A DNA stretch of 64,000 bases, from positions 6,160,850 through 6,224,849 of the forward strand of contig NZ_JACBZA010000001.1 in NCBI RefSeq assembly GCF_013408535.1, written 5' to 3'. The notes under the pieces are model-generated. The model was not told the DNA's origin and ran no database searches. It saw only the letters and a list, made by a program, of their open reading frames with translations. A program made the position numbers and the translations under genes. The stretch comes from Actinopolymorpha cephalotaxi (GTDB lineage Bacteria; Actinomycetota; Actinomycetes; Propionibacteriales; Actinopolymorphaceae). Of this stretch, positions 1 to 64,000 are shown piece after piece (position 1 is the first letter of the stretch; each line of letters starts with the position of its first letter).

Positions 1-2
1 GA

Positions 3-602
3 GGTCTCGCCGACCTCGCCGCCGAGCTCGGCGCGGTCATCGTGGCGGGCATGTTCGAGCGCGTCGCCGACGACCCGGGCCGGGCGTACAACACGCTCGT
101 GGTCGTACGGCCGGACGGTTCGCTCGCCGCGACCTACCGCAAGATCCACCTGTACGACGCGTTCGGCTACCGCGAGTCCGACCGGCTGGTGGCCGGTGAG
201 CCGGAGCCGGTCACCGTCCCCGTCGGCGACCACCGGCTCGGCCTGCTCACCTGTTACGACCTTCGGTTCCCGGAGTTCGCGAGGGCGCTGGTCGACGCCG
301 GGGCGGACGTCCTGGTGGTGCCGGCCGCCTGGATGCACGGCCCGCTGAAGGAGGACCACTGGGTCACGCTGGCGCGGGCCCGGGCGATCGAGAACACGAG
401 CTATGTCGCCGCCTCCGGGCAGTGTGGTCCGGCGTACTCCGGGCACAGCATGCTGGTCGATCCGATGGGTGTCGTGGTGACGTCCCTGGGCGAGCAGGTG
501 GGTGTGGCGGCCGGCGACGTCGACGCCGAACGCCTGGCGCAGGCGCGCACGCGCAACCCCACGCTGCGGCACCGCAAGTTCACTGTCAGTCCGCAGAAGT
601 GA
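3..602 (+). CDS. Carbon-nitrogen hydrolase (nitrilase superfamily), 5' end outside window
   Basis: The frame is open from the first bases, so the start and the catalytic Glu of the Glu-Lys-Cys triad lie upstream. The catalytic Lys is visible in YRKIHLYD and the nucleophilic Cys in LLTCYDLRFPE, followed by the usual family stretch ARARAIENTSYV. The C-terminal layout resembles the Nit1/Nit2 (omega-amidase or deaminated-glutathione amidase) branch, which hydrolyses amide C-N bonds in the cytoplasm. The exact substrate cannot be read from the sequence. The next gene on the strand is 170 bp away, so no operon is implied on that side. Confidence 0.9.
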   Translation, partial: GLADLAAELGAVIVAGMFERVADDPGRAYNTLVVVRPDGSLAATYRKIHLYDAFGYRESDRLVAGEPEPVTVPVGDHRLGLLTCYDLRFPEFARALVDAGADVLVVPAAWMHGPLKEDHWVTLARARAIENTSYVAASGQCGPAYSGHSMLVDPMGVVVTSLGEQVGVAAGDVDAERLAQARTRNPTLRHRKFTVSPQK

Positions 603-772
603 ACCGCGAGTGACGGAATCCTTGCCAAACATCCCGAAAGTCAATGTCTGAGGTAAAAATGGGCTCCCGGCACGCCTGATCCACTTCGTCACCTCTAAGG
701 TCTGTGCTGGCAAAAAGCTGATCAAGGTCAGGACAGGCTGGGGGGCTCGTCTCCTAAAGGGGTGTGCGACAG

Positions 773-1537
773 ATGGCCGTGACGAGCGTGAGTCGTCGGC
801 TACGAGTGCTCGGAGTGCCGGTCGACGCCGTCGACATGCAGGGCACGTTGAACTGGGTCGAGGAGCGGGTCGCCAGCCGCGAGAGCGGCACCCACCTGTG
901 CGTCAACGCGGCGAACGTCGTGCGCGCGCACGACGACCCCGACTACCTCGCCGTCCTCGAGCGCGGTGACCTGATCGGATCGGACGGCCAGCCGTTCGTC
1001 TGGGCCGCCCGCGCCCTCGGCCAGCCGCTGCCGGAGCGGGTCGCCGGGATCGACCTGATGGAGCAGGTGCTCGACCGCTCCCGGGAGACCGGTTGGCGGG
1101 TCTACCTGCTCGGCGGCCGCGACGAGGTGGTCCGCCGGCTGGCCGGTCAGCTCAGTGCCCGGGGCGTGCGCATCGTCGGTCACCGCGACGGCTACTTCGG
1201 CCCCGACGACGCCACCCGCGTGTGGGACGAGGTGCGGTCGGCCGACCCGGACGTGGTTTTCGTCGGGATGCCGACCCCCTCCAAGGAGCACTTCATCATC
1301 GAGGGCGCCCACCAGGCCCGGGTGCCGGTGTGCATCGGCGTGGGCGGCAGCTTCGACGTGCTGGCCGGCGACCTGCGCCGGGCGCCGGCGTACATGCAGC
1401 GGCTGGGACTGGAGTGGTTGTTCCGGCTGCTGCAGGAGCCCCGCCGGCTGTTCACGCGGTACGCCGTGACCAACACGAGGTTCCTCGCCCTGGTCCTGCG
1501 GGCGATGGTGCGCCGGACCCGGACCGCGCGCGGCTGA
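773..1537 (+). CDS. WecG/TagA/CpsF family glycosyltransferase
   Basis: A 254-residue protein with the features of the WecG/TagA (GT26) family. These include an N-terminal segment with NAANVVRA, SDGQPFVWAARALG and ERVAGIDLMEQ, then a GGRDEVV loop, and a C-terminal VCIGVGGSFDVLAG motif with RAPAYMQRLGLEWLFRLLQEPRR. Known members transfer N-acetylmannosamine or a related sugar to a lipid-linked acceptor during wall teichoic acid or exopolysaccharide assembly at the inner membrane face. ATG 773 was chosen because AAAGGGG at 756-762 lies at normal spacing. An in-frame GTG at 764 would sit almost on top of it. No other envelope genes lie beside it. Confidence 0.9.
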   Translation: MAVTSVSRRLRVLGVPVDAVDMQGTLNWVEERVASRESGTHLCVNAANVVRAHDDPDYLAVLERGDLIGSDGQPFVWAARALGQPLPERVAGIDLMEQVLDRSRETGWRVYLLGGRDEVVRRLAGQLSARGVRIVGHRDGYFGPDDATRVWDEVRSADPDVVFVGMPTPSKEHFIIEGAHQARVPVCIGVGGSFDVLAGDLRRAPAYMQRLGLEWLFRLLQEPRRLFTRYAVTNTRFLALVLRAMVRRTRTARG

Positions 1538-1588
1538 TCGTTTCGGACTGATCGTCACCGGCTGATCCTTTCGAGCTGATCGTCACGG
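1533..1588. repeat. 28-bp imperfect tandem duplication
   Basis: Two adjacent 28-base units (1533-1560 and 1561-1588), both beginning GCTGATC and sharing CTGATCGTCAC, differ at about five positions. The first unit overlaps the stop codon of the glycosyltransferase gene. Confidence 0.75.
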
Positions 1589-1596
1589 GCGAGGGC

Positions 1597-1630
1597 CTCG
1601 CGGACGGATAACGGGTGGGCCGTCCGCGAG
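1597..1630. terminator. Perfect 11-bp stem hairpin, probable terminator
   Basis: CTCGCGGACGG (1597-1607) pairs perfectly with CCGTCCGCGAG (1620-1630) across a 12-base loop. It lies just after the glycosyltransferase gene and just before the transporter gene. There is no U-tract, as is common in actinobacterial terminators. It could also shape the transporter's 5' leader. Confidence 0.55.
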
Positions 1631-1652
1631 ACACCCCATACGATTGGCCCAC

Positions 1653-3152
1653 GTGTCATCAACCTGCGAATCCGCCGGCTCGTCGGCTCCCTCCCCGTCA
1701 CCGGTGGCGCCCGTCGGCAGCGCCGCGGAGTCCGCGGCCCGGTCCACTGCACAGTCCGTTGCTCAGTCCGTTGCTCAGCCCGCCGTGGAGTCCGGCCACA
1801 CCCGTGCCTACGCCGGCGGCGCGCTGGTGACGCTGGCCGAGGAGCGGCCACCCGCGCAGCCGGCCGTCCCGGCACAGTCGGCCCCGGCCCGCGGCGGCTG
1901 GCCCGCCTGGCTGCTCCTCGCCGCCGTCGTCCTCCTCGCCTTCAACCTCCGCCCCGCCGTCTCCGGCCTCGGTGCGGTCCTGGACGAGCTGAGCGCGGAC
2001 CTCGGCGTCTCCGCCGTCGTGGCCGGCGTCCTGACCACGCTGCCGGTGCTGAGCTTCGCCGCGTTCGGTGCGATGGCGCCCGGCTGGTCGCGCCGGTTCG
2101 GTTCCCGGCGGGTGCTGGCCGCCGCGCTCGCCGCCGTGGTGGTAGGGCAGCTGGTACGCGTGCTCGTCCCGTCGGTGCCGGTGTTCCTGCTGGCCACGAC
2201 GGTGGCGCTGGCCGGGATGGCGGCCGGGAACGTCCTCGTACCCGCGTTCGTCAAGGCGTACTTCCCGGGCCGGGTGGGCCTGGCCACCGCCGCGTACACC
2301 ACGTCGATGGCCATCGGAACCACGGTGCCGGCCGCGCTGACCGTGCCGATCGCGCACGCGTTCGGCGGCTGGCGGTTCGGCCTCGGCTCCTGGGCGCTGG
2401 CCGGTGCGGTGGCGCTGCTGCCGTGGCTGGTGCTGGCCCGCCACCGGGGCGTGGTGGCACGGCCCGCCGGGCCGGGGAGCACGGCGACCCGGCACGAGTC
2501 GCTGTGGTCGGTCGGCCGCTCGCCGCTGGCCTGGTCGCTGGCGGGGTACTTCGGGTTGCAGTCGCTGCAGGCGTACGCCGCGTTCGGCTGGCTGCCGCAG
2601 ATCTTCCGGGATGCCGGGGTGGACGCCGCGCACGCGGGGCTGCTGCTTGCGATCCTCCCGCTGGTGGGCGTACCCCTGTCCCTGCTCTTCCCGTCGCTGG
2701 CCGCCCGGCTGGCCGACCAGCGGCCGCTGGTGTGGGCGTGCGGCGCGGCGTACGTCGTCGGTTACGTCGGGCTGTTGCTCGCACCCGCCTCCGGGGCGGT
2801 CGCCTGGGCCGTCCTGCTCGGCCTGGGCGGAGGCGCGTTCCCGCTGACGCTGACGATGATCGGGCTGCGCTCGCGGTCCCACGACGTGACGGCGCGACTG
2901 TCCGGCTTCACCCAGAGCGTGGGCTACCTGATCGCGGCCTGCGGACCGCTGGCGATGGGCGCGTTGTTCGACGTGACCGGCGGGTGGACGGTGCCGATCG
3001 GGCTGCTGCTGGTGCTGGTGGTGCCGCAGGTGGCGACCGGCCTGATGGCTGCCCGGGCGAGGTACGTCGACGACGAGCTGGCCGCCGCGGACGCGACCGA
3101 GGCGACGGACGCGACGCACGCCGCGGACGCCGCGGGGAAGGTCGGCGGCTGA
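1653..3152 (+). CDS. MFS transporter, CynX/NimT (cyanate/nitroimidazole-type) subfamily
   Basis: About 12 hydrophobic segments begin near residue 85 with WLLLAAVVLLAFNLRPAVSG; the FNLRPA motif after TM1 is characteristic of CynX/NimT-type major facilitator proteins. The symmetry element GAMAPGWSRRFGSRR follows TM2. Known members export cyanate or 2-nitroimidazoles; the substrate here is unknown. The first 80 or so residues are low-complexity Ala/Ser/Pro with repeated AQSV, unusual for the family. The true start may therefore be downstream, for example GTG 1785 or GTG 1827. An in-frame TTG at 1644 is also possible. No Shine-Dalgarno sequence decides the start. Confidence 0.85.
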   Translation: MSSTCESAGSSAPSPSPVAPVGSAAESAARSTAQSVAQSVAQPAVESGHTRAYAGGALVTLAEERPPAQPAVPAQSAPARGGWPAWLLLAAVVLLAFNLRPAVSGLGAVLDELSADLGVSAVVAGVLTTLPVLSFAAFGAMAPGWSRRFGSRRVLAAALAAVVVGQLVRVLVPSVPVFLLATTVALAGMAAGNVLVPAFVKAYFPGRVGLATAAYTTSMAIGTTVPAALTVPIAHAFGGWRFGLGSWALAGAVALLPWLVLARHRGVVARPAGPGSTATRHESLWSVGRSPLAWSLAGYFGLQSLQAYAAFGWLPQIFRDAGVDAAHAGLLLAILPLVGVPLSLLFPSLAARLADQRPLVWACGAAYVVGYVGLLLAPASGAVAWAVLLGLGGGAFPLTLTMIGLRSRSHDVTARLSGFTQSVGYLIAACGPLAMGALFDVTGGWTVPIGLLLVLVVPQVATGLMAARARYVDDELAAADATEATDATHAADAAGKVGG

Positions 3153-3254
3153 CGGGTTCCGGCCGTCCGCGGTGGGTCCGCGCCCTGTCTCCCACAGTGA
3201 TCGTTCGCCATACTTGGCCACACCAGTAAGCCGTGGCCGGGAGGCGACACCACC

Positions 3255-4649
3255 GTGACCGAGACCTCGGGGACGACCGACCCACGCATGTCCTCGCCGA
3301 CCGACGCCGGGTTGTACGTCGGAACCGCCACTGCCGACATCACGCCCGCCGAGCCGGTTCCCCTTGCGGGGTTCGCGGTCCGGCTCGAACCCTGGGAGAA
3401 GGTGCGGGCGCCGCTGTCCGCGCAGGTGTTCGCGTTCGGCGACGCGGCCGGCGCCTGCACGGCGCTGCTGGTCTGCGCCGACCTGCTGTGGTGGGGGCCG
3501 GACACGGTGGCCGACCTGACCCGGCGGATCGATGCCGACCACGGCGTACCCGAGGGCAGCGTCGTGCTGCACGCCTCGCACACCCACTGCGCACCGCAAC
3601 CGGGGCTGACGTTCTCGCCGCTCCTCGGCCGGGGCGACCCCGCCTACGTTGCCCACCTGACCGACGTCGTGCTCGCCGCGATCGGTGAGGCGCTCGCCGG
3701 AATGGAGCCGGTGTACGCCGAACGCGGCACCGGCACCTGCGGGTTCGGCGTCAACCGCAGGCGGGCCAACCCCGACGGCACCTACGGCGGCCCGGACCCC
3801 GACGGCCCGAACGACCCGGAGGTCGGCGTGCTCCGGCTGGCCCGCCCGGACGGCTCGACCAGGGCGCTGCTGGTCCACTACACCTGTCACCCCGTCGTCT
3901 CCGCCGACCCGCAGGTGTCACCGGACTACCCGGGCGCGATGCGGTCCGCACTGGAGCACACGGTCGGTGCGGGCGTCCCCATCGGCTTCCTGCAGGGCTG
4001 CTGCGGCGACATCAACCCGAACGTCGTACGGGACGGTGAGTTCCACCGCGGCGGCGACGAGGAGATCGAGTCGATCGGGCAGCAGTTGGCCGTCTCGGTC
4101 GGCGCGGTGCTCGACCGGCCGCTGCGGCGCCTTCCCCCGCTGCCGCCCGGCGGTGTCGCGGTGCGGACCCACAGCGTCAACCTGCCCTTGCAGCCGCCCT
4201 CGCGCGACGAACTGGCCCGCCGCCGGGAGACGCCCGGCATCGACGGCGACTGGGCGCGCCGGCTGCTCGCCGAGCCGGGCCGGCTGGTCGACCAGGTGCC
4301 GCTGCGGCTGACCCGGGTCGACCTCGCCGACGGCCTCACCCTGGTCGGCCTCGACGCGGAGGTGAGTGTGGCGTACGGGCAGCACGTGAAACGCCGCACG
4401 TCCGGCGCCGCGCTGCCGATCCCGTACACCAACGGAATGATCGGGTACGTCGTCACCGCCGCGCAGTTGCGGGAGGGCGGGTACGAGCCGGACCAGTCCT
4501 ATCCGTACGTCTACCGCGCCGGCAGGTTCGCGCCCGCGGTGGAGGAGCACGTGCTGACCGCACTGGACGAGGTGCTCGGCGACCTGCCCGAGGCGGCCGA
4601 GGTGCCCGACCGGCCGAGCCCGTCCACGCAGATCGGAGACCAGCGATGA
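3255..4649 (+). CDS. Neutral/alkaline ceramidase-like N-terminal domain protein
   Basis: A 464-residue protein that opens with the family signature VGTATADITPAEPVPLAGF and carries LHASHTHCAPQPG, a metal-binding HxH segment. It also has FLQGCCGDINPN, which matches the ceramidase nucleophile region in position. No signal peptide is present, so unlike secreted neutral ceramidases it should be cytoplasmic. Many bacterial proteins with this domain act on sugars or cyclitols, or are uncharacterised. Its stop overlaps the next gene by 4 bp (ATGA), so it is translationally coupled to the aminotransferase and oxidoreductase that follow. Start GTG 3255 follows GGGAGG at 3239-3244. Confidence 0.8.
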   Translation: MTETSGTTDPRMSSPTDAGLYVGTATADITPAEPVPLAGFAVRLEPWEKVRAPLSAQVFAFGDAAGACTALLVCADLLWWGPDTVADLTRRIDADHGVPEGSVVLHASHTHCAPQPGLTFSPLLGRGDPAYVAHLTDVVLAAIGEALAGMEPVYAERGTGTCGFGVNRRRANPDGTYGGPDPDGPNDPEVGVLRLARPDGSTRALLVHYTCHPVVSADPQVSPDYPGAMRSALEHTVGAGVPIGFLQGCCGDINPNVVRDGEFHRGGDEEIESIGQQLAVSVGAVLDRPLRRLPPLPPGGVAVRTHSVNLPLQPPSRDELARRRETPGIDGDWARRLLAEPGRLVDQVPLRLTRVDLADGLTLVGLDAEVSVAYGQHVKRRTSGAALPIPYTNGMIGYVVTAAQLREGGYEPDQSYPYVYRAGRFAPAVEEHVLTALDEVLGDLPEAAEVPDRPSPSTQIGDQR

Positions 4650-5914
4650 CAGCGACCAGGCCGACGACCGACGCCGACCGGCCGGCCCTGCTCGGCGGCA
4701 GCCCCGTACGCACCAACGGCTTTCCAGCCTGGCCGCCGGCGAACGACGCGGCCGTGCGCGCGGTCACCGAGGTCGCGAAGGCCGGGGTCTGGTCGTCCGT
4801 CGACGGCCCGGTGAAGACGGAGTTCGAGCGGGCGTTCGCGGACCACCACGGCGCGCGGCACGGCCTGGCCGTCTGCAACGGGACGATCGCGCTGGAGATC
4901 GCGCTGAAGGCCCTCGGCATCGGCAGCGGCGACGAGGTGATCGTGCCCGGCTACACGTTCCTCGCCACCGCGACGGCGGTGCTCGGCGTGAACGCGCTGC
5001 CGGTGTTCGCCGACGTCGACCCGGAGTACGTCTGCCTGGACCCGGACGCGGTCGAGGCCGCGATCACCCCGCGGACGAAGGCGATCATCCCGGTGCACCT
5101 GGCCGGGCACCCGGCAGACCTGGACCGGCTCACCGACCTCGCTGTCAAGCACGGGTTGGCACTGATCGAGGACGCCGCGCACGCGCACGGGGCGCGCTGG
5201 CGGGGGCGGGGCGTCGGGTCGTTCGGCACCTTCGGCTGCTGGTCGTTCCAGGCCAGCAAGAACATGACCGCGGGCGAGGGCGGGATGGTGGTGACCAGCG
5301 ACGACGAGCTCGCCGACCGCGCGTGGAGCTTCCACCACTGCGGGCGTTCGCGGGCCGGCGCGTGGTACGACCACGGAATCCTCGGTGGCAACTACCGGTT
5401 GACGGAGTTCCAGAGCGCGATCCTGCTGGCCCAGCTCGCCGACCTGGACGAGCAGGTGGCCCGCCGCGAACACAGCGCCCGCATTCTCGACGAGGGGCTG
5501 TCCCGGATCGACGGGCTCAGCCCGCTCGCCCGCGACCCGCGGTGCACGACGCACGGCTATCACCTCTACCAGTTCTTGTACGACCCGCAGGCGTTCGGCG
5601 GGCTGCCGCGCGAGCGCTTCACCGCCGCCCTGAACGCCGAGGGCATTCCGTGCAGCCCCGGTTACGGCGTACCGCTGGATCGGCAGGGCGTGTTCGCCCA
5701 GCGCCGCTTCGACCAGCGTGCGACCGGCTTCGACCCCGCCTACGCGGCGACCGACTACGGCCGGCTCGACCTGCCGGAGACCGAACGGTTCTGCGCCGAC
5801 CTGGTGTGGATTCCGCAGCAGGTCCTCCTCGGCTCCGACGCCGACCAGGCCGATATCGTCACCGCGGCGGAGAAGCTGTCGGCAGCGGCCGGCACCCTGG
5901 TGGAGGCGACGTGA
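4646..5914 (+). CDS. DegT/DnrJ/EryC1/StrS family PLP aminotransferase
   Basis: 422 residues, the usual family length. The Schiff-base lysine is K205 in SFQASKNMTAGEGG, and D176 in LIEDAAHAHG should contact the PLP ring nitrogen. The family transfers amino groups to keto-sugars or keto-cyclitols. The gene overlaps its neighbours by 4 bp on both sides (ATGA at 4646, GTGA at 5911), so the three genes form one coupled unit. A DegT enzyme with a Gfo/Idh dehydrogenase is the usual pair for oxidising a sugar or cyclitol hydroxyl and then transaminating it. This suggests amino-sugar or aminocyclitol metabolism, with the substrate unknown. Confidence 0.92.
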   Translation: MTATRPTTDADRPALLGGSPVRTNGFPAWPPANDAAVRAVTEVAKAGVWSSVDGPVKTEFERAFADHHGARHGLAVCNGTIALEIALKALGIGSGDEVIVPGYTFLATATAVLGVNALPVFADVDPEYVCLDPDAVEAAITPRTKAIIPVHLAGHPADLDRLTDLAVKHGLALIEDAAHAHGARWRGRGVGSFGTFGCWSFQASKNMTAGEGGMVVTSDDELADRAWSFHHCGRSRAGAWYDHGILGGNYRLTEFQSAILLAQLADLDEQVARREHSARILDEGLSRIDGLSPLARDPRCTTHGYHLYQFLYDPQAFGGLPRERFTAALNAEGIPCSPGYGVPLDRQGVFAQRRFDQRATGFDPAYAATDYGRLDLPETERFCADLVWIPQQVLLGSDADQADIVTAAEKLSAAAGTLVEAT

Positions 5915-6957
5915 CCGAACCCGCGGACGGACCCTCGGACGGACCCTCGGACGGACCCTCGGACGGCGCGCGGACACTCGACGCGACGGCCCGGGCCCGG
6001 GTCGCCATCGTCGGCACCGGCGAGATGGCCCGCCGGCATGTCGAGTCCTGGCATCGGCTCGGGGCCGAGGTCGTGGTGCATTCCCGTTCGGCCGAACGCG
6101 GCCGGGCGTTCGCGTCCGAGCACGGCGTGCGGTCGGTGACCGCGCCCGACGAGGTGCTGACCGCCGCCGACGTCATCGACATCTGCACGCCCACCGACAC
6201 CCACGCGACGCTCGCCCACTGGGCCGCCGGGGCCGGCCGGCACGTCGTCTGCGAGAAGCCGCTCGCCCGCGACCCCGCCGAGGGCCGGACGATGATCGAC
6301 GCGTGCATCGACGCCGGCGTCGGGCTGTGCGTGGCGCAGGTCCTGCGCTACTTCCCGGCGTACGTCATCGCCCGGGACGCCGTCGCCGCCGGCCGGATCG
6401 GGCGGCCGACGGAGTTCACGTTCTTCCGGGAGGTGGAGAGCCCGGGGGCGCAGACCTGGTTCGCCGACGTGTCCCGGTCCGGCGGCATCCTGGTCGACCT
6501 GGCCATCCACGACCTCGACTACGCGCGCTGGGTGGGCGGCGAGGTGGGCGAGGTGGTCGGCCGTACGACACCGCGCGCAGGTGCCGGCGCCCCGCTGCGC
6601 AGCACCGCGACGCTCACCCACGTCGACGGCGTGACCACCCGGGTCGAGGCGGTCTGGGACGTGCCGGGCACCTCGGTGCGCTCGACGTTCGAACTGGCGG
6701 GTGACGAGGGTGTGCTGCGGTTCGACTCCGCGCCGGCGCAGGTGCTGACCGACGGGACCGGTGCGGTGCTGTACGCCGACGACGGTTCGGTCGACCCGTT
6801 CGCCGAGCAGTTCGCCGAGTTCCTCACCGCGTTCACCGGAGGCGTGGAGCCGCGGGTCACCGCCGAGGACGGCCTGACCGCGCTGGCGATAGCGCTGGCC
6901 GGTGAGGAGTCGGCGCGTATGGGCCGTCCGGTCGACCCCGCGAGCCTGCTCCGCTGA
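5911..6957 (+). CDS. Gfo/Idh/MocA family NAD(P)-dependent oxidoreductase
   Basis: 348 residues from GTG 5911, whose GTGA overlaps the aminotransferase stop. The Rossmann motif VAIVGTGEMARRHV lies near residue 30, the family's EKP motif is in HVVCEKPLA, and the proton-relay histidine is in LVDLAIHDLDYARW. Members oxidise or reduce sugars and cyclitols. An open frame extends far upstream through the aminotransferase but is only its shadow; the Rossmann fold and the overlap fix the start here. The N-terminus carries an unusual DGPS tandem repeat before the conserved fold. Confidence 0.92.
   Translation: MTEPADGPSDGPSDGPSDGARTLDATARARVAIVGTGEMARRHVESWHRLGAEVVVHSRSAERGRAFASEHGVRSVTAPDEVLTAADVIDICTPTDTHATLAHWAAGAGRHVVCEKPLARDPAEGRTMIDACIDAGVGLCVAQVLRYFPAYVIARDAVAAGRIGRPTEFTFFREVESPGAQTWFADVSRSGGILVDLAIHDLDYARWVGGEVGEVVGRTTPRAGAGAPLRSTATLTHVDGVTTRVEAVWDVPGTSVRSTFELAGDEGVLRFDSAPAQVLTDGTGAVLYADDGSVDPFAEQFAEFLTAFTGGVEPRVTAEDGLTALAIALAGEESARMGRPVDPASLLR
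5929..5964 (+). repeat. Three perfect 12-bp tandem repeats inside a coding start
   Basis: GGACCCTCGGAC occurs three times in a row (5929-5940, 5941-5952, 5953-5964). It encodes a Gly-Pro-Ser-Asp run that extends the N-terminal tail of the Gfo/Idh oxidoreductase. Because the unit is a multiple of three, copy-number changes would keep the frame. Confidence 0.9.
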
Positions 6958-7029
6958 CGGGCGTTCGCGTCGTCCCTGCCTGTCTCTGTCCCTGTGCTGG
7001 TTGCCGTTGCCCCCGACTCTGGCTGTCGT

Positions 7030-7043
7030 GACCGGGACCGGTC
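7030..7043. other. 14-bp palindrome in an upstream intergenic region
   Basis: GACCGG-GA-CCGGTC is a perfect inverted repeat in the 297-base gap (6958-7254) before the secreted EEP protein. It could be a regulator site. Nothing else is recognisable in the gap. Confidence 0.3.
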
Positions 7044-7254
7044 GCGGCAATGGCGTACGAAGATCCACTCCGGACCGAAACCCGTTAACGTGACCCGCAC
7101 GCACCCCGCTCTTTCCTCGGGTGCCGGTTCGTCTCACGGGTCAGGTCACACCGTCACCAGGCGTTCGTTCGCCGTCCACGCGTATGCCCCGCCGTCGTGC
7201 GGGGGTGCCGGTGGGATGGGTGCCCTACCCCTGTTGCCGGGAAGGGAGCAGTTC

Positions 7255-8121
7255 GTGTTTCGACGTACGCCACGACTCACGCGTGCACTCACATTCGTGG
7301 GGGCGGCAGCACTCGCCCTCGCCACCTCCGTCGGGTTCGCGGCCGCGCCGGCCAGCGCCGACCAGACCAGCGCCGACCAGGCCCAGCCGGTACGGGTGCG
7401 GGTGGCCAGCTACAACATCCACCACGGTGCGGGCCCGGACAACGTGCTCGACCTGCCCGACGTGGCCAACGAGATCCGCGGCCTGCGCGCGGACGTGATC
7501 GGACTACAGGAGGTCGACCGGCACTGGGGCGACCGCAGCGACAACCTCGACGAGGCCGCCTGGCTGGCCGACCGGCTGGACATGTACGTCGCCTACGCCG
7601 CCAACCTCGACCTGGACCCGGCCACGCCGGGCGGGGAGCGCCGGCAGTACGGCACCGCGATCCTGTCCCGGTTCCCGATCCTGTCCTCCACCAACACGTT
7701 GCTGCCGAAGTTCGGTGACCACGAACAGCGCGGCCTGCTCGTCGCCGACATCAAGGTGCGCGGCGTGATGATGCGATTCGCCAACACGCACCTGCAGCAC
7801 AACGACAACCTCGAACGCCAGGCGCAGGCGCGGCGGATCGTCGAACTGCTCGGTGACAGCCCGACCCGGACCTTCCTCACCGGCGACCTGAACGCCAGCG
7901 CGGGTGCGGCCGAGATCCAGATCCTGACCGACGTGTTCACCGACTCCTGGGCGGCCGTCGGCGTGGGTGACGGGTTCACCTACTCCCAGGAGGACCCGCA
8001 CAACCGGATCGACTTCGTGATGTCGTCGCCGGACGTGCAGCCGCTGCACGCCCGGGTGGCCACCGAGGCCGACGGCTCGGACCACCTGCCGGTGGTGGCC
8101 GACTTCGCCGTCCGCCGCTGA
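7255..8121 (+). CDS. Secreted endonuclease/exonuclease/phosphatase family protein
   Basis: 288 residues from GTG 7255, with GAAGGGA at 7241-7247 as ribosome binding site. A typical Sec signal peptide (RRTPRLTRALTFVGAAALALA, then ASA) is followed by the EEP fold. Its motifs, in order, are SYNIHHGAG, IGLQEVDRHW, FANTHLQH, FLTGDLNAS, RIDFVM and SDHLPVVADF. The Asn, Glu, Asp-x-Asn and terminal Asp-His expected for a metal-dependent phosphodiesterase are all present. Substrates could be nucleic acid, phosphoinositide or sphingomyelin-type phosphodiesters. The paralogue that follows lacks a signal peptide. Confidence 0.88.
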   Translation: MFRRTPRLTRALTFVGAAALALATSVGFAAAPASADQTSADQAQPVRVRVASYNIHHGAGPDNVLDLPDVANEIRGLRADVIGLQEVDRHWGDRSDNLDEAAWLADRLDMYVAYAANLDLDPATPGGERRQYGTAILSRFPILSSTNTLLPKFGDHEQRGLLVADIKVRGVMMRFANTHLQHNDNLERQAQARRIVELLGDSPTRTFLTGDLNASAGAAEIQILTDVFTDSWAAVGVGDGFTYSQEDPHNRIDFVMSSPDVQPLHARVATEADGSDHLPVVADFAVRR

Positions 8122-8163
8122 CCGCTTGGCGGTTGCGGCCGCCACAGCCGTAGCGTGGGCCGG

Positions 8164-9030
8164 GTGAGCAGCCTGCCGTTCCACGTGGAACACGAACACC
8201 CGCACGGCCCTTCGGAGGGCGGTGGCCGCGATCAGGCCGCCGCCCTTCGCGTCGTCTCGTACAACATCCACCACGGGGCGGACACCGCCGATCGGCTCGA
8301 CCTCGCGCGGACCGCCGCGGTGCTCGCGCGTTCCGGGGCCGACCTGATAGGTTTGCAGGAGGTCGACCGGCACTGGTCCGAGCGCAGCGCGTTCGCCGAC
8401 CAGGCGAAGTGGCTGGCGACGACCCTCGGCATGCACGTGGCATACGCCGCCAATCTCGATCTCGATCCGCTTGATCCCGACTCGCTCGGTCCCGACCTTG
8501 ATCCCGACTCGCCCGGTCCCGGGCGGCAGCGTCGGCAGTACGGCCTCGCGGTGCTGTCCCGCTTCCCGATCCTGACGGTGGTGCACGAGCTGCTGCCGCC
8601 TGGTCCGGACTCCGAGCCGGACCTGGAGCCGCGCGGACTGCTGGCCGTCGAGGTCGACGTCGACGGGGAGCGGTTGTGCTTCGCGACCACGCACCTGTCC
8701 GAGGCCGATCCGCGCGCCCGGGAGAGCGAGGCCACCAGGGTCGCAGAGATCCTCGGTGCCGCGCCGCGGCGAACCATCCTCACCGGAGACCTGAACGCCC
8801 AGCCCACCGCGCCGGAGACCAAGCCGCTCACCGGCGTACTCACCGACGCCTGGCCGGACGGGGACGCCGACCCTGACGCGGACCCCGGCCACACGATTCC
8901 GGTCGCCGGCCCGGACCGGCGGATCGACTACGTGCTCGTCTCACCCGACCTGACGGCCGAACGCGCGTGGGTGCTCACCGACGCCGACGCCTCCGACCAC
9001 CTGCCGGTCGTCGCCGACGTACGGCTCTGA
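8164..9030 (+). CDS. Endonuclease/exonuclease/phosphatase family protein, cytoplasmic paralogue
   Basis: The same EEP motifs as the gene before it (SYNIHHGAD, IGLQEVDRHW, FATTHLSEAD, ILTGDLNAQ, RIDYVL, SDHLPVVADV), with long stretches of identity such as VAYAANLDLDP. This indicates a tandem duplication. There is no signal peptide; the N-terminus is a short His-rich tail before the fold, so it probably works in the cytosol. GTG 8164 is taken as start, with GTG 8155 as the alternative. An Asp/Pro-rich insertion near residue 100, encoded by a 27-bp tandem repeat, is absent from the paralogue. Confidence 0.85.
   Translation: MSSLPFHVEHEHPHGPSEGGGRDQAAALRVVSYNIHHGADTADRLDLARTAAVLARSGADLIGLQEVDRHWSERSAFADQAKWLATTLGMHVAYAANLDLDPLDPDSLGPDLDPDSPGPGRQRRQYGLAVLSRFPILTVVHELLPPGPDSEPDLEPRGLLAVEVDVDGERLCFATTHLSEADPRARESEATRVAEILGAAPRRTILTGDLNAQPTAPETKPLTGVLTDAWPDGDADPDADPGHTIPVAGPDRRIDYVLVSPDLTAERAWVLTDADASDHLPVVADVRL
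8470..8523 (+). repeat. 27-bp tandem duplication in coding sequence
   Basis: Units 8470-8496 and 8497-8523 both start CTTGATCCCGACTCG and differ at three positions. They encode the acidic DPDS/LGPD loop inserted in this EEP protein relative to its neighbour. Confidence 0.85.
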
Positions 9031-9062
9031 ACCCGGGTCCGAACCCCGTCTGAACCAGCGAC

Positions 9063-9647
9063 TCAGTCGACCAGGGTTTCCGGCAGCCGGTCCAGGATCT
9101 GCGTCACGGTCTGGTCCGGCGTCTGGTCGGAGGTGTCCAGCCAGAGCCCGAGCCGGGGCGTCTCGAGACGGAGCGCGGCGTCCAGGTCGGCGGCCGTCCA
9201 GCCATCGGCGTACCCCGTCTTGGTCCGGCCGGACTCCCGGCGCTCCACCACCTCCGGCCGGGGCGCGAGGACGACCACGCCCACCGGGCGGGTGGCCAGC
9301 GACTTCACGTACTCCGTCAGGTGCCGTCCGATGATGATGTCCTGGACGACGGCGGTGTAGCCGGCCTCGGCGTAGGCGTCGGCGACCGAGACGGAGATCC
9401 GGTAGCGCAGGCGGAGTTCGGCGTCCATGGCCTCGCCGCCGTCCGGCACGATCGGCGCCGACCCCGACACGATCATCCGGCGGAACACGTCGCCGCGTAC
9501 GTGCGCGGACCGGTCCAGGCGTTCGGCCAGCAACTGCGCCACGGTCGACTTGCCGGCGGCCATGATGCCGGTCACCACGATGACCTTGGGCACGTCGGGC
9601 GCCTCGGGCGCCCTGGGCGATACGGGGTGGGGGACCATCGGGACCAT
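9063..9647 (-). CDS. P-loop AAA/zeta-like small kinase
   Basis: 194 residues from ATG 9647. The Walker A motif is GIMAAGKST near residue 28, preceded by PKVIVVT. A lid-type arginine-rich segment (RRESGRTKTGY) follows VVVLAPRPEVVERR. The fold resembles small ATP-dependent kinases of the chloramphenicol-phosphotransferase, gluconate-kinase or zeta-toxin type. No antitoxin gene is adjacent, so a toxin role is unsupported. It converges on the EEP paralogue with 32 bp between stops. A much longer open frame on this strand continues upstream but overlaps the FAD oxidase and is a shadow. Confidence 0.75.
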   Translation of the reverse strand: MVPMVPHPVSPRAPEAPDVPKVIVVTGIMAAGKSTVAQLLAERLDRSAHVRGDVFRRMIVSGSAPIVPDGGEAMDAELRLRYRISVSVADAYAEAGYTAVVQDIIIGRHLTEYVKSLATRPVGVVVLAPRPEVVERRESGRTKTGYADGWTAADLDAALRLETPRLGLWLDTSDQTPDQTVTQILDRLPETLVD

Positions 9648-9896
9648 CGCCCCATCGTGCCGGGCGGGCGCGCAGCGGTGCACCTGGTTTGGCTGCCGTC
9701 GACCCCGCCCGCCGGCGCCGGCCTGCGGAGCCGGCCCGCTGAGCCGACGGGCCTGCCGCTGCCGGGCCGGACGCCCACGGTGAGAGGGGCGACATACCCG
9801 TGCCACCACGCGTACGCCGATGGTGGGATGCCGGGAGCGGGCGTGCTCGGCGTCCGCGTGCTTCTGTGCTTTCTGCCTTTCCCAAGGGGGCCGGCC

Positions 9897-11333
9897 GTGG
9901 CTGTCGTACGACTGAACTCCTGTGCCGGCGAGCTCGTCGAGGTGCCCGAGGGAGCGGTGGAGCGGTTCGCGGACGACCTGCGCGGCCGCCTCGTCCAGCC
10001 CATAGACCCCGAGTACGACACGGCCCGGTCGGTGTGGAACGGCCTGGTCGACAAGCGGCCCGGGCTGATCGCCCGCTGCGCCGACTCCGGCGACGTCGCC
10101 ACCGCGGTGAACTTCGCCCGCGAGCACGACCTGCTCCTCGCCGTCCGTGGTGGCGGACACAACGTCTCCGGGGTCGCGTCGTGTGACGGCGGCCTGGTCG
10201 TCGACCTGTCCCCGATGAGCGCCGCCCTGACCAATCCGGCCACCGAGATCGTCCGCGCCCAGGGCGGCGTCCGCATCGCCGACCTCGACCAGGCGACGCA
10301 GCCGTTCAACCTGGCCGTCCCGATGGGCGTGGTGAGCGACACCGGTGCGGCCGGCCTCACACTCGGCGGCGGGTTCGGCTGGATGGCCCGCAAGCACGGG
10401 CTGAGCTGCGACAACCTGCTGTCCGCGGAGGTGGTGACCTCCGACGGGGGTACGGTCCGCGCCGGGTCGAAGCCAAGCGAGGACCCGGATCTGCTGTGGG
10501 CGCTGCGCGGAGGCGGCGGCAATTTCGGGATCGTGACGGAGTTCGAGTTCCGTGCGCACCCGGTCGGGCCGGACGTGTTCTGCGCGCTGGTCGTGCACGC
10601 CGGCGCGGACGCGGGCGAGGTGCTGCGGGCGATCCGGTCGTGGAAGGACACGGTCCCGGACGAGGTGGCCTCGATCGCCATCCTGATGGACGGGCCGCCG
10701 ATGGAGGGATTCCCGCAAGAGTACGTCGGCCGGCCGGTGCTGATCCACCTCGCCACGTACGTCGGCGACCCCGACGAGGGCGAGCGCGCGCTGGCCCCGG
10801 CCCGCGCCCTCGGCCGGCCGGTCGCCGACCTCAGCGGGCGACGTACGTACCTCGAACTGCAGCAGTTCCTCGACGACGACTATCCCGCGCACGAGCTCCG
10901 CTACTACTGGAAGTCGCGCTTCCTCACCGGGCTGGACGACATGCTCATCGACACCATCGTCTCGCTCGGAGAAGCCGCGCCGTCACCGCGGTCGAGCATC
11001 GACGTGTGGCCGCTCGGCGGCGCGATGGCGCGGGTGCCGGCCGGCGACACCGCGTTCGGCGACCGGTCGATGCCGTACATGCTGGGCATCGAGGCGAACT
11101 GGGAGCGTCCCGAGGACGACGACGCGAACATCGCCTGGGCGCGTGAGGTGTACGAGCGGACCGGGGCGTACTCCGACGGGCGGGAGTACGTGAACTTCCC
11201 CGGCTTCTACGAGGCGGACGAACTCGCGCGGTCGACGTTCGGCGGCAACTATACGCGCCTGGTCGAGCTGAAGCGGCGCTTCGACCCGCACAACCTCTTC
11301 CGCCTCAACCACAACATCTCCCCGACGGGCTGA
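9897..11333 (+). CDS. FAD-linked oxidase, berberine-bridge-enzyme type
   Basis: 478 residues from GTG 9897, with AAGGGGG at 9884-9890. The PCMH-type FAD domain carries the histidine for 8-alpha covalent attachment in VRGGGHNVSG and the cysteine for 6-S-cysteinyl attachment in LGGGFGWMARKHGLSCDN, so bicovalent FAD is expected. The C-terminal BBE domain ends YTRLVELKRRFDPHNLFRLNHNI. Members oxidise sugars, alkaloids or secondary-metabolite intermediates with oxygen. No signal peptide is present. It is the last chromosomal gene before the tRNA-Ser insertion site. Confidence 0.93.
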   Translation: MAVVRLNSCAGELVEVPEGAVERFADDLRGRLVQPIDPEYDTARSVWNGLVDKRPGLIARCADSGDVATAVNFAREHDLLLAVRGGGHNVSGVASCDGGLVVDLSPMSAALTNPATEIVRAQGGVRIADLDQATQPFNLAVPMGVVSDTGAAGLTLGGGFGWMARKHGLSCDNLLSAEVVTSDGGTVRAGSKPSEDPDLLWALRGGGGNFGIVTEFEFRAHPVGPDVFCALVVHAGADAGEVLRAIRSWKDTVPDEVASIAILMDGPPMEGFPQEYVGRPVLIHLATYVGDPDEGERALAPARALGRPVADLSGRRTYLELQQFLDDDYPAHELRYYWKSRFLTGLDDMLIDTIVSLGEAAPSPRSSIDVWPLGGAMARVPAGDTAFGDRSMPYMLGIEANWERPEDDDANIAWAREVYERTGAYSDGREYVNFPGFYEADELARSTFGGNYTRLVELKRRFDPHNLFRLNHNISPTG

Positions 11334-11423
11334 AGCCGCGCTTCGGTCCCACGCATCCCGGTCACCGCTCTGTGCCAGGGGTGGGACGGGTTGTCGTACC
11401 TGGATGGGACAATGGTCGGCGTT

Positions 11424-11447
11424 GCCCTCGAGCCTGGCCTCGAGGGC
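11424..11447. terminator. 9-bp stem hairpin before tRNA-Ser
   Basis: GCCCTCGAG (11424-11432) pairs perfectly with CTCGAGGGC (11439-11447) over a 6-base loop. It sits 90 bp after the FAD oxidase stop and 81 bp before the tRNA, so it probably ends the oxidase transcript. There is no U-tract. Confidence 0.6.
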
Positions 11448-11528
11448 TGATCTGCGGGGGTTTCACCGGGGTGGGGTCTGGCCGTTCGTACGGCTGTCGG
11501 CCCGGACCCGGTGTCGTGCCGCAGGTCG

Positions 11529-11620
11529 GGAGGGCTCGCATAGTGGCCTAGTGCGGCGGTCTTGAAAATCGCTAAGGCAGGACCCACCTGTCTTCATGGG
11601 TTCGAATCCCATGCCCTCCG
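11529..11620 (+). tRNA. tRNA-Ser (anticodon TGA)
   Basis: The acceptor GGAGGGC (11529-11535) pairs with GCCCTCC (11613-11619), with discriminator G at 11620. The anticodon stem GCGGT/ATCGC holds the loop CTTGAAA, giving anticodon TGA. A long variable arm (class II) and a T-arm with loop TTCGAAT complete it. CCA is not encoded. The 3' part is the insertion site for the islands to the right. Confidence 0.93.
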
Positions 11621-11621
11621 C
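11561..11621 (+). repeat. attL: 61-bp att core inside tRNA-Ser 3' part
   Basis: These 61 bases, from the anticodon loop to one base past the discriminator, recur as direct repeats at 20006-20066 and 49578-49638. The copies have only one difference in the core (T to C at 11569). The order of intact tRNA then repeated 3' ends is the classic footprint of site-specific integration at a tRNA gene. Confidence 0.88.
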
Positions 11622-11917
11622 CCTGACCTGGTTCTTAGCCGCTCTGACCTGCGGAAACGTGGTTCTGGGACGTCTTCTGGATCATGCTCGGTTGGGCTCG
11701 GTGTGGCTTGCTCTGTCCGGCCAGATCTCGGCGTTTGCGGGCCATACGCGGGCCAGGATCGGGCGCCTGGTCGTCACTCAATCCGAGTTCTGGATACGCC
11801 AAGTGCGGCTCCGGCGAGGGCGTGGCGGCGTGGCGCTTCATTTTGGCTGGCGGCTCGCTTTCCACCGCCCAAAAGTGAGCTGCGGCCAGGGTAGAAGCCA
11901 GGGGGGTGGGTGCTCGG
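11622..11917. other. Non-coding flank after tRNA-Ser
   Basis: I see no convincing gene in this stretch. Its first 100 bases (CTGACCTGCGGAAACGTGG and what follows) resemble the DNA after the att remnant at 29548 and, more distantly, after the third att repeat at 49638. It may therefore be island-end or old chromosome-flank sequence. Confidence 0.5.
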
Positions 11918-13927
11918 TCAGCGCTTCGGAACCTGCCAGGCGATCAGCTCAGCGTCACGAGCGAAGATCAGCTCGCCGGCGTTGTAGACCATGCGCAACG
12001 CCGGCTGGTCGAGCAGCGGCCGCCAGGTCTGCTTGTTGGTGTCGACGAGCACGACCTTTGTCCCGCCCACCAGGGCATAGAGCGTCGTGCGGGTGTCGTC
12101 GAGTGCGAGCTGAGCCGCCGCCGAATGGCCGGCGAACGTGTCGAACGTACGGATCGTTCGTCCGGTCGCAGGGTCGAGCTCAAGCACGTCGCCGTCGACG
12201 ACCGCCCACAGCCGGTTGCGGGAGTCGACGGCGACGGCCGAGATCGTCTTCACCGTCGCGGACGGGTTGACCTCCCACAGCTTGCGGTTGCGGAACACGT
12301 CGTACGCGAAGATCGTCGCGCTCTCCTGGGTCGGTGGCGTCGTCGACAGCCCACCGGCGACGGACGTCGCCCCGTACACGATGCCGTGCTTGCCGGCGGT
12401 CATCGCGGTGATGCCCTCGTCGGTCACGAAGTCGTCGATGATCCGGTCGACTTTGCCTGTCCGCGCGTCGATGACCGACAATGATCCGCCCAATGTGTCG
12501 CCGGACGGGGTCGACCCGGACACGATCTTGCCGGGCACCTCGGTTAGTCCCTGCGGGCGGCTCTGTACGTGCGACTCGAGGTCGAGCAGCTTGACCGGGT
12601 TCTCCGTGCCCTGCGGCGCCTCGTCGGAGTACTCCGAGCTGTACCACGGCTTCGCCTCGTCGTAGCGGTAGATCCGGGCGGACGGGTACGCGCCGATGAC
12701 CAGGCCGCGGCCTGTCGGCATGAGCGACTCGACCTGGCTGAACCGGTTGTACGTTGTCTTGCCGTCGGCCGTCGACACGGTCGCGACGCCGCCCTGCAGG
12801 AACCCGCCGGCGTAAACCGTTCCGGGTGCGCCCGACGCGAGCGCGAGCACGGGAGTCGGCTGCCCGGCGACGGTCGTCCGCAGTGTCGACGACTGTCCGG
12901 TCGAGGTGTCGTGGCGGAACATCAGACCGCGCCAGAACAGGCCGACGACCGCGTCGCCGTCCCAGCCGATGCCGCGGGTGTTGACGACGCGCCCGTACGC
13001 CTTCAACCCGGTGCGCTGCTGCGCGTGGGTGGTCGGGTCGTACGCGATGAGCTCCGACGACCCGACCTCGAACTGGCGGAAGAACCAGACGCGGCCGTCG
13101 GAGCCGGGCGGCGTGACGTCCAGGCCGGCGGCGCTCTCGACAGTGTCGGTCCAGGACCCGGTCGTGACGTCGTAGACGCGCAGTGGGCCGGGGCCCGTCT
13201 GCTCGCGTGCGTAGAGGAAGTCGCCGTATGCGCGGAGGTCGTTGACGACCTTGCTCGTCGGGTCGCCGATGCCGGGCGGCATTGGCAGTTGACGCTTCGC
13301 GCCGGTCGCCGGGTCGAGCTCTGTGACGATCCACGACGCGAGCGCGCCGGCGTAGACCTTGCCGTGGGAGTAGGCGATGCTCTTCACGTACGTCTGACCC
13401 GGCACCATCGTGCCGAAGTCGCGGAACGTCTTCGTGGTGGGACTCCAGCTGAACACCTTGCCGCCCGGCGAGGTGCCTCCGTACACCGTGCCGTCGGGGG
13501 CGACGACGATGTTCCACACGTATGCCTCGCCGCCGATCGGCACGCCGAGGTCCTCGGCCTGCGTCGCGCCGGGCGCGAGCCGGTACAGCCGTCCGGTGCC
13601 GTACGTACCCACGTACACCGAGCCGTCGGGTGCCTGCTCGACGCCGTAGGCGCCGCTCGCTCCCGTCAGCGGAACGGACAGCAGTGGAGCGCCCGTCGTC
13701 GTGTCGACGGCGTTGAGGTACGCGGGCGTGCCGGACACGGCGGACCAGATCACCCGGCGTCCGTCCGGCAGCGAACCCACGGTGCCGCCGATCATGAGCA
13801 CGTCCCGCAATGGGATCCCCAGCGACCGCGGGCCAACCGGAGCGGGTGGCGCGGCCACCGCGCCGGTGGACGTGAGCACGGCCGCGACGAGCGCGACCAG
13901 AACGAGCAGAGTTTTGCCTTGCCGCAC
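11918..13927 (-). CDS. Secreted beta-propeller repeat protein
   Basis: 669 residues from GTG 13927, preceded by AGAGGA. A Sec signal peptide (KTLLVLVALVAAVLTSTGAVA) is followed by repeated propeller blades with motifs such as APDGTVYGGTSPGGKVFSWSP and SPGGKVF-like turns, and DPATG turns ending strands. The blade pattern resembles PQQ/WD40-like or SMP-30-like propellers. No catalytic residues are recognisable. It is a distant paralogue of the divergent gene starting at 15084, sharing GTVYGGTS/GVFYFGTT and the GGR-x-FSWDPTT pattern. It lies 19 bp downstream of a secreted-protein pseudogene on the same strand, so the two were probably cotranscribed. Confidence 0.78.
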   Translation of the reverse strand: MRQGKTLLVLVALVAAVLTSTGAVAAPPAPVGPRSLGIPLRDVLMIGGTVGSLPDGRRVIWSAVSGTPAYLNAVDTTTGAPLLSVPLTGASGAYGVEQAPDGSVYVGTYGTGRLYRLAPGATQAEDLGVPIGGEAYVWNIVVAPDGTVYGGTSPGGKVFSWSPTTKTFRDFGTMVPGQTYVKSIAYSHGKVYAGALASWIVTELDPATGAKRQLPMPPGIGDPTSKVVNDLRAYGDFLYAREQTGPGPLRVYDVTTGSWTDTVESAAGLDVTPPGSDGRVWFFRQFEVGSSELIAYDPTTHAQQRTGLKAYGRVVNTRGIGWDGDAVVGLFWRGLMFRHDTSTGQSSTLRTTVAGQPTPVLALASGAPGTVYAGGFLQGGVATVSTADGKTTYNRFSQVESLMPTGRGLVIGAYPSARIYRYDEAKPWYSSEYSDEAPQGTENPVKLLDLESHVQSRPQGLTEVPGKIVSGSTPSGDTLGGSLSVIDARTGKVDRIIDDFVTDEGITAMTAGKHGIVYGATSVAGGLSTTPPTQESATIFAYDVFRNRKLWEVNPSATVKTISAVAVDSRNRLWAVVDGDVLELDPATGRTIRTFDTFAGHSAAAQLALDDTRTTLYALVGGTKVVLVDTNKQTWRPLLDQPALRMVYNAGELIFARDAELIAWQVPKR

Positions 13928-13946
13928 GGGGAATCCTCTCCCGGGG

Positions 13947-14924
13947 TCAACGAGGGACAGCGAACATGTGCGTCATGACCGAGGTATGCGTGCCGCTACC
14001 GTCGGCGTCTGGCAACGGGCTTGTCTCACCCTGGATCGAGCCGACCGCCCCCGACACGTACTCGGCCTTGACGTACGCGTACAGGCGCCGGCAGCCGGGT
14101 GCGAGATCGAGCGAGGTGTACATCGGAACGGCCTTGTGGTGCGTCTGTTTCAGTACCGACACGACGCTTTGCGCTGCCGTTGCCGACTTGCAGACGGTGT
14201 CGCCGTTCATCTGGTTGACGAAGAGCGTGAACTTGGCGTTGGACCGGTCCGAGGAGTGCCCGCAGGTAGCCGCGTCAAAGGGGTAGCACGCCATGAACTC
14301 GACGTCGGCGATCACGTCCACCTTCGTCTGGCTCGCCGTGAGCGTGCGATCCAGAACCGGGATACGGGCGATCGAGGACACAGGAGTGTTCCCGTTCGGC
14401 AACGAGGTCTGCATGGCGAGGCTGTTGACGTCCTCGCCGACGGAGGGATCGGCGAACCTGAGCTCACCTTCGACCGTGATCGCCGAGGTCAGCTCCGACA
14501 GCGAGTGACCGCGGTAGTAGACCCTGCAGACCATCGATCCGGTCGAGGTGGCCGAGACGAGGAATCGGGTGACGATGGTGATGTTCACTCGGTCGGTGTT
14601 GGCGCTGCCGGCGGGGTCGATGTTCTCGCCCATCACCACGTTGCTGGCACCGGCTCCGGAGCAGAGCACCTCGTTGTCGACGAGCGTGACCTGCTCCGCG
14701 GCGGACGCCTTCATGGACGAGTAGACGTAGGCGGTCTGGCCTGCCTGCATGGGAACGTCGACAGTGCCGAGCAACTAGACCTTGACCCCGCCGGCGGCGG
14801 GAATACCGGTGACCCGCTGCGGGCCGTAGCTCATCGCGCCGGCCGCCTGGGCTGGCGGGACCAAGCCCGCGACGAGCAGCACGGTGAGGGTCGTGAGGGC
14901 CAAGGCGTTCCGGATGGAAGTCAT
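13947..14924 (-). pseudogene. Secreted protein of unknown family, interrupted by one in-frame TAG
   Basis: The frame from ATG 14924 (AGGAGG just upstream) gives a good signal peptide (LTTLTVLLVAGLVPPAQAA) and 49 codons, then TAG at 14775-14777. The same frame then runs open for 275 more codons to a stop at 13947. The context is GVKV*LLGT, with no frameshift. The body has four or more cysteines (VLCSG, VCRVYY, ACYPFDAATCGH, TVCKS) and looks like a beta-rich extracellular domain; I do not recognise its family. Without readthrough the mature part would lack its export signal. Re-initiation at the TTG right after the TAG is conceivable. Confidence 0.7.
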
Positions 14925-15083
14925 CGCGCCTCCTGTTACGGACGGGGCCGTAACTGAGAGAGTAAGCGCCCCTCGGTCCCGCGTCCATAAAAGGTCCGCA
15001 CCAGTTATGGGCATTGCCGGTGACGGCCGCACGACACGTGTTTACGGTCACGACCACAAGACCCCGAGGTGGAGGGCACGAGT

Positions 15084-17159
15084 ATGCGAACCCGACCCTG
15101 GCACCGGTTGTTGATCGCAGGACTGGCCCTCGTCGCCGGTCTGTCGGTGACGGCCGCCGTCACACCGACCACGCCGCAGTGGTGGAACCGCGGCACGATC
15201 CCCCTGTACGCCGCGACCGCGGCGGGTGGGGAGACCGCGCGGATGCCGGACGGCACCGTCCGCACGTACCAGGCGTTCAGCGGCAAGCCCGCATACCTCG
15301 CCGAGTTCGACACGCTCACCAAGCGCGTCATGCGCATGCTGCCGCTGTATGTTCCCGGGGATCCCTCCGGCGAGGTGCCGGCCGACCTCGGCGCGCAGGG
15401 CGCGTGGGGCGTGTCGATCGACAAGCGCGGCACGGTGTACGTGAGCACGTACGGCTACGGTCACGTGTACCGCCTGCCCTGGCGGGCGGACGCGGTCGAG
15501 GACCTCGGCCGCCCGTCGCCGCGGACGAGTTTCACCTGGGAGGGCGACACCGACGAGCGGGGCGTCTTCTACTTCGGGACCACCGAGGGCTTCGGCCCCG
15601 CTCCGCTGCCTGGTGGGCGGCTGTTCTCCTGGGACCCGACGACGCGGAAGTACCGCGACTACGGCGACTTCGGGTCGAAGTATCTTTTCGTCCGGTCGGT
15701 CGAGGCGAGCGGCGGGAAGATCTACGCCGGTCTCGGGCAGACCACCGCGCTCTACCAGGTGGACCCGAGGACCGGCGATCGGGTCGAGATCCCGCCGCCG
15801 CCGGGGATGCCGACGGACAAGTACACCTACCAGATGGAGGACGAGGCCGGCTACCTGTACGTGCTGTTCGCGGGCGGCACGACTGCTCAGGTCGGCTGGG
15901 TGCTGGACCTGAAGACCCTGAAGTGGAAGTACGAGATTCCCGGCTACATGGGGCAGACGATCTCCCAGGCCGACGAGCAGGGACGGGTCTACCTGATCGT
16001 CAATAGCGAGTTGACACTGTTCGATCCTCGGAAGGGCACCCTGACGCCGACCGGGTTCCAGGGTGGAGCCGAGCAGGCCGACAAGGGCGGTCTCGGTGCC
16101 GGAAAGGGGGTCGCGCGGGCGGTCGACAAGCGGGTCGGTCACGAGCTGATCTACGGCGCGACCGGCAGCGCTGACATGTGGACGTACGACCCGGCCACGA
16201 AGGAGACCACGTTCGATCGCGCCGACGGGCTGGTCGGGACGCCGACCCCACCGCGCTCGTTGGCGAAGGGCCCGGACGGGCGCATCTACGCCGGCGGCTA
16301 CTTCCAGGGCGGGCTGGTGGCGTACGACCCCGCGACCACGAAGTGGACCGAGTACGACTTCAGGCACCAGATCGAGGGCATGGGCGCCCACAACGGCAAG
16401 ATGTACTTCGGCGTCTATGCGAACGCGGAGCTGTGGGAGTACGACCCGGCCCTGCCGTTCGGTGACTCGAACCCGAAGAAGCTCTTCGACCTCAAGGACA
16501 AGGGGCAGGAACGCCCGTGGACCGTCGTGAGCGCGGGTCCGTACGTCGCGATCGGCACCTCACCGAAGAACACCCAGGACAACGGTGCCCTGACGCTGTA
16601 CGACCCCGCGACCGGGGAGCGGCGGACCTGGAACTCCGGCCTGGTCGAGGGCGCGAACCAGATCTCGGCGCTGACCTACCGCGACGGGATCATCTACGGC
16701 GGTTCGCTCGGCTGCTGCAACCCCTCGGACAACTCCAAGCATCCGGGCCAGGTGTTCGCGATGGACGCCGCGTCTGGTCGCGTGTTGTGGAGGTCGACGC
16801 CGCTGCCGGACGAGCAGGGCGTGAACGGGCTGACGTTCGACGGGCAGGGCCGGCTGTTCGGCATGACGTACGGGACCGTGTTCGAGATCTCGCCGACCGA
16901 CGGCTCGCTGATCCGTTCCGAGAAGGAGTTCGACTACCCCTGGTCGACGGTGACGGGCTTCCAGCCGCGGGCGGTGAACATGGAGTACGACCCGGGCGAC
17001 GGCGCGATCTACGCGACCAACGGCCGGACCCGGCGGATCGACCCGGACACGCTGGTCGACGTGGGCCCGAACTACGTGGCCGGGTTCGCCGCGATCTCAC
17101 CGGGACCGAACAAGTTCTACGTGCAGAACGGCCTACTCCTCGAGGTCAAGTGGTACTGA
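15084..17159 (+). CDS. Secreted beta-propeller repeat protein (paralogue)
   Basis: 691 residues from ATG 15084, with GGAGGG at 15071-15076; an in-frame GTG at 15069 lies too close to that site. The signal peptide is RLLIAGLALVAGLSVTAA. Blades carry GGRLFSWDPTTRKYRDYGDF, GRIYAGGYFQGGLVAYDP and similar repeats closely matching those of the 11918-13927 protein. A short CCNPSDN segment is a possible disulfide. It is divergent from the interrupted secreted-protein gene, so the two propellers flank a shared regulatory gap (14925-15083). The role is likely extracellular binding or lyase activity on glycans, but no active site can be assigned. Confidence 0.78.
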   Translation: MRTRPWHRLLIAGLALVAGLSVTAAVTPTTPQWWNRGTIPLYAATAAGGETARMPDGTVRTYQAFSGKPAYLAEFDTLTKRVMRMLPLYVPGDPSGEVPADLGAQGAWGVSIDKRGTVYVSTYGYGHVYRLPWRADAVEDLGRPSPRTSFTWEGDTDERGVFYFGTTEGFGPAPLPGGRLFSWDPTTRKYRDYGDFGSKYLFVRSVEASGGKIYAGLGQTTALYQVDPRTGDRVEIPPPPGMPTDKYTYQMEDEAGYLYVLFAGGTTAQVGWVLDLKTLKWKYEIPGYMGQTISQADEQGRVYLIVNSELTLFDPRKGTLTPTGFQGGAEQADKGGLGAGKGVARAVDKRVGHELIYGATGSADMWTYDPATKETTFDRADGLVGTPTPPRSLAKGPDGRIYAGGYFQGGLVAYDPATTKWTEYDFRHQIEGMGAHNGKMYFGVYANAELWEYDPALPFGDSNPKKLFDLKDKGQERPWTVVSAGPYVAIGTSPKNTQDNGALTLYDPATGERRTWNSGLVEGANQISALTYRDGIIYGGSLGCCNPSDNSKHPGQVFAMDAASGRVLWRSTPLPDEQGVNGLTFDGQGRLFGMTYGTVFEISPTDGSLIRSEKEFDYPWSTVTGFQPRAVNMEYDPGDGAIYATNGRTRRIDPDTLVDVGPNYVAGFAAISPGPNKFYVQNGLLLEVKWY

Positions 17160-17512
17160 GCTCACAGCGACAGCAACAAGACGCAGCCGACCGGCAGGAG
17201 TCAACGGAGCGCTAGCGTGGGAACGAGGGGTAGATCCCTTTCCGTGAACAGAACGGTTGGTCGCACTTCCATCCTGCCGCCAGGCGATCTACCCCTCCCT
17301 CACACTCCGCCACCAACCCTCATGAGCCGCAACAACCAGGCATGACGTGTTGGCCCTGTGCCCTGTGTCACCTGATGCTTGACGGTGGTGGGCCAATGAC
17401 AGTCACCATCAGACATCTCGCTGCGCCACTTTGCCATTGCTGAGCGTTCGGCTGCGGACCGAAACTCGCTGCACGGCCGGATATACCGATGCCTCAGCCA
17501 ACGCAGGTTCCA
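17160..17512. other. Intergenic stretch with a 12-bp inverted repeat
   Basis: No gene is visible. GAGGGGTAGATC (17225-17236) is repeated perfectly in inverse as GATCTACCCCTC (17286-17297), leaving 49 bases between. It lies 65 bp after the propeller stop and could form a long hairpin at the transcript end. Confidence 0.55.
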
Positions 17513-17869
17513 CTATGGGAGACGTCGGTGAGACCCGACGCCTGAACTCATCGACTTCGCCTTGGAGACAAGCCTCGTGGAGGAAAGCATGGAGAACGTG
17601 ACGGGGTCGTCGACGAAGGTGTCGGTCCGGTCCTCCACCTGGTGGCCGTCCTTGGTAGTGAAGCGCACCGTGATGCGCGGACCGTCACTTCCTTTCCCCG
17701 CCCAGGAGGGAGCACGCTTCCTGTCGAGGACCACCCCTTCAGCGATCTGGCCGAGCGTAGCCAGGACGTAGCTATCGTAGGCGAGGACGATGGCAAGCGC
17801 GGCGAAGAGGGCAGCCCCCACTAGAGCTGGAACGGCCGAGCGTGGAGCCCGTTGACTTCGGCTCCCCAT
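17513..17869 (-). CDS. Small DUF3592-like membrane protein, possibly C-terminally altered
   Basis: 118 residues from ATG 17869, preceded by GAGGAG. One N-terminal transmembrane segment (VGAALFAALAIVLAYDSYV) is followed by GVVLDRKRAPSW and RITVRFTTKDGHQVEDRTDTF. This matches the layout of DUF3592 proteins, where a membrane helix precedes a small beta domain. The usual C-terminal part with a second helix is absent: after FVDDPVTF the sequence becomes Ser/Lys-rich and does not match the family. The gene may be truncated or frameshifted at its end. An in-frame GTG at 17917 is an alternative start. Confidence 0.5.
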   Translation of the reverse strand: MGSRSQRAPRSAVPALVGAALFAALAIVLAYDSYVLATLGQIAEGVVLDRKRAPSWAGKGSDGPRITVRFTTKDGHQVEDRTDTFVDDPVTFSMLSSTRLVSKAKSMSSGVGSHRRLP

Positions 17870-18127
17870 CCCATCTACTCCTCTCCGTGCCTCCCCCGCC
17901 TGCGGATACGACGCCACTTCGCAACTGGAGTATGCGCCATGAGATCAGCGTGCAACGTGTAGTCAGACGCGCCTGTCCGCGGTCGCCGGCGGGTACTCAG
18001 AGGAAGGCCGCCCGGCCAGACGAGGGGTCCTAACAGGGTCTGACCGGCTGAAGACGTCCGCGCAAACAGCGAAAGCCCACGAGGCCGGGACGCACTCGGA
18101 CAGGTGTTCTGCTGAGACACTTCGGTG

Positions 18128-18469
18128 GTGTCGACTGACTTGCTGCTGGCGGCTGTCGTCGCTGGGCTCACCATCAGAGCCTTCTGGTTGTCAGCGGTTC
18201 AGCGTCGGCATATCGGGTGGGTACCAGTTGGGTGCCTCGCCGCTGCTCTCGTGCTGTCGGAGACGGTCGCAGCGGATTGGCTGGCCGTCACGTGCTGGAT
18301 TGCCTATGCGGTGAGCGAGTTCGTGATCTTCGGCGTGTTCGCCTTCACAAGAGACACCCATCGGGGCCCAGCCGGCTGGGTGCTACGTCATCTGCCGCCC
18401 AGCGGCCGGGGACGTCACTGCCTCCGGCGGTCGGACGAGCCCGAACTCGAGACGGACGGGTCGGGCTGA
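18128..18469 (+). CDS. Small hypothetical membrane protein
   Basis: 113 residues with three hydrophobic segments (LLLAAVVAGLTIRAFWLSA, VGCLAAALVLSETVAADWLA, WIAYAVSEFVIFGVFAF) and a charged C-terminal tail. I do not recognise a family. GTG 18128 or the adjacent GTG 18125 is the start; no clear ribosome binding site is seen. It stands alone, between the DUF3592-like gene and a broken lipoprotein gene on the other strand. Confidence 0.5.
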   Translation: MSTDLLLAAVVAGLTIRAFWLSAVQRRHIGWVPVGCLAAALVLSETVAADWLAVTCWIAYAVSEFVIFGVFAFTRDTHRGPAGWVLRHLPPSGRGRHCLRRSDEPELETDGSG

Positions 18470-18536
18470 CAGAGACTGAGCGGCCGGGCTGACACAGACC
18501 AAGATCTCTACCCGCGAGGGTGACGGGCGGTGTTTG

Positions 18537-19033
18537 TTAGCCGCAGGAGACCCAGGTTCGGTCGTGGGTCATCCGGTGGAGCTGGCGCCTGGTCACCTGC
18601 ATGTCGTGCTCGTTCTCGTCCTGAAGGAGCACCTTCCCAGGCTTGATGCGTGCCGCAGTGGACAGCCGGAATTCTGCGGACGCGACGGAGTAGCCGTTGT
18701 CTCGGGTCCAGCCGTAGACGCTGTAGGTGATGTTCTTCTGGAGCCTGGGAGGTTTGCCTTGGAGTTTCCAGCCGCCGGCTGGGTCGTCCACGCGGAAGGA
18801 GGTGGAACGTCCGGTGAGTCTCGGCGCGTCGTAGCTGGCTTCCTCGATCCCGTCCGTTCCGCCGTCGTGGTAGATCGTCGCACCGTCGGGCGGCGTTGGG
18901 CCGCACCAGGCAAGCACGACGAGCAGGTGACCCTGCGGGTCGACGCTGACCCCGCCAGCCCGTTGGCGATCACCGAACAACCCGCCATGAGGACCGCCAT
19001 CGCGACCGCGGACAAGCCCAGACGCCAGCGCAT
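18537..19033 (-). pseudogene. Lipoprotein of unknown function with a one-base frameshift
   Basis: ATG 19033 begins a clear lipoprotein signal (MRWRLGLSAVAMAVLMAGCS, lipobox LMAGC). About 28 codons in, the coding signal moves to another frame, which continues VSVDPQGHLLVVLAWCGPTP to a stop at 18537. Adding one G to the run at 18951-18954 would join the two parts as NGLAG-VSVDPQG. The lesion is therefore a single deletion in a G run, either a real mutation or a base-calling error. The intact protein would be about 165 residues; I do not recognise the mature domain. Confidence 0.65.
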
Positions 19034-19186
19034 GCGGTGAGGGTAGTGGTGGCAGACCGATGCCAACGAAACTGTGCCGCGATCGTGATCTCCAGCCCGA
19101 GCCGGAGGTGATCGCTGGTGTCCCGTCCAATGCGTCGTCTTGTTCGCTGCTAGTTCACCGCCCGCCGGGGTGATGTCTGTTGGGAG

Positions 19187-19432
19187 TCAGTTGGTGCGGC
19201 CGACGTGGATTACGAGCACGGTGACGGTGTGGTCCTCGATCTCGTAGACGATGCGATAGCGGCCGATCCGCAATCGAAGTGCCGACCCGATCTTGGTGGC
19301 GTATGGCGGGTAGGGGTTGGCGGTGAGCTCGTCGAGCACGGTGAAGACTTCACGCACGCCGGCTCGGTCGTCGTCAAGGTATCCGGCCAGGCTGTTGAGG
19401 GCGTTCTCGCGCCAGTCGAGGGTGTAGGTCAC
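19187..19432 (-). CDS. RelE/ParE-family toxin
   Basis: 81 residues. The family core LRLRIGRYRIVYEIEDHTV holds the R-x-G-x-YR-x-x-Y pattern of RelE/ParE toxins, and length and fold order match. RelE members cut ribosome-bound mRNA and ParE members inhibit gyrase; the Arg-rich core favours the RelE/YoeB-like branch, but the activity is not certain. The gene overlaps the upstream antitoxin by 4 bp, the usual antitoxin-first order. The pair lies 270-600 bp from the attR repeat at 20006 and probably stabilises the island. Confidence 0.88.
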   Translation of the reverse strand: MTYTLDWRENALNSLAGYLDDDRAGVREVFTVLDELTANPYPPYATKIGSALRLRIGRYRIVYEIEDHTVTVLVIHVGRTN

Positions 19433-19716
19433 TCAGTGAACCCGAGCCTGCGCTTGGCCTGCTCGTGCGGGATGGTCCGCAGGGTGCCGTTGGCTTTCTC
19501 GAGTTCGTACTGGGCGATGGCGAGCCGGTCTTCGAGGTCTTCCAGTTCGGCGGCGCTGATGATCGCGGCCGCGGCTTGACCGTGGTCGGTGATGATGACG
19601 CGTTGGCGGGTGTGCGCGGCGCGTCGTACGAGGTTGCCGAAGCGGGTCCGTGCGTCGGTGATGGTGACGACCTCGGCGGAGGCATCGGGCGTCGGCTCGG
19701 GAAGACCTTGGCTCAT
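19429..19716 (-). CDS. Phd/YefM-family antitoxin
   Basis: 95 residues from ATG 19716; GTG 19731 upstream is an alternative that would add five residues. The family signature is VVTITDARTRFGNLVRRAAHTRQRVIITDHGQAAAAIISAAELE, matching the Phd/YefM DNA-binding fold, followed by a C-terminal helix that would neutralise the toxin. It overlaps the toxin gene by 4 bp. A decayed copy of this gene lies beside the third att repeat at about 49.3-49.5 kb. Confidence 0.88.
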   Translation of the reverse strand: MSQGLPEPTPDASAEVVTITDARTRFGNLVRRAAHTRQRVIITDHGQAAAAIISAAELEDLEDRLAIAQYELEKANGTLRTIPHEQAKRRLGFTE

Positions 19717-20005
19717 GGCACAAGTGTGCACTACCTGACACTTGATGCCGGTCCTGACGGCGGCGTGTCAGTGCCGATGGCTGGCACCGCAGCCCGGACG
19801 TCGGTGTCGGCGAGGGCCGGTGCCGGAGCGGTATGCACGGCATCGGCGCGACAGTAGCGGTCTGGCTGGGTCGCAAGGCGTGGGTCGGGCGCCAGTCCGG
19901 TGGTGTCCGGCGGGCTCTGGCTGCTGGGACCTTGGCGCGGCGGATACGCGGCGAAGTGGTGGTCGGGGTGGTGAACGTGCTGGTCGCATGGGCTGTTGGA
20001 GATTG
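19592..20005. repeat. att-proximal module, full copy (paired with 49315-49577)
   Basis: The antitoxin 5' half and the DNA up to the att core share long stretches with 49315-49577. Examples are GGGTGTGCGCGGCGCGTCG, GCGGCGGATACGCGGCGAAG and GTTGGAGATTGCTTGAAAAC. The second copy lacks roughly 150-190 bases in the middle. The two right-hand att ends therefore come from related elements. Confidence 0.75.
19721..19744. promoter_or_regulatory. Inverted repeat, probable antitoxin autoregulation site
   Basis: CAAGTGT (19721-19727) and ACACTTG (19738-19744) form a 7-bp inverted repeat with a 10-bp spacer, centred just upstream of the antitoxin ATG. Phd/YefM antitoxins repress their own promoters by binding such palindromes, so this is a good operator candidate. 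If it is, the promoter is very close to the start codon. Confidence 0.5.
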
Positions 20006-20066
20006 CTTGAAAACCGCTAAGGCAGGACCCACCTGTCTTCATGGGTTCGAATCCCATGCCCTCCGC
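20006..20066 (+). repeat. attR copy 1 of the tRNA-Ser 3' end
   Basis: 61-base direct repeat of 11561-11621 with one mismatch. It contains only the anticodon loop to the 3' end, without acceptor 5' strand or D arm, so it is not a functional tRNA. It marks the right boundary of island A and the left boundary of island B. Confidence 0.88.
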
Positions 20067-20083
20067 TCACCTGTTTACGCAGG

Positions 20084-20563
20084 TCAGGGCGGGTTCTTAC
20101 CCCGCCTCGGACTAGGCCATGATCGTCTACGGGTCCAGCCCTGTGCAGTGACTTGTGGCTTTGAACGGGTGGTTGCACGGATTCCGCTCGGCCGGAATGC
20201 CGGTAGCTCTCCATCGAGGCTGAGGAGGTAGGGCCGGCGTCGTCGGCCCGGCGCCGGGTCCGTGAGGCCAGCATGGGGAACAAGGACGCTGCGCCCGTGC
20301 CGCTCGTTTACGTCGAATTCAAGGCCAAGATCGTCGAACTGTGCCAGCCTGGTGATTCTCTCCCGCACCGAGGTCTCGATCGGATCGAAGTCCTTCGGGA
20401 CTGCCCGACCGTCCGGTCCCCACCACTGGAGCTTACCGTGGATCGTTACCGCCCGATCGAGGTGCCTGAATAGGACTGAAATGGCCAGTTGCCGTAATGG
20501 CTCTTGGCTGTCGCGGCCTATCCATGACCAACACGAGGGTTGGATATGGGCGGCGGTGGTCAC
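20084..20563 (-). CDS. Hypothetical protein
   Basis: 159 residues from GTG 20563. The first 125 residues have balanced, protein-like composition (for example SWIGRDSQEPLRQLAISVLFRHLDRAV and LGLEFDVNERHGRSV). The last 30 are Arg/Pro-rich and may be translated island-end DNA. I do not recognise a family. The frame stops 18 bp from the attR core, so the gene may be cut by the integration junction. No ribosome binding site stands out. Confidence 0.4.
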   Translation of the reverse strand: MTTAAHIQPSCWSWIGRDSQEPLRQLAISVLFRHLDRAVTIHGKLQWWGPDGRAVPKDFDPIETSVRERITRLAQFDDLGLEFDVNERHGRSVLVPHAGLTDPAPGRRRRPYLLSLDGELPAFRPSGIRATTRSKPQVTAQGWTRRRSWPSPRRGKNPP

Positions 20564-20862
20564 GCGCTCGGGCAGTTCGTTGGCGCTCTCGCAACCTCAC
20601 TGCCCAGTCGCCCAAGTCACCGCGGCCGGTTGCGGTCCGCGTTTGTTCGGGCCTTCGGTGGAGGCATCGTCAGTCGTACGCCGTCTCGGGGCCAGGGCGA
20701 ATCAAGTAACGCAGGGAACCCACATCCACACTCGTCGAGCTCGCCAGCGCTCCTGCCGGACATCGTTGGTTGGAGCCGGCCGCTGCGAGCTGCCACTGCT
20801 GCTGAACAGGCGTAGTCTTCGCTGCTGCGACTACATGTGACGTCTGGCTCCGGGAGGGGCGG

Positions 20863-21618
20863 ATGAACGATCAGGCGGCGGTTAATCGATCCGTCCTTGG
20901 GAGGTTGCTCGAGGAGTTGTCGTGGGCCGGAGCGTCCATTCGTGCCTACCGCGACGGCGGCCGCGGATACGAGAACGTCCTCACAGCTGAGGCGCTTGCT
21001 GGTCTGGACTTTCTACCCCGCCAGGCATTCCTTGGCGCTGTGGTGAGCGCAGGGCATGGTGCTGACCGGGCGCGGATGAAATTCGTAGGTGAAGTGGAAG
21101 AGGCGGTTGTCACTCTTCTTCCTGATGAGTTCAAACTCAGACCGGCTGCTCCGACCTACCAGACGCAGATGGTGGTTCAACCCGACGGAATCATGGTGTC
21201 GCCGAACTGCTTCGTGCTCATCGAGGCGAAGCGAATCCGAACCAGTTCCTTCCAGCCCGAGCAACTCGCCCGGGAGTACGTCACCGCCGTACGCGAAGCA
21301 GGAGACAGGACGCCGCTCCTGCTGCTGATCCTGGGTTCTGCGCCCCCAGTGACGGTGAGGGGCCATGGACGGATGGGTATCGAGGAGGCGGTGGCGCTCC
21401 ATCTCGAATCGGTGGTAGACCGCATGGACGGCAGCGACCTCGACCCGGCGATGCTCGTGGACCAGATCTCCGATGTGTTCGCGTGGACGACCTGGCACGA
21501 CGTCGGTCGGGTCGTTGCAGATCAGGAGCGGAGGTTCGCCGCCGATGACCCATCGGTCGTGGCGAGCGTACGCCGACTGGCCGCATCCGTCACTCAGGCT
21601 ATAGAAAGGCACTCCTAG
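20863..21618 (+). CDS. PD-(D/E)XK nuclease-like protein (first of a pair)
   Basis: 251 residues from ATG 20863 with GGGAGGGG at 20851-20858. The core VVQPDGIMVSPNCFVLIEAKR has the order of a PD-(D/E)XK nuclease site: D108 at the end of one strand, then E121-x-K123 at the end of the next, with an upstream Glu in a helix (EVEEAV). After the core, a helix (QPEQLAREYVTAVREAG) follows as in Mrr- or Cas4-like folds. The C-terminal half is helical. No methyltransferase or helicase is adjacent. A second gene with the same motif type follows 62 bp later, so the two are probably one operon. The biochemical activity is inferred from the motif only. Confidence 0.6.
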   Translation: MNDQAAVNRSVLGRLLEELSWAGASIRAYRDGGRGYENVLTAEALAGLDFLPRQAFLGAVVSAGHGADRARMKFVGEVEEAVVTLLPDEFKLRPAAPTYQTQMVVQPDGIMVSPNCFVLIEAKRIRTSSFQPEQLAREYVTAVREAGDRTPLLLLILGSAPPVTVRGHGRMGIEEAVALHLESVVDRMDGSDLDPAMLVDQISDVFAWTTWHDVGRVVADQERRFAADDPSVVASVRRLAASVTQAIERHS

Positions 21619-21680
21619 GGTCCCGCTGGTGGCTGCTGGGTCGGTGCCGCGAGATCAGTGAGCAGGCTGAAGGGGGCGAC

Positions 21681-22310
21681 ATGGCTGAGGATGTGGCGGG
21701 CAAGTTTCTGGCCGCGTGGGAAGTGTTCTCGCGTACCTGCGGACAGTTCATAGCTCCGGAGCCGACCTATCAGGCGTGGTTCGCCCACTACCTCATCTCA
21801 CAGTTCGGCATCGACCGCGTGGCGCGCGAACCCATGGTGAAGAAGCAGTCGTTTGCCGACAGCGCATGGAAGTCCCTCGTCGCCGGCAATCACGTGCGCT
21901 TGGACGCGGTCATCATGAAACGACCGGGTATACATCTTCCGCACTATGCGAGCCGCATCGACCGCTCCCCCGACGGTACCGGCCTGCAGCGACTCCATGG
22001 CATGGCCGTCATCAGCGAGTTGAAGGTCACGGCAACCCAAGGCGACGGCCAAGACCATACAGAGGTTGCCCGCGACGCCTACAAGCTGTCGATGCTCTTG
22101 GACGAACTCGCGAGAAAGCCCGAGGCCTCGGTTCCCTTGGCCTACCTGTGCATCCTCGACAACCACCCCACGAAGAAGTACCGCATCGAATCGCTCAACC
22201 GGCACTTCGACCACGTGCCCCACCATCCCCGGTTGAAGATCATGCTGCACGACGTCCAGCCGATGGAACGACGCCCAACTTTGCCGCAGCCGACTGACAC
22301 GATTTCTTAA
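21681..22310 (+). CDS. PD-(D/E)XK nuclease-like protein (second of a pair)
   Basis: 209 residues from ATG 21681, with GAAGGGGG just upstream. VRLDAVIMKRPG supplies D75, and after an 18-residue Asp/Arg-rich loop MAVISELKVTAT supplies E113-x-K115. The Gln/Asp-rich segment and long helix that follow (HTEVARDAYKLSMLLDELA) also suit the PD-(D/E)XK fold. The protein has no detectable sequence similarity to its neighbour beyond the motif. Both lie in the island segment that also holds the ADP-ribosylglycohydrolase module, which suggests a defence role. I do not recognise a named system. Confidence 0.55.
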   Translation: MAEDVAGKFLAAWEVFSRTCGQFIAPEPTYQAWFAHYLISQFGIDRVAREPMVKKQSFADSAWKSLVAGNHVRLDAVIMKRPGIHLPHYASRIDRSPDGTGLQRLHGMAVISELKVTATQGDGQDHTEVARDAYKLSMLLDELARKPEASVPLAYLCILDNHPTKKYRIESLNRHFDHVPHHPRLKIMLHDVQPMERRPTLPQPTDTIS

Positions 22311-22491
22311 GGGACAGAGACGCCAAGGATTGATGTCCGCCGAGGGCAGGAAGCGACCGCCTGTGGCGGGGGTCAACGAGGGGGTCCGGGCGATCGCCAG
22401 GTCCCGACGTGGTCGAACACGGCCTCGTTCCTTCAGACGTCTTAACGGTCAGCGAGAGGTCGCTGCGTCGGATAGAGGCCTTCTTCCGATT

Positions 22492-23583
22492 TCAACTGAG
22501 GAGGTCGCTGACGTCGACGGCCTGTACGACCTTCGCGATGTCCGGCTCGGAGTCGAGGTCGAGTGGTACGAACTCCTTGCTTGGGCCGGCTTGCTTGACG
22601 GTGAGCAGTTCGCTGGCGTCGCCAACTATCTGGGTGGCGTCGGCTGCGGTCCACCGCACATCGTGGAGGGCTTGGCGGGCGAAGCGGGCTGCCAGGATCG
22701 CTTGGACGCGGGGCCGGCCGTAGGCGTCTAGGCCCTCGTTGCGTAGGGCCACGATGCTCGTGTGGGTCAAGCCTGGTGCGACCGCGAATGCCTCCTTGAC
22801 GGTGGCCAGTACGTATCCGCAGACCATGAGTTTGTAGAAGTCGGCGACTTCGCGCTTGGTGAGCTTCTTCAGGGTCAGGTTTCCTGCGGAGGTCGTGGCT
22901 GGCCGGCGCTCGGGAACAGCGGCGGGTGTGGGCACGAGCACGACGATGGAAGCCTCGGAGCCTGCTACGCCAACGGGGGCGGCGGCAGCGTCGTTGTCCT
23001 CGAACGCCTCCGCCAGCGTGCCAAGCACGATCTCTGGGTCGTTGTTCAGGAGTCGCTGCCACATCCGGTCCAGCTCTGCCTGGTACCGGGCGTGGACGCG
23101 CTGGTTGTTCGCGATCGCTGCCGCTATCTCAGCTCGTGCGGCCGCTTCCGCGGCTGCCTTGGCGTGCGCCCGAGCCTTCCGTTCGAACATCCCGATACCG
23201 GCCAGGGCGGCCTTCCGGTGCCGCGCGTTGATCTCGTCACGGTCAGGCTCAGGCGGCGGTGGCGCGATCGGCGGCTGGGCGACCGGGAAGTCGGGGTGAT
23301 GGAGTTGAAGGATGTTCTGCAGTGCCGCCAGGAGTTCCTTGGCCTGCTCCAGCTTCGCGGCTTGGGCGAGAGCCCGCGATGAGGCCCCGGTTGATGGTGC
23401 TCGACGTGACGGCCGGTTGCCTCCAACGCTGGTGTAGAAGCTGACGGGCCCGGCGCCGGTGGAAAAGCCGGTCCGGCCGGAGCCAAAGTGGACTCGGGCA
23501 GCGCGCGGCCCGACGCTCGTTCGCAGTCCGCGACTGGAGGCGCGTACTCGCACGCCTGGGGCAAGCTTGACGGAGAATCCCAC
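22492..23583 (-). CDS. DUF4236 domain protein with long helical C-terminus
   Basis: 363 residues from GTG 23583. The N-terminal 55 residues (GFSVKLAPGVRVRASSRGLRTS, then GPRAARVHFGSGRTGFSTGAG) match DUF4236, a small beta domain of unknown function common in Gram-positive bacteria. It is followed by a helical Ala/Arg/Glu-rich region (KARAHAKAAAEAAARAEIAAA), a Val/Pro linker and a C-terminal domain with LKKLTKREVADFYKLMVCGYVLA. No transmembrane segment or signal is seen. The gene faces the nuclease pair tail to tail with about 180 bp between stops. Confidence 0.7.
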   Translation of the reverse strand: MGFSVKLAPGVRVRASSRGLRTSVGPRAARVHFGSGRTGFSTGAGPVSFYTSVGGNRPSRRAPSTGASSRALAQAAKLEQAKELLAALQNILQLHHPDFPVAQPPIAPPPPEPDRDEINARHRKAALAGIGMFERKARAHAKAAAEAAARAEIAAAIANNQRVHARYQAELDRMWQRLLNNDPEIVLGTLAEAFEDNDAAAAPVGVAGSEASIVVLVPTPAAVPERRPATTSAGNLTLKKLTKREVADFYKLMVCGYVLATVKEAFAVAPGLTHTSIVALRNEGLDAYGRPRVQAILAARFARQALHDVRWTAADATQIVGDASELLTVKQAGPSKEFVPLDLDSEPDIAKVVQAVDVSDLLS

Positions 23584-24317
23584 GACCGATCATGGTATGG
23601 CGATCAGTACCTTGCGGCTGCGGTTTGAGTTGATGAGGCAGGATCCGCCCCATCCGCCAACTTATTGGCGTCGGACTGCTGGCGGAAGAGCCGATCCGCC
23701 TGGTGGCTCAAAGTTCTCGCACCCGGTCGAGCCTCGTCGCGGCCCGCCGAACAGACCGCTGTCGCAGCCCGTACCTTCTGCTGGCGGTAGAGCCGGCAGT
23801 CGAAGCATGGCGCTCGTACAGGCAGATTTCGCGTGAAGATCACTTCCGAGTGTCTGTGGTCGCTAGAATCTGCCTGTCCGACCCGTTGGTTCACAGATCT
23901 GAGCTGCGGTGTTTTCCCCGTCGCCGTATGCCAGCCGTCCCCCCGGGTGAATCAGCGGGTCGGAGTCAAGACGACCCTCGAGGTCATGGACGCAGGGCCC
24001 GTCCACCGCTCCTGCCCTTCCGTATGGATTTTCGGCGGTTGTTGCCCGCGGTACGCGCTGCTCGGCAACGGCTCTGCGCCTGGTCAGCGGCTAACTCAGA
24101 ACTCCACTAGCTTCGTCGGTGATCGCCCCGGTTGGTCCTCGGATGGCTCCGGCAAGGGGAGGGTTAGGGCCCGTGTCGATGGCCATGAGGGGGGCCGGGG
24201 CGGTCACCTTCACGCCGGGAGCGCGGTGGCCCGCGGCCTGTCCCGTACTCAGCGGCCAGTTCGCCGGCCGCTGATGATCGACCGTCGTTGGCTCGCCGTC
24301 AGCATCGTCGCTGTGCT
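23584..24317. other. Gene-poor stretch before the IS5-type element
   Basis: Short open frames occur on both strands but none has a plausible start, domain or codon pattern. No inverted repeats or att-like sequence stand out. Confidence 0.5.
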
Positions 24318-25270
24318 AGGGCGTGTCTCCCGAATGTCGGCCTTCCGGGCTGCGATGGTTGACCGATGTCGCGTTCAGCCGTGCTGTCCGATGCCCAGTG
24401 GGAGCTGATCGAGCCCTTGATGCCGTCCTCGGACGGCAAGCGGGGCAACAGGTTTCGGGACCACCGCAGGATCGTCGAGGGTGTCGTGTACCGGTTCCGG
24501 ACCGGCATCGCCTGGCGTGACCTGCCGGAGCGGTTCGGGCCGTGGCAGACGGTCTGGAAGCGGCATCGCCGGTTCTGCGGCGACGGCACTTGGGACCGGA
24601 TCCACACCGCGCTGCTCGCGCACGCCGACGCGGCCGGTGACATCGACTGGTCGGTCAGCGTGGACTCGACGATCAACCGCGCGCACCAGCACGGCACCAA
24701 CCTGACCAGGCCCGCCACTGGCACAGGGGGAACTGTCGAATCACACGAATCTGCGGATCGAGCCGGCTGACCACGCCATCGGCCGCTCCCGCGGAGGCCT
24801 GAGCACGAAGATTCACCACTTGTGCGACGGCAAGGGCCGCCCGCTCGTGCTGCTGCTCGGGCCCGGCCAGGCCAACGACTCGCCGATGTTCGCGAACCTG
24901 CTCAAGGCGATTCGCGTACCCAGGCAGGGTCGAGGGCGCCCGCGGACCCGACCCGACGCGGTCCTGGCGGACAAGGCGTACTCCTCCCGCGGCAACCGGG
25001 CGCTGCTGCGCTCCCGTGGCATCACCGCCGTGATCGCCGAACCGTCCGACCAGACAGGAAACCGCAAACGCAAGGGCTCCAAGGGTGGCCGACCACCGAC
25101 GTTCGACGCCGAGGCGTACAAGGGGCGCAACGTCATCGAGCGTTCTTTCAACGTCCTGAAGCAGTGGCGAGGCTTGGCCACCAGGTACGACAAGCTCGCC
25201 CTGACCTACCGCGGCGGCGTCGTACTCGGCGCGATCATCACCTGGCTACGCGAACTGGGAGACACGCCCT
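24318..25270 (+). mobile_element. IS5-family (IS427-group-like) insertion sequence, copy 1
   Basis: A 953-bp element with perfect terminal inverted repeats AGGGCGTGTCTCCC and GGGAGACACGCCCT. The junctions read CT-AGGG and CCCT-AG, so insertion was at CTAG, or TA within it. It encodes a transposase in two overlapping frames. A second copy of identical length lies inverted at 62485-63437; its predicted proteins differ by only two residues, showing recent activity. Confidence 0.92.
24366..24770 (+). CDS. IS5-family transposase, N-terminal frame (copy 1)
   Basis: 134 residues that start MSRSAVLSDAQWELIEPLMP, the typical helical N-terminal domain of IS5/IS427 transposases. DWSVSVDSTINRAHQHGTN carries the first catalytic Asp of the DDE triad. 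The frame drifts after PATGTGG and ends at 24770. The rest of the enzyme is in the overlapping second frame, reached by a +1 (or -2) change at the GGGGG run 24726-24730. Confidence 0.92.
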   Translation: MSRSAVLSDAQWELIEPLMPSSDGKRGNRFRDHRRIVEGVVYRFRTGIAWRDLPERFGPWQTVWKRHRRFCGDGTWDRIHTALLAHADAAGDIDWSVSVDSTINRAHQHGTNLTRPATGTGGTVESHESADRAG

Positions 25271-25272
25271 AG
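24727..25272 (+). CDS. IS5-family transposase, C-terminal frame (copy 1)
   Basis: The frame opens before 24727 and reads GELSNHTNLRIEPADHAIGR, then GGLSTKIHHLCDGKGRPL. DAVLADKAYSSRGNR carries the second catalytic Asp and the YKGRNVIERSFNVLKQWR segment the catalytic Glu. The full enzyme needs a ribosomal frame change from the N-terminal frame, as in many IS427-group elements. The other copy has the same arrangement, so the frame break is a feature of the element and not a mutation. The stop TAG overlaps the CTAG target. Confidence 0.88.
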   Translation, partial: GELSNHTNLRIEPADHAIGRSRGGLSTKIHHLCDGKGRPLVLLLGPGQANDSPMFANLLKAIRVPRQGRGRPRTRPDAVLADKAYSSRGNRALLRSRGITAVIAEPSDQTGNRKRKGSKGGRPPTFDAEAYKGRNVIERSFNVLKQWRGLATRYDKLALTYRGGVVLGAIITWLRELGDTP

Positions 25273-26258
25273 TCGGGCTTCTGCTGGTGTTGGTGAAGCC
25301 GCTGTTCGCACTGGTCCAGCAGGCGTTCACGCTGGTCGAGGAGGCGTTCGCGTTCGTCGAAGAGGCGCCGGCGGTCTTGGGCCTGGTCCTCGCGTTCGTC
25401 GGCGATCCGGTCCCGCTCGTCGGCTATCTGGTCTCGTCGGTCGCCGTCGGCCTCGCGTTGGGCGGCGATCCAGTCTCGGTAGTCGGCCGCGGCGTCTCGT
25501 TCCGCAGCGGCCCTTTCATGCTCGTCCGGGCCGAGGGTGCCTGCCTGGTCGATGAGTCCGCGGCGGGTGTCGGCGGCCAGTTGGCGGAGGAGGGCTGCAA
25601 AGGTCCGGTTGGCCATTGCCCGGACCCTTTCGGCTGCGGCGAGGTGGCGGCAGCGGTACGCCTCGTCGGCTTCACTGGCCTGATCGGTGCCGTCATGGGC
25701 CGCGCGGTGCCGCAGCTGCGCGGCGAAGCTCCGCTTGTTCGCGGCCTGCTCGTGCCACTCCTCGGTGAGTACAGCCTTGGGTCCACTTCGGGTCATCTGA
25801 CGCTTTGCTGTGCGCTGGGCTAGCGCCAAGGGTAAATCTGCGCTGTGCCTGCCGGAGCTTGCGAGTTCGGGTGCTAGACGCCTGCCGCAGACCGAGCAAG
25901 TGATCGGCCCCTGGGCTTGTACGGGCGTAGGGGTGGGCTGAATCGGGGTGGGACTTTTCTGCGCTGTACGTCGTCGGGCTTCACGGGCCTCGCGTAGTTC
26001 GCGAGTCACCTTCGCCAGCTGCCGGAGGCGCTCCTGCTCCACCTGGCGCCAGTAGTCCTGGGCCGCGGCCGAGTGGTCGGCTGCCTGGCGCTCAGACTCG
26101 ATGTGGCGGGGCGTGGTCCAGACCGTCCAGCCGTCCCGGCGCCGGTGCGCGATTACCGAGCCCGTGAGCATCCACCCGCAGAACTCGGTCAGGGACACTT
26201 CGTGGTTGAGTGGTTCCCACCTTCGGTTCCAGTGCACTAGCCGGTAGGCGATCGCCAA
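25269..26258 (-). CDS. Hypothetical coiled-coil protein with a CxxC motif
   Basis: 329 residues from ATG 26258. The N-terminus (WEPLNHEVSLTEFCGWMLTG) looks folded, followed by a charged helix with REAREARRR and a single CSVCGRR. The last 100 residues are a long Asp/Glu/Arg coiled coil with near-repeats ERDRIADERE and ERERLLDQRERLLDQ. Its TAG stop lies inside the CTAG target of the IS5-type element. Since the target itself supplies the stop, the insertion did not shorten the protein. I do not recognise a family; it sits in the defence-like part of the island. Confidence 0.6.
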   Translation of the reverse strand: MAIAYRLVHWNRRWEPLNHEVSLTEFCGWMLTGSVIAHRRRDGWTVWTTPRHIESERQAADHSAAAQDYWRQVEQERLRQLAKVTRELREAREARRRTAQKSPTPIQPTPTPVQAQGPITCSVCGRRLAPELASSGRHSADLPLALAQRTAKRQMTRSGPKAVLTEEWHEQAANKRSFAAQLRHRAAHDGTDQASEADEAYRCRHLAAAERVRAMANRTFAALLRQLAADTRRGLIDQAGTLGPDEHERAAAERDAAADYRDWIAAQREADGDRRDQIADERDRIADEREDQAQDRRRLFDERERLLDQRERLLDQCEQRLHQHQQKPD

Positions 26259-26582
26259 TGGTTCGTTGTTCGCTTTGGGTCGGGTGAGCCGGTCAGCGAA
26301 CTCCAGCCGCTGGTGGGCGTGGCCGCGGCCTGCGCCGCGGTGGGCCGGCCCCGGGCAACCCTCTGGGCGGGAGCCCCCGGTTGCGGTGGACCCGGCTGTG
26401 GTTCGTGCGCACCAGCACGCGGGTGGGGCGCGGAAGGCTCACCCGGCCGGTCCGGACACAGGGGGCTGTCGGGTGCAGTTCGCTCCCGAACTCGCGGACT
26501 GTTTGGAATGCACCAGCATGCACCTGACTGGAAAGCTCTTCGAAAGTTGAGGATCCGGGGGCGTGCGCCGCGGCATGACGGG
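26259..26582. other. Intergenic stretch without a recognisable gene
   Basis: It lies between the coiled-coil gene start and the phosphatase stop, both on the minus strand, so it should hold the coiled-coil gene's promoter. Open frames here lack starts or domain features. Confidence 0.45.
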
Positions 26583-26972
26583 TTACAGCTCTTCGACCAC
26601 CTGCCGTAGTTCCTGGTTGAGCGTCCAGCCGTGCGTGTCGAGCAGCTCACGGAGATCGGCCAACGCTGTACGCGCCGGTCCGCCGGTGGTCAGGGTCGTA
26701 TAGCGGGCCGCGACCGCTGGAGTGCGGCTCTGACCGGCGACGCAGTGCAGCAGCACCACTCGGCCCTCCCGGCGCAACTCCAACACCATCCTGGCGGCCT
26801 GATCAACGACGAAGTGCGGCTGGGTGTTGGCACCGGGTTGGTCGACCAGCCACACCGACACCCGGTCGCCGGCTGCCACGGTGGCGAAGTCGTCACAGCC
26901 GACACGGCACAGGGACACCACCGCGCTGGCGCCCACCGCCGAGGGGTCGGTGTGCAGGTTGCCGAGGATCAC
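26583..26972 (-). CDS. Dual-specificity/tyrosine phosphatase-like protein
   Basis: 129 residues from GTG 26972, whose GTGA overlaps the stop of the ADP-ribosylglycohydrolase gene. The signature is LLHCVAGQSRTPAVAARY, the HC-x5-R loop with nucleophile C77 and phosphate-binding R83. A candidate general-acid Asp is in WLVDQPG (D44). The size and the ILGNLHTDPSA start are those of minimal rhodanese/phosphatase-superfamily proteins. Coupling to an ADP-ribosylglycohydrolase suggests it acts on the same product, perhaps removing a phosphate from ADP-ribose or a nucleotide instead of from protein. A longer open frame upstream is only the neighbour's shadow. Confidence 0.85.
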   Translation of the reverse strand: MILGNLHTDPSAVGASAVVSLCRVGCDDFATVAAGDRVSVWLVDQPGANTQPHFVVDQAARMVLELRREGRVVLLHCVAGQSRTPAVAARYTTLTTGGPARTALADLRELLDTHGWTLNQELRQVVEEL

Positions 26973-28063
26973 CCCGGAGCGTGCGGATGCGCCAGCATCA
27001 ATGGCGCAACCGCAGGTAGCGTCGCGCGGGCGCAGCCCGGCCAACCGCTGACATCGGTCCGGCCACCTTGGGCCGTCAACACTGCCAGGCGAATCAGGTC
27101 CGCCGCGCGAACCATCGGCCAGCCATGGATGATCCGCTGCCAGGCCAGGGGCACTGCGGAGCAACCCCACCGGGCGCCCAGCAGAGCTCCGGCGATCGCC
27201 GCCACCGTGTCGGTGTCGTCGCCGACGCGCACCGCCGCCGCCAAAGCGCGTTCCAGATGCTGACAGGAGAAACTGCCCTGACCCGGATCGTGGTCCGGGA
27301 CGTCGGTGTGGGTGATCGCAGACCAGGCGGCCTGCAAGGCGGGGACCACGAACCCGTTGGGACGGAAGTGCTCCGGCGGCTTGTTCTCCGCCTCGGTAAG
27401 CCAGGTCGACCACTGGTCACGGCGCCCCGCAGGCAGTAGGGCCAAGCCCTCCCGGACCCCGTCGAAGGTCCCGTCGAGAACCGCCCGGCGGATTGCCGCG
27501 CACCACAACACACACGCCTCGGCAGCCAAGTGATCGTGATGGGTCAGCTCGCTGACCGCGCGGGCGGCTACCGCGAGCGCCTCCGGCTCGCCGAGATAGG
27601 CCAGCGCGACCGGTGCGGTGCGCATCAACGATCCGTTACCCGCGCTGCGGCCGGTACGCCGATGCAACCCTGCAGCTGCGTCGCGCATCGCCACGGCGAC
27701 GCCCGTGCCGCTCACCTGGGACACGGCGCCGAGGACCTGCCCGGTCTGAGCCCCGATGTCGCTGGCGCCCTCCCGTCGCCACCGAAGGAAGTTGCGGGCG
27801 ATGCTGTCGAGGGAGTCGCTGCTGCGCAGATCCGCCCCCGTGGCTGATACCTCGGCGATACACATCGCCATTTGGGTGTCGTCGCTGTACTCCCCCGGCG
27901 CGTACGGGCCGAGGCCGCCACCGCGCATCGCCGGCTGCTCGCTGACCGCAAGCGGTGGCTTGAACTCGTACGGCACGCCCAGCGCGTCCCCACACGCTGC
28001 CCCGAGAAGAACACCTGCAGCCCGATCGGTCTGGACCGCGGTCAGCGGCACAGTCACGGTCAT
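26969..28063 (-). CDS. ADP-ribosylglycohydrolase family protein
   Basis: 364 residues from ATG 28063. The family motifs are all present: GAACGDALGVPYEF near residue 21, YSDDTQMAM (D61, D62, T63; Mg2+ site), GNGSLMRTAPVAL, and VGDDTDTVAAIAGALLGARWG near the C-terminus (second Mg2+ site). It should remove ADP-ribose from protein, nucleic acid or a small molecule. It is translationally coupled to the phosphatase gene and divergent from an ARPP-1-like gene. This three-part association was noted computationally as a likely conflict system, and it gives the ARPP family its name (ARG and rhodanese-phosphatase-associated protein). Confidence 0.9.
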   Translation of the reverse strand: MTVTVPLTAVQTDRAAGVLLGAACGDALGVPYEFKPPLAVSEQPAMRGGGLGPYAPGEYSDDTQMAMCIAEVSATGADLRSSDSLDSIARNFLRWRREGASDIGAQTGQVLGAVSQVSGTGVAVAMRDAAAGLHRRTGRSAGNGSLMRTAPVALAYLGEPEALAVAARAVSELTHHDHLAAEACVLWCAAIRRAVLDGTFDGVREGLALLPAGRRDQWSTWLTEAENKPPEHFRPNGFVVPALQAAWSAITHTDVPDHDPGQGSFSCQHLERALAAAVRVGDDTDTVAAIAGALLGARWGCSAVPLAWQRIIHGWPMVRAADLIRLAVLTAQGGRTDVSGWPGCARATLPAVAPLMLAHPHAPG

Positions 28064-28546
28064 CAGCCCCTCACCGATCTACGTCAGCTCGACGACCGAC
28101 CATACTGCGACAGAGGGCTGGAGCATTAGCACTTCGGCCAGATGGCCGCGCACTGGATCCAGCATCGCGCTGCCGTCACGCTGATCTGGTAGACGCCGTC
28201 ATTCGCTCTGCAATGCGCCGGGCCTCGACAGCGACGATCTGAATGTCACCGGCTGATGACTACAAGTGTTCGCGAGTTAGGCCGTGCTCCCGTACCACGG
28301 CCTTGCCGCCTGAAGGAGTCAGCATGCACATCTCCGCATATCTGGATGTCGACGTGTCGCGCTCGAGACCGAAAACTGGCGGCCCGAACTCGTCGGACTG
28401 CCCGGACCTGCAGCGCTAGCCTCTGGTGCAAGTCGACAAGTGCCTACCGTGGATGTGGTACTCGACCGCAGCGGCTCCGTGCTCGGCGACCGCCTCGACA
28501 GCCCGAGATCCGCCCCGCCACTTGTTCTCCAGACCGGAGGTCGCCG
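28064..28546. promoter_or_regulatory. Divergent intergenic region of the ARG / ARPP-1 module
   Basis: 483 bases separate the two divergent gene starts and should hold both promoters. No gene is convincing here. GGAGG at 28536-28540 is the ribosome binding site of the ARPP-1-like gene. I see no strong palindrome. Confidence 0.5.
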
Positions 28547-29452
28547 ATGAACCTGTTGCCTGCCCTGCACCTGGGCGCCCCGACCCAGGCCGGGCCCCTA
28601 ACCGTGTTTCCGGTGTGGACTGACGCCCCGGTCACACCATTGGCATATCGAACCTCGCTGCCCGCACACGCCCGGGTTGACGAGCTGGACGTACCGGTCG
28701 TGGGACAGTTGCGGGTCACCAATGCGGGCAGTACTCCGGTACTCCTGCTGGACGGCGGGCTACTCGACGGGGGATGGCAGCACCGCGTGCTGACTCGTAG
28801 CGTACTGGTCGACGCACAGGCACAGCAGGTCGTGGAGGTGGCCTGCGTCGAGCAGAACCGCTGGGCGGGCGGCCGTGATCAGCGGCTGGCGCGGCATCGA
28901 GCACCGCTCGCGGTGCGGGGAGCGCTGCGCGGGCTGGGCGCGGAGAGCTCCGGCCTCCACAGGGCGAACGTCGACCAGGGTGATGTCTGGCAGCGGGTGA
29001 GCCGGTACGAACGTGAACTGGGCGCCACCGCAACGTCGTCGTTGGTGGAGTTGCAGAGCAGACTCGCGGCAGAGTCCGCTGCCGCCCTCAACGAGACCCG
29101 ACCCCTGTACGGGCAGCGGGGGGTCCTCATCGGCGCCGCCGGCCACCCGGTTCTTCTCGAGGTCTTTGACGACCCACAGACCCTGACCGAACAGTGGGAC
29201 ATGCTGCTGTCTGCGGCCGCGCTGGACGCCCGCCTTGCGCCATCCCAGCCCACACCAGGACGCCGCGCCCGGGAGTTCGTCAAACGGCTTGTCGCCACAC
29301 CGCTCCGCACGGCCAACATGCCCGGCAAAGCAGTCGTTGCCATAGAGGGTGAAGACGCCAAGCTGATCTCAGCACGGGGAATCGCCGTCGAAAGCCGACT
29401 ACTGCACCTCGGAGTGCTCAATGCCGCGCACCAATTCATCCTCGCCGCCTGA
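28547..29452 (+). CDS. ARPP-1-like (ARG and rhodanese-phosphatase-associated) protein
   Basis: 301 residues from ATG 28547 with GGAGG six bases upstream. The sequence LTVFPVWTDAP, then QLRVTNAGSTPVLLLDGGLLDGGWQHRVLTRSVLV and VEQNRWAGG, follows the ARPP-1 pattern of a beta-rich N-terminal domain with a conserved Glu-Gln-x-Arg-Trp segment. A helical region (SLVELQSRLAAESAAAL) and a second beta domain (GVLIGAAGHPVLLEVFDDP) follow. No signal or membrane segment is seen. The function of the family is unknown; its defining context is an ADP-ribosylglycohydrolase plus a rhodanese/phosphatase protein, exactly what lies divergently here. The family name is from recognition, not a search. Confidence 0.72.
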   Translation: MNLLPALHLGAPTQAGPLTVFPVWTDAPVTPLAYRTSLPAHARVDELDVPVVGQLRVTNAGSTPVLLLDGGLLDGGWQHRVLTRSVLVDAQAQQVVEVACVEQNRWAGGRDQRLARHRAPLAVRGALRGLGAESSGLHRANVDQGDVWQRVSRYERELGATATSSLVELQSRLAAESAAALNETRPLYGQRGVLIGAAGHPVLLEVFDDPQTLTEQWDMLLSAAALDARLAPSQPTPGRRAREFVKRLVATPLRTANMPGKAVVAIEGEDAKLISARGIAVESRLLHLGVLNAAHQFILAA

Positions 29453-29547
29453 CAATGCCCGGTCACTGCCCGATCAGTCACCGGCCGAAAATCGTCGCGG
29501 TTCGCCTGCTGATCGCGGGCCGTATCCAGTGGGGACTCCCGCGGTCA

Positions 29548-29610
29548 CCATGCCCCCTCCGCCCTGACCTGGTCCTTAGCTGTCCTGACCTGCGGAAACG
29601 TGGTCCGGCG
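29548..29610 (+). repeat. Remnant of the tRNA-Ser end plus its downstream flank
   Basis: CCATGCCC-CTCCGCCCTGACC and the following bases match 11608-11655, the last 13 bases of tRNA-Ser and the DNA after it, including CTGACCTGCGGAAACGTGG, with few changes. Only the extreme tRNA 3' end remains. It is probably an old integration junction inside island B. Confidence 0.65.
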
Positions 29611-29834
29611 GCTGCTCGTTTCGGTGGCTCGGTTGATCTCACTGTGGCCCGGCGAAGCCAGCTTGATCGCTACCGTGCGATGCGCCAGGTCTGATCTGAA
29701 CAGGGACAGTGTGCCGCATGGAACGCTTCGCGCCAGAGCCGTCCATCGTCGTACGCGACGTCATCCTCGGCTGTCCGTTCTCGGCATGGCCACACCGCGT
29801 CGACGCCGACGACAGGCACTAGCTCGCTGTTGCC

Positions 29835-30200
29835 GTGTGGCCTGGAACGAAGGGGATCGGCGCGGCGACGTGGATCAAAGCCTTGAGAGAAAGGGATCCA
29901 GCCGCCCGGGCAGCGTTCCTGCCCGCCCTGGCGAGCCGACGGTATGAGGTTGCGCCGTGGACATGGCAGGGTACGACGGCGCTTGGCTTGCTCTACCCGG
30001 ATCGGTACTTCGCGGTGCGACTGATGGGGGCATAGCGTCTGCTGTGCTGGTACGTCAACTTCCAGATTCCCTACCGGCGTGCAGCGGTGGGGGTGGACAC
30101 CTCGGAGCTGCACCTGGACCTCGAGGTGTGACCGGACTTCACCCGGTGGCGCCCGGAGCCGAACTGGCCGTTCCCCGCATTGTCGGAGAACGCTTTGTCG
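29835..30200 (+). pseudogene. DUF402-like gene, decayed
   Basis: One frame reads PGTKGIGAATWIKALRERDP and YPDRYFAVRLMGA, then TAG at 30033-30035. It continues in the same frame RLLCWYVNFQIPYRRAAVGV and DTSELHLDLEV, with TGA at 30129-30131, then PDFTRWRPE. The WYVN-x-x-x-PYRR and D-x-x-LDLEV pattern resembles DUF402 proteins, which fold as nucleoside-phosphate hydrolases. Two in-frame stops and the loss of the usual end make it a pseudogene. It lies between the att remnant and the regulator gene. Confidence 0.55.
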
Positions 30201-30421
30201 GTCGAGGTGCCCGAGCATCTTTCCCGGGCTTCCGGAGTAGCGCGGGCTGTGTCCTCGCCGCAGAATCCGCAGAACGCGCAGACCCGGCAGGGCGACGTGT
30301 CTGCCCAGGTCAGAGGCCTGAGCGGGCTCAAGCCCGTGCAGTCGCAGCTCTGGCGCAGAAGTTCCGCGCAATCGCCGTGTGCGCGCTGTTCAGCCTCGCG
30401 TCGATACGGAAGCCCGCGCGG

Positions 30422-30555
30422 CCATCCAATTGTGCGGCGATTAGCGCGACGTTCTGCGGCTCGGTCGATCGAAGGGCCTGAGGCCCGCTGACCTGCGCAG
30501 ACGTCCGCTCTGCCAGGGTTCTGCGTATTGTGCGGATTCTGCGGCGGGTTCACGT
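30422..30555. repeat. Dispersed repeat, copy 1 (paired with 50312-50440)
   Basis: About 130 bases, including GCGACGTTCTGCGGCT, GCTGACCTG-GCAGACGTCCGC and GCGGATTCTGCGGC, are shared in the same order with 50312-50440 at roughly 80 per cent identity by eye. Both copies lie downstream of an att-like junction (29548 and 49578). Confidence 0.65.
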
Positions 30556-30716
30556 CCCCTGGTGGGCCGGATGACCGTAACCCGGCGTGTGAGCCCCGAC
30601 CGGTCCTGCGTTGATTACCGAACCTTGCTTTAAAGGCCTCCGTCGCACCATCGTCCTCCACGGAAGCACGTACTCCACGAGCTCCCTTCGAGCGCGATCG
30701 TGACCACGTTCGGCAC

Positions 30717-31916
30717 CTACTGCGGCGGCTGCACCCTCGCCTGGGACAGCACGAAGCCCGCGGCACGCTCAGCTGGCGGTCGATTCCCGGCCGCCACACC
30801 AACACTGCTGGAATTGCGGACGACGAGCTCGGGGCTGATCATCACGCGATGTGCGGGTCGTCGAGGTCCCTCGTTCAGGCGGGCGACGAGGAGTTCGACT
30901 GCCAGGCGGCCGACGTGCTGCTTCGGCGGCCGTACCGCGGTGACTGCTGGCTGGCCGAGGTGGGCGACCTCGTCATCGTAGGCGACCACCGCCAACTCGT
31001 CAGGCACACGCACACCCACGTCGAGGCAGTGCTGGACCAGCGCGAGAGCCGGGGGGTCGGGGTGCACCAGGAGCGCCCGCGTCGAGGATGCACTGCACTG
31101 TGCCAGCACATCGTCGAGCAGCGCGTCGCGACCGTCTTCGGTGAAGGCGTTCGCCGGGCCCGTCACCTGCTGGTCGGGGTCGAGGCCGCAGGCTCTCAGT
31201 TGGTCGCGCCACCCGCGTTGCACGTGCTTGGTGGTCGGGCTTCCCGCCGAAGCGAACAGACCGACGCGCCGGTGCCCTTGGGCGTACAGATGCTGGACGG
31301 CCATCGCGGCACCGGCGGCGTGGTCGGAGACCGCCCACTCCAACCTGCCGGGAGGCATCGTGCCGGGCGCCCTGCGCTCGGCCATGACCACCGGCATGGG
31401 GAGCTCTTGCACCCAGTTCAGCAGGTCGACGGACTGAGCGACATCCATCACCGGCGCCACGATGAGCCCATGGACGCCCGGCGTCTCGGCGAGGATCCTG
31501 ATCTGCTTCCGATCGTCAGCGGGGGAACCTGAGGAACCGCGCAGGATGAGTTCAGCCCTCGTGTCCGACGCTGCGGCCCGGGCTCCGGCGATGATCGAGG
31601 GCCAGTAGTAGCTGAACGAAGGCACCACCATGCCAAAGGTGAAGCGTGCGCCGGAACCACCGCGGGAGGCGCCTTGACGTCGTGGCTCGCTGGCGTCCCG
31701 GCCGAATGGCGAGCGGGTGCCCAGCAGAGTCGCCCCTCCGTGCACCCGAGCCACCAGCCCACGCTTGGCCAGCGCGTTGACGTCACGTCGGATCGTGGGC
31801 TCGGAGACCTTGAGGCGGGCAGCCGCCTCGCTGACCACGATGGAGCCCTCGGTCCTGAGCAACTGCAGCAACAGTTCCTGTCGCTGCTGCAGAAAGGACG
31901 GGGAACGCTCGGACAC
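30717..31916 (-). CDS. DeoR-type HTH / LacI-type sensor hybrid transcription regulator
   Basis: 399 residues. The N-terminal 60 residues are a DeoR helix-turn-helix (LQQRQELLLQLLRTEGSIVV, then AARLKVSEPTIRRDVNALAKRGL and RVHGGA). The remainder is a LacI/periplasmic-binding-protein-type sugar sensor (FTFGMVVPSFSYYWPSIIAGA, HLYAQGHRRVGLFAS, AVVAYDDEVA). Such hybrids repress catabolic genes until a sugar binds. GTG 31916 is chosen because GGAGG at 31921-31925 precedes it by five bases; GTG 31931 is upstream. It is divergent from a broken 2-hydroxyacid dehydrogenase gene, with repeated GATCA half-sites between them. Confidence 0.85.
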   Translation of the reverse strand: MSERSPSFLQQRQELLLQLLRTEGSIVVSEAAARLKVSEPTIRRDVNALAKRGLVARVHGGATLLGTRSPFGRDASEPRRQGASRGGSGARFTFGMVVPSFSYYWPSIIAGARAAASDTRAELILRGSSGSPADDRKQIRILAETPGVHGLIVAPVMDVAQSVDLLNWVQELPMPVVMAERRAPGTMPPGRLEWAVSDHAAGAAMAVQHLYAQGHRRVGLFASAGSPTTKHVQRGWRDQLRACGLDPDQQVTGPANAFTEDGRDALLDDVLAQCSASSTRALLVHPDPPALALVQHCLDVGVRVPDELAVVAYDDEVAHLGQPAVTAVRPPKQHVGRLAVELLVARLNEGPRRPAHRVMISPELVVRNSSSVGVAAGNRPPAERAAGFVLSQARVQPPQ

Positions 31917-31934
31917 GGGGACCTCCGTCACGTG

Positions 31935-32029
31935 GTGATCGAGTGTGATCGGTTGCTTGTCTAGGAACGATCACCAATCGTTCACTCATTATCACGCGAA
32001 ATGTAAGTCGAGTCGATCATAGCGATCAA
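31935..32029. promoter_or_regulatory. Cluster of five GATCA/TGATC half-sites between divergent genes
   Basis: GTGATCG at 31935 and 31945, CGATCAC at 31968, CGATCAT at 32014 and CGATCAA at 32023 lie in direct and inverted arrangement in the gap between the regulator and the dehydrogenase remnant. They are plausible operators for the regulator. The stretch is also more A/T-rich than its surroundings, as expected for promoters. Confidence 0.5.
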
Positions 32030-32047
32030 CCCCGGTCAGGAGGGTGT

Positions 32048-32520
32048 GTGTCACACATCGAACGCGACGTCCACCAGCGGCACGAGAAGCCGGCCGTAAT
32101 CGCGGTGATGGGAGAGGCTGTCTGGCACGAGCAGTTCGACGCCGAGCGGGTCGAACGCCTCGCCCGCACCTATGAACCTGTCTGCGTGCCGTCGCTGGAG
32201 TCCCGGGAGGTGCGAACCCGACTGGACGACGTCGACGTGTTGCTCACCAGCTGGGGAGCAACACGCATCGATGCGGCGACCTTGAGCCGGATGCCCCTGC
32301 TGAGGGCAGTCCTGCATGTGCCGGATCGACACGCGGGACCGTGTGCGATGCGCTGTGGGAACGCTGCGTCGTTGTCTCCTCCAGCACCGACCTGAACGCC
32401 GAGCCGGTGGCGCAGTTGACCTTCGCGGCGATCGTGTTCGCTGGCAAGAAGGCCTCCTTCCTAGCCACTGATTCCAGGCAGTTCCGCGACGCCTGGATGA
32501 GCTCGAGCGGCTGGTGGCTG
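32048..32520 (+). pseudogene. D-isomer 2-hydroxyacid dehydrogenase, frameshifted N-terminal remnant
   Basis: GTG 32048 (AGGAGGG at 32038-32044) begins a frame with EKPAVIAVMGEAVWHEQF and VDVLLTSWGATRIDAATL, typical of the substrate-binding domain of this family. Near 32330 the coding signal moves to another frame, reading VCDALWERCVVVSSSTDLNA, then EPVAQLTFAAIVFAGKKA and FRDAW. The sequence then diverges and the NAD-binding domain and catalytic residues are missing. It is both frameshifted and truncated, so it should be inactive. Confidence 0.75.
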
Positions 32521-32633
32521 GCCGACCAATGCTTCGGCAGATACACCGTGCCGAGGCCGCGATCAGCGCCTGGCCCAGGGCCATGAACACCTCACCCAAC
32601 ACAACCATCGCAAGCAGCAAAGGAGCTCTCACC

Positions 32634-34025
32634 GTGACCGACCTCAACGTCACAGATGCTTCGGTGAATCCATCGGCCGTGTCACGCAAGACATCGGCAC
32701 TGTCGCGCAAGAACCTGGTGCGAAGTGGCGCGGTAGCGCTGCTGGGTGCCGCAGCTCTTGCCGGACCGTCCCGGCGTGCCGAGGCGGCGCCGACGCCGCC
32801 GCACGTGCGTGGTGAGTTCGTGCCAAACGACGACCCGCGGGTCAACCTGGTGATTGACGTGAGGGCATGGGGCGCCAAGGGGGATGGCACGACCGACGAC
32901 ACCCGAGCGATCCAGGCCGCGTTGGACGCGGCGACCCACGGAGAGACGGTCTTGTTTCCCGAGGGCAGGTACCGAATCACGAAAACGCTGACCCATCAGG
33001 GCGCATTGGGGCTATCGGGTCTGGGACAGGGTCTCAGCGTCATCGACTGGGCCGGCGCCGGCGATGCGATCAAGCTCACCTTCTCCAGCGGTGCATCGGC
33101 GGACTATCTCATGCTGCGCGACCTCACGGTCAACTCGACCAGGCCAGATGCCGGTACGGCCGTCTCAGCGGTGTGGTCCGAGCCGTACGCCGGTGCGTGG
33201 CCACACGCCACCATCGACGCGCTGGAGGTGACCCGCGGCGACGGCAACGGCCAACGCTGGCAATGCGGGCTGTATCTCCAGGGAGCGTGGCGGTCCACGG
33301 TGACCAGCTACAGCTTCACGTCCGCAGCGCACGAAGGGGTGGGCATCCAGCTGGAAGGCCAATGCGTGGACTGCTACCTGGTGGACATGCACCTGAGCAA
33401 CTGCGACACCCCGATCCTCCTCGGCTGGGCGACCGAAGGGACGGTGATCGAGAACGCCGTCATGGTCGGACCGAGGCACGGTCTGCGCTGCAAGGTCAAC
33501 GATGCGGGTCGCAAGGGTCCGTGGTTCACCCTGCGGGACTCACACTGCAACTCGTTGGCGTCGGCGGTGGAGATGGAGGGGACCGGAGACGCCTGGGTGG
33601 TGGACAACCTGTTCTACAAGACTCCCGGTAGCAGCGACGACTACGTCGGTGTGAAGCTCACGAACTGCCGCCAGATCAGGGTCCGCGGCAACGAGATCTA
33701 CAACATCAGTGCCGAGGACACCACCAACAACGGGATCGAGCTGCACAACTCGACCGAGTGCCTGGTGAACGAGAACACCACGGTCAACCTGCTGGGCAAG
33801 GGATCCGGCATCATCGTCGACCACTCCCCGGACGCGCGGGTCATGAACAACTACAGCCGCAACGTCGGTACCGGCATCCGGGTCACGGCTGGCAGTGACC
33901 GCTGCATGGTGACGCACAACGCGTTCCGGATCACCGACAGCGGCGCGGTACCCGGCGCGGCCGCCGTCGTCAATGACGGAAAGGACAATCTTGTCGAGAG
34001 CAACACCGACTTCCGGACCGGCTGA
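32634..34025 (+). CDS. Tat-exported right-handed beta-helix (pectate-lyase-3-like) protein
   Basis: 463 residues from GTG 32634, with AGGAG at 32621-32625. An N-terminal export signal (SRKNLVRSGAVALLGAAALAG) is followed by VIDVRAWGAKGDGTTDDTRAIQAALDAA, the signature opening of pectate-lyase-superfamily and GH28/GH55-like beta-helices. Many beta-helix rungs follow, with Asn ladders (NGIELHNSTECLVNENTTVN, DARVMNNYSRN). The signal has SRKN instead of a twin Arg, so Tat export is uncertain and Sec is possible. The substrate is probably a plant or microbial polysaccharide. It is the only apparently intact glycan gene among several broken ones. Confidence 0.78.
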   Translation: MTDLNVTDASVNPSAVSRKTSALSRKNLVRSGAVALLGAAALAGPSRRAEAAPTPPHVRGEFVPNDDPRVNLVIDVRAWGAKGDGTTDDTRAIQAALDAATHGETVLFPEGRYRITKTLTHQGALGLSGLGQGLSVIDWAGAGDAIKLTFSSGASADYLMLRDLTVNSTRPDAGTAVSAVWSEPYAGAWPHATIDALEVTRGDGNGQRWQCGLYLQGAWRSTVTSYSFTSAAHEGVGIQLEGQCVDCYLVDMHLSNCDTPILLGWATEGTVIENAVMVGPRHGLRCKVNDAGRKGPWFTLRDSHCNSLASAVEMEGTGDAWVVDNLFYKTPGSSDDYVGVKLTNCRQIRVRGNEIYNISAEDTTNNGIELHNSTECLVNENTTVNLLGKGSGIIVDHSPDARVMNNYSRNVGTGIRVTAGSDRCMVTHNAFRITDSGAVPGAAAVVNDGKDNLVESNTDFRTG

Positions 34026-34129
34026 GGTGACCGACACCGTACGCGCCTCCTCTCCCACCCCGACGTCGGTGGCGCGTGAGCTGAACGAAGCGCAGCTGGT
34101 TGGTCGATAACGGCGCCCCCGAAGTCGCA

Positions 34130-34545
34130 GAGCTTCGAATCGTGAAACGTGGGAAGGCCTTCGGCGGCAGCCCCACCATCCCGCGGAACCGCGCAGCGCT
34201 CAAGGGTCAGGGCTAGGACGTGATGCCGATACCCAAGATCGACGGCAACTCCACCGCAGGCGGTGGATCGCGCGCCCTGTCGATCTCGCAGACGCGTCGC
34301 AGAACCAGGATGCCGCCTGGGCCTTTCTGGCCTGACTCTATGACGCCAACAAGGGCCTGAAGCTGGCGGGGAAGATCACCTACGTCTTCCCGCCGACGAA
34401 CGAGGGGATCGACCACGGCAGCTGGCGCGATCTCACCCGCCGAAGCACATCGCGATCTTCGCCCAGTCGGCGCGCAGCGCGGTGCTGCCGACCCAGCTGC
34501 AGGGCAGCGCGGGCACCACAATCAACCGGCTTGGGCTACTGAATA
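34130..34545 (+). pseudogene. ABC-transporter sugar-binding protein, C-terminal fragment
   Basis: Three frames carry successive pieces of a family-1 extracellular solute-binding protein. The first ends GQG, a TAG at about 34206, then DVMPIPKIDGNSTAGGGSRAL. The second reads DASQNQDAAWAFLA, a TGA, then LYDANKGLKLAGKITYVFPP. The third reads PKHIAIFAQSARSAVLPTQL. The order matches the C-terminal lobe of such proteins. The N-terminal part is absent. It is a relic of a sugar importer once linked to the neighbouring glycan genes. Confidence 0.6.
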
Positions 34546-34626
34546 GATGGGTTTCATTCGACCGGGGTCGTCGGCCGATCTCCGGTCAAGCGTGACTGTC
34601 CCGTTCCGGCTTCAAGGAGGAAGCAG

Positions 34627-36225
34627 ATGAGCAACGATTTTGTTGGTACGCAGGCCGAGGGGCCGAAGCTGCCGCGGCGGAGAATGTTGGCCGGTTCGGC
34701 CGGTCTGGCCGCCGGCACTGCCGCTGTCCTCGGCAGTTCCGCCATTGCCCATGCCAGTCCCGCCGGCGGTAGTGGCGACGCCGGTAGCCCGAACCTCGGG
34801 CCAGCTGCGCCGCGGCGCGCCTCGGCGGTCCCGAGCAGGCGTACCCGGATCGGTATCGGCTACGAGACCTGGTGGCCGGGCCACGGCTGGGAACGGCCGG
34901 AGGCCGAACCGGTCCTCGGCCACTACGACTCCTCCGACCCGAACGTCATCCTGCAGCACGCGCGATGGCTCACCTGGTCCGGGTTCGACCATCTGTGCGT
35001 CGACTGGTCGAACAACCTGGGCGGAGCCTGGACCAGTGGCCGTGCCGATCAGATCATGGGTGCCACCGACAAGCTGCTGGAGATCTACGTCCAGCACAAG
35101 ATCAAGCTGCAGCTCTATCTGCTGCTAGGGCTGGACGGCGGCAAGGTCGGGACGCCGCACTTCGTCGCCGAGGTCGACCGGATCAAGTCGAAGTATCTGA
35201 ACGACCCGCGGTACCGGCCGTTCTTCGTCGAGCACGACGGGAAGCCGTTGCTGACGATCTTCACCGGTGCCCGTACCACCGAACCGCCGGACTGGTCCGA
35301 CGACACGTTCACGGTGCGCTACATGGGAGCCTTCCGGGAGATCGTGCTGAACCCGGGCGGAGTGTGGAGTTGGGTGGACCGGGTGGCCTACGCCAACGGG
35401 CAGACCGCGGCCGTGCATCCGTTCAGTAAGACGGATTGGAACGGCTGGACGGCCGACGGCGACTGGAAGGTGGAGACGTTGGCTGCGCAGCCGGCGTTCA
35501 ACAAGGTGGTGGCGACCGACGTCGCGTGGAACAAGCCTGCGCAGGGCGCAGCGCAGTCGACGGGGTCACTGACCTCGCCGGCGTTCACGATCAGTGACCG
35601 CAGCCTGGCGTTCGATTCGGTCGGCTTCGACATGCAGGCAGGGTCCGACCTGGAGACCACTGACGGCCGGAACGTCTTCCTGCTGAAGGACGCTGTGTCG
35701 GGCAAGGTTCTGCGGCACGCGGTTCCACCGGGCGACTCGACCAGGCTGTACGTCCGGCAGTGGAACGTGGCCGATCTGGTGGGACGCAAGGTGGTCTTCC
35801 AGGTCAGCAGCAAGTCCAGCGCCGGTGGTGGACTGGGATGGCTCGGCCTGGACGGGCTGTGGCAGCAACGATCCGAGCAGATGACCGCCTGCGTCTCCAA
35901 CGGCGGCAACGAGGCTCCCGGCGGCTACGCGAACTAGGACAGCCACAACCGTTACTCGGGCGCCTACCTGACCGACATGTTCGCTGGCGCCTTCGACTAC
36001 GAGCCGGAGTTCCTCACCGTGCAGCAGTGGAACGAGCACAGCCGGCCGGACCAGTTCAGCGTCCCGGGCAGCAACGACATCGAACCGACCAAGGTGACCA
36101 AGCTGGCCGGGCGCGACTCCGACGGCTGGGGCTACTACTACCTCAAGCTGGTCCGCGACCTGATCACCCAGTACCGCCAGGGAAACGACTTTCCCACGCC
36201 GACGCTCGACTCTCGCTATCCCTGA
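34627..36225 (+). pseudogene. Tat-exported glycosidase-like protein interrupted by one in-frame TAG
   Basis: ATG 34627 follows AAGGAGGAAG. A twin-arginine signal (LPRRRMLAGSAGLAAGTAAVL) precedes a domain with IGIGYETWWPGHGW, HARWLTWSGFDHLCVDWSNN and RPFFVEHDGKPLLTIFTGA. It resembles GH71/GH99-like glycosidase domains. TAG occurs at 35935-35937 (GGYAN*DSHN), after which the same frame continues 95 codons (RYSGAYLTDMFAGAFDYEPE, FLTVQQWNEHSRPDQF) to TGA 36223-36225. The downstream part is clearly the missing C-terminus, so a single nonsense change, perhaps TAC to TAG, splits an otherwise intact 532-residue frame. Confidence 0.75.
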
Positions 36226-36317
36226 GCCGACGTCGCGCGCGCAGTTCGACCGGACAGCAGGAATCGATCACCGGACCCGATACGCGGCCACGACCACGAT
36301 CAACGAGGACGGATGAC

Positions 36318-37963
36318 ATGAATTCTGAACCCAACGGCGAACCAACCGAACAAGCCTTCCGTCCGAGCCGCCGCTCGGTGCTGGCCGGGTCGGCAGCTGT
36401 GGCCGCCGGAGTGACAATCGGCAACATCACGCCCGCGGCCGCGGAGCCGCCGACCTCGCATCTGATAGCACGGTGGAGCTTCGACCACGATCACGACGGG
36501 CAGGTCGTCGACGACAGCGAGAACGGCTATCACGGCACTCTGATCGGCCATCCCACCTATGTGCCCGGCAAGGTCGGCAAGGCGCTGCGGCTGGACGGCG
36601 CCGGGGACGCGGTCGAGGTGCCGGCCGAACTCACCAAAGGCATGGCCGCCATCACCTTCGCCGCCTGGTTCCGGATGGACCAGCCCTGGCCATGGGGCCG
36701 CTTCATAGCGGGATTCGCGGGTGGGACCGGGGCCCTATACATGGAGGCCAAGGGCCAGAACCTCACGCCGGTCGTTTCGTTGCGCGACGGCGGTGCCAGG
36801 GCAGACGCGAGGACCTTCGGCCGGATCGAGGCAGGAGAGTGGCATCACTTGGCCGTCACCGCCGCCGATGGCCAGGTGCGCTGTTACCTCGACGGCCGGG
36901 AAGCCGCGCGCCAGGACGGCGTGACGTTCGATCCGGCGCACCTGTCCGGCGGCACCGGCTATCTCGGCGCAGCTCCGGACACGAGTGCGAACCCGCCCAA
37001 GCCGAGGGGTGTCCTGCCGGGCGCCCTCGACGACGTGCGGATCTACGACGTCGCTCTCGACGCCGAGCAGATCCAGGGCCTGTCCGGGCCGCCGCCAGCG
37101 CCGCCCGGCCGGAACACACCGCGCTACCGACCGGCGCGTGACACCGCACCTGAGACGTGGCGCGGCTCGACGCGCTGGATCGGCAGCTGCTGACCCACGC
37201 CGACGTCGGCGGTCCGCGCAAGGGGAAGTTCGTCGGCATCTTCTACTTCCAGTGGGAGATGAACGACGACTCCGGCCTGCACAACATCACCGACATCCGC
37301 GCCGGGAAGGCGCCCTGGGGGCCGGTGGGCAGCTTCCACTTCTGGGACCAGCCGTACTTCGGCTACTACTACCGCGACGATCCCTGGGTGATCCGCAAAC
37401 ACGCCCAGCTGCTCGGCGCCGCCGGCCAGTGGCGCGACGTCGAGCCGGTCTATCGCGACGACCTCGGCGACACCCTGCACCGCCACTACGTCGGCGCATC
37501 CGACCGTACCTACGCCGACGACAGCGGCCGCAACGACATCATCGAAGCACGGGTCTCCCACACCAGCCAGGACGTCACCTTCTATGTCCGCACCCACGCG
37601 GACATCACCGCGCCCGCCGGTTCGGACTGGATGCTGCTGTACCTCGACGTCGACGACAACCCGACGACCGGGTGGCTCGGATTCGACGTCGTTGTCAACC
37701 GGCGCCCCGGCCAGGACACCACCTCCGTCGAGCGATGGACCGGCGATGCCTGGCAGCGGATCGGTTCGGCCGACTACCGGAAAGCGGGCAACGAGATGGC
37801 GATCGAAGTGCGCCGAGACCTGCTCGGCCTGGCGGCAGGCCCGGTGTCGCTGTCGTTCAAATGGGCGGACAACGTCGGAGCCGACGCCGACCCGATGCGG
37901 TTCCTGGACAAGGGCGACACCGCGCCGCTCGGCCGGTTTGCCTACCACTACGCCGGCCAGTAA
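36318..37963 (+). pseudogene. Tat-exported LamG-domain glycosidase-like gene, frameshifted and internally deleted
   Basis: ATG 36318 begins a Tat signal (FRPSRRSVLAGSAAVAAG), then a LamG/concanavalin-type domain (LIARWSFDHDHDGQVVDDSE, GEWHHLAVTAADGQVRCYLD). This frame ends at 37193. From 37157 another frame encodes GKFVGIFYFQWEMNDDSGLH and FHFWDQPYFGYYYRDDPWVI. After HAQLLGAAG it jumps straight to a C-terminal carbohydrate-binding-like domain (RNDIIEARVSHTSQDVTFYV). The central catalytic region expected between them is missing. The lesion is thus a frameshift near 37150 plus a large internal deletion. The second frame could still be expressed from GTG 37157. Confidence 0.7.
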
Positions 37964-38004
37964 CAGGGACCGGCAGCCAGACGTGTGTCGGCCGAAGTAT
38001 CCGC

Positions 38005-38302
38005 TTCGAGGAGGAAGCAGATGAACAACGATGTTGTTGGTACGCAGGCTGAGGGGCCGAAGCTGCCGCGGCTAAGGATGTTGGCCGGTTCGGCAGGTCT
38101 GGTCGCCGGCAGCGCCGCGGCGCTGCCGGCGACTCGGCTACGGACCACGCGAAACCTGGTGGCGACCCGGGCAGTTCCAAGCTCGGGTCGGCTGCGCCGC
38201 GACGCGCCTCGGTGGTCCCGAGCTGACGGCCGGCTCGGCCAGGACTGTGCGCTTCTGGGTGTACCGGCAAAGTCGTCTGGACGAGGCTGGGGCATTGTTT
38301 GA
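38005..38302 (+). pseudogene. Duplicated Tat-leader fragment
   Basis: From GAGGAGGAAGCAG through ATG 38021 and the leader, about 125 bases repeat 34609-34735, the ribosome site and Tat signal of the broken GH71/99-like gene. The protein starts MNNDVVGTQAEGPKLPRLRM, where the twin Arg has become Arg-Leu. It then loses the parental frame within 40 codons. It is a leftover of gene duplication and deletion. Confidence 0.75.
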
Positions 38303-38400
38303 TATGTCGGAAACAACTGGCGCGTCGATATGGATGATCCGCTGTGGGAATGGGACGCATAGTTTCTGACTTCAGTCACCACTTGGTGGGCAACCGGTGA

Positions 38401-39240
38401 CTACGATCTCTCGAGTGCGACAGCGGTGCTCGACCCTCGTTCGACGATGATGGGCTGGGCAGCCCTTGTGGAGGTGGGGCCGGTGCTGAGGAGGGTCAGC
38501 AGAACATTGCCGAGTTGGACGCCCATCTCCTGGACGTCGTGGCGGAGTGCAGACAGCGGCGGACTTGCGAGCTGACACGCTACGGAGTCGTCCCACGCGA
38601 GGAGGGACACCGCTGTGGGGACGTCGAGACCGAGTTCTCGGACTGCGTCGAGTCCTCCCAGCGCCATGAGATCGTTGTCGTACACAACGGCTGTCGGGCG
38701 CGGCGTCGACGTGAGCAGCGAGGTGGTCGTGCGGTAGCCGCTCTGTGAGGAGTAGTCGCCAGTGACGACGGAAACTCGCACGCCAGCGGCCCGGGCTGCC
38801 TCGACGAGCGCGTCGGTCCTGATCTTGGTGTGCACCAGCTCGGTCGGGCCGGTAACTCGCCCGATGGTGCGGTGCCCGCGCTCTACCAGAAAGTTCATCG
38901 AGTCGTGCATGGCGCGGGCGTTGTCGATTCGCACGGCGGCGAACTCGCCAACTTGTGTGACATCCGCGAGGACCGCGAAGGCCATACCAAGCTCAGTCAG
39001 CTGTTGTATGCGGTCGTCGTTGACGCGTAGATCCTTGAGGACTACTGCGTCGACAGCCCTGGTGTCGTGCCAGTGCCGGTAGACCTGGAGTTCCTGCGCT
39101 GGGTCCTCGACGACCTGCACGATCACGTCAACCCCTGCCGGTACAAGCACCGACTCCAGGCCCACGAGGATCTCGTTGAAGAACGGTTCGAACCGGGGGG
39201 CGCCGGCCTGTCGGACGAAGACGAACCCGACCTGGGTCAC
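38401..39240 (-). CDS. LacI-type regulator sensor domain lacking the DNA-binding domain
   Basis: 279 residues covering a full LacI-type effector domain: VGFVFVRQAGAPRFEPFFNEI, MNFLVERGHRTIGRVTGP, TAVVYDNDLMALGGLDAVRE, LLAWDDSVACQLASPPLSALRHD. The helix-turn-helix that should occupy the first 55 residues is absent. Upstream in the same frame lies a Pro/Gly-rich stretch with no HTH in any frame. GTG 39240 is the first plausible start. It is probably an N-terminally truncated pseudogene; a role as an HTH-less sugar binder cannot be excluded. It follows the Dpp-type importer genes on the same strand. Confidence 0.7.
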   Translation of the reverse strand: MTQVGFVFVRQAGAPRFEPFFNEILVGLESVLVPAGVDVIVQVVEDPAQELQVYRHWHDTRAVDAVVLKDLRVNDDRIQQLTELGMAFAVLADVTQVGEFAAVRIDNARAMHDSMNFLVERGHRTIGRVTGPTELVHTKIRTDALVEAARAAGVRVSVVTGDYSSQSGYRTTTSLLTSTPRPTAVVYDNDLMALGGLDAVRELGLDVPTAVSLLAWDDSVACQLASPPLSALRHDVQEMGVQLGNVLLTLLSTGPTSTRAAQPIIVERGSSTAVALERS

Positions 39241-39328
39241 GGCTGGTCCACTCCCACTTGGTGGCGGAGGTTGTCGGCAGGTCCTTGCGGAGGGGTCGGC
39301 GTCGAACCGGGCCGGACGAGTGGGTAGT

Positions 39329-40168
39329 TCACGACTGGTGTTCCTTCGTTCCGTAGCGAGCGGCCGCGTCGATGAGCCGCTGGTTGCGAGACGGCTGCGG
39401 AACCGCGGCCACCAAGCGTCGGGTGAATTCTGCTTGAGGCCGCAGGATCACCTGGTCCGGGGGTCCAGCCTCGACCACCTCGCCCTGATACATCACCATG
39501 ACCTCGTCGGAGAAGTGCCGGGCGGTGGCGAGATCGTGGGTGATGTACAAGACGGCGAGGTTCTCTTCACGCTGCAGTCGTGCAAGAAGGTTCAGCACGT
39601 TCAGCCGGATGGACACGTCGAGCATGGAGACTGGCTCGTCGGCGATGAGGACGCTGGGCCGCGGCGCCAGTGCTCTGGCGATGGCCACCCGCTGTCGTTG
39701 GCCGCCCGAGAGTTCATGCGGGCGGCGGTCGATGAAGTCGCTACCGGGCGTGAGATGGACGCGCTCCAGCAGTTCGATGCTCTTGGCGCTTGCCTCGTCG
39801 GGGCCGGATGCGACACCGTGCAGGAGGAGGGGGCGGCGCAGGTGGTGGCCGATGGAGTGGAAAGGGTTGAGTGAGGCAAACGGATCCTGGAACACCATCT
39901 GCACGTGCTTGCGGTATTGCTGCAGGCCGGTTCCTCGCCGCCTGGCCGGGGCGCCGTCGAGCAGTATCTCGCCGGATGTTGGCTTCTCCAACTGCACGAT
40001 CATGTTGGCTACGGTCGACTTTCCGCTGCCGCTCTGTCCGACGAGGGCGACCGTATGACCCGGGGTGAGCTCGAACGACACGTCCTTCACCGCATGCAGG
40101 ATGGTGCTGCTCAGGCCGCGGTGAAGCTTGAAATCCTTGCAGAGGTTCCTGACACGGAGGATCGACAT
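39329..40168 (-). CDS. Dpp/Opp-type ABC importer, ATPase subunit F
   Basis: 279 residues. Walker A GQSGSGKST (44-52), signature ELSGGQRQRVAIARAL, Walker B SVLIADEP and switch His in LYITHDLATARHFSD are all present. The C-terminal oligopeptide-transporter extension is short (AEFTRRLVAAVPQPSRNQ). It is the last gene of a five-gene importer operon; its ATG lies 2 bp after the dppD stop. Dpp-type importers next to GH28 and GH43 genes often carry oligosaccharides instead of peptides, which is likely here. Confidence 0.92.
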   Translation of the reverse strand: MSILRVRNLCKDFKLHRGLSSTILHAVKDVSFELTPGHTVALVGQSGSGKSTVANMIVQLEKPTSGEILLDGAPARRRGTGLQQYRKHVQMVFQDPFASLNPFHSIGHHLRRPLLLHGVASGPDEASAKSIELLERVHLTPGSDFIDRRPHELSGGQRQRVAIARALAPRPSVLIADEPVSMLDVSIRLNVLNLLARLQREENLAVLYITHDLATARHFSDEVMVMYQGEVVEAGPPDQVILRPQAEFTRRLVAAVPQPSRNQRLIDAAARYGTKEHQS

Positions 40169-40170
40169 TC

Positions 40171-41067
40171 CTACTTGGCTCCTTCTGCCTCGTACGGTCC
40201 AGGTGCCTCTGCCGAGACCCCTCCATGGCGGTTGAAGGATCCGGCCTCGCCCGTCAGGCTCGGGAAGGATCGCAGCAGTTGCCGTGTGTACGGGTGCTGG
40301 GCGGCGAAGTAGAGATCCTCGGCCGTGGCGAGCTCGAGGATCTCGCCGCCTCGCATGACCGCGATGCGGTCGGTGATCTCGAGGAGCAGTGGAAGGTCGT
40401 GGGTGATGAAGATGACGGCGAAGCCCAGTTCGCTGCGCAGCCGCATTATCTCGGTGAGGATGTCACGCTGGACCACCACGTCGAGCGCGGTCGTGGGCTC
40501 GTCCATGATCATGAGCTGTGGGTCCAGGGCCAGTGCCATGGCGATCATGACACGCTGCCGCATTCCGCCAGAAAGCTCATGGGGGTAGCTGTCCAGCCGG
40601 CGCACGTCCACTCCGACCAGATCGAGCAGATCTCGCGCACGCCCGCGGCGCCGAGACTTGCTCATGTCGGGACGGTGCGTCGCGAAGATGTCGTCTATCT
40701 GTGAGCGGATCGAGATCACTGGGTTGAGTGAATTCATCGCGCCCTGGAACACCATGGAGACCTTGCTCCATCGGAATGTCCGCAGGTCCTTCCCCTGCAG
40801 GGCCAGCACGTTGACGTCCTCCCCGGTCTTGTCGTGGAAGACGACACTTCCGCCGGTGACGACTGCCGGGGGCCGGAGCAGTTGGCTGATCCCGTAGGCG
40901 AGAGTTGACTTGCCGCAGCCGCTCTCTCCGGCGAGACCGAGGATCTCACCGCGTCGTAGCTCGATGCTGACCTTCTTCACTGCGTGGACGATGCGTTCGG
41001 CACTGTAGTCGATGGTGAGATCGGATACGCGGAGCAGTGTTTGTGTTCGCGAGGAATCGTTGGTCAT
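40171..41067 (-). CDS. Dpp/Opp-type ABC importer, ATPase subunit D
   Basis: 298 residues from ATG 41067, which overlaps the permease stop by 4 bp (ATGA); an open frame continues upstream but only shadows the permease. Walker A GESGCGKST (47-55), Q-loop SMVFQGAMNSLNP, signature ELSGGMRQRV (164-173), Walker B LMIMDEPTTALD and switch FITHDLPLLLE are intact. The C-terminal AQHPYTRQLLRSFPSL extension is typical of DppD/OppD. It pairs with subunit F to power import. Confidence 0.93.
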   Translation of the reverse strand: MTNDSSRTQTLLRVSDLTIDYSAERIVHAVKKVSIELRRGEILGLAGESGCGKSTLAYGISQLLRPPAVVTGGSVVFHDKTGEDVNVLALQGKDLRTFRWSKVSMVFQGAMNSLNPVISIRSQIDDIFATHRPDMSKSRRRGRARDLLDLVGVDVRRLDSYPHELSGGMRQRVMIAMALALDPQLMIMDEPTTALDVVVQRDILTEIMRLRSELGFAVIFITHDLPLLLEITDRIAVMRGGEILELATAEDLYFAAQHPYTRQLLRSFPSLTGEAGSFNRHGGVSAEAPGPYEAEGAK

Positions 41068-42038
41068 GCCGGTTCCACTGAACCCTTCCGGTGGGGCCCG
41101 CCGCGTCGGATCGCCCGGACTCGGTAGGTCCGCAGCTTCGGGTTGATGACCTCGTCGATGCTGAAGTTGATGAGCGACAGCCCCGTGCCGAGCAGGGCGA
41201 TCATCAGGCCGGGGGGCGCGAACCACCACCATGCGCCGAACAGCAGGGCCTGCCCGTCGCTCGCTCCGGCCAGCATGGTTCCCCAGGTAAGCGACCCCGA
41301 GGCACCAATACCGATGAACGACAGACCCGCCTCGGCAAGGATCGCACCGACGATGCCGAAGACGAAGCCTGAGGACATCACCGGCAGGAGATTGGGGAGG
41401 ATCTCCACGCAGATGACCCGCCAGCTGCGTTCCCCGGCGACCCGACTGGCCAGCACGTAGTCGCGGTTGCGTAGCGACAGTGTCTGCGCCCGTAACACCC
41501 GCGCGCTCGCGGCCCACCCTGTCAATCCGAGCACCAGGATGACCAGTAGCACCGACTTTTGCTGCACGTAGCTGGCGATGACGATGACCAGGGGCAGTCC
41601 CGGGATGACCAACATGACGTTTGACAGCAAGGAGAATCCTTCATCGGTGGTGCCGCCGATGTAGGCGCCGAGGATACCGAACAAGGCGGAGAGGGCGAGA
41701 ATCAGAGCCGCGACCGCGACGCCCACGATCAGGGAACCACGAGTCGAGTACGCCAGTTGAGCGAACACGTCCTGGCCGATCTGCGTGGTGCCTAGTAGGT
41801 GACCACCCCCGGGTGGCGTCAAGCCGACGTTGTCGATCTTTCTCGGGTTCTGGCTGAAGAAGGGCGCGACAATACCGAACATGACGATCAGCAGCACCAT
41901 CGTGGTGCCGGTGACGAACTTGGCCGTGAGTAGCCGCTGCCAGGCCCCTGACGTCGTGGTGGATCGTCCTCCGCTGGCGGCGTCCTGTTCGTTGACTCCG
42001 TCGGCCGTGTTGCTGGTTACGGCCAGGGTTTCAGGCAT
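41064..42038 (-). CDS. Dpp/Opp-type ABC importer, permease subunit C
   Basis: 324 residues from ATG 42038. The N-terminal OppC-type membrane anchor (KFVTGTTMVLLIVMFGIVAPF) and the HLLGTTQIGQDVFAQLAYSTR motif are typical. Five further transmembrane helices follow, with the ATPase-coupling EAA loop near RAQTLSLRNRDYVLASRVAG. Ends with a basic tail. It overlaps the downstream ATPase gene by 4 bp and lies 16 bp after permease B, so it is cotranscribed. Confidence 0.93.
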   Translation of the reverse strand: MPETLAVTSNTADGVNEQDAASGGRSTTTSGAWQRLLTAKFVTGTTMVLLIVMFGIVAPFFSQNPRKIDNVGLTPPGGGHLLGTTQIGQDVFAQLAYSTRGSLIVGVAVAALILALSALFGILGAYIGGTTDEGFSLLSNVMLVIPGLPLVIVIASYVQQKSVLLVILVLGLTGWAASARVLRAQTLSLRNRDYVLASRVAGERSWRVICVEILPNLLPVMSSGFVFGIVGAILAEAGLSFIGIGASGSLTWGTMLAGASDGQALLFGAWWWFAPPGLMIALLGTGLSLINFSIDEVINPKLRTYRVRAIRRGGPHRKGSVEPA

Positions 42039-42054
42039 GCGGGCGACACTCCTA

Positions 42055-43041
42055 CTAGGTGCGGGCGCGAGTTCTCGGGTCGATGAACTGGTACAGCAGG
42101 TCTACGACCAGATTGGCGCCGAGAACCGCCATCGTGATTACCAGGAAGAGTCCCTGCATCAGGGCATAGTCGTTGTTCTGCACCGCCAGGAGGAACGCGT
42201 TGCCGATGCCGGGATAGGAGAATACCTGTTCCATCACCACCGAACCGGCGACCACGAAGCCTAGGGAGATGGCGAAGCCGGCGATGGACGGCAGGGCCGC
42301 GTTGCGAGCGGCGTAGGTGGTCATGATTCGCATCGGGTGCAGGCCTTTGGCCTCCGCGGTGACGATGTAGTCCTCGGAGAGGGTCGACACCATCATGTTG
42401 CGCATGCCGAGAAGCCATGCACCGATCGAGCTGATCACGATGGTGAGCGCGGGCAGGAATCCGTAGTGGAGTGCACTCGCGATGAAGTCCCATGACGGCC
42501 CAGGCGTGGTGTGGCGCACGTCGTAACCCCCGCTGAGGGGGAAGGCGCCGACCCGGATCGACAGTAGGTAGACGAGCACGAGTGCCAACCAGAAGTACGG
42601 GAGCGAATGCAGGATCGTGGTGGCGGGTACCAGCGAGTCCACCCAGGAGCCGCGACGCCACCCTGCAATCGTGCCGATCGCCATCCCCACAGTGAAACTG
42701 AGGACCGTAGTCAGGCCTACCAAGGCCAACGTCCACGGTATGGCGGCCCCGATCACCGAGACCACCGGCGCCGGAAAATAGGTGACCGACACCCCGAAGT
42801 CGCCGGTGACGAGGCTATGCAGGTAGTCCACGTACTGTCGCCACAGTGGGACCGAGGGGTCGGCGCCGAACAGCAACTGAAGCGACTTCCTCGTCTGGGG
42901 CGGGATGGGTCCCTGTTGGGCGAGCTTGCCGAGCAGGATGTCGACAGGATTGCTGGGAAGCAACCGTGGAATCGCGAAGTTGAGGGTGACAGCGGCGAAC
43001 AGCGCGATCAGATAGAAGAGAAGCTTCTTCAATACCTGCAC
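42055..43041 (-). CDS. Dpp/Opp-type ABC importer, permease subunit B
   Basis: 328 residues from ATG 43041. The N-terminal helix with RLLPSNPVDILLGKLAQQGP, the GDFGVSVTYFPAPV loop, and the EAA-type coupling loop (YIVTAEAKGLHPMRIM) match OppB/DppB permeases. Six transmembrane helices are predicted. It follows the binding-protein gene after 97 bp that contain a strong stem-loop and a 14-bp palindrome. Confidence 0.93.
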   Translation of the reverse strand: MQVLKKLLFYLIALFAAVTLNFAIPRLLPSNPVDILLGKLAQQGPIPPQTRKSLQLLFGADPSVPLWRQYVDYLHSLVTGDFGVSVTYFPAPVVSVIGAAIPWTLALVGLTTVLSFTVGMAIGTIAGWRRGSWVDSLVPATTILHSLPYFWLALVLVYLLSIRVGAFPLSGGYDVRHTTPGPSWDFIASALHYGFLPALTIVISSIGAWLLGMRNMMVSTLSEDYIVTAEAKGLHPMRIMTTYAARNAALPSIAGFAISLGFVVAGSVVMEQVFSYPGIGNAFLLAVQNNDYALMQGLFLVITMAVLGANLVVDLLYQFIDPRTRART

Positions 43042-43057
43042 GGGAGTCTCCCAGTGC

Positions 43058-43080
43058 CGTCGACCCCGGCTGGGGCGACG
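43058..43080. other. Stem-loop between binding-protein and permease genes
   Basis: CGTCG-A-CCCC (43058-43067) pairs with GGGG-CGACG (43072-43080) around a four-base loop, with one bulged A. Lying after the binding-protein stop within the operon, it resembles stem-loops that protect or partly terminate the upstream message, giving excess binding protein over permease. Confidence 0.55.
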
Positions 43081-43113
43081 ACGTTGTCGCTCCAGCCGGA
43101 GGTGGTCGTAGTG

Positions 43114-43127
43114 GCTGTGATCACAGC
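43114..43127. other. 14-bp perfect palindrome GCTGTGATCACAGC
   Basis: It lies 11 bp after the binding-protein stop (minus strand) and 72 bp before the permease start. It could be a second small hairpin or a regulator site of the TGTGA/TCACA type; its intra-operon position favours the RNA role. Confidence 0.4.
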
Positions 43128-43138
43128 GGTCCCGTCAG

Positions 43139-44845
43139 TCACTTCTTCGGGCGCAGCCGCAGCAGGGTCTGCTCGCCGCCCCCGCCCCCCGGGCCGCCGT
43201 GCGCGTACGGGTTGTCCTTCGTCGGCCAACCGGTGTAGTTGGCGGTGCTGTGCAGGCCGTAGCTCTGGTAGTTGATTACCGGGATGTATGGCATGTCGGG
43301 CACGATGATGGACTGCACTTGCCCGTAGAGCTTGGCCTTCTCCGCGATGTCCTCTGTCTCGCCCGCGGCCTTGACTGCCGCATCCACCTTCGGGTTGGAG
43401 AACTTCGCGACGTTGCCGTACGGGTTCCCGGACTTGCCGACCGGCGCGGCCTGGGAGGAGTCGAAGTACTTGCTGTAGACGTAGTAGAGGTCCGCGATCG
43501 GGCCTTGGAAGATTCCATCGATCGCCAGCTGGAACTTGCCGAGGCCGCGGGCGCTGATGACCTCGGCGTTCGCCTGCTGCTGCGGCTTGATCTCGATGCC
43601 GGCCTTCTGCAGCTGCTGCTTCATGATGTTGAGAGCGGCGATGTAGTCGGTGTAGCCGGTCGTCACGATCACGTCCATGCTCAGGCGCTTACCGCCCTTG
43701 GCGTAGATGCCGTCGGCGCCGAGCTTCCAGCCGTCGCTTTCGAGGAGTGCCTTGGCCTTTGCCACGTCTGCTTGCATGGAGGCTGGGGAGAACTGGTCCG
43801 CGACGAGCTTGTCGTCCCGCTTGACCACGCCGTAGGTGGGGGAGATGGGCAGGCCGCGGCCGTAGTAGGCCAGCTTGTTGATCTGATTGCGGTCGATCGC
43901 AGCGGAGATGGCCTGGCGGACGGTTGGGCTGGTCTGGGGGCCGGTGCAGCCGAGGTTGGAGTTGGAGCACGCGGTCAGTTCGACCTGCTGGTAGCCAGCG
44001 GGGCTGTACGAGATGTCAGGGAACGGTTTGAGGACCTTGTCGACGTCGGGGATGAAGATTCCCGCCCAGTCAAGCTCGGACTTGAGTAGCTTGTTGGTGG
44101 CGGCCTGGTTGCCGGACAGGGAGTACATCCGCATACCAGGAACGCGGATGTCGGAAGCTTGGCGGAAGGTGTCGTTCTTCTCGAACACGTAGGACTGGGC
44201 GGTGAAGTTGGCCAGCTTCATCGGTCCCGTGCCCACCGGCTTGGCGTTGGGGTCGGTCGGGATCTTGTCCATCGAGGAAAAGATGTGCTTGGGCACGATC
44301 CAAGTGCTGCCGAGGACCGACGGGATGTCGGCCAACGCGGGCTTGTCGAAGGTCAGTGTGACCTCGTCGTCCCCCGTCACCTTCGCCGAGGGAGCGTTGC
44401 CGGTGGTGTCCAACTCCTTGGTGTCACGGACGGTGTTGAAGGTAAACGCAACGTCATCGGCTGTGAAGGGCTTACCGTCGCTCCACTTCACCCCGCGCTT
44501 GAGCTTGACCGTCACCACGGACCCCGAGTCGTTGGCTTCGTAGCTCTCGCCGAGCACGGGGGTCGGCTTCGTGCCGAGGGGCGCCAGGTCGTTGAAGTAG
44601 AACAGTGACTCGTAGATCATTCCCTGCACGTTCGCGAGCACGGTTGGCGAGAACGGGTTGAAGTTCTTCACGAACTGGCCGCTGCCGCCGTTGTACACGT
44701 TGAGCGTGTCGCCCATACCGCTGCCTGTGTCTGCGCTCTGTTTTGAGACTTGGGTCGGAGGCGGCGAGCAGCCCGCCAGCCCCAGGGCGACTAGGACGCC
44801 GCCGGCGCACAAGGCGCGTGCCACCGAGTTTCGCAAGATCACCAT
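43139..44845 (-). CDS. Dpp/Opp-type ABC importer, solute-binding lipoprotein
   Basis: 568 residues. A lipoprotein signal (ARALCAGGVLVALGLAGCS, lipobox LAGC) anchors it outside the membrane. The SBP_bac_5 fold is shown by LNVYNGGSGQFVKNFNPFSP, ANVQGMIYESLFYFN, VKLKRGVKWSDGKPFTADDV and VRQAISAAIDRNQINKLAYY. It captures the substrate for the permeases. As the first gene of the operon it is divergent from a ROK-family regulator, 127 bp away. In this family peptides and oligosaccharides are both common ligands; the neighbouring glycosidases favour an oligosaccharide. Confidence 0.92.
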   Translation of the reverse strand: MVILRNSVARALCAGGVLVALGLAGCSPPPTQVSKQSADTGSGMGDTLNVYNGGSGQFVKNFNPFSPTVLANVQGMIYESLFYFNDLAPLGTKPTPVLGESYEANDSGSVVTVKLKRGVKWSDGKPFTADDVAFTFNTVRDTKELDTTGNAPSAKVTGDDEVTLTFDKPALADIPSVLGSTWIVPKHIFSSMDKIPTDPNAKPVGTGPMKLANFTAQSYVFEKNDTFRQASDIRVPGMRMYSLSGNQAATNKLLKSELDWAGIFIPDVDKVLKPFPDISYSPAGYQQVELTACSNSNLGCTGPQTSPTVRQAISAAIDRNQINKLAYYGRGLPISPTYGVVKRDDKLVADQFSPASMQADVAKAKALLESDGWKLGADGIYAKGGKRLSMDVIVTTGYTDYIAALNIMKQQLQKAGIEIKPQQQANAEVISARGLGKFQLAIDGIFQGPIADLYYVYSKYFDSSQAAPVGKSGNPYGNVAKFSNPKVDAAVKAAGETEDIAEKAKLYGQVQSIIVPDMPYIPVINYQSYGLHSTANYTGWPTKDNPYAHGGPGGGGGEQTLLRLRPKK

Positions 44846-44972
44846 TGGTCCTTCTGTCAGGAGGGGTCCGCGAGGTCTGGTGTCGGAACCTACTTCATTA
44901 AGTTGTCTAAGTAAAGGAATGTGGGTAGGATTCAGCAGCCGTCACCGATCCGCGCCGTGAAGGGAGCTGCCT
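44846..44972. promoter_or_regulatory. Divergent promoter region with candidate ROK operator
   Basis: The gap between the importer operon and the ROK gene has an A/T-rich core at about 44890-44918. It includes the palindrome ACTT-CATT-AAGT (44892-44903) and a wider pair TACTT (44891-44895) / AAGTA (44909-44913). ROK repressors of the NagC/XylR type bind such A/T-rich palindromes, so both directions are probably controlled from here. Confidence 0.5.
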
Positions 44973-46226
44973 GTGAGGCCCTCGATGCCGCCGACGTCGG
45001 CGGAGTTCACACGCAGCGTGATCCTGGACTACATCCGTGCCTCGGGGTCGATCAGCCGGGTCGAGCTGGCGCGGATGTCGGGACTGACTCAGGCGGCCAT
45101 CTCGACCATCGTGCGCAGGATCATCGCCGACGGGTTGGTCGTCGAGAGCGGCTACAGCGAGTCGACCGGTGGCAAGCGACGGACCCTGCTGGAACTCAAC
45201 GCGTCGGCTCGGTTCGCCGTCGGTGTCTCGCTGGAGTACCGACGCCTCACCTTCGTCGTGACAGACCTCTCCGGCCATCTCGTGGGCCGGCTCAGCACGG
45301 ACGGTCCCCGTGAGACTTCTCCACGGCAGGTGATGGAGAACATCGCCGAACGGATCGAGCCCCTGCTGGCATACCTCCAGGTCGATCCGGAGTTGGTGGT
45401 GGGCATAGGTATCGCCATCCCGGGCCCGCTGGACAGCAGCCTCGGCATCGTTCAGGGCCGGTTACCTACATCGGCCTGGACAGGGCTGCGCCTCAAGGAC
45501 ATGCTGGAGGCGGTCGCCGGTCGTCCCGTCGTCGTCGACAACGACGCCAGCTGTGCCGCGCTGGGGGAGTACTGGACCAATCGGCACGCGGCGTACGAGA
45601 AGACCGTCACCGCAACGGTCTACATGGCGGGTGGCATTGGATGCGGCATCCTGACCGAAGGGCGGATATTCCACGGTGTCTCCTCGAACGCGGGGGAGAT
45701 CGGGCACATCATCCTGGACGTCAACGGCCCACCTTGCCCGTGCGGGTCGCGGGGCTGTGTCGGGCTGTACGCCAGCCCCGACGCGGTTGTCACCAAAGCA
45801 GGCCGGGACCCCGACCTGGTGAAGCACCTCGGGCTGACCCTCGAGGCGGACGAGGTGCAAGGCGACTTCCGCCGTCTCGTTCGGGCCGCAGCCAGAGGAC
45901 ACGGATCCAGCCACCAGCTCATCGCCAACGCTGCGTCCTACCTCGGCGCGGCTGTGACCACGCTGGCCAACATCCTCGACCTCGACGAGGTCTACTTGTC
46001 CGGACCGGGATTCTCCGACGCAGGGGCCCTCTACGCACGCGTGATCCAGGACACCCTCGACCGCGGTGCGTTCATGCGTTCGATCCATCCGGTGCAGGTG
46101 AAGATGTCACACATCGGGCCTGAGGCCGCGGCCTTGGGCGCCGCCGCGCTGGTGCTGCAGCGACACCTCACCCCGCACTCGGTACGTGAGAGCGCGCGCC
46201 GTCGACCTGCGCCGGCGTCGTCATGA
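44973..46226 (+). CDS. ROK-family transcription regulator
   Basis: 417 residues from GTG 44973. The N-terminal MarR-like HTH is GSISRVELARMSGLTQAAIST. The ROK fold follows, with the sugar-kinase-type DNDASCAALGEYW and the zinc site GHIILDVNGPPCPCGSRGCV (His plus three Cys). It should sense a sugar derived from the imported oligosaccharide. Its stop overlaps the GH28 gene by 4 bp (ATGA), so regulator and glycosidases are coexpressed. Confidence 0.92.
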   Translation: MRPSMPPTSAEFTRSVILDYIRASGSISRVELARMSGLTQAAISTIVRRIIADGLVVESGYSESTGGKRRTLLELNASARFAVGVSLEYRRLTFVVTDLSGHLVGRLSTDGPRETSPRQVMENIAERIEPLLAYLQVDPELVVGIGIAIPGPLDSSLGIVQGRLPTSAWTGLRLKDMLEAVAGRPVVVDNDASCAALGEYWTNRHAAYEKTVTATVYMAGGIGCGILTEGRIFHGVSSNAGEIGHIILDVNGPPCPCGSRGCVGLYASPDAVVTKAGRDPDLVKHLGLTLEADEVQGDFRRLVRAAARGHGSSHQLIANAASYLGAAVTTLANILDLDEVYLSGPGFSDAGALYARVIQDTLDRGAFMRSIHPVQVKMSHIGPEAAALGAAALVLQRHLTPHSVRESARRRPAPASS

Positions 46227-47659
46227 GCTCCGTCGGCGCCTCGCCTACAGGACGGACCGGAACGGTCACCGTCACCGACTTCGGTGCCGTTGGGGACGGG
46301 ACAGTCAACGACGCCACCGCCATCCAGGCGGCGATCGACGCGTGCCACGGCCGCGGCGGCGGGCGCGTCGTGATCCCTGCTGGCAGAACCTTCCTTAGCG
46401 GCAGCATCCAGCTGCGTTCCCATGTCGAGCTGCACCTGGAACCCGGTGCCGTCCTGGCCGCCCATCCCGACGAGGCTGCCTACTCCGTCCGGCGTCGTAC
46501 GGGAGCCCTCAGCGACAACCAGCCGGGGAGAGCGGACCCCAGCCCGGTCTTCATCAGTGCAGAGGGCTGTCGCCAGGTATCCATCACTGGTACCGGCACG
46601 ATCGACGGGGGTGGACGCCACTACGTGCTCGCAGACCTCGGACCGATCTACACCATGGCGCCCCTCCGGCCGTTCACCATCTACCTCACGAACTGCGAAC
46701 GGGTGCGAATCACGGACGTCGAGATCCGCGACGCCGCCTACTGGACCCTCCGTCTGTCAGGTTGCCGAGACGTCACCGTTCATGCGATCACCATCGCCAA
46801 CGACCTGAAGTTGCCGAACTGCGACGGCATCGACATTGACACCTGCCAGGGGGTCAGGGTCAGTGATTGCCACATCTCGACGGCCGACGACGGAATCTGC
46901 CTCAAGACCTGCTTGGAGTCGCGGGAATACGGAGAATGCCGCGACATCACCGTCTCCGGCTGCACGATCACAAGCAAATCCAGCGGGGTGTGCGTCGGCT
47001 CCGAGATAGCGTCGCCGATCCGCAACTGCGTGGTCACGGCCTGCGTCATCTCCGCCAGTAATCGGGGACTTGCCCTGCAACTCTCCGAACCTGGAGGCGT
47101 GTCCAACGTGATGTTCAGCGACATCATCGTCGAGACGCGGTTCTTCGACACGCGGTGGTGGGGACACGGTGAGCCGATCTACGTCGCCAGCTACCCATGG
47201 CGGGGAAGCGGCGGCACGGCACGCAACATCCGGTTCCGGAACATTCTCGCCCGCAGCGAGAACGGCGTTCTCGTCCGCGCGGAGGAGCCGGGTTGCGTCT
47301 CAGGCGTCGTGCTCGAAGGGGTTCGGGTCGAGATCGACCGGTGGAGCGGGCACCCCGGTGGTCACTGGGACCTGCGCCCCCACCCGGCGAACGATGTCGT
47401 GCCCCACGACACGAGCGGGATCCACCTCGAGCGAGTATCAGACGTCCGCATCCGAGACTGTGAGGTGGTGTGGGCGCAGCCGACGCACGTTCGTGACACC
47501 GATCTCGGCGCCGCTCTCACCGTGGTGGAGGTTTCGGACCTCCACATCAGCGACTTCGCCGGTGGCGGCGCTCATCCCTCTCAGGCCGCGGTCGTGGTGG
47601 ACGGCCACGCGGTCTCAACCACTGGACCTCCCAACGGCAAGGAGGCCGACCATGAATGA
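46223..47659 (+). CDS. GH28-family polygalacturonase-like protein, atypical active site
   Basis: 478 residues from ATG 46223. The opening VTDFGAVGDGTVNDATAIQAAIDAC and beta-helix rungs are those of GH28. The acid pair is present: NCDGIDIDTC (N-x-D) and STADDGICLKT (DD). The third family motif, normally with a catalytic-site His (GHG or HGG), reads SKSSGVCVGSE here, so that His is replaced. No export signal is seen, so it probably acts in the cytoplasm on imported oligosaccharides. It overlaps the ROK gene by 4 bp and the GH43 gene by 8 bp. Confidence 0.88.
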   Translation: MSSVGASPTGRTGTVTVTDFGAVGDGTVNDATAIQAAIDACHGRGGGRVVIPAGRTFLSGSIQLRSHVELHLEPGAVLAAHPDEAAYSVRRRTGALSDNQPGRADPSPVFISAEGCRQVSITGTGTIDGGGRHYVLADLGPIYTMAPLRPFTIYLTNCERVRITDVEIRDAAYWTLRLSGCRDVTVHAITIANDLKLPNCDGIDIDTCQGVRVSDCHISTADDGICLKTCLESREYGECRDITVSGCTITSKSSGVCVGSEIASPIRNCVVTACVISASNRGLALQLSEPGGVSNVMFSDIIVETRFFDTRWWGHGEPIYVASYPWRGSGGTARNIRFRNILARSENGVLVRAEEPGCVSGVVLEGVRVEIDRWSGHPGGHWDLRPHPANDVVPHDTSGIHLERVSDVRIRDCEVVWAQPTHVRDTDLGAALTVVEVSDLHISDFAGGGAHPSQAAVVVDGHAVSTTGPPNGKEADHE

Positions 47660-49244
47660 CCGCGCCGGGCGCGAGGCGCCGCCGGACTCGACCGCGGCCG
47701 TTCCGGTCCCGGCAAGTTTCGAAACCGCACCCAACCCGGTCGTGCGCGGCCTCTCACCGGACCCTTCGGCCTGCAGAGTCGGCGGGGACTACTTCCTGGC
47801 CACCTCCACTCTGGAGTTCTGGCCCGGAATTCCCATACGCCACTCCACCGACCTCGTCCACTGGACGGTGATCGGACACGCCGTCACGCGCCCTGCTCAG
47901 TACCGTCGCGACCGTCGGCCCGGCCCTCTTCGCCTCTACGCGCCGACGCTGCGACACCACTCCGGCCGGTTCTACCTCACCTGCACCAACGTCGCTCCCG
48001 GCCAGGGAAACTTCCTACTCACCGCAGACGACCCTGCCGGCCCGTGGTCTGACGCCACGTGGATCGACGCCGACGCATTCGACCCCTCACTCAACTTCGA
48101 TGGCGAGAGTGTCCTCTACACCCGACGCACGGTCGTCGCGGGCAAGGAGGGGTCAGGACCAGTCGTACAGGCCGAACTCGACGTGGACAGCGGAAATCTC
48201 CTCACGCCCACCGTTCCCATCACCCCACACGAGGCGGGGTACTGCTCCAACGACATCGAGGGCCCACACATCTACCGCATCGGACAATGGTGGTACCTGC
48301 TGGCCGCCGAGGGCGGAACGTGGAAGGGCCACATGGTGACAGTGGCGCGGGCAACGTCGCCATGGGGCCCATTCGTCGGTTACGAGCACAACCCTGTTCT
48401 CACCCACCGACACCGCGTCGGCCACCCGATCCAGAGCACCGGACACGCCGAACTCGTCGACGACGTGAAGGGCAACTGGTGGGCGCTCTTCCTCGGCACC
48501 CGGCACCACGGGCCGAAACCCTGGCACCACCTCGGCCGCGAAGTCTTCCTGGCTCCGGTCACCTGGTCGGAGGACGGCTGGCCGCAGATCGGCGAGCGTG
48601 GCACCGTCGAACTCGAGCACCAGTTGCGCCAGCCCCTTCCCGCGCCCCGGGGAGAGTGGCCCAAGCAGCACACTCCGTGGACCTCCGGATGGTGCACCCG
48701 AGAAGCACCGCTCGACGGCCTAGACATCAACGCAGCATCCCCCGAGGACATGCGCATCGCTCTACCCGCGAGTCCCCGCACGCTGAGCCAGGACGGACCG
48801 GTCGCGGCTGCCTTCCTCTCGCAGCAAGAGCCCACCGCCACCTTTCATGCGACCCTCGACGCGCTTCCGGCGTACCCGGCCCACGCCGGCATCGCCGTCT
48901 ACGCATCATCCGGGCACTACTACTTGCTGACGGTCCACACTGGCCGGGACGGTAGCTGGCTCCGCCTCACACGACAGGTCGGAGACATGCGCCAGGTGAC
49001 GTCCATGCCCGCGCCCGCGAGCGCGGGCTTGGAAATGCGCATTTCAGGAACTCTCGATCGGTACTCCTTCCACGTCCGCACCGCAGACGCCGACGCCGAG
49101 CAGGCATGGCTCGAGGTGGGCTCTGGGCAGACGAGCCTTCTGTCCGCGGAGACAAGCCAGTCATACTCCGGTGCAAGGTTCTGCGTGTACGCCAATGGCG
49201 CAGCGACGCCGTTTCAGCGGGTCGGCTCTACAAACTGTCTATAG
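47652..49244 (+). CDS. GH43-family glycosidase (beta-xylosidase / arabinofuranosidase type)
   Basis: 530 residues from ATG 47652, overlapping the GH28 stop by 8 bp. The five-bladed propeller's catalytic residues are visible: Asp in RGLSPDPSACRVGGDYFLAT (base), Asp in DADAFDPSLNFDGE (pKa modulator) and Glu in SNDIEGPHIYRIG (acid). A C-terminal beta-sandwich (VAAAFLSQQEPTATFHATLD onward) is typical of two-domain GH43 enzymes. With no signal peptide it should act on imported oligosaccharides, removing xylose or arabinose side groups. The preceding open frame is a shadow of GH28. Confidence 0.92.
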   Translation: MNDRAGREAPPDSTAAVPVPASFETAPNPVVRGLSPDPSACRVGGDYFLATSTLEFWPGIPIRHSTDLVHWTVIGHAVTRPAQYRRDRRPGPLRLYAPTLRHHSGRFYLTCTNVAPGQGNFLLTADDPAGPWSDATWIDADAFDPSLNFDGESVLYTRRTVVAGKEGSGPVVQAELDVDSGNLLTPTVPITPHEAGYCSNDIEGPHIYRIGQWWYLLAAEGGTWKGHMVTVARATSPWGPFVGYEHNPVLTHRHRVGHPIQSTGHAELVDDVKGNWWALFLGTRHHGPKPWHHLGREVFLAPVTWSEDGWPQIGERGTVELEHQLRQPLPAPRGEWPKQHTPWTSGWCTREAPLDGLDINAASPEDMRIALPASPRTLSQDGPVAAAFLSQQEPTATFHATLDALPAYPAHAGIAVYASSGHYYLLTVHTGRDGSWLRLTRQVGDMRQVTSMPAPASAGLEMRISGTLDRYSFHVRTADADAEQAWLEVGSGQTSLLSAETSQSYSGARFCVYANGAATPFQRVGSTNCL

Positions 49245-49314
49245 GCCGCTGCACGACCTACGCCAAGCCCGGTTCGACATTGGCGACTCGCAGCCGCCGT
49301 CACGTCACGGACGA

Positions 49315-49500
49315 CCGCGACGATGACTCGTTGCCGGGTGTGCGCGGCGCGTCGCACGAGGCTGCCGAAACCGCTTCTCGCATCGGTGATGGCGACAACA
49401 TCGGCGGGTCAATGGGTGTCGGCTCGGGCAGCGGTTCGACTGAGTCGCCTGGCGGCACGGGCGTCAGTCCGGTGGTGGCCGGCGGGCTCTGGTTGCTCGG
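49315..49500 (-). pseudogene. Decayed Phd/YefM antitoxin copy beside the third att repeat
   Basis: The minus strand here is a diverged, shortened copy of the antitoxin start and promoter at 19592-19800. It shares GGGTGTGCGCGGCGCGTCG and the order of surrounding blocks, but has no intact frame and no toxin gene. It belonged to a second element of the same kind. Confidence 0.6.
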
Positions 49501-49577
49501 TTCATGGCGCGGCGGATACGCGGCGAAGTGTTGGCCGGGGCGGCGAACCTGCTGGTCAGACGGGTCGTTGGAGATTG
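49315..49577. repeat. att-proximal module, shortened copy (paired with 19592-20005)
   Basis: Same block order as the full copy, ending GTTGGAGATTGCTTGAAAAC directly before the att core, but missing the middle part that contains the toxin-antitoxin promoter. Confidence 0.7.
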
Positions 49578-49638
49578 CTTGAAAACCGCTAAGGCAGGAC
49601 CCACCTGTCTTCATGGGTTCGAATCCCATGCCCTCCGC
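49578..49638 (+). repeat. attR copy 2 of the tRNA-Ser 3' end
   Basis: 61-base direct repeat of 11561-11621, identical in core to the copy at 20006-20066. It lacks the 5' half of the tRNA. It marks the outer right boundary of the island stack. Confidence 0.88.
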
Positions 49639-49769
49639 TCCACCTGCAAAGCTGCCCTGACCTGCGGAGACACCGTTCCGACCTGGCTGTTGATCATATG
49701 CTGCGGGTCAGTGTGGCTCGTGTGTGCTTGGCCAAAGTTCGGCGGCAAGCCGCGCTGATCTCGACCGTG

Positions 49770-50189
49770 TCAGCAGGTGGCGGAAGGACTGTTGAACCGG
49801 ACTGCATTGCAGAGGCGATCGAGACGCATCTGCAACTGGGTGACTTGCGCTGTGTTGTCCGTGACTGGGGTGTACCGCTCATCCTGGGCCTCGAGTGCGG
49901 TGAGTCGGGAGTCAAGTGATGGGCCGTATGTGCTGACCTGGCCGTCGAAGGTGGCCTGCTGGAGGTCTGAGACCTCGTTCGCGAGGCTGCCGGTGCGGGA
50001 GGAGACACCAATCAGGAGCTTGGCTATCGCCTTGGTTCCGTCCTGGCTCGTGCCCGCGGACCTTTCCAGCGCGTCGATGCGCTTGGTCAGCGCGGCTTCT
50101 CGCTCGCGCGCCTGCTGCAGCTGCCATCCGCAGACCCCGAACCCGGCGACGACCACGAGAGCCAATCCAATCAACAGCAGCTTCCGCAC
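49770..50189 (-). CDS. Small membrane-anchored coiled-coil protein
   Basis: 139 residues from GTG 50189 with GGGGGAAG just upstream; GTG 50225 is an alternative. One N-terminal transmembrane helix (KLLLIGLALVVVAGFGVCGW) precedes a coiled coil (QQAREREAALTKRIDALE, then VSDLQQATFDG and LDSRLTALEAQ). The C-terminus has two Cys. I do not recognise a family. It lies just outside the island's right att repeat. Confidence 0.6.
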   Translation of the reverse strand: MRKLLLIGLALVVVAGFGVCGWQLQQAREREAALTKRIDALERSAGTSQDGTKAIAKLLIGVSSRTGSLANEVSDLQQATFDGQVSTYGPSLDSRLTALEAQDERYTPVTDNTAQVTQLQMRLDRLCNAVRFNSPSATC

Positions 50190-50311
50190 GCTTCCCCCAG
50201 AGCCAAACCAGTCAGTGTGAGCCAAAGAGTAGAGCCTGCCAATCCGTTGTCGTGGGCACGCCCGGCCCAGCCGAGCGGAGATGCTGAGGGCAAGGAAGGT
50301 GGGCGACCTCG

Positions 50312-50440
50312 GGCATTTGTGCGGCGGTTAGTGCGACGTTCTGCGGCTGCGTCGCCCCAAGTGCACAGGGCCGGCTGACCTGTGCAGACGTCCGCAGGTC
50401 GCGGTTGCGCGTATTGGGCGGATTCTGCGGCAGCTTTCAC
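50312..50440. repeat. Dispersed repeat, copy 2 (paired with 30422-30555)
   Basis: The same ordered blocks as at 30422-30555 (GCGACGTTCTGCGGCT, GCAGACGTCCGC, GCGGATTCTGCGGCAG). It lies 670 bp after the third att repeat, as the other copy lies about 870 bp after the att remnant. Confidence 0.65.
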
Positions 50441-50639
50441 ACGTTGAGGTCAAGCCAGCTGCTCGACGGCGAGTTGAGGGGTAGGCGTAGCCGTTTCCAC
50501 AACTGTCCTCATCGCCGCACCAGTCTCCGGCTTGCGCTGCGGACGTCTAATGGCGCCTGTCGCCGTCGCGATCTTCAACCCTCGACGCTCCGATCCCGGC
50601 CTGCGTGCAGGCGCCTGCGCCAGGGCTACCGGAGACTAA

Positions 50640-51000
50640 ATGCCAGCGGCGGCGCGGAAGGAGACGCCGCGGCCGAACGGCTTCGTACCGAGCCGGGGGT
50701 CGTCCTCGCTGTGTCCGACGGCGCCGTCGCGGGGGACGGGGCACGTTCATCCGGCGCCGCGAGCGCCACGTGGTCGGGTCGCGATCGCTCACGTACAACG
50801 AGCCCACGATCTCCGGGAACGCCGGGCCTAGGGGTGTGCCGCGGCGTGCATACACCGACACCGACGCGTCGTCGCCGATTGTGGCCAGCGCACGGTAACC
50901 CGTCGAACTTCGGCTCGTAACGCCACCCGCCCAACCGGGTGGAGGTAACCGCTCGATGCCCTTGGCGCATTGGCACGATCGGCCCGGTGATACGCACAAC
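50640..51000 (-). pseudogene. ATP-dependent DNA ligase, frameshifted N-terminal fragment
   Basis: One frame reads ITGPIVPM and RLGGWRYEPKFDG, which contains the adenylated lysine motif EPK-x-DG. One base later another frame continues GYRALATIGDDASVSVYARR and GTPLGPAFPEIVGSL, the expected continuation of a LigC/LigD-type ligase. Removing one G from GGG in GACGGGTTACC would restore DGYRALA. Sequence after GSL diverges and the rest of the enzyme is missing. Confidence 0.7.
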
Positions 51001-51368
51001 GAGGAACCTCAGGGTGATGCCAGACTGCGGTCCCACGCCACGAACTCGGCTGTTTATCAGCGCGGGGTGCAGCCCGATGGGGCTCGTCAGGTCGAGTGTT
51101 GACGTCCCTCCGTGAGTAGTGGAACAACTCCGACTACTCAGGTGTGGATTAGCTGAGCGGCCTCAGTCAGGACTACAACGAGAGACGACCGGTAGAACGG
51201 CGGCTCTTCGCTCGCCTTTCCCGTGTTTGACCTGGTGCTGTCCTGGGTGAAGGGTCGCTGAGTGGCTGCAACGACTTGTCGGGAAATGGGCTCGTCTGGC
51301 GTCGCGGGAGCGCATGCTTGGTTGACCAACGCGCGTCCTGCCACGCGCCGTCGTCCGTAGGAGACCTC
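51001..51368. other. Intergenic region upstream of the first FG-GAP gene
   Basis: The last 95 bases (from about 51274) are nearly repeated at 54266-54360 before the second FG-GAP gene, including GAGCGCATGCTTGGTTGA. The shared promoter region was duplicated with the gene. No gene is visible. Confidence 0.55.
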
Positions 51369-52979
51369 ATGCGTGCGTTTCCTGCCGTAGGGCTGCTCGC
51401 CCTCATCGCTTCCCTCACGTTCGGGGCTACGTCTTCGGCTGTAGGTGGAGGAAGAGCCGACGCGGCGGTGAGGACGTGTGCCCCCGACTTGCCGAACCAG
51501 GACATGAACGGTGACGGCAGCCAACCTCCCAACATCTGGCCTGAGCCAGACTACGGAGACGCCGTCGTCGGCGCACCAGGAGAAAACCACGCCGCGGGCG
51601 CGATCCATGTCTTCCACGGCTCCTACATGGGACTCGCCGTCGGGCCCAACGACGAGGGCGACAACGAGGACCAGTGGATCCGCCAGGACACGCCCGGAGT
51701 TGCCGGCGGGTCGGAGCCGAACGACCGGTTCGGGGCGGCCGTCGTCACCGGCGACTTCAACGGTGACCACTGCGCCGACGCCGCGGTCGGTGTCCCCGGC
51801 GAGGACGGCAATGCGGGCGCGGTCAACGTGTTCTACGGTTTCAACGGCGATGGGCTTCTCGGCACCACCGGGAACAAGATGCTCCTCGAAGGGACCGCCT
51901 CAATCCCAGGACCGCGGCATACCGGGGAGCGTTTCGGTTCGGGGCTGGCGATCGGTGACCTCAACGACGACGGCATCACCGACCTGGCTATCGGCGCACC
52001 CGGTGAGGGCGGCGCCGCGGGTGCGGTGTTCGTCGTCTACGGCAACGCCGCCGGGCTGAACGCGGGACCGACTCATGCGGTGCGGCTGGCCCAGTCGTCG
52101 CCGCTCATCCCGGGGGCATCGGAGGCCTCAGACCGGTTCGGTGCCAGCCTGACCGTGGGCGACTTCGCCGGTGATGGGATCGACGACCTCGCGATCGGAG
52201 TCCCCGGGGAGGACTCCAACTCCGGCAGTGTGGCCGTCGTACCGGGCGGCCGCGGTGCTGCACTCACCGGTGCCGGGTCGAAGGTCTGGTCCCAGAACAG
52301 CGCCGGCATCATCGGAGCGGCCGAACCCAACGACCGCTTCGGCACCGCCCTCGGTGCTGGCGCTGTCACCCCTGACGGCCGTGAGGACCTGGTGGTCGGG
52401 GTTCCGGGCGAGAACGGCAGCGGGGCGATCGCGATCCTGTTCGGCTCCGCGACCGGACTCACATCCGCGAGGGATGAGTTCTGGTCCCAGAACACCGCTG
52501 GAGTCACCGGAACTGCCGAGGCCGGAGACCAATTCGGCGTCACCGTTGTGGTCGGGGACATCGGCCGCACGGCCGCCGAGGAAGTGGTCGTCGGTGTCCC
52601 CCGTGATCGCGTAAGCGGCGTGCCGGCGGCAGGGGCGATTCAAATCTTCTGGGGCCAAACTACTGGACCCAGTGCCGCCGGGGACGCCGAGGAGCTCCTC
52701 AGCCAGGACACTTCGTCGTTCGGCGAGTGGAAAATGCCGGGAGTCGCAGAGACCGGCGACAAGTTCGGCGCCTCCCTCGCCATGGTGAATATGGGTGGGC
52801 CTGGAGCGGCGGAACTTCTCATCGGGGCACCAGGCGAGACAGTCGCCGGCGTCCCCCACGCCGGCGTCATCCAGACCGGCTTCGGCCAGGCCGTCTCAAC
52901 CCGCGGGTTCGATGTCGAAGGGCCCCTCGAACCAGACGGCGCCTTCGGCGCCGCGCTTGGCAACCCAGGCCGGCCATAA
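51369..52979 (+). CDS. Secreted FG-GAP (integrin-alpha-like) repeat protein, paralogue 1
   Basis: 536 residues from ATG 51369 with TAGGAGA upstream. A Sec signal (MRAFPAVGLLALIASLTFGA) is followed by seven FG-GAP blades, each with an RFGA-type turn (NDRFGAAVVTGDF, SDRFGASLTVGDF, NDRFGTALGAG, GDQFGVTVVVGD, GDKFGASLAMVN). Between them lie VGVPGE loops with Asp-rich calcium sites such as DLNDDGITDLAIG. This gives a seven-bladed calcium-binding propeller on the cell surface or secreted. No enzymatic domain is present. It is a recent duplicate of the gene at 54361. Confidence 0.85.
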   Translation: MRAFPAVGLLALIASLTFGATSSAVGGGRADAAVRTCAPDLPNQDMNGDGSQPPNIWPEPDYGDAVVGAPGENHAAGAIHVFHGSYMGLAVGPNDEGDNEDQWIRQDTPGVAGGSEPNDRFGAAVVTGDFNGDHCADAAVGVPGEDGNAGAVNVFYGFNGDGLLGTTGNKMLLEGTASIPGPRHTGERFGSGLAIGDLNDDGITDLAIGAPGEGGAAGAVFVVYGNAAGLNAGPTHAVRLAQSSPLIPGASEASDRFGASLTVGDFAGDGIDDLAIGVPGEDSNSGSVAVVPGGRGAALTGAGSKVWSQNSAGIIGAAEPNDRFGTALGAGAVTPDGREDLVVGVPGENGSGAIAILFGSATGLTSARDEFWSQNTAGVTGTAEAGDQFGVTVVVGDIGRTAAEEVVVGVPRDRVSGVPAAGAIQIFWGQTTGPSAAGDAEELLSQDTSSFGEWKMPGVAETGDKFGASLAMVNMGGPGAAELLIGAPGETVAGVPHAGVIQTGFGQAVSTRGFDVEGPLEPDGAFGAALGNPGRP

Positions 52980-53039
52980 CTCACGCCGCATGACGGTTCG
53001 CCTGGTGGGTCGGCTCTCGCATCCGCCCTGGTGCACGGC

Positions 53040-53420
53040 ATCGTCACGCCGCGGCGGAGCAACCAGGATCGTAGAACTGGTGGCTCGGAGCATTGCGTGG
53101 AGGACGTTGATGCGTCGTCTGGCCAGAGCGATGACAGCCTGCTGGTGGGCCCTTCCCTCCTTGCGTTACGGGCCTAGAAGGTCTTGCTCGCGGGATCACT
53201 GGTCAAGGCGCAGAACGCGGACTGATGGAAGATGCGCTTTAGTCTGCGGTTGCCGCCAGCCGCCCGGCGCAGGTAGCGCACCTTCCCTGACCTCAATTGC
53301 CGGCGCCAGGCCGGCCGCGGCGGCCATGTGGTCACCGTTGGGGAAGCGGTAGCAGGGCTGATGCTGCCCGACCGCACTGATCGCGGTAGAGGGGCGCCAT
53401 CCGGCTGTGGCGCCAACCCG
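53040..53420 (-). pseudogene. IS110-family transposase, C-terminal remnant
   Basis: Two frames carry the conserved end of IS110 transposases. The first reads LRSGKVRYLRRAAGGNRRLK, RIFHQSAFCALTSDPASKTF, then TAG at 53174. After a shift the second reads KEGRAHQQAVIALARRRINV, LHAMLRA. The catalytic N-terminal DEDD domain is gone. It is unrelated in sequence to the intact IS110 at 58031. Confidence 0.75.
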
Positions 53421-53423
53421 TCG

Positions 53424-54053
53424 TCAGACGCGCCTGACGGGTTCTGACTCTGTGATGCCGGCAGGTTCGACGTGCGTCAGGCAGGCGGCGTCGTCCCAGA
53501 TGTAGACAACCTCGTCGAGGAGCACGCCGTGGTCGTCGAAGTGTCGCTGGCCGAGCAGGGTGCCGCCGATTCCTTCGTAGAAGGCGCGGGCGCGTGCGTT
53601 GACGGCGAGTACCCCGATCGACAGTCGCCGTCGTCCACGCGAAACGAGGAACGCGGCCAGGTCTGCGACCAACGCCCGCCCGATCCCACAGCGTTGTCGG
53701 CTGGTGTCCACGTACAGGGCGTAGCACTCGCCGGTCGGGTGGGCGGCACGGTTCGCGTCGTCGAAGGGCCAGTCTGCCGGCGGCCCGCCCATGGCGATGC
53801 CGACGATCTCGCCGGCCGTGTCCTCGGCGACGCAGACGTACTCTTGCGGGTCCTCGGCCTCGGCGATCTCACGCAACGTCCGTTCCCACCCCCGTGCAGA
53901 CGACTCGTACGTGCGCTTCAGCAGAAGGTGCTCGGGGACCTGACCGCGGTGGGCGGTGCGGAACGTGTCGACGAACACCCGACTCATCGCCAGCACGTCT
54001 TCCAACCTCGCTGCTCGGACCCTGAACCCGCGGCGCTCGCCCGTCTGTCCCAT
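53424..54053 (-). CDS. GNAT-family N-acetyltransferase
   Basis: 209 residues from ATG 54053. The GNAT core is complete: FRVRAARLEDVLAMSRVF, a beta-bulge strand in ECYALYVDTSRQ, the acetyl-CoA loop RQRCGIGRALVADL (Q/R-x-x-G-x-G/A), then LSIGVLAVNARARAFYEGIG. It should acetylate a small-molecule amine or a protein N-terminus, with the target unknown. An open frame continues 66 codons upstream, but the family starts here. Confidence 0.9.
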   Translation of the reverse strand: MGQTGERRGFRVRAARLEDVLAMSRVFVDTFRTAHRGQVPEHLLLKRTYESSARGWERTLREIAEAEDPQEYVCVAEDTAGEIVGIAMGGPPADWPFDDANRAAHPTGECYALYVDTSRQRCGIGRALVADLAAFLVSRGRRRLSIGVLAVNARARAFYEGIGGTLLGQRHFDDHGVLLDEVVYIWDDAACLTHVEPAGITESEPVRRV

Positions 54054-54360
54054 CCGGTCGTCCGTCACAAGATCACATGATGGTCCGCAGATGCTCAGGT
54101 CGTCATCGAAACTGATCAACTCCCGGACCGCGACGCTCAGGTTGTCATGCCATGCATCTGTCGCGGCGCGTGCCGCCTGACGCCAGCGGGCTCGGCGGCG
54201 GTTGTGAACACAATCACCTGGGGCGGCTTTAGGCCACCGGAGACTCTGCAAACGGTGCTCACCTACTTATGGCGAAATGGGTTCATCGTGGAGGGAGGGA
54301 GCGCATGCTTGGTTGATCACGTGCGTCCTTCCACGCGCCCTTGGCCGGAGGGGAGATCTG

Positions 54361-56004
54361 ATGCGTGCGTTTCCTGCCGTGGGGCTCCTTGCCCTCGCCG
54401 CCTCACTTGCGTTCGGAGCTGCGTCTTCGGCGGTGGGTGTAGGGAGAGCCGACGCGGCGGTGTCGGCGTGTCTGGCCACGGAGTTGCCGTGGGAGGACAT
54501 GAACGGGGATGGGTACGGAGACCTCGCGGTTGGGGCGCCTGGGGAGAACCACGCCGCGGGTGCGATCCATGTCTTCCACGGCTCGAACAACGGGCTCACC
54601 GCTGGTGACTCCGCCGGCAGGTACGAGGACCAGTGGATCAGCCAAGACACGCCCGGAGTCGCCGGCGGGTCGGAGCCGAACGACCGGTTCGGGGCGGCGG
54701 TGGTCACCGGCGATTTCGACGGTGACGGCTGTGTCGATGCCGCGGTGGGTGTCCCGGGCGAGGACGGTTCCGCTGGTGCGGTCAACCTGTTCTACGGTGC
54801 CAACGGCACGGGGCTTCTCGTCACCACCGGGAACAAGATGCTGGTCGAGGGAACCGCCTCGATTCCTGGTCCGCGCACCGCGGGGGAACGGTTCGGTGCG
54901 GCGCTGGCGGTCCGTGACCTCAACCTCGACGGCTTCGCCGATCTGGTCATCGGCGCGCCCGGCGATGTGGACGGTGGTGTCGCCGCGGGGGCGGTGTTCG
55001 TCATCTACGGCAGCATCACAGGGTTGAATGCGGGACCCATCCATGCGGTGCGGCTGGCCCAGTCGTCTCCGCTGATCCCGGGGGCTTCGGAGGCGTCGGA
55101 CCGGTTCGGTGCCAGCCTGACCGTGGTCTGGGTCGGGGAATACCCTTCCCTGGCAATCGGGGTCCCCGGGGAGAACTCGAGCTCCGGTGGTGTGGTCGTG
55201 GTGCCGGGCAACCAAGATGCGGCTATCACCGGTGCCGGGTCGAGGTTCTGGTCCCAGAACAGCGCTGGCATCGTCGGAGCTGCCGAACCTAATGACGGCT
55301 TCGGCACAGCCGTCGATGCTGGGAATGTCACCCTGGACGGCCGCGAGGACCTGGTGGTCGGGATCCCGGGGGAGAACAACCGGAGCGGGGCCATCGCGAT
55401 CCTGTTCGGATCGGAGTCCGGAGAACTCACATCCGCGGGGAATCAGTACTGGTCGCAGAACACCGCGGGTGTAACCGGAACTGCCGAGGCCGGGGACCAA
55501 TTTGGCGCCACTGTCGCAGTGGGGGGACTGTGGGCGTCGGGGGACGGGAGGGTGTGGGAGGAGGACGTCGTTGTCGGTGTTCCCGGCGACCGCGTCGGTT
55601 GTGTGCCGGCGGCCGGGGCCGTCCAGATCTTCTACGGTCCCCCCACCAACACCGGCCCCAGCACCGGAAACGCAGAAGTACTCCTCAGCCAGGACACCCC
55701 CGGGGTGCCGGGAGCCGCAGAGACCGGCGACAAGTTCGGCGCCTCCTTCGCCACCGTGAACCTGAGGAACGGAGCCAACATCGCGAATGCGGAGGACCTT
55801 CTCGTCGGGGCACCCGGCGAGACAGTCTCCGGCGTCCGCCATGCCGGTGTCTTCCACGACTTCCGGGGCGGCGTGTACCCGCGTGATTTCGCCGACTGGC
55901 CGCTGTTCAACAAGGCCATCTCAGCCGGCACCACCGAAGTCAAAGGCCCCCTCGAGCCAGACGGCGCCTTCGGCGCCGCACTCAGCGTCCATGATGCGTT
56001 TTGA
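54361..56004 (+). CDS. Secreted FG-GAP (integrin-alpha-like) repeat protein, paralogue 2
   Basis: 547 residues from ATG 54361 with GGAGGGGAG upstream. The signal peptide MRAFPAVGLLALAASLAFGA and the blade series (DMNGDGYGDLAVGAPGE, DFDGDGCVDAAVGVPGED, NLDGFADLVIGAPGD, TLDGREDLVVGIPGE) are nearly those of the gene at 51369. One blade (VVWVGEYPSLAIGVPGE) has lost its Asp-rich calcium loop. It probably forms a seven-bladed extracellular propeller. The two paralogues are separated by an IS110 remnant and a GNAT gene. Confidence 0.85.
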   Translation: MRAFPAVGLLALAASLAFGAASSAVGVGRADAAVSACLATELPWEDMNGDGYGDLAVGAPGENHAAGAIHVFHGSNNGLTAGDSAGRYEDQWISQDTPGVAGGSEPNDRFGAAVVTGDFDGDGCVDAAVGVPGEDGSAGAVNLFYGANGTGLLVTTGNKMLVEGTASIPGPRTAGERFGAALAVRDLNLDGFADLVIGAPGDVDGGVAAGAVFVIYGSITGLNAGPIHAVRLAQSSPLIPGASEASDRFGASLTVVWVGEYPSLAIGVPGENSSSGGVVVVPGNQDAAITGAGSRFWSQNSAGIVGAAEPNDGFGTAVDAGNVTLDGREDLVVGIPGENNRSGAIAILFGSESGELTSAGNQYWSQNTAGVTGTAEAGDQFGATVAVGGLWASGDGRVWEEDVVVGVPGDRVGCVPAAGAVQIFYGPPTNTGPSTGNAEVLLSQDTPGVPGAAETGDKFGASFATVNLRNGANIANAEDLLVGAPGETVSGVRHAGVFHDFRGGVYPRDFADWPLFNKAISAGTTEVKGPLEPDGAFGAALSVHDAF

Positions 56005-56079
56005 CCCGCACCGAAGCGATAGGCCGCCGAGAAGTTGAGGTCCGGGCTTTGTAGAAACCGTGAGGAAGGATACCCGCAC

Positions 56080-56439
56080 ATGAATGCCGCGGATACACAG
56101 GCCGTTATCGAGCGCTATTTCGAAGTCATGGGCCGTGGTGAGGATTTTTCGACCTTCTACGCTGACGTTGTGAGCTGGACGACATTCGACGGCGCGACGA
56201 CGATCGTCGGCCCGAGCGAGGTCCGGGACTACATCACGGAGTTGCACAACAACATGCCCGACGGAGAAAGTCGGATCGTGTATGCAGATGGGATTGCGTA
56301 CATTGAGGGGTACTGCGCCGATCCGCGCGGTACCGGCGCCGATCGAATAGCGTGGTGCCTCGCCTACGACGTGGCAGACGGCGTGATCACATCGGCGCGC
56401 TTGTATGGAGAGCTTGGGTTCCTGGTCCCGGGCCGTTGA
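56080..56439 (+). CDS. SnoaL-like / NTF2-fold protein
   Basis: 119 residues from ATG 56080 with GAGGAAGGA upstream. DTQAVIERYFEVMGRGEDFS and FYADVVSWTTFDGATTIVGP, then VRDYITELHNNMP, follow the NTF2/SnoaL cone fold. Its members bind or isomerise small molecules. The ligand cannot be predicted. It is 75 bp from the FG-GAP gene but probably independent of it. Confidence 0.75.
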   Translation: MNAADTQAVIERYFEVMGRGEDFSTFYADVVSWTTFDGATTIVGPSEVRDYITELHNNMPDGESRIVYADGIAYIEGYCADPRGTGADRIAWCLAYDVADGVITSARLYGELGFLVPGR

Positions 56440-56496
56440 ACACCCACGTCTTCGGGTCACCCGCGGGCAGGGGAGGGTGGCAGCGGGGGAGGTTCG

Positions 56497-56665
56497 ATGA
56501 TCGACGAGGAAGCTGTGTCAGTCCCGACCCGGCTTCGCGCGGCGGGTATCTGGGTGGTCGGGGGCCACGTGCTCATGGAGAGCATGGCGGATCGTGAGCT
56601 GTGGGGGATCCCGGCGGCGGCGTCCAGGGATGGGGAGACGCTGATTCGGGCCTGCCAGCTAAACA
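56497..56665 (+). pseudogene. NUDIX hydrolase, N-terminal fragment
   Basis: ATG 56497 begins TRLRAAGIWVVGGHVLMESM and LWGIPAAASRDGETLIRACQ, the typical lead-in to a NUDIX box. The box itself (GX5EX7REUXEEXGU) should follow ACQ but is missing: the sequence runs into the reverse strand of a DinB-like fragment at about 56665. It is a truncated gene made by a rearrangement at this point. Confidence 0.6.
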
Positions 56666-56706
56666 GTCGCGTACTCGCCGTAGATCGTTTGGCGTCCGCG
56701 GCCGCT

Positions 56707-57030
56707 TCAGCGTTGACGGGTCCTGCCATAACGGTTGGCGTAGATGTCGCGCACCATGCAGATCTGCGTGCCGTGGTGGCTCACCTCATTGAGCATCGCC
56801 GCGAGGGCGTGGTCGCCGCGCCCCCACGGATGGCCCGGGTAGTCCCGCTCGAGCATTTCGTCGGTGGTGTTCTTGAGCGCTTCCTTGAGCGCGGCCCAGC
56901 CGTCGTTGAATCGCGCCAGGCCCTCCTCGACGGTGGGGATGATCGTGTGGCCCCACATGCGCCCGTAGATCTCGCGTGTCGGGGTGGTGGGGCCGCCGAC
57001 GATCTCGAGCTCGGCGAACAGGCCAGGCCT
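56707..57030 (-). pseudogene. DinB-superfamily protein, C-terminal fragment
   Basis: The minus frame reads LFAELEIVGGPTTPTREIYG, RMWGHTIIPTVEEGLARFND, GWAALKEALKNTTDEMLERD and ALAAMLNEVSHHGTQICMVR. The helix with NEVSHHGTQI resembles the metal-binding His of DinB-type four-helix bundles. The N-terminal part is not in the same frame. The first ATG in frame is 56958, but homology appears to extend further upstream, so it is probably truncated or frameshifted. Confidence 0.5.
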
Positions 57031-57691
57031 TGTCCGTAGGCGGCGAGCATGCGGGGGTGGAGTCGTCCTCGTTCCGTGGCGTGGAGCACCAGGTCCACAG
57101 AGCCGTCGACGCGTGCGGCGGGGACGGGTTCGATGTGTCCGGCGCAGATGCCGGCGTAGAGGATTTCGGCGATGCGGTGGCAGGTGAGCATGCGGGGGGA
57201 TGCGTAGTGGCGGGACCGGTACAGCCGGTCCTGGATGTCTACGCGTTCGCGGTGGGGTGGGCGGCGAGGATGGTGTCCGCGCCGTCGACGCGTTTCACAG
57301 CGGCGTACCCGGTCCGGTCCTTCGAGCGTGGGCGCCATGAGCTTGTCGCCGGCGGGTGCCCGCCAGCTGCCGTCGCCGGAGTAGATCCCGCCGCCTGGCG
57401 TCTGGCGTACATGGTCGTTGATGGCGTCAACGACTTCCTTGAGCTGCTGGCGCCGCCGCCCGGTCGGCACTTCGTACCCGTCGACTTCCTGTTGGCCGTA
57501 TCTGCGCTGTTGCCCCACACCCCCTCTTCTAAATCGAACGCCTGACACTCTCCTCGGCTTGGTGTGGGTTCTTCGCCGGGCCGGGAGAGGTGTTTGGTGG
57601 GGTTGGGGTGTGGGGCGGGGCGTGAAGAGACGCGCACGTGGTTGCCCTTAGGTTCTGGGTGTCGAATCCTTAACCGTCTGGAGCAACGCAC
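57031..57691. other. Rearranged stretch without a confident gene
   Basis: Several overlapping open frames exist on both strands, the longest on the minus strand with SPRMLTCHRIAEILYAGICA, but none matches a family I know or has a supported start. The region lies between truncated genes and IS remnants, so decayed sequence is likely. Confidence 0.4.
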
Positions 57692-57987
57692 GTGCGCATC
57701 ACCGCGGTATTCAACCGCATTCTGGGCCTGCCCGGGGCATCGGTGTGCTCGGTGGACTTCACCACCGATGGCCTCGTTGTTGGTCTTCGCCGCCGGGGGG
57801 CCGCCGCTACCGGTGTGGGTGCGGGTACTCGACCCGGTCCCGCTATGACCTGTCCAGCCGCCGCTGGCGCCACCTGGACTTCGGGGCCACCAAGGTGTGG
57901 CTGGAAGCCGACATCGCCCGCACGGGGTCAGTTTCCGCGAAGCGCTGGCAGGCTCGGGTTTCCAGCGCGTGGCGGAGTGGTGGCTAG
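57692..57987 (+). pseudogene. ISL3-family transposase, N-terminal remnant
   Basis: GTG 57692 reads MRITAVFNRILGLPGASVCS, VDFTTDGLVVGLRRRG, the usual start of actinobacterial ISL3 transposases. A frame change then leads to RCGCGYSTRSRYDLSSRRWR, HLDFGATKVWLEADI, part of the N-terminal zinc-binding region. The sequence breaks off before 58020, where an intact IS110-type element begins. Confidence 0.7.
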
Positions 57988-58021
57988 TGGCGGCGATAGC
58001 GGGCGAAAGTGGCGTCCAGTT

Positions 58022-59166
58022 GCTCCTATGTCAAGCGGCGGCCGTCACGGCCGGGTCGTGGTTGATGTTGGCGTCGGCTTGCAGGGCACGGTAGACGACG
58101 TCGGAGAGTCGTCGTTTGAGGGCACGGATCGACTCTGTCTTGGTATCGCCTTGAGTCCGTCGTCGTTGGAGAAACTCTCGTGCCTGTGGGTGGTAGTGGG
58201 CCTGGGTGATTGCGATGCGGTGCAGAGCGGCATTGAGTTGTCGGTTGCCGATGCGGGATAGCCGATGCCGTTCGTGGTTGCCGGACCAGACCGGGACGGG
58301 GGCGGTCCCGTTGTGGCGTGCGAAGGCGTGCCGGGAGCGGAACCGTGTGACGTCGGCGGTCTCTCCGATGATCTTTGCGGCGGTCAGGATCGCGCACCCG
58401 GGCAGCTCAAGCAGGTTCGGCGCCAGGCGGGATACCAGCGGTTCGAGTTCACGGTCGAGCGCACGGATCTGCGCGGTGAGGTCGCGGCAGCGGTCCACGA
58501 GGTCTCGGGCAAGTCGGGCCACCAGCCCATCGATGCCGATCAGGCGAGCGGTGACGCCGGCAAGGTTCTTCGGCCTCCACAAAGTGCGGGGCGGGAGCTG
58601 CCAGGACGGGTCGATCTCGTGGAGGTGCCAGCGAAGGCGGTTGATCACACGGGTCCGTTCGGCGACCATGTCGTCGCGGTGGCTTAACAGCAGCCTGACT
58701 TCGCGTGCAGGCCCGTCCAGACGCGCGGTCGGCAGGTTCGGCTCGCGTAGGGCCGCTCGCGCAACCGCCAATGCGTCGATCGGGTCGGACTTACCGTAGC
58801 TGCGGGCGCTGTCGCGGACATGAGCCATCAGCTTGGGAGGGACGCGCACGATGCGTTCCCCTGCACCGAGCAGGTCTCGTTCGAGGCGTCGGGACAGGTG
58901 GCGACAGTCCTCGACCGCCCACATCCTCTCGTCGCCGAACTGCTCTGCCCACGTCAGCATGGCCAGGTGATCGTCGGTGGTTGTTCCAGTCGTGCGTTGG
59001 CCGAGCTTACGACCGAGGTCGTCGACCGCGACGACGGTGTGGCTGCGCTTGTGAGCATCGATTCCGAGTACGACCATGGAACCTGTCTCCCGTTCTCTTC
59101 ATTCGGTGATGGGTGACAGGACCGGCCGGTGGGCACAGCTCAGTTGGGGCGACGCCACGCTCCTAT
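58022..59166 (-). mobile_element. IS110-family insertion sequence
   Basis: It contains one intact transposase gene. The 8-base direct repeat GCTCCTAT occurs at 58022-58029 and 59159-59166, near both expected ends, and may include the core recombined by this family. IS110 elements lack terminal inverted repeats and use an RNA guide from a non-coding end. Exact ends need a comparison with an empty site. Confidence 0.6.
58031..59077 (-). CDS. IS110-family transposase (DEDD/serine)
   Basis: 348 residues from GTG or ATG at 59077, full length. The N-terminal RuvC-like DEDD domain shows VLGIDAHKRSHTVVAVD, AVEDCRHLSRRLERDLL and YGKSDPIDALAVARAAL. The C-terminal Tnp20 domain shows LPGCAILTAAKIIGETADV and HNGTAPVPVWSGNHERHRLS, with the expected catalytic Ser, and NAALHRIAITQA. 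All motifs are intact, so it is likely active. IS110 recombinases work with a structured bridge RNA from the element's end. Confidence 0.93.
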   Translation of the reverse strand: MVVLGIDAHKRSHTVVAVDDLGRKLGQRTTGTTTDDHLAMLTWAEQFGDERMWAVEDCRHLSRRLERDLLGAGERIVRVPPKLMAHVRDSARSYGKSDPIDALAVARAALREPNLPTARLDGPAREVRLLLSHRDDMVAERTRVINRLRWHLHEIDPSWQLPPRTLWRPKNLAGVTARLIGIDGLVARLARDLVDRCRDLTAQIRALDRELEPLVSRLAPNLLELPGCAILTAAKIIGETADVTRFRSRHAFARHNGTAPVPVWSGNHERHRLSRIGNRQLNAALHRIAITQAHYHPQAREFLQRRRTQGDTKTESIRALKRRLSDVVYRALQADANINHDPAVTAAA

Positions 59167-59287
59167 CAAGCCACGCCGGCCGGTCCAGCAGGACCCGGAC
59201 GGCCGCACAACTGGACATGGCCACCAACGGCACAGAGTGGTGGAGCGAGCCAGCCGAGCCCTGCACGTCACCTTGACACTGAGCAGA

Positions 59288-60667
59288 GTGGTGTACCGCA
59301 GCGCCTTGTTGATGGGCGTGTCGTAGACGCGTAGGGCGGTCATCGCGTGATCCTTCGAACTGAGTTCCCGCTCAAGCTCAAGGAGACCTTCGCGATGACC
59401 GCCAAGCCCAGTATGACCCCTGACCGGTTCCTGCACGAACAGCTGGCTGCTGCGTCGCCGGACCTGCTGCGCGAGTTGTTGTCCACGTTCATCGACGCGC
59501 TGATGGGCGCGGAAGCCGATGCGGTCTGCGGCGCCCCGTACGGGGTGGCCAGCCCGGACCGGACGAACTCCCGTAACGGCTACCGTCACCGTGACTTCGA
59601 CACCCGCACCGGCACGATCGACGTGGGCATCCCCAAGCTCCGCTCGGGTTCGTACTTCCCGGACTGGCTGCTGGAACGGCGCCGCCGGGCCGAACGGGCC
59701 CTGACGTCGGTGGTGGCGACCTGTTACCTGCTCGGGGTGTCGACGAGGCGGATGGAGAAACTTGTCGAACAGCTCGGCATCACCCGCCTGTCGAAGTCCC
59801 AGGTCAGCGTGATGGCTGCGGAGCTGGACGAGCAGGTGGAGGCGTTCCGCACCCGGCCCTTGGACGCCGGCCCCTACGCGTTCGTCGCGATGGACGCCCT
59901 GGTGCTGAAGGTCCGTGAGGGTGGCCGGGTCGTCGGGGTGCACGCCCTCGTCGCGACCGGTGTCAACGCCGACGGACACCGGGAGATCCTCGGCGTCGAC
60001 GTCACCTCCGCCGAAGACGGTACCGGCTGGCTGGGGTTCCTGCGTGGGCTGGTCGCCCGCGGCCTGTCCGGTGTCGGGCTGGTGACCTCTGATGCCCACG
60101 CCGGCCTGGTCACAGCGATCGGGGCGACCCTGCCCGGCGCGGCCTGGCAGCGGTGCCGCACCCACTACGCCGCGAACCTCATGGCCGTGACACCGAAGGC
60201 GTCTTGGCCGTGGGTGCGGACGCTGCTGCACTCGGTCTATGACCAGCCCGACGCCGCCGCGGTGCACGACCAGTTCAACCGCGTCCTGGACGCCCTGACC
60301 GACAAGCTGCCCAAGGTCGCCGACCACCTCGAGGCCGCACGGCCCGACGTGCTGGCGTTCACCGGCTTCCCCAAGCAGCTGTGGCGACAGATCTGGTCCA
60401 ACAACCCCCAAGAACGCCTCAACCGGGAGATCCGACGGCGCACCGACGTCGTCGGGATCTTCCCCGACCGCAACTCACTCATCCGCCTCGTCGGAGCCGT
60501 CCTCGCCGAACAACACGACGAGTGGATCGAAGGCCGCCGCTACCTCGGCCTGGACCTCCTCGCCAAAGCCCGCAACGACATCGTCTCCGAGGAGGTGACC
60601 GACACCGACCTCAAGGCGCTCAGCGCCTAACCCACGAAGAGATCACGCGACACGACCGCTACACCAC
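59288..60667 (+). mobile_element. IS256-family insertion sequence (ends approximate)
   Basis: GTGGTGTA (59288-59295) is repeated in inverse as TACACCAC (60660-60667) around an intact IS256 transposase gene. The match beyond these bases is weak, so the true ends may lie a little further out. Confidence 0.65.
59395..60630 (+). CDS. IS256-family (mutator-type) transposase
   Basis: 411 residues from ATG 59395 with AAGGAGA at 59379-59385. It has NSRNGYRHRDFDTRTGTIDV and GIPKLRSGSYFPDWLLERRR, and the DDE residues appear in FVAMDALVLKVREGG, GLVTSDAHAGLV and NNPQERLNREIRRRTDVVGI. CRTHYAANL is the C-x-x-H region typical of the family. No frameshift or stop is seen, so it may be active. Confidence 0.93.
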   Translation: MTAKPSMTPDRFLHEQLAAASPDLLRELLSTFIDALMGAEADAVCGAPYGVASPDRTNSRNGYRHRDFDTRTGTIDVGIPKLRSGSYFPDWLLERRRRAERALTSVVATCYLLGVSTRRMEKLVEQLGITRLSKSQVSVMAAELDEQVEAFRTRPLDAGPYAFVAMDALVLKVREGGRVVGVHALVATGVNADGHREILGVDVTSAEDGTGWLGFLRGLVARGLSGVGLVTSDAHAGLVTAIGATLPGAAWQRCRTHYAANLMAVTPKASWPWVRTLLHSVYDQPDAAAVHDQFNRVLDALTDKLPKVADHLEAARPDVLAFTGFPKQLWRQIWSNNPQERLNREIRRRTDVVGIFPDRNSLIRLVGAVLAEQHDEWIEGRRYLGLDLLAKARNDIVSEEVTDTDLKALSA

Positions 60668-60741
60668 GCCAATGGACTTGACCCGGGCGAACGGCAGACG
60701 ATGACCTACCACCGTTCTGAATGTCGGCTCCGCCATCGGGC
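60668..60741. other. Short gap between IS256 and APH-type gene
   Basis: No feature is visible beyond possible outer parts of the IS256 end. Confidence 0.4.
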
Positions 60742-61665
60742 TCACCGAGGCGCAGTCGCCGTTCCCGATGGGTCGATCCCGGTGCCGGCCAGGCAGGACT
60801 CGATAGCGGTCGGGTCGAAGAACCCGGTCTCCATCCCACCAAGAAGATGCCAGCCGACAAGGGCCAGCCGAAAGGCGCGCCGGACCGGTACGAGAGCCGC
60901 TACTTCGATCTCACTCAACGGCCAGCCTTGCTGGCGCAGCTCGTCCGCATAGCCAGGAAGAAGGCCGGGTGCCCGCTAGGACCGCGCAGCAATGAGTTCG
61001 TACGGCCGGCTGCCCAGATGGGTGACCGCGAAGTCGATGACACCGACGAGCCGGTCCCCGTCGTAGTGCACGTTCTGGTCGCCCATGAAGTCGCCGTGAA
61101 TCACGGTGAGCGGCAGGTCCGCAGCACCGAGCGTGACGAACTGGTTCGCGACCGAGGCAGCAGCGGCCCTCGCCCAGGCGGCCAACCGCGGAAAACGGTC
61201 GGAGAGTTCGTCGAGCCCAGCGTCCCAGTCGACCGGGGCCATGACAGGGAGCCCGTGCCTTAGCGGCCGCCAACCGGATCGTTGCCCGAGGTGTGAAGCC
61301 AGTGGCCGAAGCGCGACGTGCAACCGAGCCAGGTCCGCGCCCCGCTGTCGCTGCTGAAGTGGGGTCTCCTGCTCCAGAGCCCGCCCCGGTACAAACCGGG
61401 TGAGCCCGTACCAGCGGCCGTCGTATTCGACCGGTGAGCACAGCGGTTCCGGTACGAGCCAGCCCCGTGCACCCAGGTACGTCAGAATCACGTTCTCATA
61501 GCGCAGGTCATCGGCATCCGCTCCGGCGTGATAGCGACGCAGGACGCACCGCTCCCCCGACCTCGGCCACACATGCCAGTTCGCGTTGCCGTCGGCGCCG
61601 TGGTTGGCCGGGATCGCCAGAACAAGTGATGCGTCGACACCGAGAAATTCGAGGATGTCCCGCAT
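60742..61665 (-). pseudogene. APH-type phosphotransferase interrupted by one in-frame TAG
   Basis: From ATG 61665 the frame carries the kinase nucleotide loop (IPANHGADGNANWHVWPRSG), an Arg-x-Tyr lysine-equivalent region, the catalytic loop VIHGDFMGDQNVHYDG (HGD-x4-N) and the metal-binding VGVIDFAVTHLG. At 60976-60978 it meets TAG (AARS*RAPG), then continues in the same frame for 77 codons (YADELRQQGWPLSEIEVAAL, VGWHLLGGMETGFFDP) to TGA 60742. That tail is the normal C-terminal helical lobe of this family. The 306-residue total is the usual length. It is inactive unless the TAG is read through, although the truncated part keeps all catalytic residues. Confidence 0.75.
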
Positions 61666-61727
61666 TCGGCCACGCTATATCTGGCGCTTGGCGGTGTCCG
61701 CGATAAACACAGTGTGGGTCGGGGAGG

Positions 61728-62216
61728 TCAGGGGAGCAGCGGCGGCCCGACGATCTGGATGCCGTGGCGAGCGGCGATCCGGGTCAGCTCGGCTGGATCC
61801 GGTGGCGGCTTGGTCGCCGAGTCCTGCGGCGACGCCCCCACCTCGGCCACGAACCGGTCGAAGCCCGCCGGTGTGTGCAGAGTAAGGAATCGGGCCTGCG
61901 GGGAGGTGACGACGAAGCCGTGGGCCAGCCCTCGTGGCAGCAGCGTCAGGCCGCCCGAACCGACGCTTAAGACCCGCTCACCGACCTCCACGCGCAGGGT
62001 GCCGTCGAGTACTAGGAAGGTTTCCTCATCGGCGTCGTGCAGGTGGAGCGGCGACATGTATCCCCGCTCACCTTCGTGCTCCAGGATCGCGAAAGCGCCG
62101 TCGGTGTCCGGCGCGGTGGCCCGCATCCGGACGAGGCCACCGAGGAAGGAGACGGCGGACTGGCTGTCCGGATCCGTGACGACCGGCCGGCTGAACGCAC
62201 CACTCACATAGGTCAT
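61728..62216 (-). CDS. Cupin-domain protein
   Basis: 162 residues from ATG 62216; upstream in-frame alternatives exist at GTG 62222 and TTG 62228. The metal-binding cupin motif 1 is SPLHLHDADEETFLVLDGTL (H-x-H-x-E) and motif 2 is LLPRGLAHGFVV. A single cupin barrel is followed by a C-terminal tail (PAGFDRFVAEVGASP). Such proteins are dioxygenases, isomerases or sugar binders; the substrate is unknown. It precedes the broken APH-type gene by 62 bp and may have been in an operon with it. Confidence 0.88.
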   Translation of the reverse strand: MTYVSGAFSRPVVTDPDSQSAVSFLGGLVRMRATAPDTDGAFAILEHEGERGYMSPLHLHDADEETFLVLDGTLRVEVGERVLSVGSGGLTLLPRGLAHGFVVTSPQARFLTLHTPAGFDRFVAEVGASPQDSATKPPPDPAELTRIAARHGIQIVGPPLLP

Positions 62217-62288
62217 GGGCACAATCAAGCTCCCGCCGTGGTCGTTGTCAACGACGCTTCCCCAAGGGGCGACAACCGGCAGCAGGCG

Positions 62289-62453
62289 TCACGTGAGGAC
62301 CCGCTCAGTGGGTTCGTCAGCGGGTCCGGCCCAGACCTCCACGGCCTTCTGTGTGATCCAGTACAGGGTGAAACCGCCGATCACGATGGACTCCTCCACG
62401 AAGATCCAGTGCTCCATGCCGCCCCGCTTCCCGGCGATCCAGACGATCGCCAT
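62289..62453 (-). CDS. Small hypothetical protein next to IS5 copy 2
   Basis: 54 residues from ATG 62453 (MAIVWIAGKRGGMEHWIFVE, then SIVIGGFTLYWITQKAVEVW). It has one weak hydrophobic stretch. I do not recognise it. No clear ribosome binding site; it may be the end of a longer gene cut by the IS insertion at 62485. Confidence 0.3.
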   Translation of the reverse strand: MAIVWIAGKRGGMEHWIFVEESIVIGGFTLYWITQKAVEVWAGPADEPTERVLT

Positions 62454-62482
62454 ACGCGGGCCGCTGGTCGGGGTTCTGCGGA

Positions 62483-63028
62483 CTAGGGCGTGTCTCCCAG
62501 TTCGCGTAGCCAGGTGATGATCGCGCCGAGTACGACGCCGCCGCGGTAGGTCAGGGCGAGCTTGTCGTACCTGGTGGCCAAGCCTCGCCACTGCTTCAGG
62601 ACGTTGAAAGAACGCTCGATGACGTTGCGCCCCTTGTACGCCTCGGCGTCGAACGCCGGTGGTCGGCCACCCTTGGAGCCCTTGCGTTTGCGGTGTCCTG
62701 TCTGGTCGGACGGTTCGGCGATCACCGCGGTGATGCCACGGGAGCGCAGCAGCGCCCGGTTGCCGCGGGAGGAGTACGCCTTGTCCGCCAGGACCGCGTC
62801 GGGTCGGGTCCGCGGGCGCCCTCGACCCTGCCTGGGTACGCGAATCGCCTTGAGCAGGTTCGCGAACATCGGCGAGTCGTTGGCCTGGCCGGGCCCGAGC
62901 AGCAGCACGAGCGGGCGGCCCTTGCCGTCGCACAAGTGGTGAATCTTCGTGCTCAGGCCTCCGCGGGAGCGGCCGATGGCGTGGTCAGCCGGCTCGATCC
63001 GCAGATTCGTGTGATTCGACAGTTCCCC
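62483..63028 (-). CDS. IS5-family transposase, C-terminal frame (copy 2)
   Basis: It carries the second Asp (DAVLADKAYSSRGNR) and the Glu (GRNVIERSFNVLKQWR). It differs from copy 1 at two residues (GNRKRK to GHRKRK; RPPTF to RPPAF). Its TAG stop overlaps the CTAG target. Confidence 0.88.
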   Translation of the reverse strand, partial: GELSNHTNLRIEPADHAIGRSRGGLSTKIHHLCDGKGRPLVLLLGPGQANDSPMFANLLKAIRVPRQGRGRPRTRPDAVLADKAYSSRGNRALLRSRGITAVIAEPSDQTGHRKRKGSKGGRPPAFDAEAYKGRNVIERSFNVLKQWRGLATRYDKLALTYRGGVVLGAIITWLRELGDTP

Positions 63029-63437
63029 CTGTGCCAGTGGCGGGCCTGGTCAGGTTGGTGCCGTGCTGGTGCGCGCGGTTGATCGTCGAGTCCACGCTGA
63101 CCGACCAGTCGATGTCACCGGCCGCGTCGGCGTGCGCGAGCAGCGCGGTGTGGATCCGGTCCCAAGTGCCGTCGCCGCAGAACCGGCGATGCCGCTTCCA
63201 GACCGTCTGCCACGGCCCGAACCGCTCCGGCAGGTCACGCCAGGCGATGCCGGTCCGGAACCGGTACACGACACCCTCGACGATCCTGCGGTGGTCCCGA
63301 AACCTGTTGCCCCGCTTGCCGTCCGAGGACGGCATCAAGGGCTCGATCAGCTCCCACTGGGCATCGGACAGCACGGCTGAACGCGACATCGGTCAACCAT
63401 CGCAGCCCGGAAGGCCGACATTCGGGAGACACGCCCT
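62485..63437 (-). mobile_element. IS5-family (IS427-group-like) insertion sequence, copy 2
   Basis: 953 bp, the same terminal inverted repeats and CTAG junctions as the copy at 24318-25270, in opposite orientation. The two copies encode proteins that differ by only two residues. Recombination between them would invert the 37 kb in between. Confidence 0.92.
62985..63389 (-). CDS. IS5-family transposase, N-terminal frame (copy 2)
   Basis: 134 residues, identical to the N-terminal frame of copy 1, with the first catalytic Asp in DWSVSVDSTINRAH. It needs a frame change at the GGGGG run to join the C-terminal frame. Confidence 0.92.
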   Translation of the reverse strand: MSRSAVLSDAQWELIEPLMPSSDGKRGNRFRDHRRIVEGVVYRFRTGIAWRDLPERFGPWQTVWKRHRRFCGDGTWDRIHTALLAHADAAGDIDWSVSVDSTINRAHQHGTNLTRPATGTGGTVESHESADRAG

Positions 63438-63483
63438 AGCTGGCCTTATGCGAATCGATGCCGATGACGACGTCGTGGTCCAT
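63436..63483 (-). pseudogene. IS110-family transposase, N-terminal scrap
   Basis: ATG 63483 reads MDHDVVIGIDSHKAS and stops at the CTAG next to IS5 copy 2. This is the start of an IS110-type transposase (first catalytic Asp in GIDSHK). The remainder does not reappear on the other side of the IS5 copy, so the element was already truncated or later deleted. Confidence 0.7.
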
Positions 63484-63687
63484 GTCCAGGTTTCCTCTCG
63501 CGACACCAGATGGGAGCGCGAAGGGCAGACTGACGTCCGGCGCAGCAGACAGGCCGTAGCTCGCTAAGCCGATGGAGCCAGCACCCGAAGACGGCTGAAA
63601 CGGTGTAGTCATTGGCCCCATCGGTTGCCTCTACCTTTGGGAGCGCGTCGGCTGGTGGCGCTTCGGCCGCCTCGTAAATCGCTCGGG
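63484..63687. other. Non-coding stretch upstream of the IS110 scrap
   Basis: It probably includes the left non-coding end of the truncated IS110 element. No gene is visible. Confidence 0.4.
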
Positions 63688-64000
63688 TTACTCGGCTGAG
63701 CGGACCCCGATGTTGAAGATGTAGCTTCGCCGCGGTCGGTCGGCCGAGTGGTTCGCACCGGTGAAGTGTGGGGTTCCGGGCGCATGCATGGTGCAGCCGC
63801 CGGACGGGATCTCGGCCACGACGACGCGGGAGAGATCGAGCTGAGCGGTGGGATCGGTGAGGGCGAGCAACCTTCCCTCGTCTTCGGAGCTGCCCGAGGC
63901 CACATAGTGCTGGAGGAGCGGACCCTGGTGGCGCCCCGGTATGAACTGCATGCAGCCGGTCTGGGTATCCACATCGTCCAGGGGCACCCAGAACTGGATG
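63688..64000 (-). CDS. Phytanoyl-CoA dioxygenase (PhyH) family protein, 5' end outside window
   Basis: The frame runs off the right edge. Visible are QFWVPLDDVDTQTGCMQFIP, GRHQGPLLQHYVASG, and a C-terminal MHAPGTPHFTGANHSADRPR, SYIFNIG. The second metal-binding His lies in MHAPGTPHFTGANHS and the 2-oxoglutarate-binding Arg follows in ADRPRR, as in PhyH-type Fe(II)/2-oxoglutarate oxygenases. The first His-x-Asp lies upstream of the window. The substrate is unknown. Confidence 0.85.
   Translation of the reverse strand, partial: IQFWVPLDDVDTQTGCMQFIPGRHQGPLLQHYVASGSSEDEGRLLALTDPTAQLDLSRVVVAEIPSGGCTMHAPGTPHFTGANHSADRPRRSYIFNIGVRSAE

Follow-up and report, generated by a model that had tools for sequence, protein, structure and literature searches.

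Does the cluster of an ADP-ribosylglycohydrolase (ARG), a cysteine phosphatase and an ARPP-1-like protein found in Actinopolymorpha cephalotaxi represent a conflict module, and is this copy still in working order? The first-pass annotation of the window (the whole 64,000-nucleotide stretch analysed) had proposed such a role, and had traced both the name ARPP and the conflict hypothesis to published work. This origin is correct: section 3.8 of PMC9503650 proposes, by comparative genomics, an ARG-centred ADPr-deconjugation system without a coupled ADP-ribosyltransferase or sirtuin. The parts named in that section are ARG, a rhodanese-superfamily phosphatase, ARPP, vWA, Nudix/WYL regulators and nucleases. 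The phosphatase partner is reported there as fused or adjacent in a little over 55% of neighbourhoods, and a predicted peptide-binding chaperone, for example vWA, as a frequent part. ARPP, with its invariant Cys and Gln, and a Nudix or WYL one-component regulator (over 42%) are given as optional, and NrtR is cited as an ADP-ribose sensor. No experimental test of the ARG/ARPP system, or of the function of any member, was found in the literature searched.

Results

The three proteins

The module and its immediate surroundings comprise the following features.

26583-26972, minus strand: DSP-type cysteine phosphatase, 129 aa, GTG start (PF00782, E 8.8e-8)
26969-26972, minus strand: 4-bp GTGA overlap of the ARG stop with the phosphatase GTG, closing a GGGG run and placed where relatives have their fusion junction
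26969-28063, minus strand: ARG, 364 aa (PF03747, E 1.1e-54)
28324-28550, plus strand: probable degraded beginning of a vWA gene, with a start-like piece (28324-28356) and a vWA-like piece in another frame (28356-28514)
28547-29452, plus strand: ARPP-1 (DUF6569), 301 aa (PF20208, E 2.2e-55)

These Pfam matches confirm that the trio of ARG, DSP-type cysteine phosphatase and ARPP-1 is real and that the three family names given from the letters alone were right, the phosphatase scoring 32.5 bits against a Pfam cut-off of 33.5, one bit short. The ARG has both metal motifs intact, as annotated (SDDT at residue 60, GDDTD at 281), and its solved-structure matches are ADP-ribosylglycohydrolase 2cwc (3.4e-25) and DraG/ARH3 entries. 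It shares its family and these motifs with the ADP-ribosylhydrolases DraG, Tri1 and ARH3. However, it falls far under the NCBIfam equivalog cut-offs of Tri1 (105 versus 490 bits) and DraG (97 versus 337 bits), and a Pfam scan of 20 window proteins revealed neither an ADP-ribosyltransferase partner nor a sirtuin. Two more ARG genes lie elsewhere in the genome.

In the phosphatase, the motif HCVAGQSR starts at residue 76, which bears out the HC-x5-R signature with catalytic C77 described at first pass. C77, R83 and D44 are invariant in 16/16 rows of alignment A4, window included, and the PDB matches are dual-specificity phosphatases, from 1.6e-7.

ARPP-1, for which a profile search had been advised, matched its family as listed above. 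Residues C100, Q78, Q144 and Q190 are invariant in the 27 rows of alignment A3, which omits L015, L025, L033, L034 and some further loci. An AlphaFold2 model was obtained with pLDDT 92.6 and pTM 0.92. Foldseek found no PDB match for it at E 0.001 (best 0.024, TM 0.11), the best VIA-align hit was a Streptomyces galactose-oxidase homologue (Z 5.1 over 67 residues, a level that the tool rates as common by chance), and the sequence had no PDB match up to E 10; these failures do not make the fold new. There was no match in NCBIfam, PADLOC or PHROGs, and PADLOC-DB has no model fitting the three proteins. ARPP-1 was also absent from IMG/VR and phage records (22 pattern stretches, none confirmed), so that no direct link of ARPP-1 to phage emerges.

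The ARG-phosphatase junction

ARG and phosphatase form one open frame in 17 of the 19 rows holding both domains, as well as in L064 and on plasmid pA-N39. Fusion is thus the rule in the sampled ARPP-1-linked set. The 4-bp overlap noted at first pass is indeed present, but these fusions make an interrupted junction or a base-calling artefact a likelier reading than a designed pair of genes. Where the frame shifts in the GGGG run, either the gene has split or a base was miscalled.

It is quite possible, though we would put it somewhat short of an even chance, that ARG and phosphatase are truly one fused gene here and that the frame change is a base-calling or assembly error, a reading compatible with the explanation preferred below. 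Besides the prevalence of the fusion, the window ARG frame ends right at the junction residues (AHPHAPG; L022/L023 read HPHDPGVLLGG), from where the phosphatase frame continues without a gap; moreover, the only other row that is not fused, L005, is a metagenome-assembled genome. Against an error, the source record comes as one contig with 99.69% completeness, the overlap has the usual GTGA stop-start form, and the adjoining vWA remnant suggests real decay at the locus. A functional junction seems very improbable. In that reading, this lineage would have converted the ancestral fusion into a regulated split that relies on GTGA re-initiation or on a -1 slip at GGG ahead of TGA. Free ARG would then be made along with a phosphatase-linked product, and this would take over control of the module from the lost Nudix regulator.

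The ARG-ARPP-1 gap

ARG and ARPP-1 are separated by 483 bp (28064-28546), the length given at first pass, where the gap was taken as regulatory. It does not appear to be purely so, since it probably contains, judging from sequence likeness, a degraded first part of a gene for vWA, which in the published system is predicted to be a chaperone. The vWA-like frame runs to a stop at 28550 and overlaps ARPP-1 at its start. Among eight vWA queries, matches to this piece came at 0.001-0.002 without composition adjustment, the queries having been chosen by a metal-site motif already noticed in the remnant, a choice not wholly blind. With default scoring over the whole window, the two best of the eight matched the same spot at only 0.009 and 0.039, and nothing was found at E 1e-3 or 1e-4. 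A vWA profile matched at 1.7e-7, a value that is partly circular, as three of its six rows (L036-L038) had been picked up by means of the remnant and L064 is a repeat of L004. The 64-aa reading of the remnant has no Pfam match. In L064 itself, the vWA gene is kept between ARPP-1 and ARG. Neither promoter-like nor terminator-like sites were predicted in 27900-28700, such prediction being uninformative for this kind of organism.

Relatives and regulators

The neighbourhood survey suggested at first pass revealed a recurrent association. Counts over 30 loci take in all of L005-L034 (genome_contigs). The locus set has some redundancy: L003 is the same record as L013, L014 is almost identical to L015, and the two loci share a genome in each of the pairs L018/L034 and L028/L033. 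L033 and L034 include just a part of ARPP-1. An ARG lies at most 3 kb from ARPP-1 in 19 of the 30 loci, 16 of which also have the phosphatase. It is co-directional with and downstream of ARPP-1 in 18 of these 19, and opposite in strand, as in the window, in the remaining one (L024). Two other arrangements strain a strict ADP-ribose model, which does not predict them: ARPP-1 accompanied by DUF4236 and another kind of phosphatase, no ARG being found (3/30, L014, L015 and L020; also L052, L053 and L055), and ARPP-1 followed by vWA with no adjoining ARG (6/30).

A Nudix gene (NrtR-like) is divergent from ARPP-1 in 16 of the 30 loci; that of L005 matches NrtR_WHD (2e-9) and NUDIX (2.2e-7). By contrast, no NrtR-like gene is present in the window, where no hit of eight queries went below E 0.07; the genome as a whole has a single NrtR_WHD match, at 1.43 Mb. 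A regulator at 30717-31931 is of the DeoR/LacI type (Pfam HTH_DeoR and Peripla_BP_3), and its PADLOC WYL match (5e-6) is limited to the HTH part, residues 16-59.

Two relatives carry ARPP-1 and the fused ARG-phosphatase in one cluster and differ from the window in being co-directional and unbroken. L064, from the same order as A. cephalotaxi, has NrtR-like, ARPP-1, vWA and ARG-phosphatase genes in that order. The Pimelobacter simplex plasmid pA-N39 (NZ_CP097985.1) has a RecB-like nuclease gene after the cluster, and no NrtR-like or vWA match occurs within the 14.7 kb read. ARPP-1 was found in 14 of 394 genomes of the class, own genome included, and in none of five other genus members. This patchy spread, together with the plasmid copy by a RecB-like nuclease gene, suits a mobile conflict module.

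NrtR-like regulators are known from NAD metabolism. The frequency of such a regulator (Nudix plus NrtR_WHD), and the ARPP-1 genes that have a phosphatase and no ARG, would fit a housekeeping NAD+/ADP-ribose salvage under NrtR-like control, recycling ADP-ribose and phosphates made by the cell, with no role in conflict. We regard this as unlikely, given so patchy a distribution, the lack of the module in the five other genus members, the plasmid copy beside nuclease genes, and the decay and rearrangement in the window genome.

Genomic context

The location of the module in a tRNA island with nuclease-like genes had been counted in favour of defence.

11529-11622, plus strand: tRNA-Ser(TGA), from which the repeated tail derives
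20006-20066, plus strand: att-like 61-nt copy (98%) of the 3' part of tRNA-Ser, on the left side of the module
20863-22310, plus strand: two ORFs with PD-(D/E)xK-like motifs (by eye), no Pfam match
29555-29604, plus strand: 50-nt copy (92%) of the tRNA-Ser gene end and just 3' of it, about 100 bp past ARPP-1
49578-49638, plus strand: att-like 61-nt copy (98%) of the 3' part of tRNA-Ser, on the right side of the module

The tRNA-tail repeats are there, but the location argues weakly for defence, because none of the 11 Phage_integrase matches of the genome falls in the window, the four genes tested at 42-49.3 kb are transport, ROK, GH28 and GH43 genes, and the two nuclease-like ORFs, which lack a Pfam match, had no relative at E 0.01 when the other loci were searched. 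The first of these ORFs has a weak PADLOC match, PDC-M15A (4.7e-4). Both are probably passengers. The same lack of relatives was seen for the DUF4236-like ORF (22492-23583) and for the ORFs at 25269 and 29670, which were likewise discarded as module parts.

Discussion

The window module is a copy of the kind described in section 3.8 of PMC9503650, and its composition was already known. It has the ARG, a rhodanese/DSP-superfamily phosphatase, ARPP and nuclease-like neighbours, and its relatives supply the vWA and Nudix parts. It differs in having ARG and phosphatase in two frames, a divergent ARPP-1, a probable vWA remnant and no Nudix regulator nearby. We favour, as rather probable, a worn copy of an ARG-centred module for ADP-ribose processing that would act as follows. 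A phage ADP-ribosyltransferase would modify host macromolecules, from which the ARG domain would remove ADP-ribose. The DSP-type phosphatase may then dephosphorylate the released product or a further breakdown product, and ARPP-1 may capture or convert the sugar part via its invariant cysteine. Where present, the NrtR-like Nudix regulator would turn the genes on upon sensing ADP-ribose that has been released, and in some relatives the vWA protein would handle modified proteins. In the window, ARG and phosphatase could perhaps still be translated by stop-start (GTGA) coupling. We infer these biochemical steps, mostly following the system as section 3.8 of PMC9503650 presents it, and likewise the substrates, the anti-phage role and expression without the regulator. 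By comparison, the gene identities, the intact catalytic residues, the recurring neighbourhood and the fusion in relatives are demonstrated, and the vWA remnant has good support. Weighing against the favoured reading, besides the arrangements that strain a strict ADP-ribose model, are the two ARG genes elsewhere in the genome, the absence of ARPP-1 from the viral and phage collections, the lack of a fitting PADLOC-DB model and the phosphatase score just short of the Pfam cut-off.

The copy is apparently eroding, and it may be too decayed to work. One could go further and consider it a dead relic, unexpressed without regulator and vWA, its three open frames being young pseudogenes. The missing Nudix gene, the vWA stub and the shifted ARG-phosphatase frame would all agree with this, as would the rare strand arrangement and an IS copy near the module. 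Yet ARG, phosphatase and ARPP-1 keep their full length and invariant catalytic residues, and third-position GC is 0.77-0.84 in the three genes, which makes such a complete loss doubtful in our view.

Being worn, the window copy of the ADP-ribose-processing module is a poor starting point for experiments. The survey, in turn, yields compact unbroken examples, in Nocardioides, Pseudonocardia and on the Pimelobacter plasmid. It also ties the vWA gene to the same cluster, by L064 and by the relic in the window, and so makes the choice of constructs for testing easier.

Genes of the module

Profile searches placed the three genes of the module, ADP-ribosylglycohydrolase (ARG), HC-x5-R cysteine phosphatase and ARPP-1 (DUF6569), where the first-pass annotation had read them from sequence.

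26583-26972, minus strand: phosphatase, GTG start; PF00782, 8.8e-8, one bit under the curated cut-off
26969-28063, minus strand: ARG; PF03747, 1.1e-54
28547-29452, plus strand: ARPP-1; PF20208, 2.2e-55

Both ARG metal motifs (SDDT and GDDTD) and the phosphatase HC-x5-R with C77 are intact as claimed, and so is C100 of ARPP-1. Residues C77, R83 and D44 of the phosphatase are invariant in 16 aligned rows, as are C100, Q78, Q144 and Q190 of ARPP-1 in 27; PMC9503650, a comparative-genomics paper, describes ARPP with conserved Cys and Gln. The genome holds a single ARPP-1 copy, and two ARG genes besides that of the module.

AlphaFold2 modelled ARPP-1 with confidence (pLDDT 92.6, pTM 0.92), but no good match to the protein was found among solved structures. 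By sequence, the nearest entries to ARG are a solved ADP-ribosylglycohydrolase, DraG-type proteins and ARH3 (Tri1 and DraG models were also compared), and those to the phosphatase are dual-specificity phosphatases.

ARG and phosphatase are usually fused in the sampled loci

The 4-bp overlap between ARG and phosphatase exists, as a GTGA stop-start, but it is unlikely to mark a designed pair of genes, since 17 of the 19 rows with both domains encode them as one uninterrupted polypeptide. An ARG match was present in 23 rows, and the phosphatase was also seen in these 19; the two non-fused cases are the window and L005, a metagenome-assembled genome (MAG) with a shift inside ARG. Fusions were also found in L064, a related locus, and on a Pimelobacter simplex plasmid. 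In the window, ARG terminates with AHPHAPG and a stop where loci L022 and L023 have HPHDPGVLLGG, and the phosphatase frame resumes at the ARG end as VILGN, the frame change falling within GGGG, which gives the GTGA. The preferred reading of the overlap is that an ancestral fusion has been split in the window, or that a base was miscalled; we rate a sequence error as a serious possibility, somewhat short of even.

Neighborhood of ARPP-1

For the neighborhood survey, genome_contigs was scanned with an alignment of ARPP-1, and 30 loci were obtained. Judged from titles, all 30 are actinobacterial, as are the query rows themselves, and the reach of the scan is limited to sequences that have its short patterns in common. 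Several of the MAGs bear the title Bifidobacterium breve, a doubtful naming. In 19 of the 30 loci ARG is no more than 3 kb from ARPP-1, downstream on the same strand in 18 of these and divergent in L024. A phosphatase follows in 16 of the 19 (it was not found in L018, L019 and L032). A divergent Nudix gene adjoins ARPP-1 in 16/30 loci; its product matches NUDIX and NrtR_WHD above cut-offs in L005 and below them in L007. The gene after ARPP-1 is a vWA gene in six loci (L006, L007, L008, L012, L016, L017), whereas three (L014, L015, L020) have DUF4236 and a different DSP phosphatase there; the remaining two (L033, L034) are partial. In L017, ARG-phosphatase is about 6.5 kb ahead of ARPP-1, and in L010 a vWA gene is about 4 kb ahead of the core genes.

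The layout with DUF4236 and a different DSP phosphatase, a third one for ARPP-1, showed no ARG and was also seen in L053 and L055; a DUF4236-like ORF, below the Pfam cut-off, occupies 22492-23583 of the window. Between the divergent ARPP-1 and ARG-phosphatase of L024 (6526-7743) lies a 405-aa protein with no Pfam match, a possible further accessory part.

A probable vWA relic in the gap

ARPP-1 is indeed divergent from ARG, but the gap between them (28064-28546), taken at first to be regulatory, is not purely so, as it probably holds the remnant of a vWA gene.

28324-28550: probable vWA remnant; MHISAYLDVDV resembles a gene start, and a different frame carries VVLDRSGSV, the vWA metal-site motif

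Eight vWA ORFs from ARPP-1 loci, chosen by a metal-site-type motif, served as queries. Without composition adjustment, those of L004 and L010 matched the spot at about 1e-6 when the gap alone was searched and at 0.001-0.002 across the whole window; with adjustment the values were 0.009 and 0.039, and the spot was the best place for both. Conversely, the 64-aa remnant reading matched vWA-type genes in 3 of 116 other relatives (5e-5 to 8e-4), including that of L036 (VWA, 8.6e-18). A vWA profile, partly circular, gave 1.7e-7 for the remnant versus 0.16 for the runner-up among 1323 window segments. Pfam gave no match for the 64 aa. Because in L064 a vWA gene sits between ARPP-1 and ARG-phosphatase, the remnant is most likely a decaying form of the published chaperone part.

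The Nudix regulator is absent: the best of eight NrtR-like queries reached E 0.07 across the whole window, and the only NrtR_WHD match of the genome, at 1.43 Mb, is far from the module.

Distribution and genomic setting

Counting its own genome, ARPP-1 is present in 4 of 117 relatives and, across the class, in 14 of 394 genomes; it was found in none of the five other members of the genus, nor in IMG/VR or phage records. Two Pimelobacter simplex plasmid records match it. One has the order DUF6569, hypothetical, fused ARG-phosphatase (502 aa, a single open frame matching both domains) and RecB-like nuclease, and 14.7 kb of the plasmid gave no NrtR-like or vWA match at 1e-3.

The module had been placed in a tRNA island with nuclease-like genes.

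11529-11622: tRNA-Ser(TGA) gene
starting 20006 and 49578: 61-nt copies, both from the 3' part of the gene
at 29555, some 100 bp past ARPP-1: copy of the gene end together with the flank that follows it

Searched with the tRNA plus its flank, each of the six genomes of the genus gives between 2 and 13 matches, which suggests an integration hot spot. None of the 11 Phage_integrase matches of the genome is inside the window. Four genes from the 42-49.3 kb stretch were tested and belong to transport, ROK, GH28 and GH43, so not all of the region can be called a defence island. The nuclease-like genes, two ORFs at 20863-22310 with PD-(D/E)xK-like motifs read by eye, have no Pfam support and no relatives in the other loci searched.

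Two inverted, 100% identical copies of an IS4/5-type element (24315-25274 and 62481-63440) are present, one separating these ORFs from the module. Genes for a ParE-like toxin (1.3e-6) and a Phd/YefM-like antitoxin (5.5e-13) lie at 19187-19731, just ahead of the tRNA-tail copy at 20006. A repeat extends ahead of both tRNA-tail copies (19565-20068 versus 49293-49640, 77-91%), as though each copy marked the end of one of two related elements. Adjacent long ORFs at 51269-55982 have many common stretches about 3 kb apart, the long pairs 75-87% identical, which looks like a tandem duplication.

Relation to the published system

PMC9503650 proposes that hosts use the ARG-centred combination to counter viral ADP-ribosylation, with a rhodanese-superfamily or other phosphatase, fused or adjacent, in a little over 55% of neighborhoods, regulators of Nudix or WYL type in more than 42%, and nucleases and chaperones, vWA among them, as further parts. 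The window module is a worn chromosomal copy of this already described, predicted ADP-ribose-processing system. We lean towards the published general mechanism, ADP-ribose processing, applying to it as well, the main rival being that the module serves NAD+/ADP-ribose salvage. In the open-access literature searched, no experimental follow-up on ARPP-1, DUF6569 or ARG in phage defence was found. To specialists the module would be ordinary in kind; what it usefully adds is the rule that ARG and phosphatase are fused, a probable relic of vWA, and relatives in which the module is unbroken.
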